In this document: positions 1 through 64,000 of the stretch, piece after piece
Layout of the letters: each line of letters begins with the position of its first letter
How positions within the stretch are numbered: position 1 is the first letter of the stretch
Assembly: GCF_020523965.1 (NCBI RefSeq)
Contig: NZ_JAJAPX010000001.1
Coordinates: 992,001-1,056,000 of the forward strand
Direction: 5' to 3'
DNA: 64,000 bases
DNA from: Neotamlana sargassicola
GTDB lineage: Bacteria > Bacteroidota > Bacteroidia > Flavobacteriales > Flavobacteriaceae
Position numbers and translations under genes: made by a program
Notes under the pieces: generated by a model
Databases searched by the model: none
What the model was told of the DNA's origin: nothing
What the model saw: the letters and a program-made list of their open reading frames with translations, nothing else

Positions 1-191
1 TAATTGGCGCCACCTACAATAAATTGTGCATTGTGCACATCGGTAATGTTGTATTTAGCACTAATACCGTAAAACAAGGTATTAAATTGCGCTCCAACAC
101 CAATAGAGCCTCCTTCAAGCATTTGGGCATTGGTTTTGTTAGAAAATGTAAATGCAAATACGGTAAATGTTAATAAAATTAATTTTTTCAT
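1..191 (-). CDS. Outer-membrane/secreted protein, N-terminal part only (cut by window edge)
   Basis: Reading the minus strand from ATG at 191 gives an open frame to the window edge (63 complete codons). The first ~22 residues form a signal peptide (MKKLILLTFTVFAFTFSNKT, then NAQ). The next stretch, rich in Gly with alternating polar and hydrophobic residues (EGGSIGVGAQFNTLFYGISA), looks like the first strands of a small outer-membrane beta-barrel. The rest lies outside the window, so family and function cannot be named. It is divergent from the histidine kinase at 417, with a 225-base gap that contains no other gene. Confidence 0.6.
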   Translation of the reverse strand, partial: MKKLILLTFTVFAFTFSNKTNAQMLEGGSIGVGAQFNTLFYGISAKYNITDVHNAQFIVGGAN

Positions 192-416
192 GATTGTTAT
201 TTAATTATTGGTTAATAGCTAAACCATAATTAATAAGCACGAAAAGTATTTGGTTAGATGTTTTGGGGAAAGAACGTGGAAAAAAGAGTCATTTTTTATA
301 CATCTAATATACTTACCATAGTGTATGTATAGCAATACGTAAATTCCCGTATTTTTCAGATTATCAGGTGTTTTTAATCGAATATTCTGTAATTTGGTAG
401 AGCAATTGTATTTTTA

Positions 417-2432
417 ATGAATCCACATCTTTACCTTTTATTCATTTTATTAAATGTTGTAATGTCATTTGGTCAAAACCAAAAGGTCAAACAAAATTTG
501 GATACAGTCCAAGGGTTAATTAAACAAGGTGATAGCTTAAAAAAAATAAATAAAGATGATGCTTTAAAAATCTTTAATAATGCATTAGTTATTGCTTTAG
601 ATAGTAATTTATTCGATCAAGCAAGTATTCTTTGTAAAAAAGCAGGTGTAATTTATCATACAAAACACGACTATGTAACGGCCGAAAATTTTTATAAAAA
701 AGGTATTCGTTTGGATAGTTTATCGATAACCACTGCCGATTTGCTTTACAATATTTCTTTAATAAAAAGCGCTAAAAATCAACAAGATAGTGCTTTGTTT
801 TATTTGCAAAATAGTATTTCTTTATATGAAAAATTTAAACTAAATCAAGCGGCATATAAAGCTTTTTTACGGGCAGGAATTTTGTATAAAGACAGACAAT
901 TATACGAGCAAGCTTTAAATTATTCTATTAAAGCATATAAAGGTTTCGATAGTATTAATAATAAACAAAAATTGGCCGATGCTTGTACGGTAATTGGTAG
1001 TGTTCAAAATCATTTAAAAAATTATAACCAATCGTTGCAATATCATTTTGAAGCTTTGGAGCTTAACTCAATATTAAAAAATAACTTCGGAAAGGCTATT
1101 TGTTACACAAATATTGGTAATGTTTATAGTAGTTTAAATGAGACAGATTCAACTATTATAAATTATAAAAAGGCGCTTACATTATTTAAACCAACCGCGC
1201 CACAGTACACTGGACTTTTAAATAATTTAGGAGGTGTTTATTTTGGTTTAGACGATTTTAATGCCTCTAAAAACTACTATCTAGAAGCCATTAATTTAAA
1301 TAAGAATTTAAAAGATACTATTTCCTTGATGTATAGTTTTAATGGAATTACAAGTTTGTATTTAAAACGTAATGATTTAAAAAACACGAACGAATATTTA
1401 AAAAAAGCGAGCGAAATATTACCAAGAATTACCGATAAAAATTTACAGCTTGGTTATTATAATAATGAAGCTAGTTATTACGAGAAAACTAAAAATTACC
1501 AAAAAGCCATACAGAGCTTAAAACAATACAATACGTTATACGAGGAAGTATATAATTTAGAAATGAGTCAAATAGCACAAAAGCTTCAAGCTCAATTCGA
1601 TTATAATAAAAAAGAAAACCAAATATTAAAATTAAAGCTAAAGGATAACGAAAACCAATTTTTGCTCGAAGAAAAAACGAAAAATATTAGGGAAAAAAAC
1701 TTAACGCTTATAGTTTTAGTTGTCATTCTGTTATTGTTAATTGTACTATATTATTTATTTCTACAAAGACAAAAAACTACAAATCAAAAAATAAAAATTG
1801 AAAAATTAGAAGCAATTTATAACGGGCAAGAAAGCATTAAAAAGCGTATTTCTAGAGACTTACACGATATAATAACAACAAATTTTGATGGTTTGCGTTT
1901 ACGCGTGTTAGCTTTAAAACGTTCTGATAATATTAGTGAAAAAATTGATGGAATTACAACCGATTTAAAAAAAATGAACAATCAAATTCGTACGGTTTCA
2001 CATCGATTATACCCGTTAGAAATGTATATGGGAAAACAAAAATTTACCGATGTTATCACGTCCAGACTAACCGAGTTTCAGCTTTATAGTAAGGTGTTTG
2101 TCGAACTTGAAAATAAGTTTCCAGAACTATTAAATAAGCAAAGTTTAGCATTACAAAATAACTTTTATGGTATTTTTTTAGAAGTTTTAAATAATATTGA
2201 AAAACATGCTGTTGCAACAAAATTAACCATTAAAAATAGGTTAGATAACACCCACAATTTACATTTTATTTTTGAAGATAATGGCGTTGGTATTACCAAA
2301 GACCATAAAGAAGGTATTGGGTTGCTAAACATTAAGCAACGTGCCGAAATATTGGAAGGCACATGTAAAATAACGAATATAGAAACAGGTACACGAGTTC
2401 ATATTTATTTTCCAATAGATAAAACGGGTTAA
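417..2432 (+). CDS. TPR-containing two-component sensor histidine kinase
   Basis: This is the sensor of a two-component system, probably anchored in the inner membrane. A signal-like N-terminus (about residues 1-20, ending SFGQ) is followed by tetratricopeptide repeats over roughly residues 40-390, a predicted coiled coil, one transmembrane helix at about 428-449, and a cytoplasmic kinase. The dimerisation/phosphoacceptor segment is of the HisKA_3 type, with His483 in SRDLHDI. The HATPase domain shows an N box (EVLNNIEKHA, Asn593), a G1 box (DNGVGI, from residue 621) and a G2 box (GIGLLNIKQRAE). All catalytic motifs are present. The response regulator starts one base after the stop codon, so the pair is translationally coupled. 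The TPR ligand is unknown. A near-match -7 box (TAATTTGG, 390-397) lies just upstream. Confidence 0.93.
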   Translation: MNPHLYLLFILLNVVMSFGQNQKVKQNLDTVQGLIKQGDSLKKINKDDALKIFNNALVIALDSNLFDQASILCKKAGVIYHTKHDYVTAENFYKKGIRLDSLSITTADLLYNISLIKSAKNQQDSALFYLQNSISLYEKFKLNQAAYKAFLRAGILYKDRQLYEQALNYSIKAYKGFDSINNKQKLADACTVIGSVQNHLKNYNQSLQYHFEALELNSILKNNFGKAICYTNIGNVYSSLNETDSTIINYKKALTLFKPTAPQYTGLLNNLGGVYFGLDDFNASKNYYLEAINLNKNLKDTISLMYSFNGITSLYLKRNDLKNTNEYLKKASEILPRITDKNLQLGYYNNEASYYEKTKNYQKAIQSLKQYNTLYEEVYNLEMSQIAQKLQAQFDYNKKENQILKLKLKDNENQFLLEEKTKNIREKNLTLIVLVVILLLLIVLYYLFLQRQKTTNQKIKIEKLEAIYNGQESIKKRISRDLHDIITTNFDGLRLRVLALKRSDNISEKIDGITTDLKKMNNQIRTVSHRLYPLEMYMGKQKFTDVITSRLTEFQLYSKVFVELENKFPELLNKQSLALQNNFYGIFLEVLNNIEKHAVATKLTIKNRLDNTHNLHFIFEDNGVGITKDHKEGIGLLNIKQRAEILEGTCKITNIETGTRVHIYFPIDKTG

Positions 2433-2433
2433 A

Positions 2434-3093
2434 ATGAATTTAAAAACTAAAAGAGCAGATATTTTAATTGTAGACGATTCGGTAATATTTTCACAAGGTT
2501 TAGTGTCGCTACTCGAGCAATATCCCGATTATGTTAGCAGTATTCAAGTGGCGCATAATTACGAGCAAGCGCTAAAAGTTTTAGCAACAGCAACAGTAAA
2601 TACACTTATTTTAGATTTAAATTTTGAATCCGACGACTACAATGGTTTTATAATTGCTAAAAAAGTAAAAAACCTATACCCAAAAATTAAGATAATAATC
2701 CTCACCCAAGAAGCCAAAATAGATAATTACGAAGTACTTTTTAAACAAATACATGTCGATGGGTATTTAGATAAACAATTAGGTATAGAAGAAACCCTTG
2801 GCGCATTAACAGCCATAATGAATAACGAAAAATACATCGATAAAAATATAAAAGCGATGCTAGAAATAGGGAAGTGGCTTAATATTTCGCGACGCGAAAA
2901 AGATGTTATTAACTTGCTTTCACAAGGGCTTACCCAAAAAGAAATTGCTCACAGTTTAAACATTAGTAGTCGCACTGTAGAAACTCATATAAAAAACCTA
3001 ACAAAAAAAATGGAAGCACGAAATACGCCGCACTTAGTTTCTATATACAGCCAATACAAAAATGGTAATCGCGAAACTGGTTACAAGCTTTAA
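2434..3093 (+). CDS. LuxR/NarL-family response regulator
   Basis: Partner of the preceding kinase. The N-terminal receiver domain carries the acidic pair Asp14/Asp15 (LIVDDS), the phospho-acceptor Asp61 (LILDLN), the conserved Thr (LTQE) and Lys114 (GYLDKQ). The C-terminal LuxR-type helix-turn-helix is clear (SQGLTQKEIAHSLNISSRTV, then ETHIKNLTKKM). At 219 residues it has the normal length for the family. Phosphorylation by the kinase should drive DNA binding. The targets cannot be read from the sequence. Downstream it converges with the gene at 3177-3692. Confidence 0.93.
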   Translation: MNLKTKRADILIVDDSVIFSQGLVSLLEQYPDYVSSIQVAHNYEQALKVLATATVNTLILDLNFESDDYNGFIIAKKVKNLYPKIKIIILTQEAKIDNYEVLFKQIHVDGYLDKQLGIEETLGALTAIMNNEKYIDKNIKAMLEIGKWLNISRREKDVINLLSQGLTQKEIAHSLNISSRTVETHIKNLTKKMEARNTPHLVSIYSQYKNGNRETGYKL

Positions 3094-3100
3094 AACAAAA

Positions 3101-3139
3101 AACCAATTACAAAAAACTATTAGCTTTTTATAATTGGTT
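3101..3139 (-). terminator. Hairpin between convergent genes
   Basis: AACCAATTA (3101-3109) and TAATTGGTT (3131-3139) form a 9-bp stem with a 21-base loop between the convergent response-regulator and 3177-3692 genes. The A-rich flank on the left would give a U tract to a minus-strand transcript, so it probably ends the minus-strand gene. Weak, AT-only stem. Confidence 0.4.
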
Positions 3140-3176
3140 AAAAATGTTTTTAAATAATATTTTAATTAATCGTTTT

Positions 3177-3692
3177 TTATAAGTTAAACGATGCTCCAAT
3201 GTTTACTGTAACTTGGTTGTTTAATTCTTGAGGAGCGTAAACTGATTCTTCATATTTAGCTAAAGGAACATTCAATTCAGTAAAAACCCCAAAGCCATCA
3301 GTAAAAAAGTAGCGCGCACCAATATGGCCTCCTAAATTTTTCAAGCTAAGGCTTAAACCAGGGTATAAATCAAAATTATCATCAATATTAATAACGTTAC
3401 CTAAATTGGCGTTAAAACGAGCCTTTAAGTCAAAGCGATCTCCAAAATCGGCATTTAAATCATCATTTCCATCATTATCTAAAAGCGCTTCATTTACACC
3501 TAAAAGGTAAGTAGAAGATAACCCGATTGAGATGTTTTCTCCAATACCATAATCGTAACTTAAATTTAAACCACTACCATTTTCTTGAGCATTTAAACCT
3601 ACTTGAAATTTAGCATCACCCTTGCCCTCAAAAGCTTGTGCATTAATAAATAAAGTACTAGTTAATGCTAATAATAAAATTAAATTTTTCAT
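3177..3692 (-). CDS. Small outer-membrane beta-barrel protein (DUF6646-like)
   Basis: A 171-residue exported protein with a signal peptide (MKNLILLLALTSTLFINAQ) and a body of amphipathic beta strands ending in NIGASFNL, with a terminal aromatic/Leu pattern typical of outer-membrane barrels. From memory it resembles a flavobacterial family called DUF6646 (start AFEGKGDAKFQVG); this was not checked. It reads as a single gene with its own -7 box (CAAATATA on the plus strand, 3718-3725). It probably sits in the outer membrane; no catalytic motif is visible and the function is unknown. Confidence 0.75.
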   Translation of the reverse strand: MKNLILLLALTSTLFINAQAFEGKGDAKFQVGLNAQENGSGLNLSYDYGIGENISIGLSSTYLLGVNEALLDNDGNDDLNADFGDRFDLKARFNANLGNVINIDDNFDLYPGLSLSLKNLGGHIGARYFFTDGFGVFTELNVPLAKYEESVYAPQELNNQVTVNIGASFNL

Positions 3693-3717
3693 ATGTTTCT
3701 TAAAAAGATTTGTTGCG

Positions 3718-3725
3718 CAAATATA
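3718..3725 (-). promoter_or_regulatory. -7 box for the 3177-3692 gene
   Basis: Read on the minus strand this is TATATTTG, an exact match to the Bacteroidota -7 consensus TAnnTTTG, about 26 bases before the ATG at 3692. I see no convincing -33 TTG element at the usual distance. Confidence 0.45.
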
Positions 3726-3748
3726 TGTATTTTTTCAAGTATAAAAAT

Positions 3749-4615
3749 TTACTTACGTAATATTTTGTTGGTTCTTTTTATGGCTTGTTCATTTTTCCAA
3801 TCTATCCATTTTTGCCCTTTTAAACGGCGCATAACATTATCTAAATTTCGCATTATAAACACGTTGTAAATGGCTTTGCTAAGGTTTTTAGGGTTTCGTG
3901 CAATAGCGCGTAAACTCATAGAAAAACCAGGTGTTTTATAACGCATATAGTGCCAATACCCTTCAGGAATATATAATATTTCGCCGTGGTTTAGCTCGCA
4001 AACCCAACCTTTAGCTTTTTTTAAAGCAGGCCATTTTTTAAAATCTGGGTTGTTAAAATCTATGTCTTCTCGCGTTATTAACGAATGCGGAATTTTGTAT
4101 AAAAAATCGTTTTGGTTTTGGTCGAAAAGTATGCACTTTTTTTGCCCATCGAAATGAAAGTGAAAAATGTTTGCCAAATCAATATCGTAATGCATAAAGG
4201 TATACGAATCTCTTCCGCCAAAAAACAACATAGGTATGCTTTTCATTAGGCGTAAACCAAAATCGGGAAAGGTAAAATCTTTTTGTAATTGCGGTATTTC
4301 CTTTAAGGCATTCCATAAAAAAATACGAAACTTAGTAGGTTCGCGCTTAAGTAAATCAATATACTCGGCAAGTTTCATTTTAGCATGTGGTTCGTTAAAC
4401 CCATCTTCATGATTTACCGGTCTGTCATCGTAAAGCGGAACGGTAATATTACTTCCTAAAGATTTAATATACTCTAAATTCCATTTTTTATAAGCGGGCC
4501 AATCTTCAATAAAACGCTCAATAACCACAGGTTTTTGCGGTTTAAAATAACGATTTAAAAACTCCTGTTTTGTAATTGTTTTTACACGAGGAATACCTTG
4601 TAGGTTTAGCGACAA
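3749..4615 (-). CDS. Cupin-like / JmjC-fold protein (Cupin_8 family)
   Basis: A 288-residue cytosolic protein of the JmjC-like cupin superfamily, whose members are Fe(II)/2-oxoglutarate-dependent hydroxylases. The iron-binding facial triad is readable: His142-x-Asp144 (MHYDID) and distal His222 in the strand YIPEGYWHY. The start IPRVKTITKQEFLNRYF and the motif PVVIERFIEDWPA are typical of this group. Possible substrates are proteins (ribosomal proteins, as for YcfD-like enzymes) or small molecules; the sequence does not decide. It has no signal peptide. It lies downstream of bioB on the same strand, but 159 bases away and separated by a structured element, so it is probably a separate transcription unit. 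Confidence 0.85.
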   Translation of the reverse strand: MSLNLQGIPRVKTITKQEFLNRYFKPQKPVVIERFIEDWPAYKKWNLEYIKSLGSNITVPLYDDRPVNHEDGFNEPHAKMKLAEYIDLLKREPTKFRIFLWNALKEIPQLQKDFTFPDFGLRLMKSIPMLFFGGRDSYTFMHYDIDLANIFHFHFDGQKKCILFDQNQNDFLYKIPHSLITREDIDFNNPDFKKWPALKKAKGWVCELNHGEILYIPEGYWHYMRYKTPGFSMSLRAIARNPKNLSKAIYNVFIMRNLDNVMRRLKGQKWIDWKNEQAIKRTNKILRK

Positions 4616-4671
4616 TTTTATAAAATTAAGTGAGCAAAGTTAAGAAAACGTTATTAAAGTAAAAATAGTAT

Positions 4672-4764
4672 TTGGGCGTTCCCAAAGCTTTGGTCGGGCT
4701 TTACACTAATAGTTTTGGCTCGATGCGCGCCTCGCCAAAAGCTAACCGCTACAATCCCTAACGC
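4672..4764. repeat. GC-richer structured intergenic element (REP-like or small RNA)
   Basis: A ~93-base block that stands out from its AT-rich surroundings. It contains a perfect 12-base palindrome CCAAAGCTTTGG (4682-4693) and a stem TTTTGGC (4713-4719) / GCCAAAA (4734-4740) around a GC-rich loop. Its ends are short inverted repeats (GCGTT at 4676-4680, AACGC at 4760-4764). From memory, blocks beginning GGGCGTT and ending ATCCCTAACGC with a variable middle hairpin recur between genes in many flavobacterial genomes. I see only this one copy here. It sits just past the end of bioB. Confidence 0.55.
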
Positions 4765-4774
4765 AGGAAAGTGG

Positions 4775-5869
4775 TTATTTTAAGTTTTTCGATTTGATTT
4801 TAGCATTTTCGTTACGCGGTATTTTATGCTCAGGGCGTGTCCATTTGGGTTTTTCACCTAAATCTTTAAAGTGAGAATCTTTAGCCTCAATTGTTTTAGG
4901 TTGCATTTTTTTAATGAAAGGCTTTTGCGGATTTAACCCCAGAAGTTCAAACATTTTCATGTCTTCATTAACATCGGGGTTTGGTGTGGTAAGTAATTTA
5001 TCGCCAGCAAAAATAGAGTTGGCACCGGCAAAAAAGCACATAGCTTGCCCTTCTTGGCTCATTTGGGTTCTACCTGCGCTTAAACGTACTTGAGTTTCTG
5101 GCATTACAATTCGTGTTGTAGCAACCATACGCACCATATCCCAAATAGAAACCGGTTGTTCATTTTCTAAAGGAGTACCTTCAACAGCAACTAAAGCATT
5201 AATTGGTACAGATTCTGGCTGCGGGTTTAAAGTAGCTAAGGCTACAAGCATACCTGCGCGATCTTCAATACGCTCGCCCATACCTATTATGCCTCCAGAA
5301 CAAACGGTAACATTGGTTTTTCTAACGTTATTAATAGTTTTAATTCGGTCTTCAAAACCACGGGTAGAAATGACTTCTTTATAATATTCCTCCGAAGAAT
5401 CTAAATTATGATTATAAGCGTATAAACCCGCTTCTGCCAAACGTTGTGCTTGGTTTTCGGTAAGCATACCTAAAGTACAACAAACTTCCATATCTAGTTT
5501 GTTTATGGTTCTTACCATTTCTAAAACATCATCAAACTCTTTGCCGTCTTTTACATTACGCCATGCAGCGCCCATACAAACCCGAGAACTACCACTTGCT
5601 TTAGCGCGTAATGCCTGAGCTTTAACTTGTTGTACACTCATTAAATCGTTACCTTCTACATTAGTGTGGTAGCGTGCCGCTTGTGGGCAATAACCACAAT
5701 CTTCGGGGCAACCGCCGGTTTTTATAGATAATAAAGTACTTACTTGTACAGTGTTAGGGTCGTGGTGTTTTCGATGTACCTTAGCAGCCTCAAACAACAA
5801 ATCCATTAAGGGTTTGTTATAAATTTCTAAAATCTCAGATTTTGTCCAGTTATGTTTAAAGCTGCTCAT
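4775..5869 (-). CDS. bioB: Biotin synthase
   Basis: Radical-SAM enzyme that inserts sulfur into dethiobiotin, the last step of biotin synthesis, in the cytosol. The CxxxCxxC [4Fe-4S] motif is intact (Cys54, Cys58, Cys61 in GGCPEDCGYCPQ). Other family signatures include the region around CMGAAWRN, the YNHNLDSSEEYY segment and the RLSAGR motif for the second cluster. The 364-residue length is slightly above the E. coli enzyme because of a charged C-terminal tail (NAKIKSKNLK). It follows the TonB receptor by 14 bases on the same strand, so the two are probably one transcription unit. No other bio gene is in the window. Confidence 0.97.
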   Translation of the reverse strand: MSSFKHNWTKSEILEIYNKPLMDLLFEAAKVHRKHHDPNTVQVSTLLSIKTGGCPEDCGYCPQAARYHTNVEGNDLMSVQQVKAQALRAKASGSSRVCMGAAWRNVKDGKEFDDVLEMVRTINKLDMEVCCTLGMLTENQAQRLAEAGLYAYNHNLDSSEEYYKEVISTRGFEDRIKTINNVRKTNVTVCSGGIIGMGERIEDRAGMLVALATLNPQPESVPINALVAVEGTPLENEQPVSIWDMVRMVATTRIVMPETQVRLSAGRTQMSQEGQAMCFFAGANSIFAGDKLLTTPNPDVNEDMKMFELLGLNPQKPFIKKMQPKTIEAKDSHFKDLGEKPKWTRPEHKIPRNENAKIKSKNLK

Positions 5870-5883
5870 GGTAATTGGTTTTT

Positions 5884-7710
5884 TTAATTAAAATTATATC
5901 GTAAACCAAAAAGTACGTTGCTTGGTGGCATTGGTACAAATCCGGCCTCAATATAATCGGCATCAAAAATATTATTAGCGGTAAAAGTGAATTCTAATTG
6001 TTTTAAGTTAATAGCTACTGATGCATCCCAAACATTATAACTTTGGCCTGTGGCACGTTCAGCGTGTTTGTAAATAATATTCTGGCTTACGTTTTTAAAC
6101 AATTGTGTGCTTAAACGTGTAGTAAAATGATGTTTTAAAGTGTTTAACGAATAGCGTGATAATGCTTCGTTTTGGTCTATAATATCATCTTCTAAATAAT
6201 TATAACCAACGGCAATAGTTTGTTTGTAATTTGCAAGGTTAAAATTGTAGCCTAAATCTACCTCAATTCCTTTTGTGTTTACTTCTGCAATATTAGTTGC
6301 TGTGTAAATAGTAACGTCTGTAGATGGCCTTATATAATCAATTAAGTTTTTAGCATCTCTATTGTAAACAGCTACAGCAGCATTAAATTTTTCTGAAAAG
6401 TATTTTAAACCAATTTCTTGAGCTAGTGCTTCTTCAACCTCTAAATCTTCGTTGCCTTGTGTTACAGGATCGCTATAATATAAATCGGTATAAGTTGGAA
6501 CACGATAGGTGTAACCAATGTTACCGTAAGCTTTTAAATCGTCTGTTATTTTTACCCCAACATCTATACCAGGAAAGGCATAAAAATCGAAATCTGAGAA
6601 ATACGTTACGGCTACACCAGGTGTTACATCTACAAGATTATTAAATAATTTAAAACGGTGCTCTAAGAATAGGTTAGTCATGAAACGCTCACGATTACCA
6701 AGGTTATTACTACTAATGTAAATTTGAGACATATCTACCCCAAAACCAGTAATTCCTAAATTAGATTGGTATGAGGCATTAACTTCGGCTCCAATTTTAT
6801 TGGTAATATGTAAGTTTCTGTATACCGTTGGGTCGTTACGCAGGTACACATACATATCTTGATTGCGTTTCCAATACACTCGAGGTGTAATGGTTAAATT
6901 ATTTTTAGTAAATGTAGTTGCAAAGGCTAGTAAACTATTTTGTGTTTCTTCGTATTGTTCTGTGGCACTTGCACTAGCATAAAACCCATTAGCTCCAAAC
7001 TTACGTTCTTGAAAAGTGGTTGTCATTTCTATAGCTTGACCTGTTTTATTAAATACACTTTTAATAAAATAGTTGCTATTATCGTAATCGGAATTATAAC
7101 GATAGCCTTCCGATGAAAGCTTATCTATATGTACAATATGCGATGAATTTTTTAAGCTAACTCCAGCAGTAACACCTCCATTTAACTGCCCAAAAGAACC
7201 GGTTTCAACTTTTACTGAAATACTATTAGCTACATTTTTTTTAGTGACAATATTTATAGCGCCAGTAAAAGCATTTTGCCCAAAAACACGCGCTGCTGGA
7301 CCTTTAATTATTTCTATGCGCTCAATAACTTCTAATGGTAAAGCGGCGTTCATGGTGTGATGGCCCGTTTGCGCATCGTCCATTTTTATGCCATCAATTA
7401 ATAAAAGTGTTTGGTCGAACCCGCCACCTCGAATGTATAAATCGGCCTGACTACCAGAAGTACCACGACGACGAATATCTACACCAGCAAATTGTTGTAA
7501 AACATCGGCAACATTTGTTGCTGCACTTTTTTTAATGTCCTCAGAAGAAACCACCGTTATAGTTCGAGAGTTTTCCTTAAACGGTAAATCAATTCTTGTA
7601 GAAGTAATAACAACTTCTTGCAACGAATCGGTTTTAACGGTTTCTTCTTGAGCACCAATGTTGATAATAGATAATATTATAATTGTAAAGAGAGAAAATT
7701 TAGTTTTCAT
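5884..7710 (-). CDS. TonB-dependent receptor (short, BtuB-like), first gene of an operon with bioB
   Basis: Outer-membrane active transporter of 608 residues. Signal peptide (about 1-20, ending NIGAQ), a TonB-box-like segment (EVVITSTRI, about residue 33), then the plug domain (VADVLQQFAGVDIRRRGTSG; YIRGGGFDQTLLLIDG) and a 22-strand barrel ending in VLFGLRYNFN with a terminal aromatic. It lacks the N-terminal CarboxypepD_reg domain of polysaccharide or SusC receptors and is of vitamin/siderophore-receptor size. Its position directly upstream of bioB and divergent from a MocR-type regulator suggests it imports biotin, a precursor or another vitamin; this is inference from context only. Confidence 0.93.
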   Translation of the reverse strand: MKTKFSLFTIIILSIINIGAQEETVKTDSLQEVVITSTRIDLPFKENSRTITVVSSEDIKKSAATNVADVLQQFAGVDIRRRGTSGSQADLYIRGGGFDQTLLLIDGIKMDDAQTGHHTMNAALPLEVIERIEIIKGPAARVFGQNAFTGAINIVTKKNVANSISVKVETGSFGQLNGGVTAGVSLKNSSHIVHIDKLSSEGYRYNSDYDNSNYFIKSVFNKTGQAIEMTTTFQERKFGANGFYASASATEQYEETQNSLLAFATTFTKNNLTITPRVYWKRNQDMYVYLRNDPTVYRNLHITNKIGAEVNASYQSNLGITGFGVDMSQIYISSNNLGNRERFMTNLFLEHRFKLFNNLVDVTPGVAVTYFSDFDFYAFPGIDVGVKITDDLKAYGNIGYTYRVPTYTDLYYSDPVTQGNEDLEVEEALAQEIGLKYFSEKFNAAVAVYNRDAKNLIDYIRPSTDVTIYTATNIAEVNTKGIEVDLGYNFNLANYKQTIAVGYNYLEDDIIDQNEALSRYSLNTLKHHFTTRLSTQLFKNVSQNIIYKHAERATGQSYNVWDASVAINLKQLEFTFTANNIFDADYIEAGFVPMPPSNVLFGLRYNFN

Positions 7711-7748
7711 TAGTTTGTTTTAATTTGATGCTGCAAAAATCGTAACTT

Positions 7749-7795
7749 TCCGGACGATTAAAATAGTCCAGTTTTAAAACAGTGAGTAGTCCGGT
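7749..7795. promoter_or_regulatory. Candidate operator: three copies of a GTCCRG motif
   Basis: The 71-base gap between the divergent TonB receptor and MocR genes holds CCGGAC (7750-7755, inverted), GTCCAG (7766-7771) and GTCCGG (7789-7794). The last two are direct repeats 23 bases apart, about two helical turns. MocR regulators are known to bind arrays mixing direct and inverted repeats, so this is a plausible operator. The third copy lies inside the first codons of the regulator gene if its GTG start is right. Confidence 0.45.
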
Positions 7796-9278
7796 TAGAA
7801 ATTTGTTAAAACAACTTATAAGTTTCGATAAAAGTTTATCGCAACCAGTGTATATACAAGTGTCTCAGCAAATTATAAATGCCATACAGCGTGGGTATTT
7901 ATCGAAAGGAAATAAATTACCTGGTACCCGTGTTTTAAGTGAATTATTAGGTGTTCATAGAAATACGGCTGTTGCTATTTACGACGAATTAGCATCACAA
8001 GGTTGGGTAGAAATTATAGCTAATAAAGGCACTTTTGTATTGTTTCCAGAAGAGAATGCTTCAAAAATAAAAGCTTCAGCAGCATCAATTAATAAAGCTT
8101 ATCAATATTCTGAATCAACAGGGTTTCCTTTTCAAAAATCGTTTCATTTATCGCCAACTACGCAATCTTCCGAAGCTAAATATAGTATTAACGATGGTAA
8201 ACCCGATTTACGTTTACACCCAGTGCATCAATTTTCGCGATGGTATAGCGCCGCAATGAAACGGAATACTTTGGTTAATAAATGGAACAAATCAAATAAA
8301 GCAAAAAACACCTTATTTAAAACTCAATTATGTAATTTTTTAAATACTACACGAGGGTTTCATATTAAGCCGAGCAATATTGTAAGTACACGAAGCACCG
8401 AAATGAGTTTGTACATTGTTTCGCAATTACTTTTAAAACCCAACGATATTGTTTTGGTTGGACAATTAAGTAACTATGCAGCAAACATGATTTTTCAGCA
8501 AGCCGGTGCCACGATAATAACTATTCCTGTTGATGAAAACGGACTGGATATTGAATATATAAAAACGCATTTTATTAAAAACCGCATTCGCTGCGTTTAC
8601 ATTTGTGCTAATCGCGATTACCCAACCACCGTTTCTTTAAGTACCGAAAGGCGTTTACAATTACTGCAATTAGCAAAAACTTATGGTTTCGCCATTATTG
8701 AGGACGATTATGATTACGATTTTCAGTTCAGCGGTTCTGCTATGTTACCTATGGCAAGTGCCGATGCCAATGGTATGATAATTTATTTAGGAAAAATGGG
8801 GCAATCGCTATTTCCTAGTTTTCAATCAGGTTTTGTAGTTGCTCCGGAAAATTTAATTTCTGAAGCAAAAAACTATTTGCAGTTACTTGACCAACAAGGC
8901 GATTTAATACAGGAACAAATGCTTTCGGAATTAATTTACGAAGGCGAAATTTACAGACTCCTAAAAAAGAATGTAGTAACTTATAAACAGCGTCGCGATG
9001 CGTTATGCAAACAATTGAAATTGCACTTAAAAGATATTGTAACGTACAATATACCTAGCGGCGGATTAGCAATTTGGTTGCAATTTAAAACTAAAGTTTC
9101 ATTAATTAAATTGGCTAAAGTGGCTCATGAGCATGATTTACTTTTGCCTAAAACTATTTTATATCAAGATAAAAACAACTGCGCGATTCGTTTTGGTTTT
9201 GGGCATTTAAATGAAGATGAGATTGAAATTGTAGTGAAGCTCTTAAAACAATCATATGATAAACTAATGAACAAATAG
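7782..9278 (+). CDS. MocR-type transcriptional regulator (GntR HTH + aminotransferase-like domain) with a degenerate PLP site
   Basis: Residues ~10-85 form a GntR winged helix (QPVYIQVSQQIINAIQRGYL; LPGTRVLSELLGVHRNTAVA). Residues ~125-495 are a fold-type I aminotransferase domain, as in GabR and PdxR. The usual Schiff-base motif (Y-[IL]-G-T-F-S-K-T-L-x-P-S-L-R-x-G-Y) reads here as YLGKMGQSLFPSFQSGF: the PLP lysine position is Gln341 and the phosphate-binding arginine position is Gln348. Other pocket motifs are also altered (TRSTEMSL; VGQLSNYAA; ANRDYPTTVS), although EDDYDYDF is kept. It therefore probably senses something other than PLP, or works without it. GTG start at 7782; no ATG lies near enough to replace it without removing the HTH. 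It is divergent from the TonB receptor-bioB pair, its likely target. Confidence 0.9.
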   Translation: MSSPVRNLLKQLISFDKSLSQPVYIQVSQQIINAIQRGYLSKGNKLPGTRVLSELLGVHRNTAVAIYDELASQGWVEIIANKGTFVLFPEENASKIKASAASINKAYQYSESTGFPFQKSFHLSPTTQSSEAKYSINDGKPDLRLHPVHQFSRWYSAAMKRNTLVNKWNKSNKAKNTLFKTQLCNFLNTTRGFHIKPSNIVSTRSTEMSLYIVSQLLLKPNDIVLVGQLSNYAANMIFQQAGATIITIPVDENGLDIEYIKTHFIKNRIRCVYICANRDYPTTVSLSTERRLQLLQLAKTYGFAIIEDDYDYDFQFSGSAMLPMASADANGMIIYLGKMGQSLFPSFQSGFVVAPENLISEAKNYLQLLDQQGDLIQEQMLSELIYEGEIYRLLKKNVVTYKQRRDALCKQLKLHLKDIVTYNIPSGGLAIWLQFKTKVSLIKLAKVAHEHDLLLPKTILYQDKNNCAIRFGFGHLNEDEIEIVVKLLKQSYDKLMNK

Positions 9279-9295
9279 CAAAGAAAAATAAATTG

Positions 9296-9303
9296 TATTT
9301 TTG
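9296..9303 (+). promoter_or_regulatory. -7 box for the 9326-9772 gene
   Basis: TATTTTTG, an exact TAnnTTTG match, 23 bases before the ATG at 9326. It separates this gene from the regulator that ends at 9278. Confidence 0.45.
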
Positions 9304-9325
9304 AACGAAACCATATTTTAATTTT

Positions 9326-9772
9326 ATGAAGTCTTTAGTTTGTATTTTTCTATTTTTTATTTCCCTAACTGCATTTTCTCAAAACAATTACATTGTTAAA
9401 ACCGAAGATGGCCGTCGTGTATTACTTAAAGCCGATTTTACTTGGGAATACATCGATTTAGATGTACCTAGAGACCAAATTCCCGAAGTTAAACCTATAA
9501 AAAGCAATGAAAATGCCTGTCATGTTCAGTCAAATTTTATTGAACCAGAATTAGATAAAAAAGTTCAAAATCAATTAAAAAAAGGGCGTGCAACTATAAA
9601 ACATATTAAACAAAAAGTAGCTAAAGATTTTGAGTGTAACCCTGAAGACATAGTACTACTCGCTGTAAAAGAAAATAAAAAAACAGGAACTTATAAGTTT
9701 TGCGCCAATGGTGAAAAAGTGACTTATAAGCGTATAGGCCATAGTGTTGCTAAGAAAATAGAAGTTTTTTAG
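9326..9772 (+). CDS. Exported DUF3157-like protein
   Basis: A 148-residue protein with a signal peptide (MKSLVCIFLFFISLTAFSQ). The start of the mature part (VKTEDGRRVLLKADFTWEYI) matches my memory of the DUF3157 family; this was not searched. The C-terminal half is Lys-rich, with two cysteines (ACHVQ, FECNPED) and a third near the end (KFCANGEK). No catalytic motif is visible. It is probably periplasmic or outer-membrane associated, function unknown. Its stop codon overlaps that of the convergent gene 9769-10311 by four bases. Confidence 0.75.
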   Translation: MKSLVCIFLFFISLTAFSQNNYIVKTEDGRRVLLKADFTWEYIDLDVPRDQIPEVKPIKSNENACHVQSNFIEPELDKKVQNQLKKGRATIKHIKQKVAKDFECNPEDIVLLAVKENKKTGTYKFCANGEKVTYKRIGHSVAKKIEVF

Positions 9773-10311
9773 TTTTTGTAAACGATTGCATTAGTTTTTT
9801 TTGATGCTGTTTTATCAACCCATTTATGATAGCCTCGTTTTCTGGCGTCGAGTAAATCAATATTTAATTTTTCTGAAAAGAATAAACCTTGGTTAATGGC
9901 CTCATCAGCATCTTCTAGAGCGGCAAGGTTAAGTATATCGTTTTTATTAAACCACATATTTATTTCATAACCATTTTGTGTTTTAAACACCGAGATGTAT
10001 TCTAAGTTTTTCAAATCTTGCCAGCTTTCGTTGTAAGTAAGGATGCCGATAGAATAGCTGTGTTTAATTTTTAGTTTTGTAAAATTTAAATGAATGTAGT
10101 GTTGTGCAATTAAAGGAATAAGAACGACAAACAACACACCAAAAAACCAGATAAAATAGGTGATTAATGTCCATGTTTGTGCTGTGTTGTATTCTGACGT
10201 TGTAAAAAAATGAATTAAATAGGTAAAGAAACCCGAAAATGCAGCAGCAACAAAAACTTTAATGAGCCAATGTCGTTTAGGTTCTCTAATGGTAAACTCT
10301 ACGGTGTGCAT
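9769..10311 (-). CDS. Small inner-membrane protein of unknown function
   Basis: 180 residues with two transmembrane helices near the N-terminus (about 18-40, around VFVAAAFSGFFTYLIHFF; about 50-75, around WFFGVLFVVLIPLIA) and a cytoplasmic or periplasmic domain of about 100 residues. This layout resembles PH-like membrane proteins of Bacteroidota, but I do not recognise the family. It lies 16 bases downstream of dinB on the same strand, so it may be co-transcribed with the dnaE2-dinB unit. Nothing in it points to DNA repair. Confidence 0.7.
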   Translation of the reverse strand: MHTVEFTIREPKRHWLIKVFVAAAFSGFFTYLIHFFTTSEYNTAQTWTLITYFIWFFGVLFVVLIPLIAQHYIHLNFTKLKIKHSYSIGILTYNESWQDLKNLEYISVFKTQNGYEINMWFNKNDILNLAALEDADEAINQGLFFSEKLNIDLLDARKRGYHKWVDKTASKKTNAIVYKN

Positions 10312-10327
10312 GTTGTAAATATAAACA

Positions 10328-11545
10328 TTACTGGCGTCTGTTGGCTAAAAGTGGTGGTGGTTCGCCGTTAAACGGATTCCAACGGCTTATACTTTTGGCA
10401 TCCATTCCAGCGGCATTTATTACAGCTCTATCGCCATAACGTACACGCATTTTATCTATAGCTTCAATTAAACGCAGTTGTTTTTCGTTGTCTTCAAATA
10501 AATTAATTTGGTATCCGCCTTCAACTAAATGGCTAAATTTTACACCAATAAGCCTAACGAGTAATCGTCGGTTATAAAGTTTATTATACAAATCTAAAAC
10601 CACAGGAATTATGGTGTGATCCATAGCGCTGTACGGAATGCGTTGTTGTTGTGTATAGGTTTGAAAATCGGAATAACGAATTTTAAACGTGATACAAGCC
10701 GTTAATTTATTACCACGCCGTAATTGATAGGCTAAATTTTCGGCCATAGCTACAATAATACCTTTTAGTTTAGCAACATCGGTAGTGTCTTTATTAAAAG
10801 TGCGTTCTGTTGAAATAGATTTACGTTCGTGATATTGTATTACAGGGCTATTATCTATTCCGTTGGCTTTTTTCCAAATACTTAATCCGTTTTTACCAAG
10901 TACACGATGCATGAGTTCCATAGGCATATCTTGCACCGTTTTTATGCGTTTTACACCTAAGTCGCACAAAGCTTTGTAAGTAACATTGCCCACCATTGGT
11001 ATTTTTTTAACCGAAAGTGGTGCTAAAAAAGGTTTTTCGGTACCCGAAATAATGCGTATTTCGTTATTTGGTTTAGCTTCGCCAGTTGCTATTTTCGATA
11101 CGGTTTTGTTAATAGATAAACCAAACGAAATAGGTAAACCGGTTTCTTTAATAATACGTTGGCGTAATTCGGTAGCCAGTTTATGGCAGCCAAAAAACTT
11201 ATCCATTCCGGTTAAATCTATATAAAACTCATCGATTGATGTTTTTTCGTATAGCGGTACAGTGTCTTTAATGACTTCGGTAACATTTTGCGAAAACTTG
11301 GTGTAAATTCCAGAGTTTCCTCTTAAAATTATGGCTTCGGGACACAATTGTTTTGCTAAGCGCATGGGCATTGCCGAATGTATGCCAAAACGCCGAGCTT
11401 CGTAACTGCATGAAGCTACAACACCTCTATCGGAAGTGCCGCCAATAAGCACGGGTTTATTGTTTAAACGACTGTCTAACAATCGCTCGCAGGACACAAA
11501 AAAGGTGTCTAAATCCATATGAACTATAGAACGCTGAAAACTCAT
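10328..11545 (-). CDS. dinB: DNA polymerase IV (Y-family, error-prone)
   Basis: Translesion polymerase of 405 residues from ATG at 11545. An upstream in-frame ATG at 11611 would add 22 residues of no family character and overlap the dnaE-like gene, so I reject it. Catalytic residues are intact: HMDLDTFFVSCE (first metal Asp), the SYEARRFG motif, and the SIDEFYIDL Asp/Glu pair. Fingers, palm, thumb (helix-hairpin-helix around MVGNVTYKALCDLGV) and little finger are all present. The C-terminus has no clear beta-clamp peptide that I can name. The 13-base gap to the upstream dnaE-like gene makes them one operon, which faces a LexA-like repressor. That is typical of damage-induced mutagenesis cassettes. 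Confidence 0.95.
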   Translation of the reverse strand: MSFQRSIVHMDLDTFFVSCERLLDSRLNNKPVLIGGTSDRGVVASCSYEARRFGIHSAMPMRLAKQLCPEAIILRGNSGIYTKFSQNVTEVIKDTVPLYEKTSIDEFYIDLTGMDKFFGCHKLATELRQRIIKETGLPISFGLSINKTVSKIATGEAKPNNEIRIISGTEKPFLAPLSVKKIPMVGNVTYKALCDLGVKRIKTVQDMPMELMHRVLGKNGLSIWKKANGIDNSPVIQYHERKSISTERTFNKDTTDVAKLKGIIVAMAENLAYQLRRGNKLTACITFKIRYSDFQTYTQQQRIPYSAMDHTIIPVVLDLYNKLYNRRLLVRLIGVKFSHLVEGGYQINLFEDNEKQLRLIEAIDKMRVRYGDRAVINAAGMDAKSISRWNPFNGEPPPLLANRRQ

Positions 11546-11558
11546 AAAAACACAAAAA

Positions 11559-14500
11559 TTATATAGATTTTGGAGACATTGGCGATAGCTGATTCGCCTT
11601 ATGGGTTGCAAAGCTTTTTTTATTCTGAAACGTTTTGTTTACCGAGTTTACAGCGTAACGCGGATCTTCAATAATAGCCGAACGTTCCATAGCCGAAACC
11701 TCAATAGTTACACAGTCGAATTCTACTATAATTTTTCCAGTAATACTGTAAATACCTTTGCCTCGAAACGGGTATTTTGATGCTATTGGCGGAAAGTGAA
11801 CCGTATCGATAAAATTACCATCGTAGTCTAAAAACGTACCAAAATGCATGGTTTTACCATTGGCTGTTCGGGTGTTTTTTACGGTAACCAAATAGCCTTC
11901 AATAGTTATTGTTTTATTTTCAAGCGTTATTAAATGTGTGGCTCGTAAAGGGTTGTTTGTTGGGTTTTGTAGTAAATGAAATGGGTTGCATAACGGAAAA
12001 CCAAGAAGTTCCATTTCATCGAAAGCATTTTCCAAACCCGAACTAGATAATTGAGGTGTTTTGTAATTGATGCGTTGGGTTTTAAAAAGTGTTATAACAT
12101 GGTCTTTAATAACTGTTTTGCTTATTTTTAGGTGTGCTTCCCAGAGTAATTCCCGCTTGTTTATTCCTGTAAATCTAAAAGCATTAATTTTTATTAATAT
12201 TGAAATTTGCTCAATAGAAATGGGTACACGCTCAATAAAATGATCTAAACTTTTAAAAATTCCATTTTTTTGACGGTCGCTAAGAATTTTGCTAATGGTT
12301 TTTTGCTCTAAAGCATGTAAAAACATAAACCCTAAAACAATAGTTTTCCCTTTAATTATGGTTTGGTTAAAGCTTTGGTTTATACAAGGTGCTTCAATAA
12401 TACCTTGATGCATTCTGGCTTCGTGTACATACAATTCGGTATTATAAAATCCGCCAAAATTATTAATAGTTGCTACCATGTATTCTAATGGGAAATAAGC
12501 TTTTAAAAATAAACTTTGGTAGCTTTCTACAGCATACGAAGCCGAGTGTCCTTTGGCAAAGGCATAACCTGCAAAACTTTCTATTTGGCGCCAAATATCT
12601 TGTGTGGTAGCTTCGGCTTCACCTTTTTGTTTGCAGTTATTAAAAAACAGTTGTTTAACTTGTAAAAACTCTTCGCGAGACCTAAATTTTCCCGACATAC
12701 CACGTCGTAATTTATCAGCTTCACCTAAAGTTAATCCGCCATAAATATGGGCTACTTTAATTACATCCTCTTGGTAAACCATAACGCCGTAAGTTTCGGG
12801 CATTATTTTAAGCAAAACAGGATGTGCTTTTTTAATGCGCTCGGGGTAGCGGTAGCGTAAAATATACTCGCGCATCATACCAGATTTTGCTACTCCAGGA
12901 CGAATTATAGAACTCGCAGCTACTAAGCCCAAATAATTATCGACTTGCAGTTTTTTTAGCAGCATGCGCATGGCGGGAGATTCTACATAAAAACAACCAA
13001 TAGCCTTGGCATTTTTTAGTAAATATTTAATGCGCTCGTCTTGTTTAAAACGTTTAATGTCATGAATGTCTATAGGTACTTGTTCTGGGTGATTGTATGT
13101 AACTATTTCTACAGCGTCTTTAATTTTTCCTAAACCACGCTGACTTAAAATGTCGAATTTATACAAGCCAATATCTTCGGCTACAACCATATCGAAATGC
13201 GTAGTAGCGTAGCCTTTTGGTGGTAAAAAGGTGGCGGTGTAGTAATGTATAGGCTTTTCTGAGATAATAATACCGCTAGCATGAATACCTAAATAGTTGG
13301 GAAAGCCTTGAATGTATTCGCTATATTTTATAACCAATTGCGAGAGTTTATCTAGGTTTTGTAGTTGGTATTTGCCACGTGTAAGTTTATCTATTTCGGT
13401 TTTAGGTAAGCCAAAAACTTTACCTAATTCGCGTACGGCAGCTTTAAACTTAAAAGTGTTGTAAACGGTTAATAGCGCGGTATTTTTAAAGGTTTTAAAT
13501 ATAAAATTGGTAACATCGTCGCGATCGGTCCATGAGAAATCAATATCGAAATCGGGTGGATTTTTACGATATAAATTTATAAAACGTTCGAAATACAAGT
13601 CGAGTTCTACAGGATCTACATCGGTAATTTTAAGTAAATAAGCTACAATACTATTGGCACCACTACCACGGCCAACGTGGTAATACCCTTTGCTACGAGC
13701 ATATTCTAAAATGCGCCAGTTAATAAGAAAGTACGATACAAAACCTTTCTCTTTTATAATATTAAGCTCTTTTTTTATACGTTCATGAATAATGTTGTTA
13801 GGTGTTTTATAGCGATAAGGCAAGCCTTCGTAAGTGAGTTTTTTTAGTAACTCGAAATCGGATGCTTCAGTTTTAGTATACGATTTTTGATTGTTTGGTG
13901 TTTCTTGCGAAAAATCGAATTCAATTTGGCAACCTTCTAAAACCGACTTGGTGTTTTTTATAAGCTGTGGGAATTCGTTATAAGTATCGCACAATTCGTT
14001 ATAAGGCAACATGGTATCGTTGGGTTGGCCTTCTTCGTTTTTCGAGAGTTTGCTCAACAATGTATTGTTATCAATAGCGCGTAATAAACGATGCATGTTA
14101 AAGCCTTTTTTATTTTGAAAAGACACCGTTTTTAAAATAACTAGTTTGTGTTGTAATTTATTCCATTTCGAGAATTTAAGTGCGTTGAGGTCTTGAGGCT
14201 TTATGCCTAAAAATTCGTTATGCCTTAAATTGTAATTTACACCGTTTTTATAAGGATAAATAACAAAAGTGTCGTTTAACTCTGGTGCGGTTTCAGGAAT
14301 TTTTAAGGTGTCGTCGTGCAAAAACGTAGAGAGGTAGCTATTTATGTTTTTAAAACCATTGTTGTTTTTTGCTAACAATACAAATTGCTGTTGTGCACCG
14401 TTTCTAAAATCGACACCAAGCACAGGTTTAATGTTGTATTTTTCCGAAAGGCGAACAAAGTCTAAACTTGCCGAAGTATTATTAATATCGGTTAAAGCCA

Positions 14501-14597
14501 ATGTATTAACACCATTGGCAGAAGCTATTGCCAATAATTGCTTCGGCGCAATGGTGCCGTAACGTAAGCTGTAATATGAATGACAATTTAAATACAT
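11559..14597 (-). CDS. DNA polymerase III alpha subunit, short DnaE2-like (error-prone type)
   Basis: C-family polymerase of 1012 residues, close to the DnaE2/ImuC length and shorter than the replicative DnaE (~1160 or more). An N-terminal PHP domain (residues ~1-75) is followed by the palm with the catalytic aspartates in PPDFDIDFSWTD and a third candidate in YKFDIL. Next come fingers (VYQEDVIKVAHIYGGLTLGE, then ADKLRRGMSGK), a helix-hairpin-helix and an OB domain (TITIEGYLVTVKNTRT). The PHP metal ligands are incomplete: the usual HxH reads NCH, and the TDH motif reads TDI. A proofreading activity there is therefore unlikely. Its start lies 80 bases from the divergent LexA-like repressor, and dinB follows. 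Together they look like a translesion-synthesis operon; a replicative DnaE should exist elsewhere in the genome. Confidence 0.9.
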   Translation of the reverse strand: MYLNCHSYYSLRYGTIAPKQLLAIASANGVNTLALTDINNTSASLDFVRLSEKYNIKPVLGVDFRNGAQQQFVLLAKNNNGFKNINSYLSTFLHDDTLKIPETAPELNDTFVIYPYKNGVNYNLRHNEFLGIKPQDLNALKFSKWNKLQHKLVILKTVSFQNKKGFNMHRLLRAIDNNTLLSKLSKNEEGQPNDTMLPYNELCDTYNEFPQLIKNTKSVLEGCQIEFDFSQETPNNQKSYTKTEASDFELLKKLTYEGLPYRYKTPNNIIHERIKKELNIIKEKGFVSYFLINWRILEYARSKGYYHVGRGSGANSIVAYLLKITDVDPVELDLYFERFINLYRKNPPDFDIDFSWTDRDDVTNFIFKTFKNTALLTVYNTFKFKAAVRELGKVFGLPKTEIDKLTRGKYQLQNLDKLSQLVIKYSEYIQGFPNYLGIHASGIIISEKPIHYYTATFLPPKGYATTHFDMVVAEDIGLYKFDILSQRGLGKIKDAVEIVTYNHPEQVPIDIHDIKRFKQDERIKYLLKNAKAIGCFYVESPAMRMLLKKLQVDNYLGLVAASSIIRPGVAKSGMMREYILRYRYPERIKKAHPVLLKIMPETYGVMVYQEDVIKVAHIYGGLTLGEADKLRRGMSGKFRSREEFLQVKQLFFNNCKQKGEAEATTQDIWRQIESFAGYAFAKGHSASYAVESYQSLFLKAYFPLEYMVATINNFGGFYNTELYVHEARMHQGIIEAPCINQSFNQTIIKGKTIVLGFMFLHALEQKTISKILSDRQKNGIFKSLDHFIERVPISIEQISILIKINAFRFTGINKRELLWEAHLKISKTVIKDHVITLFKTQRINYKTPQLSSSGLENAFDEMELLGFPLCNPFHLLQNPTNNPLRATHLITLENKTITIEGYLVTVKNTRTANGKTMHFGTFLDYDGNFIDTVHFPPIASKYPFRGKGIYSITGKIIVEFDCVTIEVSAMERSAIIEDPRYAVNSVNKTFQNKKSFATHKANQLSPMSPKSI

Positions 14598-14605
14598 AGG
14601 ATTAA

Positions 14606-14613
14606 CAAAATTA
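14606..14613 (-). promoter_or_regulatory. -7 box of the dnaE2-like/dinB operon
   Basis: CAAAATTA on the plus strand reads TAATTTTG on the minus strand, an exact TAnnTTTG. It lies only nine bases upstream of the ATG at 14597, so the mRNA would have almost no leader. The palindrome at 14615-14627 sits immediately upstream of it. Confidence 0.45.
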
Positions 14614-14614
14614 G

Positions 14615-14627
14615 CTACTATATGTAG
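14615..14627. promoter_or_regulatory. Candidate LexA-like operator 1
   Basis: Perfect inverted repeat CTAC-N5-GTAG (CTACTATATGTAG), directly behind the -7 box of the dnaE2-like operon. The TATAT/GTAG sequence recurs in the second palindrome at 14634-14652. Confidence 0.45.
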
Positions 14628-14633
14628 TTTTTG

Positions 14634-14652
14634 TTGCTTATATTTGTAGCAA
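14634..14652. promoter_or_regulatory. Candidate LexA-like operator 2
   Basis: Inverted repeat TTGCT-N9-AGCAA. It encloses the -7 box TATATTTG (14639-14646) of the repressor gene, as expected for autorepression. It shares TATAT and GTAG with operator 1. Confidence 0.45.
14639..14646 (+). promoter_or_regulatory. -7 box of the LexA-like repressor gene
   Basis: TATATTTG, an exact TAnnTTTG, 32 bases before the ATG at 14678, inside the second palindrome. Confidence 0.45.
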
Positions 14653-14677
14653 ATAATGTTAAAGTTTATTTTTTAAG

Positions 14678-15442
14678 ATGACACATATTCAGTTTAACAT
14701 AAAGCACCTTCGTGGGCTTAAAAAGTTTTCGCAAGAGCGTTTTGCCGAAGAATTAAAATGGACGCGTTCCATGGTTGGTTCGTACGAAGAAGGGCGCTCG
14801 GAACCACCAATACATCGGTTAATAGAGCTTTCAAATTATTTCGATATTCCTATAGATATTTTAGTAAAAAACGATTTGCGTGCCGCTAAAGACACCTCGT
14901 TTATAGAAGTAGGGAATAAACGTGTATTGTTTCCTATTACCGTAAATGAAGCCAACGAAGATTTAATAGAAATTGTACCAGCAAAAGCCTCGGCGGGTTA
15001 TTTACAGGGTTATGCCGACCCTGAGTACATAGAGCAACTTCAAAAAATAAAATTACCATTTTTACCTACTGGAACACATCGCGCATTTCCAATTAGTGGC
15101 GATTCTATGTTACCTGTAAAAAACGGCTCATTTGTAGTCGCTAAATTTTTAGACGATATAAATGATGTAAAAAACGGCCGAACCTATATTGTTTTAACTA
15201 AAAATGATGGTTTGGTGTACAAGCGCGTTTACAATACTATAAAAGAAAAAGGGAGTTTAGAACTGCATTCCGATAACAAAGCTTACCAACCTTACGAAGT
15301 AAAAACTGAAGATGTTATAGAACTTTGGGAGTTTACTTGCTGTATTAACACTCAAGAGTACGATAAAGACGAGTTAAAGTTAAGCAGTATAATGAATATG
15401 TTTCAAGAACTAAAAGTAGAGTTGGAATCTATTAAAAAATAA
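14678..15442 (+). CDS. LexA-like repressor: XRE-type HTH fused to S24 self-cleaving peptidase
   Basis: 254 residues. N-terminal XRE helix-turn-helix (about 1-65: KHLRGLKKFSQERFAEELKW, then TRSMVGSYEEGRSEPP) joined to an S24 LexA/CI peptidase domain. The self-cleavage site is readable (KASAGY, Ala106-Gly107), as is the catalytic dyad Ser143 (GDSMLP) and Lys182 (LVYKRV). On RecA-ssDNA filament formation such proteins cleave themselves and release their targets. It is not canonical LexA, whose HTH is of another type, but serves that role in many Bacteroidota. It is divergent from the dnaE2-like/dinB operon across an 80-base gap with two palindromes. It has a C-terminal coiled-coil tail (FQELKVELESIKK). 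Confidence 0.92.
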   Translation: MTHIQFNIKHLRGLKKFSQERFAEELKWTRSMVGSYEEGRSEPPIHRLIELSNYFDIPIDILVKNDLRAAKDTSFIEVGNKRVLFPITVNEANEDLIEIVPAKASAGYLQGYADPEYIEQLQKIKLPFLPTGTHRAFPISGDSMLPVKNGSFVVAKFLDDINDVKNGRTYIVLTKNDGLVYKRVYNTIKEKGSLELHSDNKAYQPYEVKTEDVIELWEFTCCINTQEYDKDELKLSSIMNMFQELKVELESIKK

Positions 15443-15598
15443 ATAAAACAGTTTGTAATGTTACTTGTAAATTAACGAATGTGTGTGTTTGTAATAGGTT
15501 TGTTTCCTAACCATTAAATAACTGTTAGTATTTACTTATTGGCATATTTATACGTTTAATAATTAATAACTTGGTGTATTAATCGAGTTAGTTTTCGT

Positions 15599-16657
15599 AT
15601 GAAAGTGTTAGTAACAGGTGCCGCCGGATTTATTGGTTTTCATGTAGTTTCAAAACTATTAAATGCAGGTCATTTTGTAGTTGGTTTCGATAATTTAAAC
15701 AAGTATTACAGTACACAACTTAAATACGACCGTTTAGCACAAACCGGAATTTTAAAACATAAGGTTTTAAATAATGTTGAGGTTCAGTCCGAAACGTATT
15801 CTAATTACTTTTTTATTAAAATGGATTTATGCCAAAAGGAAGCAGTTGTGCAACTTTTTGAAACACATAAATTCGATATTGTAATTCATCTAGCAGCACA
15901 AGCAGGTGTTCGTTATAGCATACAAAATCCCGAAATATATTTAAAAAGTAATGTTGATGGTTTTTTAAATATTCTTGAAGCTTGCAGGCAAAACCCTGTA
16001 AAACATCTAGTATATGCTTCAAGCTCTTCCGTTTATGGTAATCATAAAAAAGTGCCATTTTCTGTAAAACATAAAGTAGATACACCCATAAGTTTATATG
16101 CGGCAACCAAAAAAAGCAATGAGCTCATGGCGCATACATACAGTCATTTATTCAAAATACCAACTACAGGGTTGCGTTTTTTTACGGTTTATGGGCCTTG
16201 GGGTAGGCCAGATATGGCACCGTCACTTTTTACCGATGCCATTATAAATAACAAACCCATTAAAATTTTTAATAACGGTAAAATGAAACGCGATTTTACC
16301 TATGTAGATGATATTGTAAAAGGCATTATAGGAATAAGCAAACATCCGCCAGTTGCAAAAAATAAAAAACCACCTTATGTGTTACACAATGTTGGTAACA
16401 GTAAGCCAATTAAACTTATGGCATTTATAAAAGCCTTAGAAAATAATTTAAATATAAAAGCCAAGAAAATGTTTTTGCCTATGCAACCTGGCGATGTTAA
16501 ACGAACATTTGCGAATGTAACCAGCTTAAAAAAAGCCATTGGGTATAAACCAACAACGAGTTTAAATGATGGTGTTAAAGCATTTGTAGATTGGTATGTA
16601 GATTATTTTGCTGAAAAAAACACCAAAAATTTAGAAAAAGAAATTCAAGAAAATTAA
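15599..16657 (+). CDS. NAD-dependent epimerase, UDP-glucuronate 4-epimerase type
   Basis: Cytosolic extended SDR enzyme of 352 residues, likely interconverting UDP-glucuronate and UDP-galacturonate. The Rossmann glycine motif is GAAGFIG near the N-terminus. The catalytic triad region is ASSSSVYG and YAATKKSNE (Tyr-x3-Lys). The segment TVYGPWGRPDMAPSLF is characteristic of the CapI/LpsL UDP-glucuronate epimerase group; simple GalE enzymes lack it. A GT2 gene follows after eight bases, and then a membrane protein, so it heads an envelope-sugar operon. The 156-base gap upstream holds nothing I recognise apart from AT-rich promoter-like sequence. Confidence 0.9.
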   Translation: MKVLVTGAAGFIGFHVVSKLLNAGHFVVGFDNLNKYYSTQLKYDRLAQTGILKHKVLNNVEVQSETYSNYFFIKMDLCQKEAVVQLFETHKFDIVIHLAAQAGVRYSIQNPEIYLKSNVDGFLNILEACRQNPVKHLVYASSSSVYGNHKKVPFSVKHKVDTPISLYAATKKSNELMAHTYSHLFKIPTTGLRFFTVYGPWGRPDMAPSLFTDAIINNKPIKIFNNGKMKRDFTYVDDIVKGIIGISKHPPVAKNKKPPYVLHNVGNSKPIKLMAFIKALENNLNIKAKKMFLPMQPGDVKRTFANVTSLKKAIGYKPTTSLNDGVKAFVDWYVDYFAEKNTKNLEKEIQEN

Positions 16658-16665
16658 AATTTATA

Positions 16666-17634
16666 ATGAGCTCTAATACATATATATCTGTAGTAATACC
16701 TGTTTATAATGAAGAAGGTAACGTTGGGTTATTAACAAAATCTATTGAAGATGCTTTAAAATTGTATAAATATGAAATTATTTATGTCGATGATTTTTCA
16801 ACAGATAAAACCAGACAACAAATAAAAGATCTTGAGAACCCTAATGTGATACTTATCGAGCTTAAACGAAATTACGGACAAAGTTCTGCACTTGCTGCTG
16901 GTATAGAATTTGCTCGTGGAAATTATGTGGTTACCATGGATGGCGATATGCAAAACGACCCTTCCGATATACCAAACATGCTAGAGCTGGCTATTGCCGA
17001 AGACTGGGATTTGGTAACAGGTATTCGTGCCAAACGAAAAGATAATATTATAAAAACATTCCCATCTAAAATTGCCAATTTTATAATAAGAAAAGCAACA
17101 AAACTTCATATTTCCGATGCAGGTTGTGCTTTAAAAGTAATGACTTCCGAAACAGCAAAAAATATTCCACTTTACGGCGAGTTACACCGTTTTATTGCTC
17201 TAAATGCTCATATTGATGGCGCCAGAATAACCGAAATACCAGTAAAACATCATCCACGAAAATTTGGGGTATCAAAATACGGCTTAGGAAGAACATTTAA
17301 GGTAATGAATGATTTGCTACTTATATTATTTCAGCGTAAATACCTTCAAAAACCATTGTATTTATTTGGTAATATGGGGATGGCATTTTTTGGCTTAGGA
17401 TTATTAATAAACATATATTTATTAATTGTAAAATTTTTAGGTAACGATATTGGCACAAGACCTTTGTTATTTTTAGGGATTTTATTAATTTTAGTTGGTA
17501 TTCAATTGTTTACAATTGGAATTGTTGCAGATTTATTGATGCGCACCTATTACGAGTCCCAAAACAAAACACCTTATAACGTTAGAAATATTACAAGTTT
17601 TGGAGACAAAAAAACAACTTTATACGCTTCTTAA
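16666..17634 (+). CDS. Polyprenyl-phosphate glycosyltransferase (GT2, ArnC/DPM1/GtrB type)
   Basis: 322 residues. Cytosolic GT-A domain: start SVVIPVYNEEGNVGLL, nucleotide-sugar motif YVDDFSTD, DxD region TMDGDMQNDPSDI, and the signature GELHRFIALNAHIDGARITE of the dolichol/undecaprenyl-phosphate group. Two C-terminal transmembrane helices (~233-258 and ~270-295) hold it at the inner membrane. It likely moves a sugar from a nucleotide donor to a C55 lipid phosphate on the cytosolic side. With an upstream UDP-glucuronate 4-epimerase, the sugar could be galacturonic acid, by inference. The next gene overlaps its 3' end by 35 bases. Confidence 0.9.
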   Translation: MSSNTYISVVIPVYNEEGNVGLLTKSIEDALKLYKYEIIYVDDFSTDKTRQQIKDLENPNVILIELKRNYGQSSALAAGIEFARGNYVVTMDGDMQNDPSDIPNMLELAIAEDWDLVTGIRAKRKDNIIKTFPSKIANFIIRKATKLHISDAGCALKVMTSETAKNIPLYGELHRFIALNAHIDGARITEIPVKHHPRKFGVSKYGLGRTFKVMNDLLLILFQRKYLQKPLYLFGNMGMAFFGLGLLINIYLLIVKFLGNDIGTRPLLFLGILLILVGIQLFTIGIVADLLMRTYYESQNKTPYNVRNITSFGDKKTTLYAS

Positions 17635-18475
17635 AATTACGGTAACTTGTATTCTGTTGTATTGGGTTTTTACCAATATTTCTTTTACAGATATTTATAG
17701 TGTTTTACAAAAAATAAATATTGAGTTTTTTATCGTAGCATTGCTATGTTTTAGTTTTTCTCAAATTATATCAGCTAAACGACTTTATTCAATTTTTATA
17801 AGTTCCGGTTTTGCTATTTCTAGAAAAAGTAATTATAAGTTATACTTATTAGGCATGTTTTATAATTTTTTTATTCCGGGTGGAGTTGGTGGCGATGCTT
17901 ATAAGGTTTACATTTTAAATAAAACGTTTAATTGGCCAATAAAAAAGCTTTCTGCAGTAGTTTTTATTGATAGGTTTTTTGGTTTAATTGCAATTAGCTT
18001 TTTAACTGTTTTAATATGCTTTTTTGTACCTTATTTTAAAACAGAAAATTTATTTTGGCTTTTAGGCGTATTACTAATTTTGGGTGCTTTAGGTTCTTTT
18101 TTTATATTAAAACAATGGTTTAATTCTTTTTTAAAAATTTCAACAAAAGCTATTCTGTTATCGTTTTTTATACAATTATTGCAGTGTTTATCGGTCGTTT
18201 TTATTCTGCTATCCTTAAAATTACCACTTAGCACTTATTTAGTTTATATACTGGTTTTTTTAATATCCTCTGTTTTATCAATATTCTCCTTTTCAGGAAT
18301 TGGTGTACGCGAAATGATTTTTTTACAAGCATCGTCTATGTTTTTATTTGATGCTTCAAAGGCCGTAACTGTTGGGTTGTTATTTTCTGTATTAACAGCA
18401 GTTATTTCTCTTTTTGGAATTGTTTATCACTTTAAAAGTCAAAAGAAGGCCTTTATAAAGCAACGATTATATTAA
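17600..18475 (+). CDS. Lysylphosphatidylglycerol-synthase-type transmembrane protein (UPF0104 family), possible lipid-sugar flippase
   Basis: 291-residue integral inner-membrane protein with about eight hydrophobic helices and the family motif around FYNFFIPGGVGGDAYKVYIL, plus FSGIGVREMIFL near the C-terminus. It lacks the soluble synthetase domain of MprF, so it is only the membrane (flippase-like) part. It starts at TTG 17600 inside the GT2 gene; no nearby ATG fits. Tight coupling to a polyprenyl-phosphate GT suggests it flips or handles the lipid-linked sugar, but the family's activity is not settled. A paralogue is encoded at 35487-36455. Confidence 0.82.
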   Translation: METKKQLYTLLKITVTCILLYWVFTNISFTDIYSVLQKINIEFFIVALLCFSFSQIISAKRLYSIFISSGFAISRKSNYKLYLLGMFYNFFIPGGVGGDAYKVYILNKTFNWPIKKLSAVVFIDRFFGLIAISFLTVLICFFVPYFKTENLFWLLGVLLILGALGSFFILKQWFNSFLKISTKAILLSFFIQLLQCLSVVFILLSLKLPLSTYLVYILVFLISSVLSIFSFSGIGVREMIFLQASSMFLFDASKAVTVGLLFSVLTAVISLFGIVYHFKSQKKAFIKQRLY

Positions 18476-18489
18476 TTTTTAAAAGGCAA

Positions 18490-20073
18490 TTACTGTTTTT
18501 TTCTGAAAATTCTTGTTGTATGATTTTCAAAAATAGCTTTACGTTCAAGAACAAGCTCTAAGTTTTTGTGTTCAGAAAGAATTTTGTAATCGTTTCTATC
18601 ATTAGTGATAATAAAACCGTCCGGATTATTTTCAATAAAATGAAACACTTCTGAAGCTTTGTTACTTACATTAAATGTTCGTTTAAAATTAATAGGAAAA
18701 GCAGGATCAAAGCGTTTATAAACTATTATTTTGCTGTTTTTTGAAATGATTTTTTTTGAAGCTTGTACAGGACTTTCATTTGTTAATTTAGGGTAAATTA
18801 CTAAAAATAGTATAGGAGCCAGCATTATCCAACCTGAAGCAATACTAAGAAATGATTTATTAAACTGATTTTTTAAATAAAAAAATAATCCTATTACCGA
18901 TAAAACTGAAGTAGGGATTAACCAATAAGCTACATTACTTACAACCGTTAGTGATTTTTCGTTAGCCAGAGCCAATTTCCCAGCAATGGGTAATAAAACT
19001 GATAACATTGTTATTAAAATAACTACCACAGTAATTCCTGTTTTCTTTTTATTATTTTGAAAAGTTTTAACTAAATACAAGCTTATTAAAAATGCCAAAA
19101 ACGGATAACAAGGCATGGTATAGTTTGGTAATTTTGTGCCAGAAATACTAAAGAATACAATAAATACACTTGAAACAATTAATGCAAATAAGGTTAATGT
19201 ATTTTTTCTATTAAAATAGGCGTTTTTAATGGCGTTAATTATAAAAAATGAAAAAGGCATTAGCCCTAATAAAACAAATGCCCAGGTGATTAAAAAAATA
19301 CCTCCGTGGCCTTCCATTTTACTTCCAAATCGATTTATATTATGGTCAATAAAAAAACCTTGAGTCCAAGCTCCATTTGTTTTTATATGTACTAAAATAT
19401 ACCAAGGCAAAGCAATTATTAAAATAATTAATAAGCCTAAAATAGGTTTATATTTAAAAATTCCGTTAATACTAAATTGTTTTGTAGCTATAATAAAAAT
19501 TAAACAAATTAAGCCGGGTAGGGCAATGGCAACAGGTCCTTTAGCTAATACACCAAAGGCTAAACATACATAAAATAGCCAAAGTGATGTTTTGTTGTTG
19601 CTAACTTGAAAATTATAAAAACACCATAACCCTGCACTTATAAAGAAAATTAAATAAGGATCTGGAACCGATAAATGGAATTCTTGTACAAAAAATACCG
19701 ACGACCATAATATTAAAATATAAACTAAGGCATTAGTTTTGTTTGTGTTTTTTTTTACAAAATGGTAAGAGGTTGCCATGGTTAATGCCCCAAATACACC
19801 AGAAAAAAAACGAGCAGCAAAGGCATTTACACCAAATATTTTATAACTTAAAATCATAAAAAAGTAATGTAAAGGCGGTTTGTCCGTTCTTAAAATGTTG
19901 TTGAAATAAGGCGTTATAAAGTTGCCATTGCTTAACATTTCTCTTGCAGCTTCGGCGTTTTTAGCTTCGTCTAAAATATAGATAGGATAATGTCCTGAAC
20001 CTAGTAAGCATAGTATTAAGCTAATTAAAAATACAGCAATGTTTAATTTATGTTTTTTAACAAATTGAAACAT
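18490..20073 (-). CDS. ArnT-like membrane glycosyltransferase (PMT_2/GT83 type)
   Basis: Integral membrane transferase of 527 residues from ATG 20073. An earlier in-frame ATG at 20094 would add seven residues and overlap the upstream gene, so I prefer the later start. The first periplasmic loop has the catalytic acidic motif (ILDEAKNAEAAREML) and the conserved RTDKPPLHYFFM segment. About 11-12 hydrophobic helices follow, with a small C-terminal soluble domain. Family members use a polyprenyl-phosphate sugar to modify lipid A or other glycans on the periplasmic side. It is encoded just after a PAP2 phosphatase gene and convergent with the GT2 unit. It is a likely last step for that lipid-linked sugar. 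Confidence 0.88.
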   Translation of the reverse strand: MFQFVKKHKLNIAVFLISLILCLLGSGHYPIYILDEAKNAEAAREMLSNGNFITPYFNNILRTDKPPLHYFFMILSYKIFGVNAFAARFFSGVFGALTMATSYHFVKKNTNKTNALVYILILWSSVFFVQEFHLSVPDPYLIFFISAGLWCFYNFQVSNNKTSLWLFYVCLAFGVLAKGPVAIALPGLICLIFIIATKQFSINGIFKYKPILGLLIILIIALPWYILVHIKTNGAWTQGFFIDHNINRFGSKMEGHGGIFLITWAFVLLGLMPFSFFIINAIKNAYFNRKNTLTLFALIVSSVFIVFFSISGTKLPNYTMPCYPFLAFLISLYLVKTFQNNKKKTGITVVVILITMLSVLLPIAGKLALANEKSLTVVSNVAYWLIPTSVLSVIGLFFYLKNQFNKSFLSIASGWIMLAPILFLVIYPKLTNESPVQASKKIISKNSKIIVYKRFDPAFPINFKRTFNVSNKASEVFHFIENNPDGFIITNDRNDYKILSEHKNLELVLERKAIFENHTTRIFRKKQ

Positions 20074-20078
20074 TGTAT

Positions 20079-20783
20079 TTAGTTGGAATTCCAAGATTCT
20101 TCGATAACATCGGGTTCTTCAATATAAACTTCTAAATGTTTAAATTTTGGTATTAAAAATTTATTCATCCAAGCATATTTTTTATGAATTCTTTTTGTTA
20201 GAACAATGGCTAATACTGCAGATACAAACCCAAATAATAAGCCAAAATAAACATCGATTAGAAAATGTTGAATTAAATAAATTCGTGACAGCCCAACAAA
20301 TACCGATAATGTCATCATAACCCAAGAAACACTTCGTATTTTTTTAAAAGCAAAAGCTATAAATGCTGCACCGAATGTTGCTCCTGTTGTATGCCCAGAA
20401 GGAAAACTAGTTGTTCTGTATACTCTTAGGTTTTCTATGCGGTAAAGTAAATGTTCTTTACCGATAGCTTCAAAGTACCCAAGTGGCCTTAAGACATCAG
20501 GAAATAATAGCAGTTTGTTTATTTGAATAAAAATAAAATGAATGGCAAGTCCTATTAAAAAAGCAATTATCCATTTTGTTTTTTTTACCAAAATTAAAAG
20601 TAATGCACTTATTAGCATGAAACCTTCACCTAACCATGTTGTTTTTATAAAAAAGGAATCTAATTTAGGCGTATGAAAACTATTTATAAAAATTGAAGTT
20701 GCTTCTTTAGAAACAAAAATAAGAGGAAAAAACACCGCTAAAACAATAGCAAAAGGTAATACCGTTTTAAACTTAACTTTCAT
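20079..20783 (-). CDS. PAP2-family membrane phosphatase
   Basis: 234 residues, about six transmembrane helices. The phosphatase triad is readable: VYRTTSFPSGHTTGA (motif 2) and LSRIYLIQHFLIDVYFG (motif 3, SR-x5-H-x3-D). Motif 1 is less obvious, around NKLLLFPDVLRPLG. Members remove phosphate from undecaprenyl-pyrophosphate, lipid A (LpxE/LpxF type) or phosphatidate in the periplasm. Its pairing with the ArnT-like gene, five bases downstream, favours lipid A or lipid carrier dephosphorylation. The charged C-terminus (VYIEEPDVIEESWNSN) is unusual. Confidence 0.9.
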   Translation of the reverse strand: MKVKFKTVLPFAIVLAVFFPLIFVSKEATSIFINSFHTPKLDSFFIKTTWLGEGFMLISALLLILVKKTKWIIAFLIGLAIHFIFIQINKLLLFPDVLRPLGYFEAIGKEHLLYRIENLRVYRTTSFPSGHTTGATFGAAFIAFAFKKIRSVSWVMMTLSVFVGLSRIYLIQHFLIDVYFGLLFGFVSAVLAIVLTKRIHKKYAWMNKFLIPKFKHLEVYIEEPDVIEESWNSN

Positions 20784-20909
20784 GTAAGTAAAATTACATT
20801 ATAGTAAATGTTGGTGTCTTAATTTTATGTTATGCGTTTATATTTTAGGGTTAAGTTTTGATGGTATGTTTTAAATAATTGTTACGCCTTTATTAGGTAA
20901 TAATTTTAT

Positions 20910-22955
20910 TTAATGGATTAAGGAAAAATGACCTGTTAACCAGGAGCCATCAGTAAATATTATTTTATACCAATAATCGTCGTTTGGCAACATTTTTTTT
21001 GAGTATGTACCATCCCATCCAGAGTAGGGGTCATTTAATTGTTTTAATAATTTACCGTAACGGTTAAATATTAGCACATTAGAAATAGAGCTAACAGTTT
21101 CTGGAATAATCCATTTATCATTATATCCGTCGTTATTTGGCGTGAAATATTTTGGAATTCCAGTATAGGTTAATACTGTTTTAAAGCTATCAATAAGGCA
21201 AGATTCGCTTTCTGTAATTGCATTATAAGGCGTTATTTTTACAAAAATAGTTTGGTTTTGGGGTAAAGCCATTTCTGGCGTAAAGGTGGTAGTATTTGCA
21301 ACGTTCAATGAGTCAATTATGTTATTTGCTTCAAAGTTTGTTCCTATTGATAACTTATAGCCTTCAGCTCCCTTAACATTGTTCCAGTTAATGTTTGTTG
21401 AAACATCAACATTTGTAGCACCAGGAGTAGGGAAGGTTAAATTAGAACAATTAATGGCACTTGATATTATTGTAAGCGGAAAATTTACTTCCGAGCTGCA
21501 ATAAGCATTGTACTTTGAGTAAATATACAGTTGAATGGGATAGGAATCGAAATCTTCAAAATTTATGCTATCTCCAGAATTATAGGCCATACCATTACCA
21601 TCTGGTTGGGTGTAATATTTTTCGTTTCCCGTTAATTTTTCACCTTTAATTTGCGGAAAAATAAAGTTATCTACAACGTTTTGGTCGGTTAAATTATTTA
21701 GTATTGGCGCAACAGAACCACCATCAATTATATTCCAATTATATTCTGTAATTATTTTTTCTCTAGCATCTTCTGCAGAACAATAGGTGCTGTAGCCACC
21801 ATGAAACTCGACATTTGAACTTAAATTTAGCTTCGACCAACCTATTAATAAGGAGTCGTAGTTTGGGGTAGATAATGTAATGCCTGTAAACATTCCGAAC
21901 ATTTTTAATACGTTCGATACATTCCAGTTACTTAAATCTTGGTCGAAATTGTTAGCCAACCCAAACATAAGCTCCATATTTGTTACTTTACTAACATCCC
22001 AAATACCTATGTCTTGATTAAAAGCTTCTGCAGCATAAAACATATTGCTCATGTTAAGTACATTGCTAACGTCCCAAACACTAATATCTTGGTTGAATTT
22101 AAAGGCATGAGAAAACATTTGTTTCATGTCCATAACGTTACTTACATCCCATCGAGTTATATCGTGATTAAAATCCGCGTTTAGGTAAAACATATTACTC
22201 ATGTCTGTAACTTGTGCTACATTCCAATTACCAATGTCATGGTTGAAACTGGTGCCTTCAAACATGCTAGACATTGAGGTAACTTTACTAACATTCCAAT
22301 TTCCAATATTTTGATTGAATGACCTGGCGTTGGTGAACAGGTTGCTCATGTTTATAACATTACTAACATTCCAATTACCAAGGTCTTGATTGAAATTGTA
22401 TGCGTTAAAAAACATATTTTCCATATTAGTAACGTTGCTAATGTCCCAGTTGGCAATATATTCATTAAAACTTTGAGCTCCATAAAACATGTAAGACATA
22501 TCGTTAACGTTTGATGTGTCAGGACGATCGGTGTAATTTCCTTTAAGACGATAACATCCATTAAACATGTTGTGCATAGATGTCCACTTATTGTCGCCCC
22601 ATTGCTCAATGGTTAGCAAACGGTCTTGGTAAGCAAAATTTAGGTTTGGGAAATCGCCGGTAATACTAACGGTGTAAATACCTGCAAATTCATAATCGTG
22701 ACTGGCGTTTCCTGTATGATTTGTAGTGATGTTACCATCGCCCCAATCTACAGTAAAATTATGACCGTTTCCGTTGGTAAGTATTAAAACAGAATTATCT
22801 AATCTAATGCCAAAATTGTCGACTTCATCGCCCGCAAGCCAGGTCGTAACAAAAGGTGTAGTTCCTGCAAATGTGTAAAATGAATTTAATGCAGAAATAA
22901 TAATGAGCAACCTAATATTGAAAATTAGATTTGTTGTGGTGTATTTTAATGTCAA
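20910..22955 (-). CDS. Secreted DUF285 (BspA-like) repeat protein with type B T9SS C-terminal domain
   Basis: 681 residues. N-terminal hydrophobic signal (about 10-30), then a PKD-like segment (FTVDWGDGNITTNHTG; YTVSITGDFPN). About nine DUF285 repeats of ~24-28 residues, with the unit DxSNVxxMxxMFxxAxxFNQD, span roughly residues 130-360. A fibronectin-like domain follows (PTPGATNVDVSTNINW), and the last ~85 residues are a CHU_C/type B T9SS tail (YFTPNNDGYNDKWIIP; VLIFNRYGKLL; GWDGTY). It is exported to the cell surface and probably binds ligands or other cells. It has its own -7 box upstream. It is unrelated by fold to the array at 39-58 kb, which uses type A tails. Confidence 0.9.
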   Translation of the reverse strand: MTLKYTTTNLIFNIRLLIIISALNSFYTFAGTTPFVTTWLAGDEVDNFGIRLDNSVLILTNGNGHNFTVDWGDGNITTNHTGNASHDYEFAGIYTVSITGDFPNLNFAYQDRLLTIEQWGDNKWTSMHNMFNGCYRLKGNYTDRPDTSNVNDMSYMFYGAQSFNEYIANWDISNVTNMENMFFNAYNFNQDLGNWNVSNVINMSNLFTNARSFNQNIGNWNVSKVTSMSSMFEGTSFNHDIGNWNVAQVTDMSNMFYLNADFNHDITRWDVSNVMDMKQMFSHAFKFNQDISVWDVSNVLNMSNMFYAAEAFNQDIGIWDVSKVTNMELMFGLANNFDQDLSNWNVSNVLKMFGMFTGITLSTPNYDSLLIGWSKLNLSSNVEFHGGYSTYCSAEDAREKIITEYNWNIIDGGSVAPILNNLTDQNVVDNFIFPQIKGEKLTGNEKYYTQPDGNGMAYNSGDSINFEDFDSYPIQLYIYSKYNAYCSSEVNFPLTIISSAINCSNLTFPTPGATNVDVSTNINWNNVKGAEGYKLSIGTNFEANNIIDSLNVANTTTFTPEMALPQNQTIFVKITPYNAITESESCLIDSFKTVLTYTGIPKYFTPNNDGYNDKWIIPETVSSISNVLIFNRYGKLLKQLNDPYSGWDGTYSKKMLPNDDYWYKIIFTDGSWLTGHFSLIH

Positions 22956-22986
22956 TTAATTAAATAGTTTAGAGTAGCTGGTTGTT

Positions 22987-22994
22987 CAAATATA
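22987..22994 (-). promoter_or_regulatory. -7 box of the DUF285 surface protein gene
   Basis: CAAATATA on the plus strand reads TATATTTG on the minus strand (exact TAnnTTTG), about 32 bases before the ATG at 22955. Confidence 0.45.
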
Positions 22995-23058
22995 AAAAAA
23001 TAACTACTTGGTTTATAGTAAACTAATTTAATTAACATTTAGGTTGTTATAAAAAAAA

Positions 23059-23080
23059 ATGCGAAGCATTTGCTTCGCAT
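23059..23080 (-). terminator. Rho-independent terminator after atpDC
   Basis: Perfect 10-bp stem ATGCGAAGCA/TGCTTCGCAT with a two-base spacer, flanked by runs of A on the left and T on the right. It lies 22 bases past the end of atpC on the minus strand and can work in both directions. The strongest terminator in the window. Confidence 0.85.
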
Positions 23081-23101
23081 TTTTTTTTATGAACGATTGT
23101 T

Positions 23102-23395
23102 TTAATCAGCTAAAACAATAACCTTATCATTATTAATTTCTAAAGTACCAGAATTAATAGCTAGAGTTAGTAATTTCTTGTCGTCTTTATGAGGAACAAC
23201 ACTACCGTGTAAATCATCTAATTCTAAATGGCTTTGAGAGTGTGTTCTTATTTTAACAGTACCTTCTTTTAAAAGAGAAACTATAGGAGCATGTCCTTTT
23301 AATAATTCAAACTCTCCATTTATACCTGGTACAACAACAGAATCTACTTCCGAACTAAAAAGTGTCGCTTCTGGTGATACAATTTCTAAATACAT
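23102..23395 (-). CDS. atpC: ATP synthase F1 epsilon subunit (short form)
   Basis: 97 residues, homologous to the N-terminal beta-sandwich domain of epsilon (start MYLEIVSPEATLFSSEVDSV; VPGINGEFELLKGHAPIVSL). It contacts gamma and the c-ring. The ~45-residue C-terminal helical hairpin that inhibits ATP hydrolysis in E. coli and Bacillus is missing; the frame ends at KVIVLAD with a normal stop, so this is not a frameshift. Short forms occur in other Bacteroidota as far as I recall. It follows atpD by 56 bases. The other ATP synthase genes are not in the window. Confidence 0.93.
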   Translation of the reverse strand: MYLEIVSPEATLFSSEVDSVVVPGINGEFELLKGHAPIVSLLKEGTVKIRTHSQSHLELDDLHGSVVPHKDDKKLLTLAINSGTLEINNDKVIVLAD

Positions 23396-23451
23396 ATTCT
23401 TTTAGTTGTTTGTTGTTAGTAAGGGTTGTTGTTGGAAAAACTATCAACCAA

Positions 23452-24963
<1,512 letters not shown>

Positions 24964-25020
24964 TTATTTGTTTAATATTATGTGTTTTAATTAAATGAAA
25001 ACACTTTTAGTTTTCGCGTG

Positions 25021-25028
25021 CAAAGATA
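25021..25028 (-). promoter_or_regulatory. -7 box of atpDC
   Basis: CAAAGATA on the plus strand reads TATCTTTG on the minus strand (exact TAnnTTTG), 61 bases before the atpD ATG. Confidence 0.45.
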
Positions 25029-25079
25029 TACCTTTTAATTTAAATTGAAAGTTGTTTTTTTGTGTTTTTTCATAATAAA

Positions 25080-25106
25080 AAAACACCTCCAATTTGAAGG
25101 TGTTTT
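25080..25106 (-). terminator. Terminator after the SGNH lipoprotein gene
   Basis: Stem AAAACACCT (25080-25088) / AGGTGTTTT (25098-25106), nine bp, with an A run on its left that gives a U tract on the minus-strand transcript. It lies 21 bases past the stop at 25128. Confidence 0.7.
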
Positions 25107-25127
25107 ATAAATTGTGAAAATTTTAAC

Positions 25128-26795
25128 TTATTGTAGCAAAGGCGAATAGTTTGTAGGGTAGTTTCCTATATCTACCAAGTTGTTTGAAGCTTCAAAGTTG
25201 CTCCCGTAAGTTACATCGATAGCTTTCATGAATTCATTTGCTAAATAGGCATAACCTCTGGCTGTTAAATGTACTCCGTCTAAAGAAAAAGCACCGCCAG
25301 TAACTAAATTCGATTCTAAAATGAAGTTATCTGACGCTAAACCAGTTGTTGCTAATTCCGTTAATAAAGCGTTAGCATCAACAAAGGCTAAACCTGCATT
25401 GTCTGCTACAGTTTTAAGAGTTGCATTAAATAAATCTGTTGCTGTTTTTATGTCTTCTTGTTCGCTTGGTAGCAATACCCATTTGTCTTCTAAAGGTAAT
25501 GTTATACCTTCAACAGAAAATTGAGCTGCTAATGCAGGTGATAAGTTATAACCTAAAAGTGTAGCATACGAAGTGGTGTTAACTTCACCTATCACTGAAC
25601 TGCTAGGTAAAACCAATAAATCGTCTTCTGTTGCCTGTCTTGCTTGTCCGTAATAGTTACCCATTAAAGTTGCTACAAGTGGCACAAAAGATTCAGATAA
25701 ACCAAGGCTTTGCACAAATAGTGAAAAACTATCGCTTGCGCTTAAAGAGGCGGTTATTTGCATAGATAAATCTGTAAGTGTTTCATCGTGTATAACAACA
25801 CCGTTAGCTTGAGTTTCAGAAAAGGTTATAATTCTTGAAGGGTCTAATACCGAGAAAATTTGGTTTAAAGCACCGTAAACAGTATTTAAAGTTGGTATTT
25901 GTGCAACTAAATCGGGTCCTGAGTCTTCATCTGTAGGATCTAACGCATTATAAGGTACTGTTGTAAAATGCGGAATGTCTGTTACATACGGAATATTTGC
26001 CATTACGCCTTTTGCGCCATTGGATGTAAGTGAAGTTACAAGTGTATTAATAGCAAAATTAAATGTTGTTTCATCGGTTATAGGGTCGGTACCGTCTCCT
26101 CCCGTTGTTGCATATCCTAATACATCATTATTTCCTGCCCAAAGTGTAAAAAACGTAGGGTTTTGAGCCATAGCTAATTCAAGAACACTTGCGTTTGGTG
26201 TACTGCCTGTCATTCGTATAAAATATGGGTTGGCTGCAGTTGGGAAGTTAGAGATATTACCATAACCAGAAGCTAATAAATGAAAACTTTTAGCTCCAGG
26301 AACTCCCATATTATTAAATGGCCCTGTTGGGTTATTTAATAAAAAATCGGTAGTTGGTGTAACATTTCCAATAACATCGGTTAAGGCTAACGGTGCGCCA
26401 CCAGTAGTTACTAAACGCGGTGCAAATAACTGTTCGCCAGTATCAGGATCGTATACTATATTTCCACCTAAAATAAGTCCGCCAAAGTTATCATTCATTA
26501 ATGGCTGTGTAAATGTTCCAGCGCCTAATGATTGAAATTTTTGAGATAAAATATTAGGTATAGAGTTTTCTTGACTGGCAATAAAAAGTGCGTTATCTGT
26601 AAAACCTGCTGTTAACGAGTTTCCTACGGCTACGTAGGTTGAGAAATCAACCGAGCCTGCTGTTAGGGTAGGTACGGTTTCTGTGCTTGTGTCTATATTA
26701 AAGTCGGCTAAAACATCTTCTGGATCGTTACAAGAAACAAATCCAACGAATAAAACAATTAGCCATAGGTATTTTATGTTCATCATCTTTTTCAT
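25128..26795 (-). CDS. SGNH/GDSL-type hydrolase lipoprotein
   Basis: 555 residues with a lipoprotein signal peptide (lipobox FVSC, Cys about residue 22), so it is anchored in the outer membrane. SGNH blocks: block I VGNSLTAGF with the nucleophile Ser (Asn replaces the usual Asp of GDSL, common in Bacteroidota homologues), block III LWAGNNDVLG, and block V DGVHLTARG supplying Asp and His. It could be an esterase or lipase for acyl chains or acylated glycans. It lies two bases downstream of a TonB receptor gene on the same strand, so the two are likely co-translated and may handle the same substrate. Confidence 0.87.
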   Translation of the reverse strand: MKKMMNIKYLWLIVLFVGFVSCNDPEDVLADFNIDTSTETVPTLTAGSVDFSTYVAVGNSLTAGFTDNALFIASQENSIPNILSQKFQSLGAGTFTQPLMNDNFGGLILGGNIVYDPDTGEQLFAPRLVTTGGAPLALTDVIGNVTPTTDFLLNNPTGPFNNMGVPGAKSFHLLASGYGNISNFPTAANPYFIRMTGSTPNASVLELAMAQNPTFFTLWAGNNDVLGYATTGGDGTDPITDETTFNFAINTLVTSLTSNGAKGVMANIPYVTDIPHFTTVPYNALDPTDEDSGPDLVAQIPTLNTVYGALNQIFSVLDPSRIITFSETQANGVVIHDETLTDLSMQITASLSASDSFSLFVQSLGLSESFVPLVATLMGNYYGQARQATEDDLLVLPSSSVIGEVNTTSYATLLGYNLSPALAAQFSVEGITLPLEDKWVLLPSEQEDIKTATDLFNATLKTVADNAGLAFVDANALLTELATTGLASDNFILESNLVTGGAFSLDGVHLTARGYAYLANEFMKAIDVTYGSNFEASNNLVDIGNYPTNYSPLLQ

Positions 26796-26797
26796 AA

Positions 26798-29551
26798 TTA
26801 TAGGTTGTTAATTGTCCAAGAAACGTAGTACATTGAACCAATGTTTCCTGTACCAAATGCAGTAAAGTATTCGTCTCCTAAAAGGTTAGTGGCTCCAGCT
26901 TTAAAAACGGACTTAATATTTGGCACTTTTAAATTGATTTGAGCATCAACCACGTGAAATTCTGGAACTAAACCGTTCCCAAAAGTAGCTTCCCAGTAGT
27001 AGTCGTCACTAAATCTGTATGCAACGTTGAAACCGAAGTTTTTAAATAATTCGGTATTTCCAAAAGATGCTTTAAACTTATGTTCTGGCGTGTTGAAGTT
27101 TGTTGTGAAATCGGGGAATCTATCACGATCGAAATCTAATTTTGCGTAAGTATAACTTCCGCTTAAATCGAAATTTCCAAATATTTTAGTCGATAAACCT
27201 AAAGAGGCACCGTATGAGTTTACATCTGCTGGTGAGTTGGTATAGGTGCTGTATGCTTGGTAATCGTCGTTTGCAATAGCAGCTACCGAAGCACCACCAT
27301 CTCCTACAGTACCGTAAAAAGGGGAAATAACAACTTCTTGTGAGATAAAATCTTGGTATTTGTTGTAATACGCACTAAAATCTACAATAATACTGTTGAA
27401 TTTACCACGATATCCAACTTCGGCCGAAGTTACTTGTTCTGGTTTAATAAGGTTTGGGTTCGAAACTTCTAAAACAGCAGGGTTTCCAGTTTCGGCTAAT
27501 TCTAACACCGAGCTTGCTGTATACGAGTTTTCGTAAGCAACACGACCTGTTTGTGTTATGCTTTGCTGTTGCGTTAAGGCTTGGCCTTCTGTACTTAAAT
27601 CGAAGGTTCTTGAATATCTGTCTAAATTATCTGGGGCAGAACCAACTAAAATAGCTCTACCAGCATCTAAACCAATAAATAAATCTTGAGTTGTTGGATT
27701 TCTAAAACCGGTTTGTACAGAGGCTCTAATGTTGTGGTTTTTGTTAAGTGTTAAACCTAAAGATAAACGAGGTGATACAAAACCATCAAAAAATTCAGAT
27801 TTATCATAACGAGCCGACCCTGTGATTTTTAAACTTAGTTCCTCGTCAAAAGGAATGGTTTTTTGAATTTGTGTGTATAAACCATATTCTGAATAGTCGA
27901 TTGGGCCGTCGGTATCGGTGTAAATGGTTCCAAATGAATTTAAACTATAGCGTCTGTACGATCCACCAACTTGAATTTCGGCCCAATCTGTTAAATGTCC
28001 AAAATTATAATTGGCATCGGCATGATAGTATTTAGAGGCATCTTGAAATTTAGATCCTGTAGATAAATCGGGATCATTTATACTTTGGTTAAAGGCATTT
28101 ATGAATTCTTGCGAACCAGGTTCGTATCTGCCATCTTCCGCTTGTGCTCTTGCCGCGGCATGCGCCTGTGCTTCTGTTGCACCACCAAGAGTTGCTCCTG
28201 CATAAGTTTCAATATATTGTCTAAACCAATCTTCGTCACTTTTCCAGGCACGGTTAATATTAATACCTGTAAATACCATATCGTAAGAATCTCCAGCTTT
28301 ATCGGCAACCACGTAACCTCTTAAGAAGAAGTTATCGTTTTTAAATTCTAATTTATGTTGTTGTTGGAAAAAGTTATCGATGTAATAGCGATTTGTTCCT
28401 TGGTAAATAGTAGATCCTGTACCAACTTTACCAACATATTGAATTTCAAAATCGTTTGCCCAAGGGCGTAAATATAAGCCCCAGTCTGCTTTTATACTTT
28501 CGGCATTATAGTCGGTTAAGTAACGCTCGTTATATCCAGTTCGGCTCACTTCAACGTCTGGCATAATTCCTTTAATTGCGTCTGGTGCTTCCGAGCGTAT
28601 ATTTGCCGAAACCTCATCACCATAAACATTTATTCCATCGTAATTTAAATCTGCTCGGGTTCTTGTTGGGTCTATTTTGTCCACTTCGCTAGTAGCGGCC
28701 CAATCGGTACCTTTTAAATACCCAAAATTAATTTTGGCTGCAAAATGTTCGGTAAATTTATAAGCGGCACGAAAATTAACATCGATATAGCCGTTGTCGC
28801 CAGCAGCTTCTTGTGAGGTTATTCCTTTTTTCACCGAACCACTAATGCCTTGGTGATCGAAAGGGTTTTTACTGCGCATAAATAATATACCGTTAAAGGC
28901 ATTGGCACCGTATAATGCCGATGATGCTCCTGGTAATAGTTCTACGCTTAGTACATCTGTTTCTGTCATACCAACAAGGTTTCCAATAGGGAAATTTAAT
29001 GCTGGCGTAGAGTTGTCCATACCATCAACTAGTTGCATAAAACGGTTGTTTGCAAAGGTGGCAAATCCACGTGTGTTTACAGATTTAAAGGTTAAACTGT
29101 TGGTGTTAACATCGACACCTTTTAAGTTTTCTAATCCGTCGTAAAAATCGGCCGAAGCCGTATTTTTAATTTCTTTTAACCCAAAACGCTCTACAGTTAC
29201 TGGCGATTCGAAAACACGTTCTGGTGTTCTAGATGCAGAAATTACAACTTCGTCGAGCGTGGTGCCTTCTTTTAAGGTGAATTTTAATTTTTGGTTGTTT
29301 TGGGTGACTTTAATCGAGGAACTTTCGAAGCCAACACTACTAGCTTGTACTGTAAATGGTGGATTTTGGCCGTAGGTTAATGTGAAGTTGCCATCAAAAT
29401 CGGTTACAACTCCTGTCGAGGTTCCTAAAATTAAAATGTTTGCTCCGGGAATTGGCTGGTCGTTGTCATCAACTACCGAACCCGAAATGGTTGTTTGCGA
29501 AAAGGATAGGCCGCAAAATAGTAACAAAAAGAATTGGAGAATTGTTTTCAT
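26798..29551 (-). CDS. TonB-dependent receptor with CarboxypepD_reg domain
   Basis: 917-residue outer-membrane transporter. Signal peptide (ending LSFSQ), CarboxypepD_reg-like domain (~22-100: ISGSVVDDNDQPIPGANILI), plug domain (GVDVNTNSLTFKSVNTRGFA; ALYGANAFNGILFM), and a barrel of ~700 residues ending YYVSWTINNL. It is not a SusC: no SusD gene follows, and the SGNH lipoprotein takes that position instead. The substrate is unknown; a lipid or acylated compound is possible given the partner. No -7 box match is present in the 201 bases upstream. Confidence 0.93.
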   Translation of the reverse strand: MKTILQFFLLLFCGLSFSQTTISGSVVDDNDQPIPGANILILGTSTGVVTDFDGNFTLTYGQNPPFTVQASSVGFESSSIKVTQNNQKLKFTLKEGTTLDEVVISASRTPERVFESPVTVERFGLKEIKNTASADFYDGLENLKGVDVNTNSLTFKSVNTRGFATFANNRFMQLVDGMDNSTPALNFPIGNLVGMTETDVLSVELLPGASSALYGANAFNGILFMRSKNPFDHQGISGSVKKGITSQEAAGDNGYIDVNFRAAYKFTEHFAAKINFGYLKGTDWAATSEVDKIDPTRTRADLNYDGINVYGDEVSANIRSEAPDAIKGIMPDVEVSRTGYNERYLTDYNAESIKADWGLYLRPWANDFEIQYVGKVGTGSTIYQGTNRYYIDNFFQQQHKLEFKNDNFFLRGYVVADKAGDSYDMVFTGININRAWKSDEDWFRQYIETYAGATLGGATEAQAHAAARAQAEDGRYEPGSQEFINAFNQSINDPDLSTGSKFQDASKYYHADANYNFGHLTDWAEIQVGGSYRRYSLNSFGTIYTDTDGPIDYSEYGLYTQIQKTIPFDEELSLKITGSARYDKSEFFDGFVSPRLSLGLTLNKNHNIRASVQTGFRNPTTQDLFIGLDAGRAILVGSAPDNLDRYSRTFDLSTEGQALTQQQSITQTGRVAYENSYTASSVLELAETGNPAVLEVSNPNLIKPEQVTSAEVGYRGKFNSIIVDFSAYYNKYQDFISQEVVISPFYGTVGDGGASVAAIANDDYQAYSTYTNSPADVNSYGASLGLSTKIFGNFDLSGSYTYAKLDFDRDRFPDFTTNFNTPEHKFKASFGNTELFKNFGFNVAYRFSDDYYWEATFGNGLVPEFHVVDAQINLKVPNIKSVFKAGATNLLGDEYFTAFGTGNIGSMYYVSWTINNL

Positions 29552-29752
29552 CTATAAAATTTAGTTTTAGTTCGAATAAGCAATATATGTAAATAATATA
29601 TTACTTAACATAAAAATAGAAAAAATTATGCATGCATATTAGTTTTTTAACAAAAAACGACTAAAAAAATTATTATTTGTTTAAAAGAAGTGCTTTATAA
29701 GTGAGAATTACTCTTTTCTAGAGTTTGGTTTTGGAAAAAGCAACTTGAAAAA

Positions 29753-31606
29753 TTATTCTACCGTAACAGACTTTGCTAAATTTCGTGGTTGGTCAACGTT
29801 TTTGTTTAACAAAACTGCCATATGATAGGATAATAGCTGTAAAGGAATGGTGGTTAATAACGGCGTTAAAAACTCTAAAGTTTCTGGAACTTCAATAACG
29901 TGGTCTGCTAATGCTTTAACTTGTTGGTCGCCTTCAGTTACTATGCCAATAATTTTTCCTTTTCTTGATTTTATTTCTTGAATGTTGCTTACTACCTTTT
30001 CGTAGTGTCCTTTTTTTGTGGCAATTACAATAATAGGCATGTTCTCGTCGATTAAGGCAATGGGACCATGTTTCATTTCGGCAGCCGGATAGCCTTCTGC
30101 ATGAATATATGAGATTTCTTTGAGTTTTAATGCGCCTTCTAGGGCTACTGGGAAATTAAAACCTCTTCCTAAGTATAAACAGTTGTTTGAATCTTTATAA
30201 ATATCGGATATAAGTTTGATGTGTGCATCAGATTCTAAAGACTTTTCAACCTTATTTGGAATCATTTCCAGCTCTAGTAAGTACTTTCTAAAATCGGAAC
30301 TACTAATTGTGCCTTTTGCTCTTGCAAGTCGCAATGCCATTAAAGTTAATACCGTAATTTGAGTGGTAAAAGCTTTTGTTGAAGCAACACCAATTTCTGG
30401 TCCTGCATGGGTGTAAGCACCTGCATTAGTTTCACGTGCAATTGATGAGCCAACCACATTACAAACACCAAAAACAAAAGCACCTTTAGATTTCGCTAAC
30501 TTAATAGCGGCTAAAGTATCGGCTGTTTCTCCAGATTGCGAAATGGCAATAACCACATCATTTTCGGTAATTACAGGATTTCGGTATCTAAATTCTGAAG
30601 CGTATTCAACTTCAACAGGAATTCGTGCTAAATCTTCAAAAATATATTCGGCTACCAAACCAGCGTGCCATGAAGTTCCGCAGGCAACAATTATAAAACG
30701 ATTGGCGTTAAGAAACTTTTTCATATTATCTTCTACACCGGCCATTTTAATAATGGCTTCGTTACGTAGTAACCTACCACGATAGGTGTCTCTAATAGCT
30801 TTTGGTTGCTCGTGAATTTCTTTAAGCATAAAATGCTCGTAACCGCCTTTTTCTATTTGCTCTAAATTAAGCTGCAGTTTTTGCACGTATGTCGGTACTA
30901 AGCTGTCATCTTTAATTTTTCGAACTTTAACACCTTTTTTACGGCTAATTATGGCTAATTCTTCGTCTTCTAAATACACGGCATCTTTGGTGTACTCTAA
31001 AAACGGAGAGGCGTCACTAGCTATAAAAAACTCGTTGTCTTTTTCGCCAATACCAATAGCTAATGGGCTACCAAGACGAGCTACAACAACTTCTTCGGGT
31101 TTGTTTTTATCGAATACTGCAATAGCATATGCGCCAATAACTTGGTTTAAGGCAATTTGTACTGCTTGTCCAAGTTTTACGTTTTCTTGCAATTTTACAT
31201 CTTCAATTAAATTAACAAGAACTTCGGTGTCGGTGTCCGATTTAAAGGTGTAACCTCTAGTTGTTAATTCTTGTTTAAGCGATTCGTAATTTTCGATAAT
31301 ACCATTATGAATAATTACTAAATCTCCGGAGTTTGAAGTATGCGGGTGAGAGTTAATATCGTTTGGAACCCCGTGAGTTGCCCAACGCGTGTGGCCAATA
31401 CCAACAGTGCCCTCTTTTGATGTTTCTGTTTCAAAACGAGCTTCTAAATCGGAAACTTTTCCTTTGGTTTTAGAAACATGAAGTGTTTTACCGTTGTAAA
31501 GTGCAATTCCTGCACTGTCGTACCCACGGTATTCTAGTCGTTTTAAGCCTTCAATAATAATTGGGTATGCATCTCTATGGCCAATATATCCTACAATTCC
31601 GCACAT
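29753..31606 (-). CDS. glmS: Glutamine-fructose-6-phosphate aminotransferase
   Basis: Makes glucosamine-6-phosphate, the first step to UDP-GlcNAc for peptidoglycan and LPS. 617 residues. The N-terminal glutaminase begins with the catalytic Cys directly after the removed Met (MCGIVGYIGHRDAYP) and contains HTRWATHG and HNGIIENY. Two SIS isomerase domains follow (CGTSWHAGLVAEY; ISQSGETADTL), with the C-terminal LAKSVTVE that ends nearly all GlmS proteins. It is third in a row after the GT5-like and DUF4270 genes (44-base gap). The short upstream gap leaves no room for a glmS ribozyme. Confidence 0.99.
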   Translation of the reverse strand: MCGIVGYIGHRDAYPIIIEGLKRLEYRGYDSAGIALYNGKTLHVSKTKGKVSDLEARFETETSKEGTVGIGHTRWATHGVPNDINSHPHTSNSGDLVIIHNGIIENYESLKQELTTRGYTFKSDTDTEVLVNLIEDVKLQENVKLGQAVQIALNQVIGAYAIAVFDKNKPEEVVVARLGSPLAIGIGEKDNEFFIASDASPFLEYTKDAVYLEDEELAIISRKKGVKVRKIKDDSLVPTYVQKLQLNLEQIEKGGYEHFMLKEIHEQPKAIRDTYRGRLLRNEAIIKMAGVEDNMKKFLNANRFIIVACGTSWHAGLVAEYIFEDLARIPVEVEYASEFRYRNPVITENDVVIAISQSGETADTLAAIKLAKSKGAFVFGVCNVVGSSIARETNAGAYTHAGPEIGVASTKAFTTQITVLTLMALRLARAKGTISSSDFRKYLLELEMIPNKVEKSLESDAHIKLISDIYKDSNNCLYLGRGFNFPVALEGALKLKEISYIHAEGYPAAEMKHGPIALIDENMPIIVIATKKGHYEKVVSNIQEIKSRKGKIIGIVTEGDQQVKALADHVIEVPETLEFLTPLLTTIPLQLLSYHMAVLLNKNVDQPRNLAKSVTVE

Positions 31607-31650
31607 AATGTTTAGTTGTTGAGGTTTTTAATATGGTACTAAGCTAATTT

Positions 31651-33249
31651 TTATTTTGGTTCGGTAAAAAATAGTTTAAGTTTTAAACGTTTATCGTCTG
31701 GAATGTTTTCGTTGCTTCCATGTAAAATAGTTCCTCTTGGCGAAATGTAAGTCGCGGCAGGAATTGCCGTAACTTCGTCTTCACTATTTAAAATTTCGGC
31801 TGTAGTGGTATAATTTACATTATTAGAAATTACTAAACCAATTTTTGTGTTTGTTGAGTCGTTTAAAATAATATTATTAAAATGTTCGGTTAAACGAATT
31901 TTGTATTTACCCGAAATAGTATCACGTTGACTTAAACTAATTATATTTGAGCTTACAGGTGTTACTGTATTAGCTGTTACATCGCTAGCATAATCGAACG
32001 TGATTGAGTTGTTTTTAATATCGTAAGCATAAATGCGATCGTATCTATGAAAAGTTTCGTCGTATGTGCCAATTTCTATATCGGAATCTTCATAAATTTC
32101 TAAATGAACTTCATTAATAAGTTTTAATAAGTCACCATCACCGTTTAAAAATTCGTCTTTAAAAGCTTGAACGCCATCTGGGAATAAATCAACTATAGCC
32201 ATAGAACCTGCTTGACCTTTTAGGTATAATTTATCGTCTCCTTCAGTTTTATTTGGAGTTGGAAAGGTAACTAAGTTATAGTTGTTTATAATTGGGTTTA
32301 TTATGTTTCCTGAGAAATTTAAGGTATATGTGGCATCAATTCGCTCGCCAGCAGTTGTAGAATCTTCGGTGTAGTTTATTGTTATAGAGGCGTCGGTTGA
32401 AGCTAAATTTAATAAAACCAAACTACCATCGTTATCGTTGGCTTCAGCCTTTAAATAAAGGCCTCTAAAATAGTTTTTAAATTCGCTTTCGTTGCTTAAT
32501 TCTTGGTCCTCGGCCTTTGCAATAAATGTGTTAAACCAAAATGCTAGGTCGTCTTCATCTGTAATTGTATATCTTATGGCGGGTGCAGCGTAAGTGGTAT
32601 CTGTATCTGTAATTACCTCATTACTTAGAGCGCTTACTTTAAAATCTGGGTCTTCTAAAATTGTTTCTCCTATATGATTGTCAAAATTAACAGTAAACGT
32701 ACCAGTTAACATTGAGTTTTGAGTGCTGTTAGAGTTCGAGTAATAGTTTTGAACACTATTATCTTCTGTATTTGGGTTAGCGTCTCTTAGAAAGTAATTA
32801 TTTTGATAAATAGATAGTTTTATAGATTTTGATGTGTTGCCGTAAACCGAATCCAATTCGTATTCCGCATTGCCGTCTTCGTCGTAATCTACAATAGTGC
32901 TGTAATAAGGAATATTTATAACTACCGATTCTATTTCTGGGTTATCTCCAATGGTTGCTGTGTATGTTGATGGGGTAACTTGAGCTACAATACTAGCAAC
33001 GGTTTGCCCATAAGCAGGATCGTTAAAAACACCTAGCATATTTGATGACAATCCATTTATTTGAATCGAATCTAATTTTTTATTGTATGCAACTATAGGC
33101 AACTCGCTAAATTCCGTTGAAAAATTGGAGTTGTTTCTACCTAAAACATCACTTTCTATTACGTTAAAGTCTTTGTCGCAAGCAATAAAAAATAATGCAA
33201 GCATAAAAAAAGCAACAGAAAACTTAAGGGCTTTAAAATTCTTTTTCAT
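31651..33249 (-). CDS. DUF4270 lipoprotein
   Basis: 532 residues, lipoprotein signal with lipobox LFFIACDKD (Cys about residue 24). The body has the DUF4270 look: VIESDVLGRNNSNF, then many beta strands around SVVINIPYYST, and a tail SPRGTILHGSN ... LKLFFTEPK. Probably outer-membrane anchored; function not established. It lies 22 bases downstream of the glycogen-synthase-like gene and 44 upstream of glmS. From memory this arrangement (GT5-like, DUF4270, glmS, divergent panC) is frequent in Flavobacteriia, suggesting an envelope or sugar-related role. Confidence 0.88.
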   Translation of the reverse strand: MKKNFKALKFSVAFFMLALFFIACDKDFNVIESDVLGRNNSNFSTEFSELPIVAYNKKLDSIQINGLSSNMLGVFNDPAYGQTVASIVAQVTPSTYTATIGDNPEIESVVINIPYYSTIVDYDEDGNAEYELDSVYGNTSKSIKLSIYQNNYFLRDANPNTEDNSVQNYYSNSNSTQNSMLTGTFTVNFDNHIGETILEDPDFKVSALSNEVITDTDTTYAAPAIRYTITDEDDLAFWFNTFIAKAEDQELSNESEFKNYFRGLYLKAEANDNDGSLVLLNLASTDASITINYTEDSTTAGERIDATYTLNFSGNIINPIINNYNLVTFPTPNKTEGDDKLYLKGQAGSMAIVDLFPDGVQAFKDEFLNGDGDLLKLINEVHLEIYEDSDIEIGTYDETFHRYDRIYAYDIKNNSITFDYASDVTANTVTPVSSNIISLSQRDTISGKYKIRLTEHFNNIILNDSTNTKIGLVISNNVNYTTTAEILNSEDEVTAIPAATYISPRGTILHGSNENIPDDKRLKLKLFFTEPK

Positions 33250-33271
33250 AGATTTTTATAAGAAATACTGT

Positions 33272-34081
33272 TTAGCTTAAAACGGAATTATTGAAAAATG
33301 TTGTATAAGCTTCGCCAAATTCGTCTCTACTTTTGTATTCTAAGGTTGGTTTGTCTGATGCTTTTATATGAGCATCAAGCTCTTCTGGAATATGTTCTGA
33401 CCCAACAATTAACGCGTCCGATTGGTCGATAGCAACCTTCATTAAATTGTTGTATGTTGGTTTGTCTAAGATTTTTATAGCGTCTTCGGTAATGTTGTCA
33501 AATTTAATTTTATTAATTAAATCATTATTTAGCATGTTGTCGAAGCTCTGGTTGTAAACCGATGTAACTATTTTGCTGTCGCTAAATAACGGCTCGTCTT
33601 TGTAATATTCTTTTAAATATAACGGTAATAAAGCAGCCAACCAACCATGAACATGTATAATGTCTGGCGACCAATTTAATTTTTTAACAGTTTCAATAAC
33701 ACCTTTTGCAAAAAATATGGCGCGTTCATCGTTATCTGGAAATAAGTTGCCATCTTCGTCGGTTAACGTAGCTTTTCTTTTAAAATACTCGTCGTTGTCA
33801 ATAAAATAAACTTGAATGCGCTCTTTTGGTATCGATGCTACTTTTATTATTAGTGGCATATCTAAATCGTTAATTACCAAGTTTATACCGGAAAGACGTA
33901 TTACTTCGTGTAGTTGGTGTCTGCGTTCGTTAATATTACCATACCTTGGCATAAAAATACGAATTTGTCCACCTTGTTGATTCACCAATCTTGGCGCTTC
34001 AAAAGACATAGAAGAAATTTCGGTTTCGGGTAAATAAGGCACTACTTCAGATGATACATATAATATCCTCTTATCTTTCAT
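33272..34081 (-). CDS. Glycogen/starch-synthase N-domain protein (half-size, probably non-catalytic)
   Basis: 269 residues, matching only the N-terminal Rossmann half of GT5 glycogen synthases (RILYVSSEVVPYLPE; IRIFMPRYGNINERRHQL; DIIHVHGWLAALLPL; DALIVGSEHIPEEL). The KTGGLADV loop that binds ADP-glucose in true GlgA is replaced by EISSMSFEAPRLV. The C-terminal GT-B half that binds the nucleotide is absent. The frame ends normally and no second half follows, so it is a stable short form. It probably does not synthesise glycogen and may instead be a binding or regulatory protein. First gene of the run with DUF4270 and glmS. Confidence 0.88.
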   Translation of the reverse strand: MKDKRILYVSSEVVPYLPETEISSMSFEAPRLVNQQGGQIRIFMPRYGNINERRHQLHEVIRLSGINLVINDLDMPLIIKVASIPKERIQVYFIDNDEYFKRKATLTDEDGNLFPDNDERAIFFAKGVIETVKKLNWSPDIIHVHGWLAALLPLYLKEYYKDEPLFSDSKIVTSVYNQSFDNMLNNDLINKIKFDNITEDAIKILDKPTYNNLMKVAIDQSDALIVGSEHIPEELDAHIKASDKPTLEYKSRDEFGEAYTTFFNNSVLS

Positions 34082-34194
34082 ATGTTTGTTTTTGTTGACT
34101 GATAACGATTTTTTAAAAAATCGCTAGTAATTATTGATTTGTTTTTCATCGAAATAAAAAGCTTATTTTCTTTAATTTCGATTTAAAAAACATG

Positions 34195-34202
34195 CAAAAC
34201 TA
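34195..34202 (-). promoter_or_regulatory. -7 box candidate for the GT5-like/DUF4270/glmS unit
   Basis: CAAAACTA on the plus strand reads TAGTTTTG on the minus strand (exact TAnnTTTG). It lies 113 bases before the ATG at 34081, implying a ~100-base leader. Confidence 0.35.
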
Positions 34203-34233
34203 CAAAAATTTATGCTAATTGGCCGTAAAATCT

Positions 34234-34241
34234 TAAGTTTG
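34234..34241 (+). promoter_or_regulatory. -7 box for panC
   Basis: TAAGTTTG, an exact TAnnTTTG, 23 bases before the GTG start of panC. Confidence 0.5.
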
Positions 34242-34264
34242 CACCCGTTAAATTTTTTTAAGGC

Positions 34265-35116
34265 GTGGAAGTTTATAATAAAAAAGAAGAAATTACAGCT
34301 GCAATTGCTGCGCTGAGGCAAATTAACAGCAACCTAGGTATGGTGCCAACAATGGGTGCTTTGCACGAAGGCCATTTGCAATTGGTAAAACGAGCTTTAA
34401 AGGAAAACGATAAAGTGGTGGTCAGTATTTTTGTAAATCCTACGCAATTTAATAATAACGACGACCTAGAAAAATATCCAAGAACCTTAAATGCAGATGT
34501 TAGCCTTTTAAAGACTTTGAGTGAATCCGATATTTTGGTTTATGCGCCAACAGTCGAAGATATTTATGAGGGAAATACCGTGTCGGAATCGTTTGATTTT
34601 GATGGGTTAGAACTTGAAATGGAAGGTAAATTTCGACATGGGCATTTTGATGGCGTTGGAACTATTGTAAAACGCTTTTTCGAAATTATTGCCCCAGATC
34701 GTGCTTATTTTGGTGAAAAAGATTTTCAGCAATTAGCCATTATTAAAAAATTGGTTGAAAAGCATAGTATACCAGTAAAAATTGTAGGTTGTGCTATTTA
34801 TCGAGAAGCTAACGGTTTAGCGATGAGCTCACGTAATACGAGGTTAAAACCAAAGTATAAGGACGCGGCTCCTTTTATTTACAAAACCTTAAAGTCTGCT
34901 CAAGCGCATTTTGGCACAAAAAGTGCTACATTAGTTACACAGTGGGTTACTAAAGCATTTGCAGAGCATAATTTACTTAAGTTAGAGTATTTTATAATTG
35001 CCGATGCAGAAACTCTTAAACCGGTTTATAGAAAATCCGATAAAAAGAAATACAGAGCGTTTATAGCGGTATACGCAGATGATATAAGACTTATAGATAA
35101 TATCGCACTAAATTAA
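34265..35116 (+). CDS. panC: Pantothenate synthetase (pantoate-beta-alanine ligase)
   Basis: Cytosolic ATP-dependent ligase joining pantoate and beta-alanine, the last step to vitamin B5. 283 residues. The nucleotidyl-transferase motif is [18 protein letters not shown], followed by [33 protein letters not shown] and MSSRNTRL, all family signatures. It starts at GTG 34265, with [10 protein letters not shown] as a normal N-terminus; a -7 box lies 23 bases upstream. panD follows after 13 bases, so both steps from aspartate to pantothenate except pantoate synthesis are encoded together. Confidence 0.98.
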
Positions 35117-35129
35117 TTATCTTTGCCAT

Positions 35130-35480
35130 ATGCAAATACAAGTAGTAAAATCTAAAATTCATAGAGTAAAATGCACTGGTGCAGAACTCAACTATATTGG
35201 TAGTATAACTATTGATGAAGACTTAATGGATGCAGCTAATATAATACAAGGAGAAAAGGTTCAAATTGTAAATAATAACAATGGCGAGCGTTTAGAAACT
35301 TATTGTATTCCAGGGCCTCGAAACAGTGGCGAAATTACATTAAATGGTGCGGCAGCCAGAAAAGTAGCCTTAGGCGATACTTTAATTTTAATTACCTACG
35401 CATTTATGGAAATTGAAGAAGCTAAAACCTTTAAACCGGCCTTAGTTTTTCCAGACGAAGCCACCAATTTGCTGAAATAA
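35130..35480 (+). CDS. panD: Aspartate 1-decarboxylase (pyruvoyl enzyme precursor)
   Basis: Makes beta-alanine from aspartate. 116 residues, the usual size. The self-cleavage site is intact: Gly24-Ser25 in NYIGSITID, with Ser25 becoming the pyruvoyl group. The segment [17 protein letters not shown] is also typical. It needs no signal or cofactor site. It is co-transcribed with panC, whose product uses its beta-alanine. The six-base gap to the next membrane-protein gene suggests the operon continues. Confidence 0.98.
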
Positions 35481-35486
35481 TTTCTT

Positions 35487-36455
35487 TTGAAATTCAACAT
35501 AAAAAATAGTTTAAAAATTATACTCCCATTATTATTGGGAGTTTTTTTAGTTTGGTATTCGTTGTCTCGAATTTCGATTGAAGAATTAATACGATATTTT
35601 AAAAAAGCCGATTACGCGTTTATTTTTTTAGGAATGGTATTGGGCTTGTTAAGTCATTTATCTAGGGCATATCGTTGGCGTTTTCAGCTAGAACCAATGG
35701 GGTATAAAGTTAAATTAGGAAATAGTGTTATGGCTGTTTTTGCTACCTATTTAATAAATTATACCATACCAAGAGCTGGTGAGGTGGCTCGTGCTTCTAT
35801 TTTAACAAATTACGAAAACGTACCTTTCGAAAAAGGTATTGGTACTATTGTTGCCGAACGGGTTGCCGACATGGTAGTTATGTTAAGTATTATTGCCATT
35901 ACTTTAATGCTCGAATTCGATTTTATTTATGGGTTTTTAATCGAAAAATTTAATCCTTTAAAATTGATTATAGCAGCTTTTGGAGGTCTGGTATTTTTGG
36001 GGGTAATTGTTTGGCTAATAAACAAAAGTAAATCTACATTTGCTTTAAAGGTTAAAGGCTTTTTAATTGGCCTTATAGAAGGTGTTTTAAGTATTTTTAA
36101 AATGAAGAAAAAATGGGCATTTATAGGGCATACGCTTTTTATTTGGCTCATGTATTTACTCATGTTTTATGTAACCTCGTTTGCTTTACCCGAAACAAGT
36201 AATTTACCCATTGCAGCACTTTTAATAGCTTTTATTGCTGCTAGTTTTAGTATCGCTGCTACAAATGGCGGTATTGGTTCGTATCCAGAGGCCATAGTTT
36301 TAGCTTTTTCATTATTTAGTATTGCAGAAGATCCTAGTAGAGCTTTTGGTTGGATTATGTGGGCATCGCAAACCTTTGCAATCATAGTTTTAGGAGGCTT
36401 TTCGTTAGTTTATTTACCTATTTTTAATAGAAAAAACACTAAAACTAAGATTTAA
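35487..36455 (+). CDS. Lysylphosphatidylglycerol-synthase-type transmembrane protein (UPF0104 family)
   Basis: 322-residue inner-membrane protein with about eight helices. Family motifs: NYTIPRAGEVARASIL (compare IPGGVGGDAYKVYI in the paralogue at 17600) and ATNGGIGSYPEAIVLAFSLF near the C-terminus. It is the membrane part only, with no lysyl-transfer domain. TTG start at 35487 right after panD; this gives a normal N-terminus (KFNIKNSLKIILPLLLGVF). A role in moving a lipid-linked compound is possible. Its place in a pantothenate operon seems to reflect conserved gene order more than pathway. Confidence 0.85.
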   Translation: MKFNIKNSLKIILPLLLGVFLVWYSLSRISIEELIRYFKKADYAFIFLGMVLGLLSHLSRAYRWRFQLEPMGYKVKLGNSVMAVFATYLINYTIPRAGEVARASILTNYENVPFEKGIGTIVAERVADMVVMLSIIAITLMLEFDFIYGFLIEKFNPLKLIIAAFGGLVFLGVIVWLINKSKSTFALKVKGFLIGLIEGVLSIFKMKKKWAFIGHTLFIWLMYLLMFYVTSFALPETSNLPIAALLIAFIAASFSIAATNGGIGSYPEAIVLAFSLFSIAEDPSRAFGWIMWASQTFAIIVLGGFSLVYLPIFNRKNTKTKI

Positions 36456-36519
36456 ATCTGGTTTTCCGAGCTATATTAATTTTTAGTAACTTGCATTTTA
36501 AATCTCAAATCTTTAAAAA

Positions 36520-37671
36520 ATGAATAAAAATACGTTTTTCTTTTTGTTCTTTATCTGCTCAATAATATATGTTGAAGCTCAAGTAAAATACGAAATTTTT
36601 CAATCGGAAAAATTGCGAGATAAGCGCGAATTAAAAATACAATTACCGCGCGGTTACAATCCCGATAGTAATAAAACCTATCCGTTATTTTTAGTTTTAG
36701 ATGGCGATTATATGTTTGAAGCCGTAGCTGGAAACACCGATTATTTTTCCTATTGGGAAGATATGCCAGATGCCTTAGTAGTTGGTTTAAATCAATCTGG
36801 AACACGTTTCGATGATTGTATGTATTCACAAATGAGTTCTCTGCCTTCTGAAACTGGTGCTGTGTTTTTCGAGTTTTTAGGTATGGAACTAATTCCATAT
36901 TTAGAGCGTAATTTTAATGCAGGAACTTTTAGAGTGGCTGTAGGGCATGGTAGTACAGCAAATTTTATAAACTATTATTTGTTAAAACCGAATCCTATTT
37001 TTCAAGGTTATATATCCATAAGTCCAGAATTAGCACCTAATATGTTAAATTATATTCCTGAAGTATTAGGAAAAACAGAATCTAAAATCTTTTATTATTT
37101 AGCTAATACCAAAGAGGATATTGGAAGTATAGTGGAAATGACAAACGCTTTAAATACCGATTTACAAAGTGTGAGTAACCCGAATGTAAATTATAAATTC
37201 GATAGTTTTGAAGTGACTTCGCATTATGGGGTGCCAACACATGCCATCCCCAGTGCTATTGAAAATATGTTTAAGGTATTTCAGCCAATTTCTAGAAAGG
37301 AGTACAAAGAAGTTATTGTGGAGTTAGATGATTCTCCGGTTACTTATCTTGAAGATAAATACAAAACCATTTACGATTTGTACGGTATTAGAAAAGAAAT
37401 TTTAGTTAACGATTTTAAAGCTATATCTGCAGCTATAGAAAAAAATGAGTTGTTTGAAGATTACGACAGGTTAAGTAAACTAGCAAAAAAAGACTACCCA
37501 GAATCTTTATTAGGAGGTTATTACGAAGGACGCTTTTTAGAAGAAACAGGAAAACCTAAAAAAGCCTTAAAAGCTTATCAGGCCGCATTCGATCTTGAAG
37601 AAATTGCAGGAATTACGAAAGACGATGTGTTAATTCGAGTAGAAACTATAAAAGAGGACTTCGGACTTTAA
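36520..37671 (+). CDS. Esterase-D-like alpha/beta hydrolase, nucleophile motif altered
   Basis: 383 residues with a signal peptide (about 1-20, ending YVEAQ), so periplasmic or outer-membrane facing. The N-terminal ~280 residues follow the enterochelin-esterase/esterase D fold (LKIQLPRGYNPDSNKTYPLF; LVLDGDYMFEAVAG; ALVVGLNQSGTRFDD). The nucleophile elbow, usually GHSxGG, reads VGHGSTANF, so Ser is not at its normal place. A His remains in SHYGVPTHAIP. It may be inactive or use Ser one position along. A TPR-like segment closes the protein (GRFLEETGKPKKALKAYQAA). Its stop codon overlaps the radA start by one base. Confidence 0.8.
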   Translation: MNKNTFFFLFFICSIIYVEAQVKYEIFQSEKLRDKRELKIQLPRGYNPDSNKTYPLFLVLDGDYMFEAVAGNTDYFSYWEDMPDALVVGLNQSGTRFDDCMYSQMSSLPSETGAVFFEFLGMELIPYLERNFNAGTFRVAVGHGSTANFINYYLLKPNPIFQGYISISPELAPNMLNYIPEVLGKTESKIFYYLANTKEDIGSIVEMTNALNTDLQSVSNPNVNYKFDSFEVTSHYGVPTHAIPSAIENMFKVFQPISRKEYKEVIVELDDSPVTYLEDKYKTIYDLYGIRKEILVNDFKAISAAIEKNELFEDYDRLSKLAKKDYPESLLGGYYEGRFLEETGKPKKALKAYQAAFDLEEIAGITKDDVLIRVETIKEDFGL

Positions 37672-39035
37672 TGGCAAAAGTTAAAACTAGTTTTTTTTGT
37701 CAGAGCTGTGGAACGCAATATTCCAAATGGCAAGGGCAATGTAATGCGTGTAAACAATGGAATACCATTGTTGAAGAAGTTATACAAAAACCAGAAAAAA
37801 ACGATTGGAAAACAACGCCTTCAACAAACTTAAAAAAAGCATCTGTTCCATTACGAATTAACGAAATTAATTCGGCTAAAGAAACGCGATTAAACACAAT
37901 AGATAGTGAGTTTAATAGAGTATTAGGTGGAGGGATTGTTCCTGGTTCTGTAATATTATTGGGAGGCGAACCAGGTATTGGTAAAAGTACCTTATTGCTA
38001 CAAATATCATTACAGTTGCCTTATAAAACTTTATATGTTTCTGGTGAAGAAAGCCAAAAACAAATAAAAATGCGTGCCGAACGCATAAAACCCGATAGTG
38101 AAAATTGTTTTGTGTTAACCGAAACCAAAACCCAAAATATTTTTAAGCAAGTTGAAGCCTTACAGCCCGATGTTGTTATAATAGATAGTATACAAACTTT
38201 ACATAGCGATTATATCGAGTCGTCGTCGGGTAGTATTTCGCAAATAAAAGAATGTACTTCAGAGTTAATTAAGTTCGCTAAAGAAACAGCAACACCAGTA
38301 ATTTTAATTGGCCATATTACAAAGGATGGTAATATTGCAGGACCAAAAATTTTAGAGCATATGGTCGATACCGTTTTGCAATTTGAAGGCGACCGTAATC
38401 ATGTATTCAGAATTTTGCGGGCTCACAAAAACCGTTTTGGGTCTACCAACGAAATTGGTATCTACGAAATGCAAGGTAGTGGGTTGCGAGAAGTTACCAA
38501 TCCCTCAGAGATTTTAATTTCAAAAAAAGATGAAGACCTTTCGGGTAATGCCATTGCTGCAACTTTAGAAGGTATGCGACCTTTAATGATAGAAGTACAA
38601 GCACTTGTAAGTACAGCAGTTTATGGTACGCCACAACGTAGTGCCACAGGTTTTAATGCCAAACGTTTAAATATGCTTCTAGCTGTGTTAGAAAAACGTG
38701 CAGGTTTCCGTTTAGGGGCTAAAGATGTATTTTTAAATATTACAGGAGGTATTACGGTTGATGACCCCGCTATCGATTTGGCAGTTGTAGCTTCAATACT
38801 ATCTTCAAACGAAGATGAACCTCTACCAAAAGATGTTTGTTTCGCAGGCGAAGTTGGCTTATCTGGAGAAATTCGTCCTGTGCAACGTGTAGAGCAACGT
38901 ATTTTAGAAGCCGAAAAGTTAGGCTTTTCTACTATTTATGTATCTAAATACAATAAAATCACACTTAAAACTACGGCAATAAAGGTTAATTTACTTTCTA
39001 AAATTGAAGATTTTGTAGTGCAATTAATACAATAA
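37671..39035 (+). CDS. radA: DNA repair protein RadA (Sms)
   Basis: RecA-like branch-migration ATPase for recombination intermediates, 454 residues. N-terminal C4 zinc finger (CQSCGTQYSKWQGQCNAC), Walker A GGEPGIGKSTLL, the RadA-specific KNRFGSTNEIG motif, and a C-terminal Lon-protease-like domain (ITGGITVDDPAIDLAVVASI; CFAGEVGLSGEIRPV). All functional motifs are present. It is last in the run that begins with panC and is coupled to the esterase-like gene by ATGA-type overlap. A 288-base gap then leads to the giant-protein array. Confidence 0.98.
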   Translation: MAKVKTSFFCQSCGTQYSKWQGQCNACKQWNTIVEEVIQKPEKNDWKTTPSTNLKKASVPLRINEINSAKETRLNTIDSEFNRVLGGGIVPGSVILLGGEPGIGKSTLLLQISLQLPYKTLYVSGEESQKQIKMRAERIKPDSENCFVLTETKTQNIFKQVEALQPDVVIIDSIQTLHSDYIESSSGSISQIKECTSELIKFAKETATPVILIGHITKDGNIAGPKILEHMVDTVLQFEGDRNHVFRILRAHKNRFGSTNEIGIYEMQGSGLREVTNPSEILISKKDEDLSGNAIAATLEGMRPLMIEVQALVSTAVYGTPQRSATGFNAKRLNMLLAVLEKRAGFRLGAKDVFLNITGGITVDDPAIDLAVVASILSSNEDEPLPKDVCFAGEVGLSGEIRPVQRVEQRILEAEKLGFSTIYVSKYNKITLKTTAIKVNLLSKIEDFVVQLIQ

Positions 39036-39166
39036 CACTAAATTATTTCGATTTTTTAAAAAAACTGCATTTTACCGAAAAAAAATAACCTTATATCGAT
39101 ATTTTGTTAGGTAATACCATTTTTTTTAACTAATATTGTGATGAATTTTATTGTTTTATAAAAAAT

Positions 39167-39174
39167 TATATTTG
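39167..39174 (+). promoter_or_regulatory. -7 box upstream of the first giant surface-protein gene
   Basis: TATATTTG, an exact TAnnTTTG, in the 288-base gap after radA. It implies a ~140-base leader before the ATG at 39324. Otherwise this gap is AT-rich with nothing recognisable. Confidence 0.4.
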
Positions 39175-39323
39175 AAAATATTCTTCCCTCAGCTCATTTT
39201 CAACTAATAGTTTGCAGTTTTTTTAGGTTAAAAAAGGTAATTATTTATTGCCAAAAGCTACTTATTAATGTAGACGATATAAAATTTTGAAGTTCTATTT
39301 TGATATCCCAAATCTATCAAAAA

Positions 39324-42300
39324 ATGACACAAAAGCTACTATTTTGCACCTTTATTGCGTGCCTTATGTTTAATGGATTAGTCTGCCAAACAAATGCGCC
39401 GAGTATACAAACAGGTGTAGATTTTAGGTGGAGCGATACACAAAACGATCGCAGAGATCCTGCGACAATTCAAAGTATTGTTGTAAATAATTTGGTTTAT
39501 GACACATACAATATTCCCTCTAGCTACGAACTAACACAGCTAGGTGTCGATGGTCATGCCGTAAATTCTATTAAAAATAATGGAACTAATATTGAAACAA
39601 CTAGTGCTAGTGCTAGTTGGAACGACTCAGCATTATCTGCATATCAAGATCTAAATTTAAACCATTATTTTATTTCTAACGGAAATGGAGATAATATTTG
39701 CGACGATTTTTCTGCGGCTTCTACAACCACAAATGCTCAAAAGCAAACGTTAACTTATGAGCCTGGTATTACAGCCAGTTCAAGTAGTATTTTGGCTATT
39801 ACAGAGCGTAGTGCTAATAATTGTTATTATGTAGAACTTTTTGGGACACTCTCAGGAAGTACCGTAGTACAATCGCTTGGTAAAACCTTTGTTAATCAAA
39901 CAACAACTGAATGGGGTTTTGGTGGCACTGGTGCAGGTAGTGGTGATATGGGAACACCGGGATCGGTAAATCCGCCATCTACAGGGTCAGATTATTGGTT
40001 AAGCGATCGCGTTACAGAAAATAGAGGAACCATCGGTATTGCTCTTTTTTATTTAGATGACATCGCTCCAATTGGATCGACCATTGCAAATGTGGTGCTA
40101 ACTGGTGCAACCAGCGATCACGGAGATGGCAAGGTTTTTATACTAACAATAAATGATAATGATGAAGATGGCTATAGTGATATTGATGATTTAGATGATG
40201 ATAACGACGGTATTACCGATGTGAATGAAGGGTTATCTTGTGGTTCTAATTATTTAAACTGGGATGGAGCAAGTTTGGGTAGCCCACTTACACAAACAAT
40301 TTTTAATCCTTCTACAGGAAATTTTGTGGATGTAACCTTTGAAGTTTTGGTAGATGACACTTCTCACCCTATTGGCTATACAACCAATACAAGCCCAGCG
40401 ACAAATTTAGGTGATGTTGGAGGCATTAATACAGGAGATAAAATACGTATATCAACTTCAGAACCTATCTCACTAACTATAATGTCATCCAATCGTATTA
40501 CTGGTGCTTCTGGCGTTGATGGTTCTTACGATCAAGATGAGGTTCTTTATACATTTAATGATTCTTATGCCTTTACAGATCCTGATGATATCTTTAGAAC
40601 GGTTTCTCAAACTGCCACAGAATTAAGAATAATTCCAAGAAGAGCTGATGACGGCGTTACAGCAACTCCCGAAAATAGATTTAACTGGTCTATTGTATCT
40701 ACAACAGATTTGTTTGAGCTTGAAGTTTTAAGCGGAAACCCGAGAATGAGTATAAAAATAAGGGTTGATGATTGTAGTTATTTAGATTCAGATAATGATG
40801 GTATCCCAGACCATTTCGATACCGATAGTGATAACGATGGTTGTCCAGATGCATTAGAAGGTTCTGCGCCAAATAGTCAAATTAATCATGACGATTTAAA
40901 CGAATATTACGGAATTACAGGAGGTCAAGATTCCAATGGTGTGCCTTCAGCGGCAAGCGGTGGTCAAGGAGTTGGTAGTAGTATAGATAATACGGTGCAA
41001 ACTGCAGAATGTAATACCTGTGATTCTAGCCACGCTGAATACTACGATACCGATGGCGATGGCATTGGTAATGCCTGTGATTTAGATGACGATAACGATG
41101 GTATTTTAGATAGTGTCGAGGACGATTGTAGTAATAGCAGCATTTTCGAAACTACAGGAAATAATACAAGTAGTGCGTTCGAAACATTACCATACGGAAG
41201 AGTAATTAGTGCAACCGATTTAATTTTAGGTTCTGGAATTAATTTTTATCACCAAAGCACCTCGTTTAGATTTACAGGTGCGGGCGAATCAAATTTAAGC
41301 AATGCCATAACTAATAATGATTATATTGAACAAAGCTTTACAACAGCCTCAACCTTTACAACAAATACCATGAATCTCGATAGATTAAGGTTAAGACATG
41401 GAGGCACAAGCGGCAGTTTAGCATATGGTTATCATATTGGGGTTTTAATTTCCGATGATGATTTTGCGACAAGTACCATTTTAAATGCAGATTTTTATTA
41501 TGAGGACGATTATTCCGTAGGCGAAGATGTTAATATTGCAACTAATATTCAGTTTTCATTAGCTGTAAATACAACTTATAAAATTCGATATTATTTTTAT
41601 GCAGGAAACGAAACTACTGAATATTATATTGATGATATCACAGCTTTCGAATTAGCTTGTAATAACGATAACGATGGTGATGGAGTTGTTAACAGTCAGG
41701 ATACAGATAGCGACAACGATGGTTGTCCCGATGCTATAGAGGCTAATTCTAGCAGTTATTTGTTCAACGATTTAAATTTCGATTATAGCATTAATACCTC
41801 AAGTAATCCTATTGATTCAGATTCCGCAAGTGCCACCTATGGAGCACCCAATGGTTCTAATAATGGCATTGGTATTTCTCAAGATTTTACACAACAGTCC
41901 GATGAGTGTGATAGCTGTAATAGCAATAGCTCTTTATTTATAGACACAGATAATGATGGGATTGGTAACAATTGTGATTTAGACGATGATAACGATGGTA
42001 TTTTAGATACGGTTGAATGTGGTAATTCTGCTAATCTTGGTTTAACAGTTTCAGGAACTATTCCTAATTTTATTTTAACAGACGATTCTTCATCAACAAC
42101 TAGTAATACTGTTACTAGAAATGGTGATATTAACGGAAATGGCACAATAGTAAATAATGAAATTGTACGGTTAACTTGGGCTCCGGTTGAGGGTTCAAGT
42201 GGTTTTACTTTTAGCACAACTCAAACCTTTGATAGCGCTATTTCAGGTGTTAAAATTAAACCTAATAATAGTGTAACCCATGTTTCAGATGTTATAATTT

Positions 42301-45300
42301 GGACTATAACTTGGACAGGAGGAATACCTGGGGCTACAGGAACAGCAATTGATAGTAATCCTAAAAATAATACAGCTTATAATATTTATAATCCATCTTC
42401 AACAGCTTCAAATCCTGTTTTTGCAGGTAGTATTGTTACAAATGGTTACAAATTTGTTTCAGATAATGATGGAGATTTATATGAGGCTAAAAATCCTAAT
42501 CTAGAAGGAACTCAAGATGGTAGTTTCTATAACTATGAAATTAATTTGCCAGATAACATTACTTCGGTAACGGTAACAGGGACAATAGAATTAAATGGTG
42601 ATGAAGGTCCTTATGGTTATTCTGCCGAAGCAATGGATGTTGACTATTCTGAAGCGTATTTTTCGGCTAATTGTGATTTAGATTCGGATAGCGATAGTTA
42701 TCCTAACCATTTAGACCTCGACAGCGACAACGACGGTATTCCAGATAATATAGAAGCTCAACCTACGGTAGGTTATGTATTACCCACCTATGGTTACGAT
42801 TTAGATGGAGTAGATAACAATTACACCGGCGGTTTATTATTAGAAGACACCGACAACGATGGCACGCCCGATTACATAGATTTAGACAGTGATAACGATG
42901 GTACGCCCGATATAGAAGAAAACGGTATGGCTAACGCGGTAAGCGGAACCGATACCGATGGTGATGGTTTAGATGATGCTTTCGAGACCAATGGGGTAAA
43001 CGATTCAAGTTTAGATGTAAACGAGTCGATAGAAGATCCAACAGATTTAAGCATACTACCCGATGCCGATGGCGATGTACTTACCACCGGCGATGTAGAT
43101 TACCGCGACGAATTAACGGTACTTTCAGAGGTAGCGACTATCGATTTTGATGGTGTAGACGATTATTTAGATGGCACACCATTTATAACCAATTGGGACA
43201 ATGGTACCATAATGAGTTGGATAAAAATAGAGCACGATAATGATGGTAACCTACCAAATATGTACAGTATAGCAGGGCAAGAAAGTATGCGATTATACAT
43301 TACTAACGGTCGCACACCAGCGTTTTATGTAATAACCCAAGACCAGGTAACCTCATCGAGTAACTATCCATCATCAAATATAAGTGTACAGCCCGATCCA
43401 TTATTAGGCATCAGCTTAAAGAATGATATGTGGTATCATGTTGCAGGCGTTTTTAATTCTTCAGAAGAAACGGTAAAACTATATTTAAACGGCGAATTAG
43501 TTGGCACCACCTCAAGTGGGTATTTAAACTCCGAATTAATCACACAAAATTATGATGGTACACCACATGTTTACTCCACCCGTGAGTTTACAATAGGCCG
43601 TTACCCAACCAATACAAGTGCCTCAGGATTTGGACATTTTAGAGGTAATATAGACGAGGTACGCGTGTTCGACACCGCCTTAACGGCAGAGCAAATTCAA
43701 CAAATGGTTTACCAAGAGATTGAAAATAATGGGGGAGTAATTCAAGGTAGTATAATTCCAAAAGACGTAGAAGATCATAGCTTAGGAAGTAAAGTATCAT
43801 GGTTAAATTTACAAGGTTACTACCCAATGACCAATATCATTAGTGGCACAACCAGCGATTATTCAAGTACAGGTAATAATTTAACCCTACATAATATAAC
43901 CACGGTACAAGAACAAACCGCGCCTATGCCTTACGAAACAACAGCAGCAGGAGATTGGACTAGTACATCAACATGGCTACATGGCACTGTATGGGATATT
44001 ACAGATGTAACAGATTTAAAAGACTGGAGTATCGTTCATATAAAAGATGATATAGAAATAACCGGCTCACATAGCAGTTTAGGATTATTAATCGATTCAG
44101 GTAAGACCTTAACGGTACATGGAGACCATGAGATAAATAACAGTTGGTATTTTGAGTTAAATGGCGATTTAGATTTAGAAGATGATTCACAATTAGTACA
44201 AGGCATTCGCAGCGATTTGGTAACCTCTTCAACGGGCAAGGTGTTACGTCGTCAAGAAGGGACATCCAATGCCTTTAGGTATAATTATTGGAGTTCTCCG
44301 GTAGGGGCTTTAGGCACCACGCCATTAAGCGATAATAATGCAACAAGTAATAATGCTAATAATAGTGCTTTTAACTTAAACATGTTAAAAGATGCAAGTG
44401 GTAATAATTGGACGTTTGTATCTGGATATACCGGAAGTAATAGTATAAGTACGTATTGGTTGTATACCTACAAAAACGGATTAAAGTATTGGGATTGGGC
44501 GCAAATAGGTCCGTCGTCTAATATAGGTACAGGAGTAGGTTATACACAAAAAGGAACAGGTGTATCAGGAGCGACCCAGCAATATATATTTTCAGGTAAG
44601 CCTAATAACGGTACAATAAAAATAGCTGTAAGCGATAGAGGCGGTTCAGGATCCGTGCCAGATGTTTCAAAGACAGAATATTTAGTAGGTAACCCTTATG
44701 CATCAGCCATAGATATTCACCAATTTATAGAGGATAATCAAGGCGTAATCGATGGCACAGTAAGTGTTTGGCAACAATGGGCAGGAAACTCCCATTATTT
44801 AAGTGAATATGAAGGCGGATATGCTCAAATAAACAAATTAGGAAGTATACGAGCGTATCAATTTGTAGGTATATCAGGCGCGAACAATGGTTCGCAAGAC
44901 GGCACGATAGTACCAACTAGGTACATGCCCGTTGGTCAAGGATTTATGGTAGAAGTAATAGCCGATGGAGAGGTTGAGTTTAATAATGGTCAACGCGTGT
45001 TTATAAAAGAGTCTGATGCCGATGGGAGCGAATATAATGGTTCTGTGTTTTCAAAAAGTAGTGATAGTAAAACGGCACAGGCATCAACAGATGGAATGCA
45101 AAAGTTACGTCTAGCTTTAACATCAGTATCTGGACCCAAAACCAATAGAGAGTTGTTGTTAGGATTTAGCGATTATACAAGCGACGATTATGATTATGGA
45201 TACGATGCGAAGTGTACAGCGACCAACAAGAACGATTTATTGTTAGCATTAAATGGTCAGGGTATGACCATGCAAGCCTATGGAGTAATAAGTGCAGAGA

Positions 45301-45785
45301 AGGAGATTCCGTTGCAGTTTAATTCATCGGGCAACAATAGCTTTAAGATCCAGTTAAGCGAACAAATCAATATACCAGCAGATCAGGCAATATATTTACG
45401 CGATAGTACCACCGATGTGTATTTCGATTTAAGCCAAGGCGAAGCATATAGTTTTACTAGTGCACAAGGGAAGTTTAACGAACGTTTTGCGATAGTATTT
45501 CAGAGTAAAGCAGAGACCTTATCAGTAAACGAATCTCAGAGAGAAGCTAATTTTATGTATTACCAAAATAGCACAAACACGTTTTATGTAAAGAAGTTAA
45601 ACGCCCAAGTAAAGAATTTAGCAGTAATCAATATGCGCGGACAACGCGTTATAGAGCAAGAAAATGTTGAGCAATCACGGTTAGAAAATGGTATCGTGCT
45701 GAGTAATATATCAACAGGAGCCTACGTGATTTGTTTACGCACCGATGCTAATGAAGTACTCACTAAAAAAATAGTTGTGAAATGA
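39324..45785 (+). CDS. Giant T9SS-secreted surface protein A (thrombospondin-3 repeats, LamG, type A tail), 2153 aa
   Basis: Start set at ATG 39324, which opens directly into a signal peptide (MTQKLLFCTFIACLMFNGLV); a TTG 24 bases earlier adds only non-family residues. After a ~250-residue head, the protein carries many Ca-binding thrombospondin type 3 repeats (DxDNDGxxD), at about residues 278, 490, 574, 782, 873 and 1118-1230. Globular beta domains lie between them. From ~1124 to the end it is a module shared with protein C: LamG-like domain (~1268-1465), a segment [12 protein letters not shown], a beta-rich part ending [15 protein letters not shown] (~1650), a region [20 protein letters not shown] (~1940), and a type A T9SS tail (last ~85, [17 protein letters not shown]). 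It is probably a cell-surface adhesin or glycan-binding protein; no catalytic motif was seen. Confidence 0.92.
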   Translation: MTQKLLFCTFIACLMFNGLVCQTNAPSIQTGVDFRWSDTQNDRRDPATIQSIVVNNLVYDTYNIPSSYELTQLGVDGHAVNSIKNNGTNIETTSASASWNDSALSAYQDLNLNHYFISNGNGDNICDDFSAASTTTNAQKQTLTYEPGITASSSSILAITERSANNCYYVELFGTLSGSTVVQSLGKTFVNQTTTEWGFGGTGAGSGDMGTPGSVNPPSTGSDYWLSDRVTENRGTIGIALFYLDDIAPIGSTIANVVLTGATSDHGDGKVFILTINDNDEDGYSDIDDLDDDNDGITDVNEGLSCGSNYLNWDGASLGSPLTQTIFNPSTGNFVDVTFEVLVDDTSHPIGYTTNTSPATNLGDVGGINTGDKIRISTSEPISLTIMSSNRITGASGVDGSYDQDEVLYTFNDSYAFTDPDDIFRTVSQTATELRIIPRRADDGVTATPENRFNWSIVSTTDLFELEVLSGNPRMSIKIRVDDCSYLDSDNDGIPDHFDTDSDNDGCPDALEGSAPNSQINHDDLNEYYGITGGQDSNGVPSAASGGQGVGSSIDNTVQTAECNTCDSSHAEYYDTDGDGIGNACDLDDDNDGILDSVEDDCSNSSIFETTGNNTSSAFETLPYGRVISATDLILGSGINFYHQSTSFRFTGAGESNLSNAITNNDYIEQSFTTASTFTTNTMNLDRLRLRHGGTSGSLAYGYHIGVLISDDDFATSTILNADFYYEDDYSVGEDVNIATNIQFSLAVNTTYKIRYYFYAGNETTEYYIDDITAFELACNNDNDGDGVVNSQDTDSDNDGCPDAIEANSSSYLFNDLNFDYSINTSSNPIDSDSASATYGAPNGSNNGIGISQDFTQQSDECDSCNSNSSLFIDTDNDGIGNNCDLDDDNDGILDTVECGNSANLGLTVSGTIPNFILTDDSSSTTSNTVTRNGDINGNGTIVNNEIVRLTWAPVEGSSGFTFSTTQTFDSAISGVKIKPNNSVTHVSDVIIWTITWTGGIPGATGTAIDSNPKNNTAYNIYNPSSTASNPVFAGSIVTNGYKFVSDNDGDLYEAKNPNLEGTQDGSFYNYEINLPDNITSVTVTGTIELNGDEGPYGYSAEAMDVDYSEAYFSANCDLDSDSDSYPNHLDLDSDNDGIPDNIEAQPTVGYVLPTYGYDLDGVDNNYTGGLLLEDTDNDGTPDYIDLDSDNDGTPDIEENGMANAVSGTDTDGDGLDDAFETNGVNDSSLDVNESIEDPTDLSILPDADGDVLTTGDVDYRDELTVLSEVATIDFDGVDDYLDGTPFITNWDNGTIMSWIKIEHDNDGNLPNMYSIAGQESMRLYITNGRTPAFYVITQDQVTSSSNYPSSNISVQPDPLLGISLKNDMWYHVAGVFNSSEETVKLYLNGELVGTTSSGYLNSELITQNYDGTPHVYSTREFTIGRYPTNTSASGFGHFRGNIDEVRVFDTALTAEQIQQMVYQEIENNGGVIQGSIIPKDVEDHSLGSKVSWLNLQGYYPMTNIISGTTSDYSSTGNNLTLHNITTVQEQTAPMPYETTAAGDWTSTSTWLHGTVWDITDVTDLKDWSIVHIKDDIEITGSHSSLGLLIDSGKTLTVHGDHEINNSWYFELNGDLDLEDDSQLVQGIRSDLVTSSTGKVLRRQEGTSNAFRYNYWSSPVGALGTTPLSDNNATSNNANNSAFNLNMLKDASGNNWTFVSGYTGSNSISTYWLYTYKNGLKYWDWAQIGPSSNIGTGVGYTQKGTGVSGATQQYIFSGKPNNGTIKIAVSDRGGSGSVPDVSKTEYLVGNPYASAIDIHQFIEDNQGVIDGTVSVWQQWAGNSHYLSEYEGGYAQINKLGSIRAYQFVGISGANNGSQDGTIVPTRYMPVGQGFMVEVIADGEVEFNNGQRVFIKESDADGSEYNGSVFSKSSDSKTAQASTDGMQKLRLALTSVSGPKTNRELLLGFSDYTSDDYDYGYDAKCTATNKNDLLLALNGQGMTMQAYGVISAEKEIPLQFNSSGNNSFKIQLSEQINIPADQAIYLRDSTTDVYFDLSQGEAYSFTSAQGKFNERFAIVFQSKAETLSVNESQREANFMYYQNSTNTFYVKKLNAQVKNLAVINMRGQRVIEQENVEQSRLENGIVLSNISTGAYVICLRTDANEVLTKKIVVK
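42690..45785 (+). repeat. C-terminal module copy 1 (near-identical to 52893-55988)
   Basis: About 3.09 kb of coding sequence that matches 52893-55988 base for base with scattered substitutions. The offset stays 10203 throughout, so there is no net insertion or deletion. I count about two dozen residue differences over ~1030. Identity begins near the codons for [15 protein letters not shown] and ends at the stop codon; the 3' flanks differ at once. Confidence 0.95.
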
Positions 45786-46345
45786 TGAAAGACATGTTTA
45801 TAATTGATAAAAATGAACAGTTAAATTTTTATTATTTTACCGAAAATTAAATAACGCGATAACAAGCAATTTAAAACCAATATAAATTTATAATGAAATA
45901 AAGCTTTAATTTAAATACATTTACTTCCCTCGTAAATATTTCTTAATCAAATCCATTCAATTTTAAAGTAGTAGTTATTAGTACAAAATTTATTAGTCCC
46001 AAACTAATTAAAATTTTAACCTATGAATGTAATTTATACTAATTTATGCTACATTGAGCACTTTTATTCAAGTTGTATCCTTTACACAACTTTAATGTTT
46101 TTTATTAAAAAAATAATAAGCAACAATGCATTAAATGATCGTTTTTGTAACTTAATTATTGTACAAGACTATCGTTTTTTCCTCAAAACAGTTATAGTAA
46201 GTTTTCTTTATTTAAAGGCTGTCTTTCATCCCAAAATATAAATCAAAAGATTAGTCTAACTGTTTATTTACCTACATTAAATAGTTAGCCTTCTATTTTA
46301 ATAAACAGAACAAGAGGACTCTAAATAACCCTAAAAAACATTAAA
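45786..46345. other. 560-base gap between giant genes A and B, no credible gene
   Basis: AT-rich. A 72-codon frame at 46023-46241 codes for a Phe/Ile/Cys-rich peptide with no signal or family character and is probably chance. It contains a hairpin at 46256-46288 and a short block (45996-46024) resembling the leader of the gene at 56281. I found no exact TAnnTTTG box. Confidence 0.6.
46256..46288 (+). promoter_or_regulatory. Leader hairpin upstream of giant gene B
   Basis: CTAACTGTTTA (46256-46266) pairs with TAAATAGTTAG (46278-46288) with one G-U pair, giving an 11-bp stem and 11-base loop, 57 bases before the ATG at 46346. No T run follows, so it is not a normal terminator. A leader element or chance AT-rich pairing are both possible. 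Confidence 0.3.
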
Positions 46346-49300
46346 ATGCGCCCCAACAAATTTAATTTTATCCTATTTCTAGCTTTCATTTGTTTTAATG
46401 CTGTAAATGCACAGTTAAGTGATTTGCATTATTTACCGCCTTTAAAACAGGATTCTAATAATGTAGCTATACAGCAACAAACTATTTACCTCTCTACACC
46501 AGTAACTACAGCATTTACTGTTAACGTTTATAGAGGAACAAGTACAACTGCTATAACAAGTTTTTCTCTGTCTAAAGGTACTCCGGTAACCTATAACTTA
46601 GCTAATGGAGATAATAATATTACTTTGGTAACAAATGCTAATACAGGTGTTGTTTTAAATAATTCAGGTTTAAGGTTTGAAGCTCCTTCAGGAGAAAAGT
46701 TTTATGTAAATTATAGAGGCAGATCAGGTTCTCAGGCGGCATCAATAACTTCAAAAGGAAGGGCTGCTTTGGGGCAGAGTTTTAAATGGGGAGGAGCACC
46801 AATTGAAGCAGACCATAGTAGTATGAGTGCTACCTTGGGTATTATGGCAACAGAAGATGATACTGAAGTAACCATTTCTGGATACAATCCTAATTGTGAA
46901 TTTAGATTAGGTACAGATGTTGATGGTATTACAGATAATACAATAACAATTACTTTACAACAAGGAGAGTCTTATGTGTTAGAGGCGGCTAAAGATGGAA
47001 CTACAGCCAATATAGATGGTTGGATTGGCGCTTCAATAGAAGCAGATAAAGATATAGCTATTAGTAATGGTATGTTGAACTTTGGTGTAAACCCTTCAAG
47101 CGCAAGTAGAGATGCAGGTGCAGATCAGCCAGTACCAGAAGATAAATTAGGTAAAGATTATGTTTTTGTAAGGGGGTATGGAGGTAGTTCTAACGAATAT
47201 ATAATTATTATTGGAACTCAAGACAATACAAATGTATATGTTAATGGTAATACAACACCATTTGCAAATATAGATGAAGGTGAATATGCCGAAATTCCGA
47301 GTACATACTTTTCCGGCACTACAGTTGGGCATAATATGTTAGTTACAACATCTAAAGATACTTATGCCTACCAAGTTGTTTCTGGGGATTCAGGTATACA
47401 CACCGTAAGTTTAAATTTTGTTGCACCAGTAAATTGTTTATTGCCGGATGCAATGAATCATATACACAATATCACAGATATTTCGGGAATAACAGCTTCC
47501 GGTGGAGTATTTATTATAGCTTCAACGTATACTCCCGATGCCAATATAACTGTGAAAGATGGTACAGGACCAATTGCCTTACCAGCATCATCGACAGTAG
47601 CTGGTACAACAGACTGGAAAACATTCTATATATCAGGGTTGTCTGGAGATGTTTCTGTAGAATCTTCAGGACCTATCGCTGTTGGTTTTTTAGGGTTTAA
47701 TGGAGCTCGTGGTATTGCAGGATATTTTTCTGGATTCGATACAGTACCAGAAGTAACTCTTCAGGTCTCTGGAGGTGGTTGTTTACCTGGTGCAGATGTT
47801 GAAGTTGTTGGTGAAAGTTTTGACTCATACCAATGGTTTGAAGATGGCGTTTTAATTCCAGGAGCTACAAGCGCTACTTATTCACCAACAACTTCTGCCG
47901 ATTATTATGTTAGAGTGGTAAAAGGAGGATGTACCTATGATTCTCAATCACTTTCCGCATATTATTGTGATCCAGATGTGTTAATAAATAAAACAGTAGA
48001 TAAAAATAAGGTTGTAGAAGGAGAAACCGCTATTTTCACTATCGAAGTTCAAAATTTAGGTGCCAATCCAGTAACTAATTTAACTGTGGTTGATAATATA
48101 CCTTCGGGATTAACTTTAATCAGTTCAAATCCTTCGGTTGGTTCTTGGAGTGGAAGTACTTGGACTATTGGAACTCTAAACAGCGGTGTAAAAGAGACTA
48201 TAGAATTAGAAGTTCAAGCAGATCAAATAAATACGCATAGTGTAACTTTAACAAATACAGCCTACAATAATCAAACAGAAACAGATGCTAACGTAACAAC
48301 AGATAGTCCATCGGCAGATATAACAATTTACAATTATATTAGTGAAGCTTCAATAGATTTTGATGGTGTAGACGATTATTTATCAAGACCAGGTTTTTTA
48401 GAAGGGTTAGATCAAATTACAATTATGGCTTGGGTAAAAACCGATTCTGGAAATAACTCTAATATGGTTGTTGCTGGGGAAGATGAAGGCGTAAAATTAT
48501 GGTTAAAAAATGGAAGAAAACCATCTATTACTATTAATACAAAATATGCCTTAAGCGAAACATCTGTTAGTTGTAGTTGCTCTTTAAATTACGATGAGTG
48601 GCATCATATTGCGGCAACCTATTCGAGATATACAGGCTTAATTAAACTTTATGTTGATGGAGAATTAGAAAAATCAACCTTAAAACTATTGTCATTAACC
48701 GAGATTGAATCTAGCTCAAATGCTAACGGTAGCTTTGAAATTGGTCGTTTATCCAGTAATGCTTCAGATAAAGAATATTTTAAAGGCGATATAGACGAAG
48801 TAAGAGTTTTTAATGTGGCATTAGCCGATTCTCAAATTCAAAAAATGGTGTATCAAGAAATTGAAGATGTTTCGGGTAATGTTTATGGTAAAGCTATACC
48901 AAAGCCTATTACAACTAGTGATGTTTCAGAAACCATATCATGGTCTAACCTTATCGCTTATTATCCAATGACTGATATTGATATTGCTTCAGATGTTGTG
49001 AATGATTTTTCAGAAAGTGGAAATGATTTAAATTTATATAATATTTCAACCATTGTAGAACAAACAGCACCGATGCCTTACGAGTCTGCTAGCGATGGTG
49101 CTTGGGAAATCGAAAGCACTTGGTTACATGGCACTGTATGGGACATTGAAGATGTCGCTAGTAATAAAGATTGGAGCATTGTTAAAATAGCTAGTAATGT
49201 AACAACAACAAATTCACACAATAACTTAGGTTTAATTATTGAAGATGACGTTTCACTTACAGTAAGCGACGAAAACGAAATTAATAATAGTTGGTACTTA

Positions 49301-50950
49301 GAACTAAAAGGTACTTTAGATTTAGAAGATGATTGCCAGCTAATACAAACTTCAACTAGCGATTTGGTAACTTCGGCATTAGGTAAAATTCGTCGTCGCC
49401 AAGAAGGAACTTCAAGTGCATTCTGGTATAACTATTGGGGTTCGCCTGTTGGTACATTAAGTGCTACTAGTTTAACCGATAATAATGCTTCAACAAACAA
49501 CGATAACAATACCCCATTTAACTTAAATATGTTAAAAGATGGTGACGGTAACCCAATGACTTTTACCTCAAGTTATACAGCAAACGGTAATATTAGTACC
49601 TATTGGTTATACACTTATAAAAATGGGTTAACTTATTGGGATTGGAAGAAAATTGGGACATCGTCAAATGTTTCGGCAGGTGTTGGTTATACCCAAAAAG
49701 GAACAGGAATTTCCGAAGATTTTCAAGAATATATTTTTGAAGGTAAACCAAACAACGGTACCGTAGTTTTAAACGTAACAGATAAAGGTGGTTTTGGTTC
49801 TACTTCTGGATCAACAAAAACCGAATATTTAGTAGCGAACCCTTACCCTTCTGCTATCGATATACATGAATTTATCGATGATAACTATGGTGTAATTGCT
49901 GGTTACGTGCAGTTGTGGCAACAATGGGATGGAGCCTCACATAACCTTAACGAGTACGATGGAGGGTATGCTACAGTAACTAAATTAGGTTCTATTAAAG
50001 CTTATCAATTCCAAGGCATTTTAGGTGCAATTTTTGGCGCTGTTCGTGGTACATTAACTCCAACAAGATATGTGCCAGTTGGTCAAGGGTTTATGGTAGA
50101 GGTTGTTTCAGATGGAGAAATAAAGTTTAAAAATAGTCAGCGTGTTTTTATAAAAGAATCGGATAGTAATGGATCATATAATTCTGGATCTATATTTCTT
50201 AAGTCTAATTCAAAAGGCGACGATAAAGACAGTACAAGTAAAAACGAAAGTGATGATGATTTTATGAAAATGAGAATTGAAATTACTTCTATTGCTGGCC
50301 CTGAAACTAATAGAGAATTACTTTTAGGATTTAGTAATACTACTACAGATGCATTCGATTATGGGTACGAGGCAGAGTGCGTAGAGGTTACCAATAACGA
50401 TTTATTGTTAGACTTAGAAGGTGCCGATATGACCATTCAGGCTTACGGAGAAATAACAAGCGACAAAGTTGTAGGTTTAAACTTTAGGTCTTCGGGCAAT
50501 AATAGTTTTGAAATAACGGCAACCGACTTCGAAAGTTTTAACGATGATCAGGAAGTGTATTTACGCGATAATTTAACCAATACTTATTTCGATTTAACCG
50601 GAAACGAAGCTTATAGTTTTACCTCAGAGCAAGGTATTTTTAACGACCGTTTCGAAATAGTATTCCAGAGTAAGAGTCAAACCTTAAGTTCAGAGCAAGC
50701 TCAGTTTGATGCTAATTATATGTATTTCCAAAATACAACTAATATGTTTTATGTTAAAAAGTTTAGTGGCTCTGCTAAAAACTTAGCCGTAATAAACATG
50801 AAAGGTCAACGTATTATGGAACTGGAAAATGTAGATAATTATACGTTAGAAAATGGAATAGATTTAAGTAACATAGCAACAGGAGCCTATGTAGTTTGCT
50901 TACAAACAAGTGCGAATGAGGTGCTTACCAAAAAAATAATAAAAAAATAA
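46346..50950 (+). CDS. Giant T9SS-secreted surface protein B (IgGFc-binding-like head, Ig, DUF11, LamG, type A tail)
   Basis: 1534 residues. Signal peptide ending NAVNAQ. The head (~30-460) resembles the IgGFc_binding domain (YLSTPVTTAFTVNVYRGT; GRAALGQSFKWGGAP; EDDTEVTISGYNP). Next come an Ig-like domain (~470-540, YQWFEDGVLIPGATSATY), a DUF11 repeat (~543-650, INKTVDKNKVVEGETAIFTI), a LamG-like domain (~665-840, [18 protein letters not shown]), and the same C-terminal layout as A and [46 protein letters not shown], type A tail ending TKKIIKK. The C-terminal half is clearly homologous to A and C but much more diverged than they are from each other. It has no thrombospondin repeats. Probable surface adhesin. 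Confidence 0.92.
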   Translation: MRPNKFNFILFLAFICFNAVNAQLSDLHYLPPLKQDSNNVAIQQQTIYLSTPVTTAFTVNVYRGTSTTAITSFSLSKGTPVTYNLANGDNNITLVTNANTGVVLNNSGLRFEAPSGEKFYVNYRGRSGSQAASITSKGRAALGQSFKWGGAPIEADHSSMSATLGIMATEDDTEVTISGYNPNCEFRLGTDVDGITDNTITITLQQGESYVLEAAKDGTTANIDGWIGASIEADKDIAISNGMLNFGVNPSSASRDAGADQPVPEDKLGKDYVFVRGYGGSSNEYIIIIGTQDNTNVYVNGNTTPFANIDEGEYAEIPSTYFSGTTVGHNMLVTTSKDTYAYQVVSGDSGIHTVSLNFVAPVNCLLPDAMNHIHNITDISGITASGGVFIIASTYTPDANITVKDGTGPIALPASSTVAGTTDWKTFYISGLSGDVSVESSGPIAVGFLGFNGARGIAGYFSGFDTVPEVTLQVSGGGCLPGADVEVVGESFDSYQWFEDGVLIPGATSATYSPTTSADYYVRVVKGGCTYDSQSLSAYYCDPDVLINKTVDKNKVVEGETAIFTIEVQNLGANPVTNLTVVDNIPSGLTLISSNPSVGSWSGSTWTIGTLNSGVKETIELEVQADQINTHSVTLTNTAYNNQTETDANVTTDSPSADITIYNYISEASIDFDGVDDYLSRPGFLEGLDQITIMAWVKTDSGNNSNMVVAGEDEGVKLWLKNGRKPSITINTKYALSETSVSCSCSLNYDEWHHIAATYSRYTGLIKLYVDGELEKSTLKLLSLTEIESSSNANGSFEIGRLSSNASDKEYFKGDIDEVRVFNVALADSQIQKMVYQEIEDVSGNVYGKAIPKPITTSDVSETISWSNLIAYYPMTDIDIASDVVNDFSESGNDLNLYNISTIVEQTAPMPYESASDGAWEIESTWLHGTVWDIEDVASNKDWSIVKIASNVTTTNSHNNLGLIIEDDVSLTVSDENEINNSWYLELKGTLDLEDDCQLIQTSTSDLVTSALGKIRRRQEGTSSAFWYNYWGSPVGTLSATSLTDNNASTNNDNNTPFNLNMLKDGDGNPMTFTSSYTANGNISTYWLYTYKNGLTYWDWKKIGTSSNVSAGVGYTQKGTGISEDFQEYIFEGKPNNGTVVLNVTDKGGFGSTSGSTKTEYLVANPYPSAIDIHEFIDDNYGVIAGYVQLWQQWDGASHNLNEYDGGYATVTKLGSIKAYQFQGILGAIFGAVRGTLTPTRYVPVGQGFMVEVVSDGEIKFKNSQRVFIKESDSNGSYNSGSIFLKSNSKGDDKDSTSKNESDDDFMKMRIEITSIAGPETNRELLLGFSNTTTDAFDYGYEAECVEVTNNDLLLDLEGADMTIQAYGEITSDKVVGLNFRSSGNNSFEITATDFESFNDDQEVYLRDNLTNTYFDLTGNEAYSFTSEQGIFNDRFEIVFQSKSQTLSSEQAQFDANYMYFQNTTNMFYVKKFSGSAKNLAVINMKGQRIMELENVDNYTLENGIDLSNIATGAYVVCLQTSANEVLTKKIIKK

Positions 50951-50963
50951 TATAAATGAGATT

Positions 50964-50992
50964 AACTAAACCTCAGTTTTTGGGGTTTAGTT
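50964..50992 (+). terminator. Terminator after giant gene B
   Basis: AACTAAACCTC pairs with GGGGTTTAGTT (11 bp including one G-U, loop AGTTTTT), 13 bases after the stop codon, followed by a short T-rich stretch. Confidence 0.6.
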
Positions 50993-51101
50993 GATTTATT
51001 AAATTATGTAAACATCAAACATTACAGGCTCAATAAGTCGGCTTACATAATTAATTAACAGTTTTATTTGTGCTTAGCTAAAACAAAATAAACTAGAAAC
51101 C

Positions 51102-54100
51102 ATGATTAAAAAGTTAACATTATTCTCAAGTTTGCTATTGCTTTTAAATTTGCCATTTTCTTTGGGAGCGCAATGCGATAGCTGCGATGTTATTGGTCCA
51201 AATAGTGGCAATGTTACATTTTACAGTAATACAACAACTTGCTTTACATCTAATGCAACTTTGGGCGATGTTATATTTCAAAATAATAGTAAGGTTTGTA
51301 TAGCTCCTGGAGTAACTGTAACTATTCAAAATAATTTAAACACAACAAATGGCCATGATATTTCAATTGAAGTACAAGGTTCATTGCATTTTAACCAAAG
51401 CCCAACCTTTAATGCTAATTTTTCATTAAACGTTCAATCTTCTGGGTATATAAAATCCGGAAATTCGGGCAATGGTACTTTTACATTTAATGGTTCTGGA
51501 GTAAATATTTATAAAAATTCTGGAATATCAGAGTTTGGAGTTTTACAGTTTAATAATGCTGCGGCTACTAATAGTATTTATAATTACGGAACATTTAATG
51601 TAACTAATATGAATGTGCAAGGAGCCACAAATTTCATAAATCAAGAAACTTTAAATATTGCATCTAATTTTAGTTTTAGCGCCAATTCTGTATTAACTAA
51701 TTGCGGAACAATTACTGCACAATCTGGGTTTAACTTAAATGGGGGATCTGTAATTAACACCAATACATTTAACGTAGTTGGTGGGGATATAGATTTTGGT
51801 AGTTCAAACTCATCTATGTACAATTATTCAACCATGTATATTGGCGGAAAAATTAACATGGCAGGTACGAGTAATATTTTGTATAACGAAGGTTTGCTTA
51901 CAATTGATGGGAGTATACAAGGAACCATTGGTAAAATTCAAGGGCCTTCAGATAACACAAAACTAGGTTATATAAAATGGGGAACTAAACCAAATGTTGG
52001 ATCTGGTGCCGAAATAGGGCCTAATTTAGACATAGAATATATTGGTGGTTCAACCGGTGCTCAAAAAGCAAATGTTTATTCAACTTTTAATGGTACAGAA
52101 TTAGCAAATGTATCAAAAGCTTGTGAGGTTTATGGAAATTGTTCGGCATCCATGGATACCGTTGGAGGAACGTGTGCAGACCCCGATGCTAATATCGATG
52201 CTTGTTCTAGTGGAACAATAATAGGTACACCAACAGAAAACGATTCTGATGGAGATGGTATAATTAATTCTTGCGATTTAGACGATGATAATGACGGTAT
52301 TCTAGATGTTCTAGAAATGAATACGCCAACCGGATACATTGATTTAGGGCAAACTTTTAGCGATAATACTTCAACATCTGGAGTAATAAATAACGTTTAC
52401 CCTTTTGCATCAAATTTTGCAAATTTTAATTATAGCTTAGAAGGAAGCGCTATATGGGGTTCTGGAGTTAGTTCGGCTACTACAGCTGGAATAACGGGAT
52501 ATTATATGAATTTACAAATTAGAAATTCTGATTTTGTAAATGGAGATTATGGAGTTTATGTTTTTGAGTTTGATGAGCCAGTTTACAATTTAAACTTTAA
52601 AATGGGAGGTTTCGATTTTGAAGATAGAGCAGATTTTGAAGCTACCCTAAATGGAATAAATTCTCCGGTTAATATTACAGATATTAATTTAGGAACAAAT
52701 GGTACATTGTCTAATCAAACGGTTATAGGTTCTTCTACAACTGCCGGTAATGCCCCAGCAAACAGTGTTGAAGTTGCAATAAATGGTCCGATGGATAAAC
52801 TAGTTATTCGAACGGCAAAAAACAATGGAAATGCAAACAATGTGACTTTACAGATTTATGAGTTATCTTATTCTACTGAAATCCAAACAGATTTAGATAG
52901 TTATCCCAATCATTTAGACCTCGACAGCGACAACGACGGTATTCCAGATAATATAGAAGCTCAACCTACGGTAGGATATGTATTACCCACCTATGGTTAC
53001 GATTTAGATGGAGTAGATAACAATTACACCGGCGGTTTAGGATTAGAAGACACTGACAACGATGGCACGCCCGATTACATAGATTTAGACAGTGATAACG
53101 ATGGTACGCCCGATATAGAAGAAAACGGTATGGCTAACGCCGTAAGCGGAACCGATACCGATGGTGATGGTTTAGACGATGCTTTCGAGACCAATGGGGT
53201 AAACGATGTGAGTTTAGATGTAAACGAAGACATCGAAGATCCTACCGATTTAAGCATATTACCCGATGCCGATGGCGATGTACTTACCACCGGCGATGTA
53301 GATTACCGCGACGAATTAACGGTACTTTCTGAGGTAGCGACTATCGATTTTGATGGTGTAGACGATTATTTAGATGGCACACCATTTATAACCAATTGGG
53401 ACAATGGTACCATAATGAGTTGGATAAAAATAGAGCACGATAATGATGGTAACCTACCAAATATGTACAGTATAGCAGGGCAAGAAAGTATGCGATTGTA
53501 CATTACTAACGGTCGCACACCAGCGTTTTATGTAATAACCCAAGACCAAGTAACCTCATCGAGTAACTATCCCTCATCAAATATAAGTGTACAACCCGAT
53601 CCATTATTAGGCATCAGCTTAAAGAATGATATGTGGTATCATGTTGCAGGCGTTTTTAATTCTTCGGAAGAAACGGTAAAAATATATTTAAACGGCGAAT
53701 TAGTCGGAACCACCTCAAGTGGGTATTTAAACTCCGAATTAATCACACAAAATTATGATGGTACACCACACATTTACTCCACCCGTGAGTTTACAATAGG
53801 TCGTTACCCAACCAATACAAGTGCCTCAGGATTTGGACATTTTAGAGGTAATATAGACGAGGTACGCGTGTTCGACACCGCCTTAACGGCAGAGCAAATT
53901 CAACAAATGGTTTACCAAGAGATTGAAAATAATGGGGGAGTAATTCAAGGTAGTATAATTCCAAAAGACGTAGAAGACCATAGCTTAGGAAGTAAAGTAT
54001 CATGGTTAAATTTACAAGGTTACTACCCAATGACCAATATCATTAGTGGCACAACTAGCGATTATTCAAGTACAGGTAATAATTTAACCCTACATAATAT

Positions 54101-55988
54101 AACCACGGTACAAGAACAAACCGCGCCTATGCCTTACGAAACAGCAGCAGCAGGAGATTGGACTAGTACATCAACATGGTTACATGGCACTGTATGGGAT
54201 ATTACAGAAGTAGCAGATTTAAAAGACTGGAGTATCGTTCATATAAAAGATGATACCGAAATAACCGGCTCACATAACAGTTTAGGATTATTAATCGATT
54301 CAGGTAAGACCTTAACGGTACATGGAGACCATGAGATAAATAACAGTTGGTATTTTGAGTTAAATGGTACGTTAGATTTAGAAGATGATTCACAATTAGT
54401 ACAAGGCATTCGTAGCGACTTGGTAACCTCTTCAACGGGCAAGGTGTTACGTCGTCAAGAAGGGACATCCAATGCCTTTAGGTATAATTATTGGAGTTCT
54501 CCAGTAGGGGCTTTAGGCACCACGCCATTAAGCGATAATAATACAACAAGTAATAATGCTAATAATAGTGCTTTTAACTTAAACATGTTAAAAGATGCAA
54601 GCGGTAATAATTGGACGTTTGTATCAGGATATACAGGAAATAATAGTATAAGCACGTATTGGTTGTATACCTACAAAAATGGATTAAAGTATTGGGATTG
54701 GGCGCAAATAGGTCCGTCGTCTAATATAGGGACAGGAGTAGGCTATACACAAAAAGGAACAGGAGTATCAGGAGCGACCCAGCAATATATATTTGAAGGT
54801 AAGCCTAATAACGGTACAATAAAAATAGCAGTAAACGATAGAGGCGGTTCAGGATCCGTGCCAGATGTTTCAAAGACCGAATATTTAGTAGGTAACCCTT
54901 ATGCATCAGCCATAGATATTCACCAATTTATAGAGGATAATCAAGGTGTAATCGATGGCACAGTAAGTGTTTGGCAACAATGGGCAGGAAACTCCCATTA
55001 TTTAAGTGAATATGAAGGCGGATATGCTCAAATAAACAAATTAGGAAGTATACGAGCGTATCAATTTGTAGGTATATCAGGCGCGAACAATGGTTCGCAA
55101 GACGGCACGATAGTACCAACTAGGTACATGCCCGTTGGTCAAGGATTTATGGTAGAAGTAATAGCCGATGGAGAGGTTGAGTTTAATAATGGTCAACGCG
55201 TGTTTATAAAAGAGTCTGATGCCGATGGCAGCGAATATAACGGTTCGGTGTTTTCAAAAAGTAGTGATAGTAAAACGGCACAGGCATCAGCAGGTGGAAT
55301 GCAAAAGTTACGCTTAAGTTTAACATCAGTATCTGGACCCAAAACCAATAGAGAGTTGTTGTTAGGATTTAGCGATTATACCAGCGACGATTATGATTAT
55401 GGATACGATGCGAAGTGCACAGCGACCAACAAGAACGATTTATTGCTAGCATTAAATGGTCAGGGTATGACCATGCAAGCCTATGGAGTAATAAGTGCAG
55501 AGAAGGAGATTCCGTTGCAGTTTAATTCGTCGGGCAACAATAGTTTTAAGATTCAGTTAAGCGAACAAATTAATATACCATCAGATCAGGCAATATATTT
55601 ACGCGATAGTACCACCGATGTGTATTTTGATTTAAGCCAAGGCGAAGCATATAGTTTTACTAGTGAACAAGGGAAATTTAACGAACGTTTTGCGATAGTA
55701 TTCCAGAGTAAAGCAGAGACCTTATCAGTAAATGAATCTCAGGCAGAAGCTAATTTTATGTATTACCAAAATAGCACAAACACGTTTTATGTAAAGAAGT
55801 TAAACGCTCAAGTAAAGAATTTAGCAGTAATCAATATGCGGGGACAACGCGTTATAGAGCAAGAAAATGTTGAGCAATCACGGTTAGAAAATGGTATAGT
55901 GTTAAGTAATATATCAACAGGAGCCTACGTCGTTTGTTTACGCACCGATGCTAATGAAGTACTCACTAAAAAAATTATTGTGAAATAA
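51102..55988 (+). CDS. Giant T9SS-secreted surface protein C (beta-helix-like head, thrombospondin-3 repeats, LamG, type A tail)
   Basis: 1628 residues. Signal peptide ending LPFSLGAQ. The head (~25-340) is an Asn/Ser/Gly-rich run of short strands ([59 protein letters not shown]) that looks like a parallel beta helix. One thrombospondin-3 pair ([20 protein letters not shown], ~385) and a ~190-residue beta domain follow. From ~598 ([15 protein letters not shown]) to the end it is almost the same as protein A from ~1124: more thrombospondin repeats, LamG at ~742, and the type A T9SS tail. Only the head differs, so it may bind a different target with the same anchor and stalk. Confidence 0.92.
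52893..55988 (+). repeat. C-terminal module copy 2 (near-identical to 42690-45785)
   Basis: Second copy of the ~3.09 kb module, 10203 bases downstream of the first, in the same reading frame and orientation. Differences are scattered, with long identical runs (for example around 53340-53500). Such identity between two genes separated by the diverged gene B implies recent conversion or duplication. Confidence 0.95.
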
Positions 55989-56013
55989 GAAATGCAATAA
56001 AAATAGCTTTTAT

Positions 56014-56046
56014 AAAAAGATCAAAATAATTTATTTTGATCTTTTT
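56014..56046 (+). terminator. Terminator after giant gene C
   Basis: Near-perfect 16-bp palindrome AAAAAGATCAAAATAA / TTATTTTGATCTTTTT with one central base, running into T residues, 25 bases after the stop codon. The rest of the gap to 56281 is AT-rich, with nothing else recognisable. Confidence 0.75.
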
Positions 56047-56280
56047 TTATATAATTTATTGGGATTGGAAAGCTTTACGTTATGGATTTTAAAATAACCA
56101 AATTCGATGTTTAATTGGTGCAAACAGATAAATAGATAAAATAAAATGTCAAGCGATTATAAGTTTTATAGCCAGAAAACTGTAACTATTATAGAATAAA
56201 GGATGGGTTATTTAATTTAAATGTTATTTTTATCTCAAGTTTTTAATGTCCCAAGTTAAAATTAACCTATTCAACCAAAA

Positions 56281-57165
56281 TTGTTGGATTTGAAAAAGGA
56301 CTATAATAACATTAAGAAATGTATTGGGATAATATTATTAATCTTATCAATTGCTGCTAATGCTCAATTAAATAATGATATAGGTAGTGTTGAAGCCTAT
56401 CGTATATTAAATGAGCGTTCTAATAAAACAACTTCAAGCGCATCAAGTCCTGTTATTATAAAAACAACCAATTCAGGGTTTAAAAAAATTAGGATAGAAT
56501 TTAATGGAGTTGAAGGTTCGTTTGCAAGTCGTGAGTTGTTATTAGGTTTCAGTGAAAAAACTTCCGATGGTTTTGATTATGGATATGACTCAGAAAGCAC
56601 TTTACATGCCGATGACTTAGGTTTAAATTTAAACGGAAAGAATTATGGTATACAAGCTTACTCCCAATTAACTTCAAAAAAAGTTGTAAAATTAAACCAT
56701 CAAGCGTCTGGAAATCATCGATTTGTAATTAATATTACTGAATTGGAGAATATAGAGGAAGATCAGGATATTTTTTTAATAGATAAAATGAACAATGTGT
56801 ATTTTGATCTATCAAAAGGAGATGGATATGAATTTTATTCTATTAAAGGAATTTTTTCTGATCGTTTTGAAATTGTTTTTCAAGAGGATTCACAAACATT
56901 ACATGCTAATAACGTTAGCTTTACTACAAAAAACATGTATTTACAAAGAAATATAAATACCTTTTTTGCAAAGCAATTAATTAACGGAGCAAGCAAATTA
57001 ACTGTCGTAAATTTACAAGGTCAAAAAATATTGGAGCTATTTAATGTTACTCAGCAAGATTTAGAATCGGGCATATCTTTTAATAATTTTTTAAGCAATA
57101 CTTACGTGGTATTATTACAAACTAAAAGCCACGGCATTCTTACCAAAAAAGTAGTTGTGAAATAA
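56281..57165 (+). CDS. Short T9SS cargo made of the giants' C-terminal module only (paralogue 1)
   Basis: 294 residues. Signal peptide ends SIAANAQ. After ~35 low-complexity residues the protein consists of the segment seen at the C-termini of A, B and [33 protein letters not shown], a beta-rich stretch, then a type A T9SS tail (KLTVVNLQGQKILEL; TKKVVVK). No head, LamG or thrombospondin repeats. No ATG is available; TTG codons at 56281 or 56290 (giving MKKDYNNIKK) are the possible starts. It was probably exported and attached like the giants; its function is unknown. It might be a minimal cargo, a decoy or a recombination donor. Confidence 0.8.
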   Translation: MLDLKKDYNNIKKCIGIILLILSIAANAQLNNDIGSVEAYRILNERSNKTTSSASSPVIIKTTNSGFKKIRIEFNGVEGSFASRELLLGFSEKTSDGFDYGYDSESTLHADDLGLNLNGKNYGIQAYSQLTSKKVVKLNHQASGNHRFVINITELENIEEDQDIFLIDKMNNVYFDLSKGDGYEFYSIKGIFSDRFEIVFQEDSQTLHANNVSFTTKNMYLQRNINTFFAKQLINGASKLTVVNLQGQKILELFNVTQQDLESGISFNNFLSNTYVVLLQTKSHGILTKKVVVK

Positions 57166-57357
57166 GCAGAGTTTTTCTATAATTATTGTGCTAGTATAAT
57201 CAGGAAACAAAATTTATGTAATATTTTTATATTTTATTATTAAAGAAAAATCTTTCAAAAATATGATGAAACGCATATTTTTAAAGATAAAATGCATTAA
57301 AAACAGCTAAAACGACATTTTGTTTCTATTTTCGTTAATTTCTTATGTAATGTTTTT

Positions 57358-57365
57358 TAACTTTG
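57358..57365 (+). promoter_or_regulatory. -7 box for the 57435 gene
   Basis: TAACTTTG, an exact TAnnTTTG, 70 bases before the ATG at 57435. This suggests the second short paralogue has its own promoter. The remainder of the 269-base gap is AT-rich with nothing else seen. Confidence 0.45.
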
Positions 57366-57434
57366 TAAGAGCAAAAGATAGAAGTTGTAATTACACAAAA
57401 TCATCTTTTTTTTACCCCAAAAAACCTACATATT

Positions 57435-58307
57435 ATGAAAAGTTTCTTCTACAAAAATTATAAAATAATTATTCCTGTTTTTTTAATTCAATTATTTTTA
57501 GTTAGCAAAAATTTAAATGCACAATCAAAAAGTGCATTAGGTATTGTAGATGCAGCTAATCAGGAAAACACGGAGCTACCTGTTACCAATATTGTTAGAA
57601 AAACTACAAATTCAGGGTTTAAAAAAATTAGAATTGAATTTAGAGGGTTAGAAGGTGCTTTAATAAGAAGAGAATTGCTTTTAGGATTTAGTGAAGCAAC
57701 TTCAGATGATTACGATTATGGATATGATGCTCCAGTTGTTACAACTTATCAAGACGATTTAAATTTAGATTTAAATGGAACGAATATGAGCATACAAGCA
57801 TATTGTGAACTATCTAGCGATAAATTAGTAAAGTTTAACCATTATTCTTCAGGTGATAATAAATTTTCAATTAAAATAATTGAATTAGAAAATATAGGAG
57901 AAGAACAAGAAATATTTATTAAAGATGGGCAAACAGGAGCACTTTTCGATTTGTCAAAAGGAGAAGCATACGAGTTTATCTCATCTAAAGGTACTTTTAA
58001 AGAGCGTTTTGAAATGACTTTTCAAGAAGAAACATCTACTTTAAGCACCAATGATGTAGCTTACAATGCTAAAAACATGTATTTTCAAAACCCAACTAAT
58101 ACGTTTTATGCTAAACAATTAAAAACTATAGTTAAAAAATTAGTTTTGGTAAACTTACAAGGTCAAAAAGTATTAGAGCTAAAAAATGTATCTCAAGATA
58201 CTTTAGAAGCTGGAATTTCATTAAACAATATGTCGCCTAATACATATGCAATGATTCTTCAAACAGATAATCAAGAGATTTTAACCAAGAAGTTTGTAAT
58301 AAATTAG
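57435..58307 (+). CDS. Short T9SS cargo made of the giants' C-terminal module only (paralogue 2)
   Basis: 290 residues with ATG start and a signal peptide ending NLNAQ. It is closely related to the preceding gene (both have the block KTTNSGFKKIRIEF) and to the ends of the giants ([42 protein letters not shown]). It has a type A T9SS tail (KLVLVNLQGQKVLEL; TKKFVIN). It differs from paralogue 1 throughout, so the pair is older than the A/C duplication. It is probably secreted and surface-linked; no catalytic residues are evident. Confidence 0.85.
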   Translation: MKSFFYKNYKIIIPVFLIQLFLVSKNLNAQSKSALGIVDAANQENTELPVTNIVRKTTNSGFKKIRIEFRGLEGALIRRELLLGFSEATSDDYDYGYDAPVVTTYQDDLNLDLNGTNMSIQAYCELSSDKLVKFNHYSSGDNKFSIKIIELENIGEEQEIFIKDGQTGALFDLSKGEAYEFISSKGTFKERFEMTFQEETSTLSTNDVAYNAKNMYFQNPTNTFYAKQLKTIVKKLVLVNLQGQKVLELKNVSQDTLEAGISLNNMSPNTYAMILQTDNQEILTKKFVIN

Positions 58308-58332
58308 TGCAAAATCAATTTTTAAAATATGT

Positions 58333-58362
58333 AAAAAGCCATTACTTAAGTTTTGGCTTTTT
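58333..58362 (+). terminator. Terminator closing the T9SS array
   Basis: AAAAAGCCA (58333-58341) / TGGCTTTTT (58354-58362), nine bp, followed by more T residues, 26 bases after the stop of the second short paralogue. Confidence 0.8.
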
Positions 58363-58429
58363 TTAATGCTTATAATTTCAGTTTAAATGCTTAAATTCGC
58401 GCATCGAAACGAAAAATGTATAAGTGAGC

Positions 58430-61400
58430 ATGAAATTTGCTGAATATAAAGGACTTGACCTGCCAAAAGTAACTGAAGAAATTCTTAACTATTGGCAAGA
58501 AAATAACATATTTGAAAAAAGCGTAACCACCAGAGAAGGCAATGAAACATTTGTGTTTTTTGAAGGGCCACCATCGGCAAACGGGTTACCAGGTGTGCAC
58601 CATGTATTGGCGCGTGCTATAAAAGATATTTTTCCAAGATATAAAACCATGAAAGGTTACCAAGTAAAGCGTAAAGCAGGTTGGGACACGCATGGTTTAC
58701 CTATTGAGCTTGGTGTAGAAAAAGAGTTAGGTATTACTAAAGAAGATATTGGAAAAACTATTTCTGTCGAAGATTATAATGCAGCATGCCGTAAAGCTGT
58801 AATGCGCTACACCGATGTTTGGAACGATCTTACTCAAAAAATGGGGTATTGGGTAGATATGGACGATCCGTACATTACCTACGAACCTAAATACATGGAG
58901 TCTGTTTGGTGGTTATTAAAACAGATTTACAATAAAAGTTTATTATACAAAGGTTATACTATACAACCATATTCGCCAAAAGCGGGAACCGGTTTAAGTT
59001 CTCATGAGTTAAACCAACCAGGAACCTATCAAGATGTAACCGATACTACAATTGTAGCGCAGTTTAAAGCTTTAGCTGAAACATTGCCAGACTTTTTACA
59101 AAATGAAGGTGATATACATTTCTTAGCTTGGACCACCACACCTTGGACCTTGCCAAGTAACACCGCATTAACTGTTGGGCCAAAAATAGATTATGTTTTA
59201 GTCGAAACTTACAATCAATACACTTTTGAGCCAATAAATGTAGTATTGGCTAAAAAATTGGTGAACTATCAGTTTTCAGGGAAGTTTAACCGTGTTGAAG
59301 ATAAATCAGAATTACTAGCCTATAAATCTGGTGATAAAAAAATTCCGTATTACGTAGTAAAGGAATTTGTAGGTAAAGATTTAGTTGGTATAAAATATGA
59401 GCAACTTATGCCGTATGTTTTACCAAACGATAATCCAGAAAATGCATTTAGAGTTATAGCTGGAGATTTTGTAACTACCGAAGATGGTACAGGTATTGTA
59501 CACACCGCACCAACCTTTGGTGCCGATGATGCTTTGGTTGCAAAACAAGCAACACCAGAAGTACCGCCAATGTTAGTTAAAGACGAAAACGGAAACTTAG
59601 TACCGCTTGTAAATTTACAAGGTAAATTCCGTCCAGAGTTAGGCGATTTAGCTGATAAATACGTTAAAAACGAATATTATAACGATGGCGAAGCTCCAGA
59701 GCGTTCGGTTGATGTCGAGATTGCCATTACATTAAAAGAAGAAAACAAAGCCTTTAAGGTTGAAAAATATAAACACAGCTACCCAAATTGTTGGCGTACC
59801 GATAAACCCATTCTTTATTATCCTTTAGATTCTTGGTTTATAAAAGTTACCGACATAAAGGATAGAATGTACGAGCTTAACGAAACTATAAACTGGAAAC
59901 CAAAAGCAACAGGAACGGGTCGTTTTGGTAATTGGCTAGCCAATGCTAACGATTGGAACTTGTCGCGCTCGCGTTACTGGGGAATTCCGTTACCAATTTG
60001 GAGAACCGAAGATGGTAAGGAAGAAATCTGTATTGGTTCGGTTGAAGAACTAAAAAGTGAAATGGCAAAAGCGGTTTCAGCAGGTGTTCTTGAAAAAGAT
60101 ATTTTTGAAGATTTTGAAGTTGGAAACAACTCCGAAGAAAATTATGCAAAACTAGATTTACATAAAAATATAGTTGATGGCATTATTTTAGTGTCACCAA
60201 CGGGCCAAAAAATGTTCCGCGAAAGCGATTTAATCGATGTATGGTTCGATTCTGGTTCAATGCCTTACGCACAATGGCATTACCCATTTGAAAATAAGGA
60301 ATTAGTCGATGGAGGCGTATCGTACCCAGCCGATTTTATAGCCGAAGGTGTCGATCAAACTCGTGGATGGTTTTACACACTTCACGCTATTGGAACAATG
60401 GTTTTCGATTCTGTAGCCTACAAAAATGTAGTGTCTAACGGATTAGTTTTAGATAAAAACGGACAAAAAATGTCCAAGCGTTTAGGTAACGCTGTTGATC
60501 CGTTTGAAACTTTAGGTAATTACGGTGCCGATGCTACACGTTGGTACATGATTAGTAACGCCAATCCTTGGGATAATTTAAAATTTGATATTGATGGTGT
60601 AGAGGAAGTAAAACGTAAATTCTTCGGAACGCTTTATAATACCTATTCGTTCTTCTCGTTATATACAAATTTAGATGGTTTTAGTTACGCTGAAGCCGAT
60701 ATAGCTCTGGAAGATCGTCCGGAGTTAGATCGTTGGATTTTATCAGAACTACATACCTTAATTCAAAAAGTAGACGAATATTATGCCGACTACGAACCAA
60801 CTAAAGCGGCTAGAGCAATTTCAGACTTTACGCAAGATAATTTAAGTAACTGGTTTGTACGTTTAAGTAGAAGACGTTTCTGGAAAGGTGATTACCAGCA
60901 AGATAAAATTTCGGCCTACCAAACACTTTATATGTGTATGGAAACCATTGCGAAACTTGGGGCTCCAATTGCACCTTTCTTTATGGACAAATTGTATTTA
61001 GATTTAAATGCAGTAACCAAAAAAGAAAGTTTCGAGAGTGTACACTTAGCTAATTTCCCAGTTTACAACGAAGCTTTTGTAGATAAAAGTTTAGAGCGTA
61101 AAATGGAAAATGCTCAAATAATATCATCGTTAGTATTGTCGTTACGAGCAAAAGAAAAAATAAAAGTACGCCAACCACTGCAAAAAATTATGATTCCTAT
61201 TGATAACGAACAACAAAAGGAAGAAATATTAGCAGTGTCAGATTTAATTAAACACGAAGTAAACGTAAAGGAAATAGAGCTTTTAGATGACGCTTCAGAT
61301 ATTTTAGTAAAACAGATAAAACCAAACTTTAAAGTACTTGGGCCACGTTTTGGTAAAGATATGAAGGCAGTAGCGGCTAAAGTAATTAACTTTTCGGCAG

Positions 61401-61828
61401 AAGATATTAACAAAATTGAGCAAAATGGCGAAATAGAAGTTGATATTAATGGAAAAAACATTATTTTGGAACGCGGTGACGTAGAAATTACATCGCAAGA
61501 TATAGAAGGTTGGTTGGTTGCAAATGAAGGTGCTTTAACTGTTGCTCTAGATGTTACAATTACAGACGAATTACGTAAAGAAGGTATAGCAAGAGAATTA
61601 GTTAACAGAATTCAAAATTTACGTAAAGACTCAGGGTTTGAGGTAACAGATAAAATAAATGTAGAGCTTCAAAAAGACGATAACATTGTAAATGCCATTA
61701 ATTCTAATATCGATTACATAAAAACCGAAACATTAACCGAACAATTAGAAATTAAAGACGACATTAAGAATGGTATAGAAATTGCTTTTGATGATGTAAA
61801 TACCAAATTGTTTATTCAAAAACATTAA
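58430..61828 (+). CDS. ileS: Isoleucyl-tRNA synthetase, type II (eukaryote-like)
   Basis: Charges tRNA-Ile. 1132 residues from ATG 58430; a GTG two codons earlier is less likely. The HIGH-type motif is in EGPPSANGLPGVHHVLARAI, and the second ATP motif is KMSKR in KNGQKMSKRLGN. The CP1 editing domain (AWTTTPWTLPSNTALTV) is present. The GLPGVHH form and KMSKR, with the length above 1100 and no C-terminal zinc finger of the E. coli kind, mark it as type II. That type is known for low mupirocin sensitivity. The dksA-like gene follows after four bases. Confidence 0.98.
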   Translation: MKFAEYKGLDLPKVTEEILNYWQENNIFEKSVTTREGNETFVFFEGPPSANGLPGVHHVLARAIKDIFPRYKTMKGYQVKRKAGWDTHGLPIELGVEKELGITKEDIGKTISVEDYNAACRKAVMRYTDVWNDLTQKMGYWVDMDDPYITYEPKYMESVWWLLKQIYNKSLLYKGYTIQPYSPKAGTGLSSHELNQPGTYQDVTDTTIVAQFKALAETLPDFLQNEGDIHFLAWTTTPWTLPSNTALTVGPKIDYVLVETYNQYTFEPINVVLAKKLVNYQFSGKFNRVEDKSELLAYKSGDKKIPYYVVKEFVGKDLVGIKYEQLMPYVLPNDNPENAFRVIAGDFVTTEDGTGIVHTAPTFGADDALVAKQATPEVPPMLVKDENGNLVPLVNLQGKFRPELGDLADKYVKNEYYNDGEAPERSVDVEIAITLKEENKAFKVEKYKHSYPNCWRTDKPILYYPLDSWFIKVTDIKDRMYELNETINWKPKATGTGRFGNWLANANDWNLSRSRYWGIPLPIWRTEDGKEEICIGSVEELKSEMAKAVSAGVLEKDIFEDFEVGNNSEENYAKLDLHKNIVDGIILVSPTGQKMFRESDLIDVWFDSGSMPYAQWHYPFENKELVDGGVSYPADFIAEGVDQTRGWFYTLHAIGTMVFDSVAYKNVVSNGLVLDKNGQKMSKRLGNAVDPFETLGNYGADATRWYMISNANPWDNLKFDIDGVEEVKRKFFGTLYNTYSFFSLYTNLDGFSYAEADIALEDRPELDRWILSELHTLIQKVDEYYADYEPTKAARAISDFTQDNLSNWFVRLSRRRFWKGDYQQDKISAYQTLYMCMETIAKLGAPIAPFFMDKLYLDLNAVTKKESFESVHLANFPVYNEAFVDKSLERKMENAQIISSLVLSLRAKEKIKVRQPLQKIMIPIDNEQQKEEILAVSDLIKHEVNVKEIELLDDASDILVKQIKPNFKVLGPRFGKDMKAVAAKVINFSAEDINKIEQNGEIEVDINGKNIILERGDVEITSQDIEGWLVANEGALTVALDVTITDELRKEGIARELVNRIQNLRKDSGFEVTDKINVELQKDDNIVNAINSNIDYIKTETLTEQLEIKDDIKNGIEIAFDDVNTKLFIQKH

Positions 61829-61832
61829 CATT

Positions 61833-62216
61833 ATGAGCGCAGATGCAAACGTTAGATATTCCGATAAAGATTTAGCTGAATTTAAAGAGTTAATTCAGGA
61901 AAAAATAAATAAAGCACAACACGATTTAGATCTAATAAAAAGTGCTTACATGAACGACCACAATAATGGTACAGACGATACATCGCCAACTTTTAAGGCG
62001 TTCGACGAAGGTAGTGAAGTAATGAGTAAAGAATCGAATTCGCAATTAGCTATTCGCCAAGAAAAGTTTATTCGCGATTTAAAAAACGCTTTAATTCGTA
62101 TAGAAAATAAAACCTATGGTGTGTGTCGTGTTACAGGTAAATTAATAAACAAAAAACGTTTAGAGTTGGTGCCTCACGCTACCTTAAGTATTGAAGCTAA
62201 AAATATGCAGAAATAA
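61833..62216 (+). CDS. TraR/DksA-family protein with degenerate zinc finger
   Basis: 127 residues. N-terminal coiled coil (~10-75) and the C-terminal globular part IENKTYGVCRVTGKLINKKR, then LELVPHATLSIEAK. Of the four zinc-finger cysteines of classical DksA only one is left (YGVCRVTG); the others read Thr, His and Thr, as in Cys-poor DksA forms. The coiled-coil tip, which in DksA carries DxxDxA, is not clearly conserved here (GTDDTSPTFKAFDEG). It likely binds RNA polymerase through the secondary channel and modulates transcription with ppGpp. It sits between ileS and lspA, followed by a terminator. Confidence 0.9.
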   Translation: MSADANVRYSDKDLAEFKELIQEKINKAQHDLDLIKSAYMNDHNNGTDDTSPTFKAFDEGSEVMSKESNSQLAIRQEKFIRDLKNALIRIENKTYGVCRVTGKLINKKRLELVPHATLSIEAKNMQK

Positions 62217-62238
62217 ATTTGCATGACTTTATAAAATT

Positions 62239-62275
62239 AAAACGTCTCGTATCTAATTTTAGGTAGAGACGTTTT
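62239..62275 (+). terminator. Terminator between the dksA-like gene and lspA
   Basis: AAAACGTCTC (62239-62248) / GAGACGTTTT (62266-62275), ten bp, with T residues on the right, 23 bases after the stop codon. Confidence 0.8.
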
Positions 62276-62309
62276 TTGTTTTAGGTTTTAAAAACGTTAA
62301 ACCCATAAT

Positions 62310-62927
62310 ATGTCCATAAAAAAATCTGTTGTATACATTTTAATAATTTTACTTGTAGATCAAGTAAGTAAAATATATATAAAAACAAACTTTGCACTTT
62401 ACGAAAATGTTGAAGTATTTAGTTGGTTTAAAATATATTTTATTGAAAACGACGGAATGGCTTGGGGTACAAAAATTAGCGATTTCACTTCCTTAATTAC
62501 CGACAGAACAGCCAAAGTTATTTTAACTGTATTTCGTATTGTGGCTATTTTTGGTATAGGTTATTGGCTTATTTCGGCTATAAAAAAACGAAGTCCTAAA
62601 ATACTTATTATTGCCATTGTGTTAATATTTGCTGGTGCTTTAGGTAATATTATAGATTCTGTGTTTTACGGTGTTTTGTTTGATGATAGTATAAACCAAG
62701 TAGCCGCCTTTTTACCAGAAGCTGGTGGCTACGATACACTATTGCATGGTAAGGTTGTTGATATGCTTTACTTTCCTTTATTTGAGGTAGATTTACCTCA
62801 ATGGTTACCCATTTATGGAGGTAAGCGTTTTAATTTTTTTGAGCCTGTTTTTAATATTGCCGATGTTGCAATTAGCACAGGTTTCGTTATGCTTATCGTA
62901 TTTAATAAAAAGGCGTTCGGTAAATAA
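62310..62927 (+). CDS. lspA: Lipoprotein signal peptidase (signal peptidase II)
   Basis: Inner-membrane aspartyl protease that cuts prolipoproteins before the lipidated Cys. 205 residues, four transmembrane helices. The conserved N-terminal motif is VDQVSKIYIK. The catalytic aspartates are readable in GNIIDSVFYG and in FNIADVAIS. It carries an insertion between helices (GVLFDDSINQVAAFLPEAGG) that makes it longer than the E. coli enzyme (~164), a common feature in Bacteroidota. Its substrates would include the lipoproteins encoded at 25128 and 31651. Confidence 0.96.
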   Translation: MSIKKSVVYILIILLVDQVSKIYIKTNFALYENVEVFSWFKIYFIENDGMAWGTKISDFTSLITDRTAKVILTVFRIVAIFGIGYWLISAIKKRSPKILIIAIVLIFAGALGNIIDSVFYGVLFDDSINQVAAFLPEAGGYDTLLHGKVVDMLYFPLFEVDLPQWLPIYGGKRFNFFEPVFNIADVAISTGFVMLIVFNKKAFGK

Positions 62928-62991
62928 AAATAAAATAAGAATTTTCCTTAATAAATTTTAATGTCTATATTTAGTTTTCAAAATAACCTAA

Positions 62992-64000
62992 ATGAAAATA
63001 AAACTACCTTTTTCCCTCGTATTAGTACTTTTTTCATCTTTAACTTTTTCTCAAAACACGTTCGATATTGTTTTTCCGCAGCAAAATCGCGATAACATAT
63101 GCCAGCAATGTTTTCAAATATTTAGGCAAAAACCTAAAGAAGTACAATTTTCTATAAAACGTGATAAAAACAGTTTATATTTTCATATTAACGATAAAAA
63201 CTGGTTTAATACATTGTTTAAAAATTCAGGCGATGGCATTGCTATCGATGTCGTTTCTAAAGATCGCTATAATTGCGAAAATTTTAATATTGAGAGCTCT
63301 CAAATTAAAGGTGTTTTACAGCGCCCCAAATATGCTAATAAACTTCGTTCCGAATTAAAGCCATACGGCGACAACGACTATCGTGTGCATGTAGGAAGAG
63401 TTCCGGAGGGATTAATAAACGATGATTTAGAATACAATATTTTGTTTTTAAGCAACAAAAATTTATGTAATTATTACGTTATTTATAATCTAGAAAGTTA
63501 TCCTTGGGATTTGCTCGATATGGGCATGTATTTGGACTCTTTAACCTACGATACAAAAAAAATTAAGCCTACCAGTGAATCTGGATTTGTTATAAAAAAC
63601 AAAACTTTAAAGTTTAAAATTCCTTTTGAAAAAAATAAATCGGAATACTCTCAGGCAGATATAAAACCTATCTACGATTCGCTTAGGTTAACCGATTTTA
63701 ATATAAAAAGCATCAATATTAAGGCTTACGCATCGGTTGAAGGTAGTTTGGAGCGAAATATTGAATTACAACAACAACGTGCTAATAGTATTGTAAGTGC
63801 GCTACAAACATTTCAAAAACCAACCATACAAACCAAAGTATCTTCTTCGGAAAATTGGGTAGAATTTTTAAATGATATAAAAGGTACATCACATGAAGGG
63901 TTAGGTGACTTGAGTAAAAATGAAGTGAAAGCAAAACTTGTTGGAAGCTTATCAAATACTTTGGAGCCCATTTTACAAAACCATAGAAAGGCCGTTTTAG
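62992..64000 (+). CDS. Exported protein with OmpA-like segment, C-terminus beyond the window
   Basis: Open frame from ATG 62992 to the window end (336 complete codons). Signal peptide (ending LTFSQ), a ~90-residue part with a Cys pair (NICQQCFQIF), then beta-rich sequence. Around residues 240-275 an OmpA-like peptidoglycan-binding pattern appears (INIKAYASVEGSLERNIELQ, then QQRANSIVSALQ). This is typical of proteins that tie the outer membrane to peptidoglycan. The family cannot be named without the missing end. It starts 64 bases after lspA on the same strand. Confidence 0.75.
   Translation, partial: MKIKLPFSLVLVLFSSLTFSQNTFDIVFPQQNRDNICQQCFQIFRQKPKEVQFSIKRDKNSLYFHINDKNWFNTLFKNSGDGIAIDVVSKDRYNCENFNIESSQIKGVLQRPKYANKLRSELKPYGDNDYRVHVGRVPEGLINDDLEYNILFLSNKNLCNYYVIYNLESYPWDLLDMGMYLDSLTYDTKKIKPTSESGFVIKNKTLKFKIPFEKNKSEYSQADIKPIYDSLRLTDFNIKSINIKAYASVEGSLERNIELQQQRANSIVSALQTFQKPTIQTKVSSSENWVEFLNDIKGTSHEGLGDLSKNEVKAKLVGSLSNTLEPILQNHRKAVL

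Follow-up and report, generated by a model that had tools for sequence, protein, structure and literature searches.

Large surface adhesins of the SprB type are exported through the T9SS in Bacteroidota. They carry a type B C-terminal domain (CTD) and are usually accompanied by a gene for a cognate PorP/SprF shuttle (PMC12618676). In F. johnsoniae, both the gliding adhesin RemA and its homologue RemZ (Fjoh_0803) are T9SS substrates (PMC10994853, PMC12618676). RemZ has been caught in the SprA-PorV translocon, and its conserved CTD lysine, Lys1110, contacts PorV (PMC10994853), while RemA is found in mobile and immobile foci at the cell surface and is in part released (PMC12618676). The KLIKK proteases of Tannerella forsythia are T9SS proteins that occur in a cluster; their C-terminal domains are near-identical and their N-terminal parts differ (PMC4404884). 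Further, the T9SS surface proteins Kgp, RgpA and HagA of P. gingivalis are diversified through recombination between related domains (PMC5266723).

The array described here shares features with each of these systems. It lies in a stretch of 64,000 nucleotides (the window) of a Tamlana (Flavobacteriaceae) genome, where five consecutive plus-strand open reading frames occupy the gap between radA and ileS. Like the KLIKK proteases, its products are clustered and combine similar C-terminal with differing N-terminal parts; KLIKK proteins, however, share an 86-aa CTD and a 30-residue motif, have protease heads and are described from one species (PMC4404884), whereas no peptidase family was found in the five window proteins or in the 25 families listed for 70 related heads. 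Kgp, RgpA and HagA exchange internal adhesin domains within one species, while the array exchanges N-terminal heads at one syntenic locus in many genera. Unlike SprB-type adhesins, the array proteins end in a type A CTD, and no shuttle gene lies next to the array: TIGR04131, the type B CTD model, matches none of the five, and the flanks are radA and ileS rather than PorP/SprF genes. With RemA and RemZ they share a homologous C-terminal part of ~400 aa, including a RELLLGFS-type module and a type A CTD, although the sequences are distant and the LamG domain of the array proteins lies outside the homology. We consider it likely that the array encodes RemA-type adhesins, exported by SprA/PorV and diversified by recombination.

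The five-gene array claimed in an earlier note on this DNA is present in the ORF list, between radA (37671..39035) and ileS (58424..61828); both genes flank the array in other genera too, and these two genes and all array features given below lie on the plus strand. Gene 1 (39324..45785, 2153 aa, start codon uncertain) combines a signal-peptide-like start and a large head that contains TSP3-type repeats with the constant tail. Gene 2 (46346..50950, 1534 aa) joins a head of IgGFc-binding and DUF11 domains to a constant tail of 867 aa (48347..50947), and gene 3 (51102..55988, 1628 aa) has a different head and a tail near-identical to that of gene 1. Gene 4 (56281..57165, 294 aa, listed with a TTG start, start codon uncertain) and gene 5 (57435..58307, 290 aa) are tail-only, and gene 5 adjoins ileS as it does in other genera. 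A strict Bacteroidota-type promoter pattern (TTG-N17-23-TAnnTTTG) is absent from all six intergenic gaps, and scans of the array for sigma-70-type promoters and terminators gave no more matches than chance. An esterase-like gene (36520-37671) lies upstream of radA and is found at the same place in other genera, in one or more copies.

The last ~230 residues can be aligned in all five proteins, with many invariant columns that include RELLLGFS and D-YGY. In BLAST comparisons, the final 1041 aa (3091 nt) of genes 1 and 3, up to the stop codon, show 97% identity in both protein and nucleotide sequence, the tracts 42693..45783 and 52896..55986 showing 96.9% DNA identity. Gene 2 reaches ~55% identity with both across ~893 aa. 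Genes 4 and 5, which consist of only the final ~230 aa of the tail after a signal-peptide-like start, are 41-48% identical to the large proteins across ~230-250 aa. All these similarities lie far beyond chance, at E-values no higher than 1e-57. The constant tail of the three large proteins, ~870-890 aa long, comprises LamG, a middle region, the RELLLGFS module and a T9SS sorting domain of type A; module and sorting domain together lie at 45063..45782, 50246..50947 and 55281..55985 in genes 1, 2 and 3, respectively. The earlier note had proposed that what the proteins share goes beyond an export tag, and this is borne out; homology is clearly not confined to the TIGR04183 tail and exceeds even the ~250 residues then considered. 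Its type A tails hold for genes 1, 2, 3 and 5, which score above the TIGR04183 cut-off, while gene 4 falls below it (18.4 vs 23 bits).

Pfam recognises LamG_3 in all three large proteins (in gene 1 at 43191..43700, PF13385, 1.1e-15) and also Por_Secre_tail, as well as IgGFc_binding (46745..47695, PF17517, 1.6e-42) and DUF11 in gene 2 and, below cut-off, TSP_3 in gene 1. Neither Pfam nor NCBIfam holds a family for the middle ~400 aa or for the RELLLGFS module. An AlphaFold2 model of the gene 2 tail (mean pLDDT 84.7) consists of a LamG/pentraxin-like domain (Z 22.9 to 4dqa) followed by beta-rich domains. For the RELLLGFS part (residues ~24-170 of model m877b901c3027) there was no clear PDB match; the best Foldseek E-value was 3e-3, and the structural aligner scarcely covered this part.

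Profile searches against PDB sequences connect this tail to RemA and RemZ, the homology taking in the module and some 200-400 aa ahead of it. The module profile matches RemZ at 4.9e-25 and RemA at 1e-23, and the whole-tail profile matches RemZ at 2.5e-38 (profile positions 433-865) and RemA at 6.8e-27 (463-864), with a further, weaker stretch at about 245-375 for both; LamG is outside the matched part, which begins after it. Gene 5 alone matches RemZ (E 8e-10) and RemA (3e-10), and the CTD predicted for it can be superposed on those of RemZ and RemA with Z 9.2 and 9.1 over 73-76 residues at 1.9-2.2 A. All five proteins have TKK near the C-terminus, aligned with the TKK of RemZ. The window proteins most likely belong to the RemA/RemZ-type T9SS adhesins, a known kind. 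The same genome encodes SprA (2734 bits), a PorV family protein (417 bits) and GldM (461 bits), and from these genes together with the homology we infer SprA/PorV as the expected export route. The earlier note knew of no named system; this no longer holds for the tail, which leads into the partly characterised RemA/RemZ family, though neither Pfam nor NCBIfam showed a model for the module, and it seems to stand for the locus. This ties many flavobacterial surface proteins, a large group that had no name, to the RemA family, for which the export route is understood in structural terms.

The nearest relatives of the window are Tamlana, and a module scan of genome contigs yielded 66 loci from many Flavobacteriaceae genera. 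Either or both of radA and ileS are present at 58 of them, the other eight being mostly short contigs or contig ends. Where both flanks were found (52 stretches, mostly picked via the module, so that the counts show position and not frequency), the tail genes lie between radA and ileS in one orientation throughout and number one in 30 stretches, two in 14, three in one and none in seven. In some of these last seven, radA and ileS are directly adjacent, and others hold, for example, an M13 peptidase or a sulfatase gene. A separate draw found the module at E <= 1e-40 in 34 of 299 genomes of the family, and some genomes have strong copies elsewhere as well. Draft assemblies of relatives are often broken at the array repeats. 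The module had no match in plasmids and the tail none in phages, which gives no link to mobile elements. In the literature covered, which includes subscription journals only in part, we found no description of a T9SS locus between radA and ileS or of gene conversion or concerted evolution of T9SS genes in this family; nor is a syntenic array there with tail homogenisation and head exchange described for RemA/RemZ. A syntenic, recombining and head-exchanging locus across many genera thus looks undescribed.

Some arrangements differ from that of the window. The longest array seen, in Mariniflexile sp. AS56 (L059, L068), has at least six consecutive tail genes over ~30 kb of one contig. In two genomes (L186:14046-17000 and L164:6550-9429) the tail genes are separated from ileS by another T9SS protein, which is glucose/sorbosone dehydrogenase-like and has GEVED and a type A tail. 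Tandem, weaker relatives with RemA-type tails occur in another genus of the family, away from any known radA-ileS gap (G491:C1:1924458-1936604 and G400:C27:30037-49388).

The window-tail profile spans its first to last positions in 90 full-length relatives, always at the C-terminus, and in most of them a TSP3-like acidic linker precedes LamG. Every full-length member examined has the constant tail, while the heads range from 198 to 1473 aa. Pfam searches of 70 heads returned GEVED (16), DUF11, fn3, L-type lectin, IgGFc_binding, F5/8 type C, CBM_21, SprB and Ig-like domains, and many heads had no match. Single linkage groups the heads into 17 clusters, a rough lower bound; leftover repeat sequence has probably swollen the largest (48 heads), and certain co-clustered heads, such as those of window gene 3 and L067, do not match each other directly.

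That the heads are exchangeable, as the earlier note had supposed, is supported by incongruence between heads and tails of different species. The tail of gene 2 is 85% identical to that of T. sedimentorum (L054), whose head shows no similarity, while its head is 89% identical to that of T. laminarinivorans (L040), with which it shares 63% identity in the tail; the switch point lies close to the start of LamG. Hyunsoonleella flava (L067) and A. marinivivus (L070) have heads of 96% and tails of 54% identity, and there are further such cases. Between Algibacter (L071) and Hyunsoonleella (L083), the head is 91% identical across 1173 aa and about 90% at the nucleotide level, compared with 78.5% for ileS and ~60% for the tails, which points to acquisition of this head by horizontal transfer.

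Sliding comparisons of neighbouring genes reveal sharply bounded tracts of near-identity, which extend to four-fold sites. Such a tract covers ~500 aa in L067 and the greater part of the tail in L080. In L083 and L051 it has diverged sequence on both sides, a pattern that gene conversion would leave. In L183, a one-contig genome, the tail copies are close to 100% identical in nucleotides throughout and contain the longest identical run of all. In eight genomes, including that of the window, the longest identical runs of polymorphic sites measure 54-2151 sites, compared with a maximum of 31 in 400 between-genome pairs; the test is too liberal (12 of the 400 controls reach p <= 0.0025), and only runs beyond all controls were counted. 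The window pair gave p = 0.029, a result of near-identity along the whole of its tail. The dS is 0.10 between the tails of genes 1 and 3 and 0.87 between the gene 2 tails of the window and T. sedimentorum. We note that for L183 and for window genes 1 and 3 a recent duplication with a later change of head would look the same. Of 67 module copies, just 25 have their nearest counterpart within the same genome; tail homogenisation is therefore recurrent but not general, and on this count we rejected universal concerted evolution.

We can thus outline how such an array might work. Each protein has a predicted Sec-type signal peptide, and the CTD would direct it to the outer surface by way of SprA and PorV. 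In the large proteins a variable head is followed by a TSP3-like acidic linker and the tail of LamG, middle region, module and type A CTD, and this tail would hold the head off the cell. Where a head can be recognised, it is mostly similar to domains for ligand binding, glycan binding or Ig-like adhesion. The radA-ileS gap is a conserved site for such genes, arranged head-to-tail, where long shared tails could allow homologous recombination to homogenise the tails of neighbouring copies. The same recombination could place a new head, sometimes from another genus, onto a resident tail near the TSP3/LamG junction. Export, anchoring, adhesion, recombination as the generator of variation and the role of the tail-only proteins are all steps that we infer from sequence. 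The more ambitious reading, in which radA-ileS is a dedicated adhesin-diversification locus of Flavobacteriaceae with cross-genus head cassettes, RemA-type tails, gene conversion and tail-only partners at the surface, is one that we hold tentatively. Since the locus is fixed and easily amplified, head exchange between species can be measured, and if these proteins are adhesins, close strains are predicted to differ in adhesion targets through a swap at one locus.

Other explanations account for parts of these data. Plain tandem duplication and divergence, with tails alike from recency and constraint and heads evolving fast without exchange, would fit the tandem same-strand layout and the tail dN/dS of about 0.1. 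It is nevertheless improbable, as near-identity includes four-fold sites and has diverged sequence on both sides in L083 and L051, and as heads of 89-96% identity sit on tails of 54-63%, with an 85% tail under an unrelated head. Proteins with a type A CTD may also be enzymes or released, and the array could supply, instead of adhesins, secreted proteins that capture or degrade glycans so that algal polysaccharides can be used, its tail being a carbohydrate-binding and export scaffold. The LamG/pentraxin-like fold, the lectin, CBM_21 and F5/8C heads and several host names suggestive of algal polysaccharide users agree with this; yet neither glycoside hydrolases nor lyases are among the 25 listed families of the 70 heads, and no polysaccharide-utilisation genes were recognised among the identified array neighbours, so that we regard it as unlikely.

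A system of silent cassettes, with one expressed gene and the others, tail-only genes included, as donors, would make use of homologous tails and tail-only members. We rejected it as very improbable: all five window genes have their own signal-peptide-like N-terminus and intergenic space, purifying selection acts on the tail-only genes (dN/dS 0.20-0.26), and heads cannot come from tail-only donors. A polymorphic toxin locus would likewise fuse a constant part to exchangeable effector domains, but here the exchangeable part is N-terminal and adhesin-like, the C-terminus is the constant CTD, no toxin families were seen in the window proteins or related heads, and no immunity-like ORF of at least 100 aa lies between the array genes; this reading is scarcely credible. 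The expanding family of surface proteins envisaged in the earlier note is supported, as far as predicted surface proteins are concerned.

The tail-only genes are conserved genes kept as proteins rather than debris, given their dN/dS and the counterparts of gene 5 that other genomes of Tamlana, Flaviramulus and Algibacter carry next to ileS. They are held by selection, and their products are probably either small secreted proteins that partner the large tails or surface proteins in their own right, although this role is a guess. In distant copies of this layout, away from radA-ileS, tail-only proteins of ~290-305 aa adjoin giants with RemA-type tails (2492 and 3469 aa) at G171:C1:2812790-2815735 and 3679988-3681757. 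In a contig apparently from T. sedimentorum (G003:C1:247-874), a module copy with several in-frame stops, a decaying array member, lies beside an intact tail-only gene.

Follow-up and report, generated by a model that had tools for sequence, protein, structure and literature searches.

Two short genes repeating the C-terminal module of neighbouring giant proteins in Neotamlana sargassicola: possible accessory partners of giant adhesins

Adhesins of the type IX secretion system (T9SS), such as RemA, have roles in gliding and surface colonisation. In the 64,000-nucleotide stretch of the Neotamlana sargassicola genome analysed here (the window), the genes of three giant proteins, A, B and C, are accompanied by two short genes, S1 and S2, each coding for little more than a signal peptide and the last module of the giants. 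What could such a protein, devoid of any head region, contribute beside proteins that already end in the same module?

Anatomy of the short genes and their module

S1 (56290..57165, forward strand) codes for a T9SS-type protein of 291 residues and S2 (57435..58307, forward strand) for one of 290 residues with an ATG start, both laid out as a hydrophobic stretch, a linker of about 25-30 residues and the module. The signal peptides, judged here by eye and hydropathy, span 56290..56367 in S1, ending in ANAQ, and 57435..57524 in S2, ending in LNAQ. They are followed on the same strand by a pre-tail beta-sandwich domain (56455..56880 in S1, delimited by alignment to S2; 57594..58022 in S2) and by a T9SS C-terminal domain, type A-like in S1 (56923..57162) and type A in S2 (58065..58304). 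BLASTP placed the same module at the C termini of giants A (45081..45782), B (50246..50947) and C (55284..55985), all on the forward strand, with identities of 46-48% over 227-234 residues for S2 and 41-46% over 229-254 residues for S1 (all alignments at E 4e-57 or lower), while S1 and S2 are 52-54% identical to each other (BLASTP). The initial annotation had described two stand-alone copies of the giants' C-terminal module with their own signal peptides, and this is borne out for both open reading frames, at 41-48% identity to A, B and C. Two of its details are corrected: the module measures about 230 residues rather than about 250 and, of three in-frame TTG codons, the one at 56290 is the likelier start of S1 by alignment with the copy in Tamlana nanhaiensis, in place of the TTG 56281 given originally. 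A further stand-alone copy of 251 residues lies elsewhere in the same genome (C32:273213), with no giant nearby.

Structure prediction, proposed at the outset as a check on the module, was run and gives a pre-tail beta-sandwich of about 140 residues at pLDDT 94 (93.6 for the S2 domain alone), followed by a type IX secretion tail like that of RemA and RemZ. Compared with solved structures, the pre-tail domain returned weak matches only (best Z 4.9) and no convincing PDB match, which is no proof of a new fold. In a PDB sequence search, RemA and RemZ were the only significant matches, over about 230 residues; the C-terminal part of S2 of that length is homologous to them (E 3e-10 and 9e-10), and S1 matches the C-terminal region of RemZ. 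The S2 tail model adopts the Ig-like fold of solved type A tails, superposing on RemZ chain 8gl8_D at Z 9.4 and 1.9 Å over 73 residues, and model residues 180-260 score Z 8.9-9.4 against the tails of RemZ, RemA and NucA. The top structural rank is held by a DUF3244 protein (4g5a_A), with Z 9.8 but an rmsd of 8.7; many other Ig-like domains score Z 7-8, and Foldseek on the same model gives an E value of only 3e-3.

With the TIGR04183 profile, whose curated cut-off is 23 bits, S2 scores 24.5 bits and S1 18.4 bits, below it; Pfam gives no match in S1 and, in S2, matches the tail only, under its own cut-off. The lysine aligned with RemZ Lys1110, called almost invariant in type A tails (PMC10994853), is present in S1 and in S2, where it is Lys286, the equivalence being taken from the S2-RemZ sequence alignment. 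T9SS machinery is encoded in the genome (SprA 2734 bits, PorU 1406, best PorV 417). The T9SS surface endonuclease family NF052644 (AS87_RS02955) was considered as a function and rejected, the similarity being confined to the tail: neither S1 nor S2 matches it at E ≤ 1, the stand-alone copy L067 reaches 14.8 bits over tail residues 174-239 where over 260 bits mark a full-length member, and an alignment to L207, a below-cut-off relative of the family used as a proxy, covers only 51 tail columns with a probability of 2%.

Recurrence and evolution of shorts beside giants

Short genes beside giants are old and recurrent in many related bacteria. Seven S1/S2-type shorts form one clade (group I), and 34 shorts in 33 genomes, spanning 27 genus codes, form a second (group II, which leaves out L067, L074-L076, L120, L127 and L178). 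A signal peptide is seen by hydropathy in 7/7 group I and 33/34 group II shorts; in the exception, L152 (344 residues), the start is probably called too far upstream. L074 (301 residues), in which no signal peptide can be made out by eye, resembles the C-terminal piece of a longer gene. The search for short forms beside long forms elsewhere, called for in the initial annotation, found the arrangement to be recurrent: among the 28 evaluable cases in group II, 27 have the short downstream of a giant with the module at its end, at a gap of 70-911 bp (median 167 bp), the six other shorts not being evaluable (upstream N in L073, L154, L162, L164 and L166; contig edge in L170). For a giant, a partner short is optional. 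Ten giants lacking one (L180-L189, no short in the 0.36-1.6 kb downstream) were readily picked as such, and at ileS loci a closed short occurs in only 10 of 58 rows (7 distinct places). L179 is a short without a giant.

In each of the 27 group II short/giant pairs examined, the nearest relation of the short is with a short from a different genome, not with the giant beside it. Duplicate loci (L082-L085, L089, L094) were dropped from the trees and seven contig-edge rows from the main tree (short clades of 34 and 7), and the contig-edge short ORFs L063 12435, L078 and L079 were not counted as shorts. Clades of 7 and 18 recur in a 51-row tree, where a single clade for those 25 is rejected (p-AU 3e-101), the groups behind this test and the clade supports having been named after tree inspection. 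Two Algibacter shorts group with long forms from the same genus or locus (SH-aLRT 92-93). In the FastTree tree these two and a G194 short are unplaced, and the L062 short, present in the main tree, is left outside by the cutting rule; the second short of G194, where a giant-short-short layout is repeated, is in no tree.

These relationships bear on the proposal, made in the initial annotation, that the shorts are sequence donors for recombination with the giants. Giants A and C share a tract of 1041 residues at 97% identity, evidence of exchange or duplication at the locus. No exchange between short and giant was seen, however, the shorts form clades of their own with each of the 27 nearer another genome's short, and S1 and S2 are only 41-48% identical to A, B and C, which leaves a donor role hardly credible.

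Between S2 and its T. sedimentorum counterpart dN/dS is 0.215, indicating that S2 is under purifying selection, and pairwise values among group I shorts are 0.13-0.32, but with dS above 1 in 19 of 21 pairs. Open reading frames of the S2 type are found in T. sedimentorum and T. laminarinivorans, and one of the S1 type in T. nanhaiensis. Selection on S1 itself looks weakened. The suspicion that the shorts are broken remnants holds in part for S1, with its TTG start, no TAnnTTTG upstream and a T. sedimentorum copy in its place that is broken, with stops and matches in three frames; it fails for S2 (dN/dS about 0.21). As an account of the shorts in general, non-functional leftovers of tandem duplication are very improbable against the open relatives, the group I ratios and a 34-member clade preserved across 27 genus codes. 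Because they are old and kept by selection in many relatives, the short genes are probably working proteins, not debris.

Over 27 short/giant pairs of group II, identity among the shorts is 0.52 in the pre-tail domain and 0.26 in the tail, vs 0.46 and 0.44 among the giants of the same pairs (95% CI of the difference between the ratios, -0.54 to -0.37). The tail of group I shorts is, at face value, only slightly less conserved than their pre-tail domain (0.59 vs 0.64). The Lys1110-equivalent lysine is kept in 7/7 group I shorts and, in group II, in 10/27 shorts vs 26/27 of their giants; the residue kept in every group is the neighbouring Lys285 of S2, unlike Lys286, mostly lost from group II shorts. 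The GxY tail motif occurs in 0/7 group I and 6/34 group II shorts vs 34/37 giants. TIGR04183 matches 6/7 group I shorts at E ≤ 1 and four of the six group II shorts scanned out of 34 (best E 0.0094), the single group II score shown being 13.6 bits, below the cut-off, and five group II giants reach 26.7-38.5 bits. As judged from these alignments, the beta-sandwich of group II shorts is conserved while their tail drifts and even loses residues that type A tails keep. Given the lysine, GxY and profile results, secretion is doubtful for group II shorts, whose fate may differ from that of S2. GxY loss as a mark of stand-alone forms was rejected, though true of both old clades, because other stand-alone copies keep the motif (L067, L075, L076, L120, L127, L178 and the second copy in L191; also L074) and RemA and RemZ lack it in their alignments with S2.

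The drift of the group II tail further argues against the donor role and against another early proposal, that the shorts act through the tail as caps or competitors for attachment or export sites. That idea keeps its footing in the window's own clade, as the tail of S1 and S2 is of the giants' type and in group I shorts is conserved nearly to the level of the other parts; it loses it in group II, whose shorts vary most in the tail (GxY 6/34, Lys1110-like lysine 10/27), and overall it is improbable.

Upstream elements and a candidate regulator

After giant C, an A+T-rich hairpin followed by a T run (56010..56050, forward strand; -13.3 kcal/mol for 55996-56050) resembles a terminator and separates C from S1. 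The consensus terminator scan, which demands G-C pairs, missed it, and sigma-70 and terminator scans were uninformative (22 promoter-like sites vs 16.5 in shuffled sequence, sd 4.1; no terminator). The sequence TAACTTTG at 57358..57365 (forward strand), 77 nt upstream of the S2 gene, agrees with the flavobacterial -7 box consensus TAnnTTTG (PMC9723704); no TAnnTTTG was found upstream of S1. This box is weakly enriched at best upstream of shorts, with 4/7 in group I vs a shuffled mean of 1.7 (20/300 shuffles as high) and 7/27 in group II gaps vs 3.9 (28/300 as high). A CCC[CT]?AAA leader within 50 nt was also observed in 41/79 group I giants, 4/7 group I shorts and 18/34 group II shorts, and in 13/235 control ORFs.

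A direct repeat resembling LytTR sites is found repeatedly in front of both shorts and giants. At S2, two TGCNTTTYATC half-sites with a period of 21 occupy 57263..57296 on the reverse strand, 139-172 nt upstream of the gene; as at LytTR sites, these are two direct repeats of about 10 nt lying about two helical turns apart. Their score of 21.3 is the best of the window and was reached by 0/20 shuffled windows, whereas the second best (39066..39099, forward strand, upstream of giant A) scores 18.9, reached in 3/20. No repeat was found within 400 nt of giants B and C or of S1. With a matrix built from group II shorts only and a threshold score of 18 or more, the repeat was found upstream of 30/34 group II shorts (the matrix's own training set), of 4/7 group I shorts (outside the training), of 26/76 group I giants vs 11/283 other ORFs (p 9e-12, relatedness not corrected) and at 3 of the 10 group II giant starts read (nine plus L071).

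The third stand-alone copy has a direct repeat at -67. A large sensor gene and the gene of a response regulator diverge from it, in two relatives as well as in the window genome; in the window genome's pair Pfam finds a histidine kinase and LytTR. A LytTR regulator lies at C32:277981, and the window genome holds 11 LytTR matches in all. A strict pattern of the repeat, written after the S2 and third-copy sites were known so that both match by design, has one other genomic site (3.6 Mb; control 0), upstream of an ECF sigma factor gene, and a stricter pattern found nothing. These arrangements would be consistent with control of the shorts by a LytTR regulator.

Candidate roles and comparison with known systems

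The reading preferred here, held tentatively and at somewhat less than even confidence, is that the short is an exported protein acting through its beta-sandwich, most likely as an accessory partner of the neighbouring giant. We infer that S2, and S1 at least formerly, would be a small surface protein whose signal peptide takes it across the inner membrane and whose RemA/RemZ-like tail directs it to the type IX system for passage through the outer membrane. It would act through the beta-sandwich of about 140 residues that it has in common with the giants, as an accessory subunit made separately from the adjacent giant adhesin but regulated with it, for example by pairing with the giant's same domain or by taking part at the giant's site of anchoring or assembly; the early suggestion that the shorts help to assemble the giants is possible and comes close to this. 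Since it is also found as an independent, selected gene beside giants, the pre-tail domain points to a working part rather than a spacer. The short would offer a small, expressible protein for asking what this domain binds, and the recurring direct repeat a testable regulatory link from the giants to the shorts. A family-wide version, possible but doubtful, would be a two-part adhesin system in which giants were paired several times with a separate copy of their last domain under a shared LytTR-type operator, the small part pairing with or tuning the giant, the larger clade having shed much of its sorting tail and the beta-sandwich being so far unmatched.

The short might instead be a free, lectin-like protein, on the surface or released, whose pre-tail domain would attach to a glycan or some other surface, either together with the giant or independently of it. 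The beta-sandwich fold and the strongly conserved pre-tail domain of the group II shorts would suit this, as would the LamG and other possible binding domains of the giants and the description of RemA as a lectin-domain adhesin in gliding, given in the accessible part of PMC12618676. The structural matches (best Z 4.9) are too weak to suggest a ligand, however, and the pairing with giants would be left unexplained, so that this role is unlikely. Unlikely to much the same degree is a surface sensor or regulator in the manner of PorA, signalling secretion state or ligand to a system controlling the giants. PorA of Porphyromonas gingivalis has the same layout and affects PorXY-SigP (PMC7712824, in the portion available), the third copy with its repeat stands divergent from sensor and response-regulator genes, and the other strict-repeat site precedes an ECF sigma factor gene; yet that source, in the same portion, reports PorA homologues only in Porphyromonas, and S1 and S2 have no adjacent regulator gene, their neighbours being giant C and an ileS-like ORF.

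Returning to the preferred reading, an accessory partner of the giant, several known systems resemble its parts. The repeat can be likened to the operator of YpdB, a LytTR response regulator of E. coli: the latter is a direct repeat of GGCATTTCAT and the repeat here is TGCATTTCATCGA-like with a period of 19-22. The available part of PMC4847170 gives LytTR sites as 9-11-nt repeats with 11-13-nt spacers and without a common consensus, so the match in letters may be coincidence. Among small cargo, Fjoh_0547 is a very small T9SS-tail protein of 112 residues, too small for a pre-tail domain of about 140 residues plus a tail, and is reported outside sprA and porV mutants in the accessible text of PMC7712824. 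PorA (PGN_0123), as the same text describes it, comes closer in layout, with a signal peptide, one beta-sandwich and a type A tail in 246 residues, a PorA-type plan of about 250 residues also found in S1 and S2. Its domain is reported there as FimH-like, that text mentions no neighbouring giant, and PorA is absent among the matches listed for the pre-tail domain, the likeness drawn here being one of layout. The closest relatives in sequence and fold are RemA and RemZ of Flavobacterium johnsoniae, type A T9SS cargo (PDB 8gl6, 8gl8); only the RemZ tail is well resolved in their structures (PMC10994853), hence no solved example of the pre-tail domain was found. The likeness extends over the C-terminal 230 residues or so, with a tail fold at Z 9.2-9.4, and the difference lies in the rest of the chain: RemA and RemZ are 1436 and 1114 residues long, whereas S1 and S2 go without the head region and its binding domains.

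Stand-alone genes and their spread

S1 and S2 had been put forward in the initial annotation as genuine open reading frames, and both indeed encode a hydrophobic N terminus together with the C-terminal module (a pre-tail beta-sandwich and a tail) of the giant T9SS surface proteins A, B and C. In BLASTP comparisons with the C termini of these giants, S2 (57435-58307) is 46-48% identical across 227-234 residues and S1 (ending at 57165) is 41-46% identical across 229-254 residues, the identity between S1 and S2 being 52-54%. As a gene S1 was upheld, while its proposed start, TTG 56281, gave way to TTG 56290, which is favoured by alignment with Tamlana nanhaiensis and is probably the true start because the protein then opens with M-K-K-D-Y, matching the M-R-K-Y-Y of the T. 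nanhaiensis copy. Giants A and C (window 39300-45785 and 51102-55988) share a stretch of 1041 residues (A 1121-2161, C 588-1628) at 97% identity, which points to a recent exchange or duplication of the part common to both.

A search with S2 at E <= 1e-6 matched 159 of 299 family genomes, and a profile from six distant stand-alone forms (shorts) matched 128 of 299 at E <= 1e-20, giants being included in both counts. The scan of the window and of the loci from L061 onward contained 209 module ORFs, of which at least 51 among the matches listed were closed and <=360 aa, repeat entries of one place being counted. Two sets of shorts are considered here, again as lower bounds: group I (n=7; S1, S2, three other Tamlana genes, Flaviramulus basaltis and genome G200) and group II (n=34; 33 genomes and 27 genus codes, tallied from locus handles), which are homologous along the entire module (profile comparison, 99.8% probability).

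Origins and pairing with giants

Both in a FastTree analysis of 190 modules (six group I shorts) and in an IQ-TREE analysis of 94 modules (seven group I shorts), the group I shorts form a single clade (support 100) and all 34 shorts of group II form another (97, 98), each separate from the modules of giants. The same two clades (96, 97) were recovered in a 51-row tree with 7 group I and 18 group II shorts, where a joint clade of those 25 was rejected (p-AU 3e-101). Since these 25 shorts do not make one clade, the phylogenies indicate at least two separate origins of stand-alone forms. In IQ-TREE, two Algibacter shorts group with long proteins from the same genus or locus (92-93), and in FastTree they are unplaced; these shorts (L120 and L127, from two genomes) are located at the ileS locus and were derived separately. 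The site upstream of ileS (58424-61828 in the window) holds module-bearing giants in many Flavobacteriaceae loci; ileS is present in 58 of 75 loci rows examined, and a closed short in 10 of these 58 (7 distinct places, not counting the window). In genome G194 (L191:4782-6710) a giant is followed by two tandem shorts of 280 and 272 aa, an arrangement equal to the C-S1-S2 layout but within another module subfamily, and the tree placement of these shorts is unsure.

Retention within Tamlana is uneven, the window keeping both S1 and S2. The concern that the short genes might be broken remnants in related strains was borne out for the copy at the S1 place of T. sedimentorum and not for the S2-type genes of T. 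sedimentorum and T. laminarinivorans or the S1-type gene of T. nanhaiensis.

The search for other genomes with short forms beside long ones was successful, as 27 of 34 shorts in group II follow a giant that carries the module, on the same strand and at a distance of no more than 1.5 kb (gaps of 70-911 bp, with a median of 167 bp); six of the remainder are not evaluable and one has no upstream giant. The genome sequences read N beside five shorts (L073, L154, L162, L164, L166) and across about half of one giant start (L201). Distances among shorts and among giants are correlated (Mantel r 0.67, 0/5000 permutations), a result that shared descent alone would also yield. In 27/27 pairs the short is nearer to a short of another genome than to its own giant, which is the top match among giants for 3 of the 27. 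From the giants' side the pairing is optional: ten group II-type giants chosen as lacking a listed short have no short in the 0.36-1.6 kb downstream.

Tail divergence and an upstream repeat

Pairwise dN/dS among group I shorts is 0.13-0.32, with dS >1 in 19/21 pairs. Against their T. sedimentorum counterparts, S2 has a dN/dS of 0.215 (dS 0.69) and giant B of 0.303, the value for ileS being 0.049. Averaged over the 27 pairs of group II, identity among the shorts is 0.523 in the pre-tail domain and 0.257 in the tail, and among their giants 0.461 and 0.435, a short-giant ratio difference of -0.45 (bootstrap 95% CI -0.54 to -0.37). The seven group I pairs give 0.636/0.589 for shorts and 0.654/0.653 for giants. 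The Gly of the tail GxY motif is kept in 92/92 group I and 34/37 group II giants, in 0/7 group I and 6/34 group II shorts, and in the stand-alone copies outside both groups. A Lys aligned with RemZ Lys1110 is found in 7/7 group I shorts (S1 and S2 among them), in 26/27 group II giants and in 10/27 group II shorts, the preceding Lys being present in 23/27 of the latter. The low tail identity and the Lys and GxY losses of group II shorts argue that their pre-tail domain is held by selection while the predicted sorting tail erodes. Of six group II shorts scanned at E <= 1, the type C (ChiA) tail model matches five and the type A model four; one short given in full scores higher with type C than with type A, yet under the type C cut-off.

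A direct repeat, TGCATTTCATCGA/TGCATTTTATAGA with a period of 20-21, lies upstream, near -98, of 30/34 group II shorts. With a matrix built from group II shorts only, a threshold score of 18 is reached within 300 nt of 26/76 group I giants versus 11/283 other ORFs (p 9e-12, a value that flatters, the giants being related and the controls mechanical ORFs of >=200 aa from the same loci), upstream of 4/7 group I shorts and at the starts of 3 of the 10 group II giants read. Group I shorts have the repeat in minus orientation; in the group II shorts and giants with a site scoring >=18 it lies on the plus strand. The best two sites of the 64 kb lie upstream of S2 (57263-57296, minus strand) and of giant A (39066-39099); within 400 nt of B, C and S1 the matrix scan found no repeat. 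Two further elements recur upstream of group II shorts (L068-L073, L151-L177, L179): a box resembling TATATTAG, ~45 nt from the start codon, and a leader resembling CCCCAAAT, ~4 nt from it. Many giants of group I have a comparable CCCAAA leader.

A third stand-alone gene of 251-253 aa, with no giant nearby, occurs in the window genome (L067:7175-7930; G000:C32:273213) and in two relatives (L075:6247-7002; L076:6438-7199). In all three the repeat is at -67, between this gene and a divergent sensor and response-regulator pair, which in the window genome consists of a histidine kinase with a regulator of the LytTR type. In E. coli, the site bound by the LytTR regulator YpdB is a direct repeat of GGCATTTCAT (PMC4847170), and we infer that a LytTR regulator may act on shorts and giants via the repeat. 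A strict repeat pattern, composed after the S2 and third-copy sites were known, has three sites in the genome: these two and one that precedes a gene for an ECF sigma factor (L204:1501-2183; G000:C36:186931) by ~100 bp. The ORF following that gene might, as a guess from position, encode an anti-sigma factor.

Fold, role and relation to known systems

Modelled from 30 sequences, mature S2 (pLDDT 83.6) is a beta-sandwich followed by a low-confidence segment (171-180) and an Ig-like tail. The tail model resembles the RemZ tail (Z 9.4, 1.9 A across 73 residues) and those of RemA and NucA; a DUF3244 protein outranks all three by Z (9.8) but with an rmsd of 8.7. Because this protein tops the list and numerous Ig-like domains score Z 7-8, the tail fold is a common one. 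The pre-tail domain modelled alone (pLDDT 93.6, pTM 0.88) has weak best matches in the PDB (Foldseek E 0.29; Z 4.9), a missing match being no proof of a new fold, and no model of the Pfam scan covers it.

The window genome encodes SprA, PorU and three PorV-family matches of the T9SS machinery, and the shorts are best read as predicted exported proteins that would act via the pre-tail domain. Partnership with a giant would be their likeliest role, ahead of that of a free binding protein and of a PorA-like sensor. PorA is a precedent for a functional protein with a layout like that of the shorts (PMC7712824). Within the open-licence literature, outside of which most subscription papers lie, no paper on stand-alone forms of RemA-type modules was found.

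Among solved structures, RemA and RemZ give the sole significant sequence matches to the module, through their C-terminal ~230 residues (E 3e-10, 9e-10), and the predicted family of the tail rests on sequence and fold together, the fold being widespread. RemA and RemZ are type A cargo and RemZ has been captured inside the SprA pore, as described in PMC10994853.
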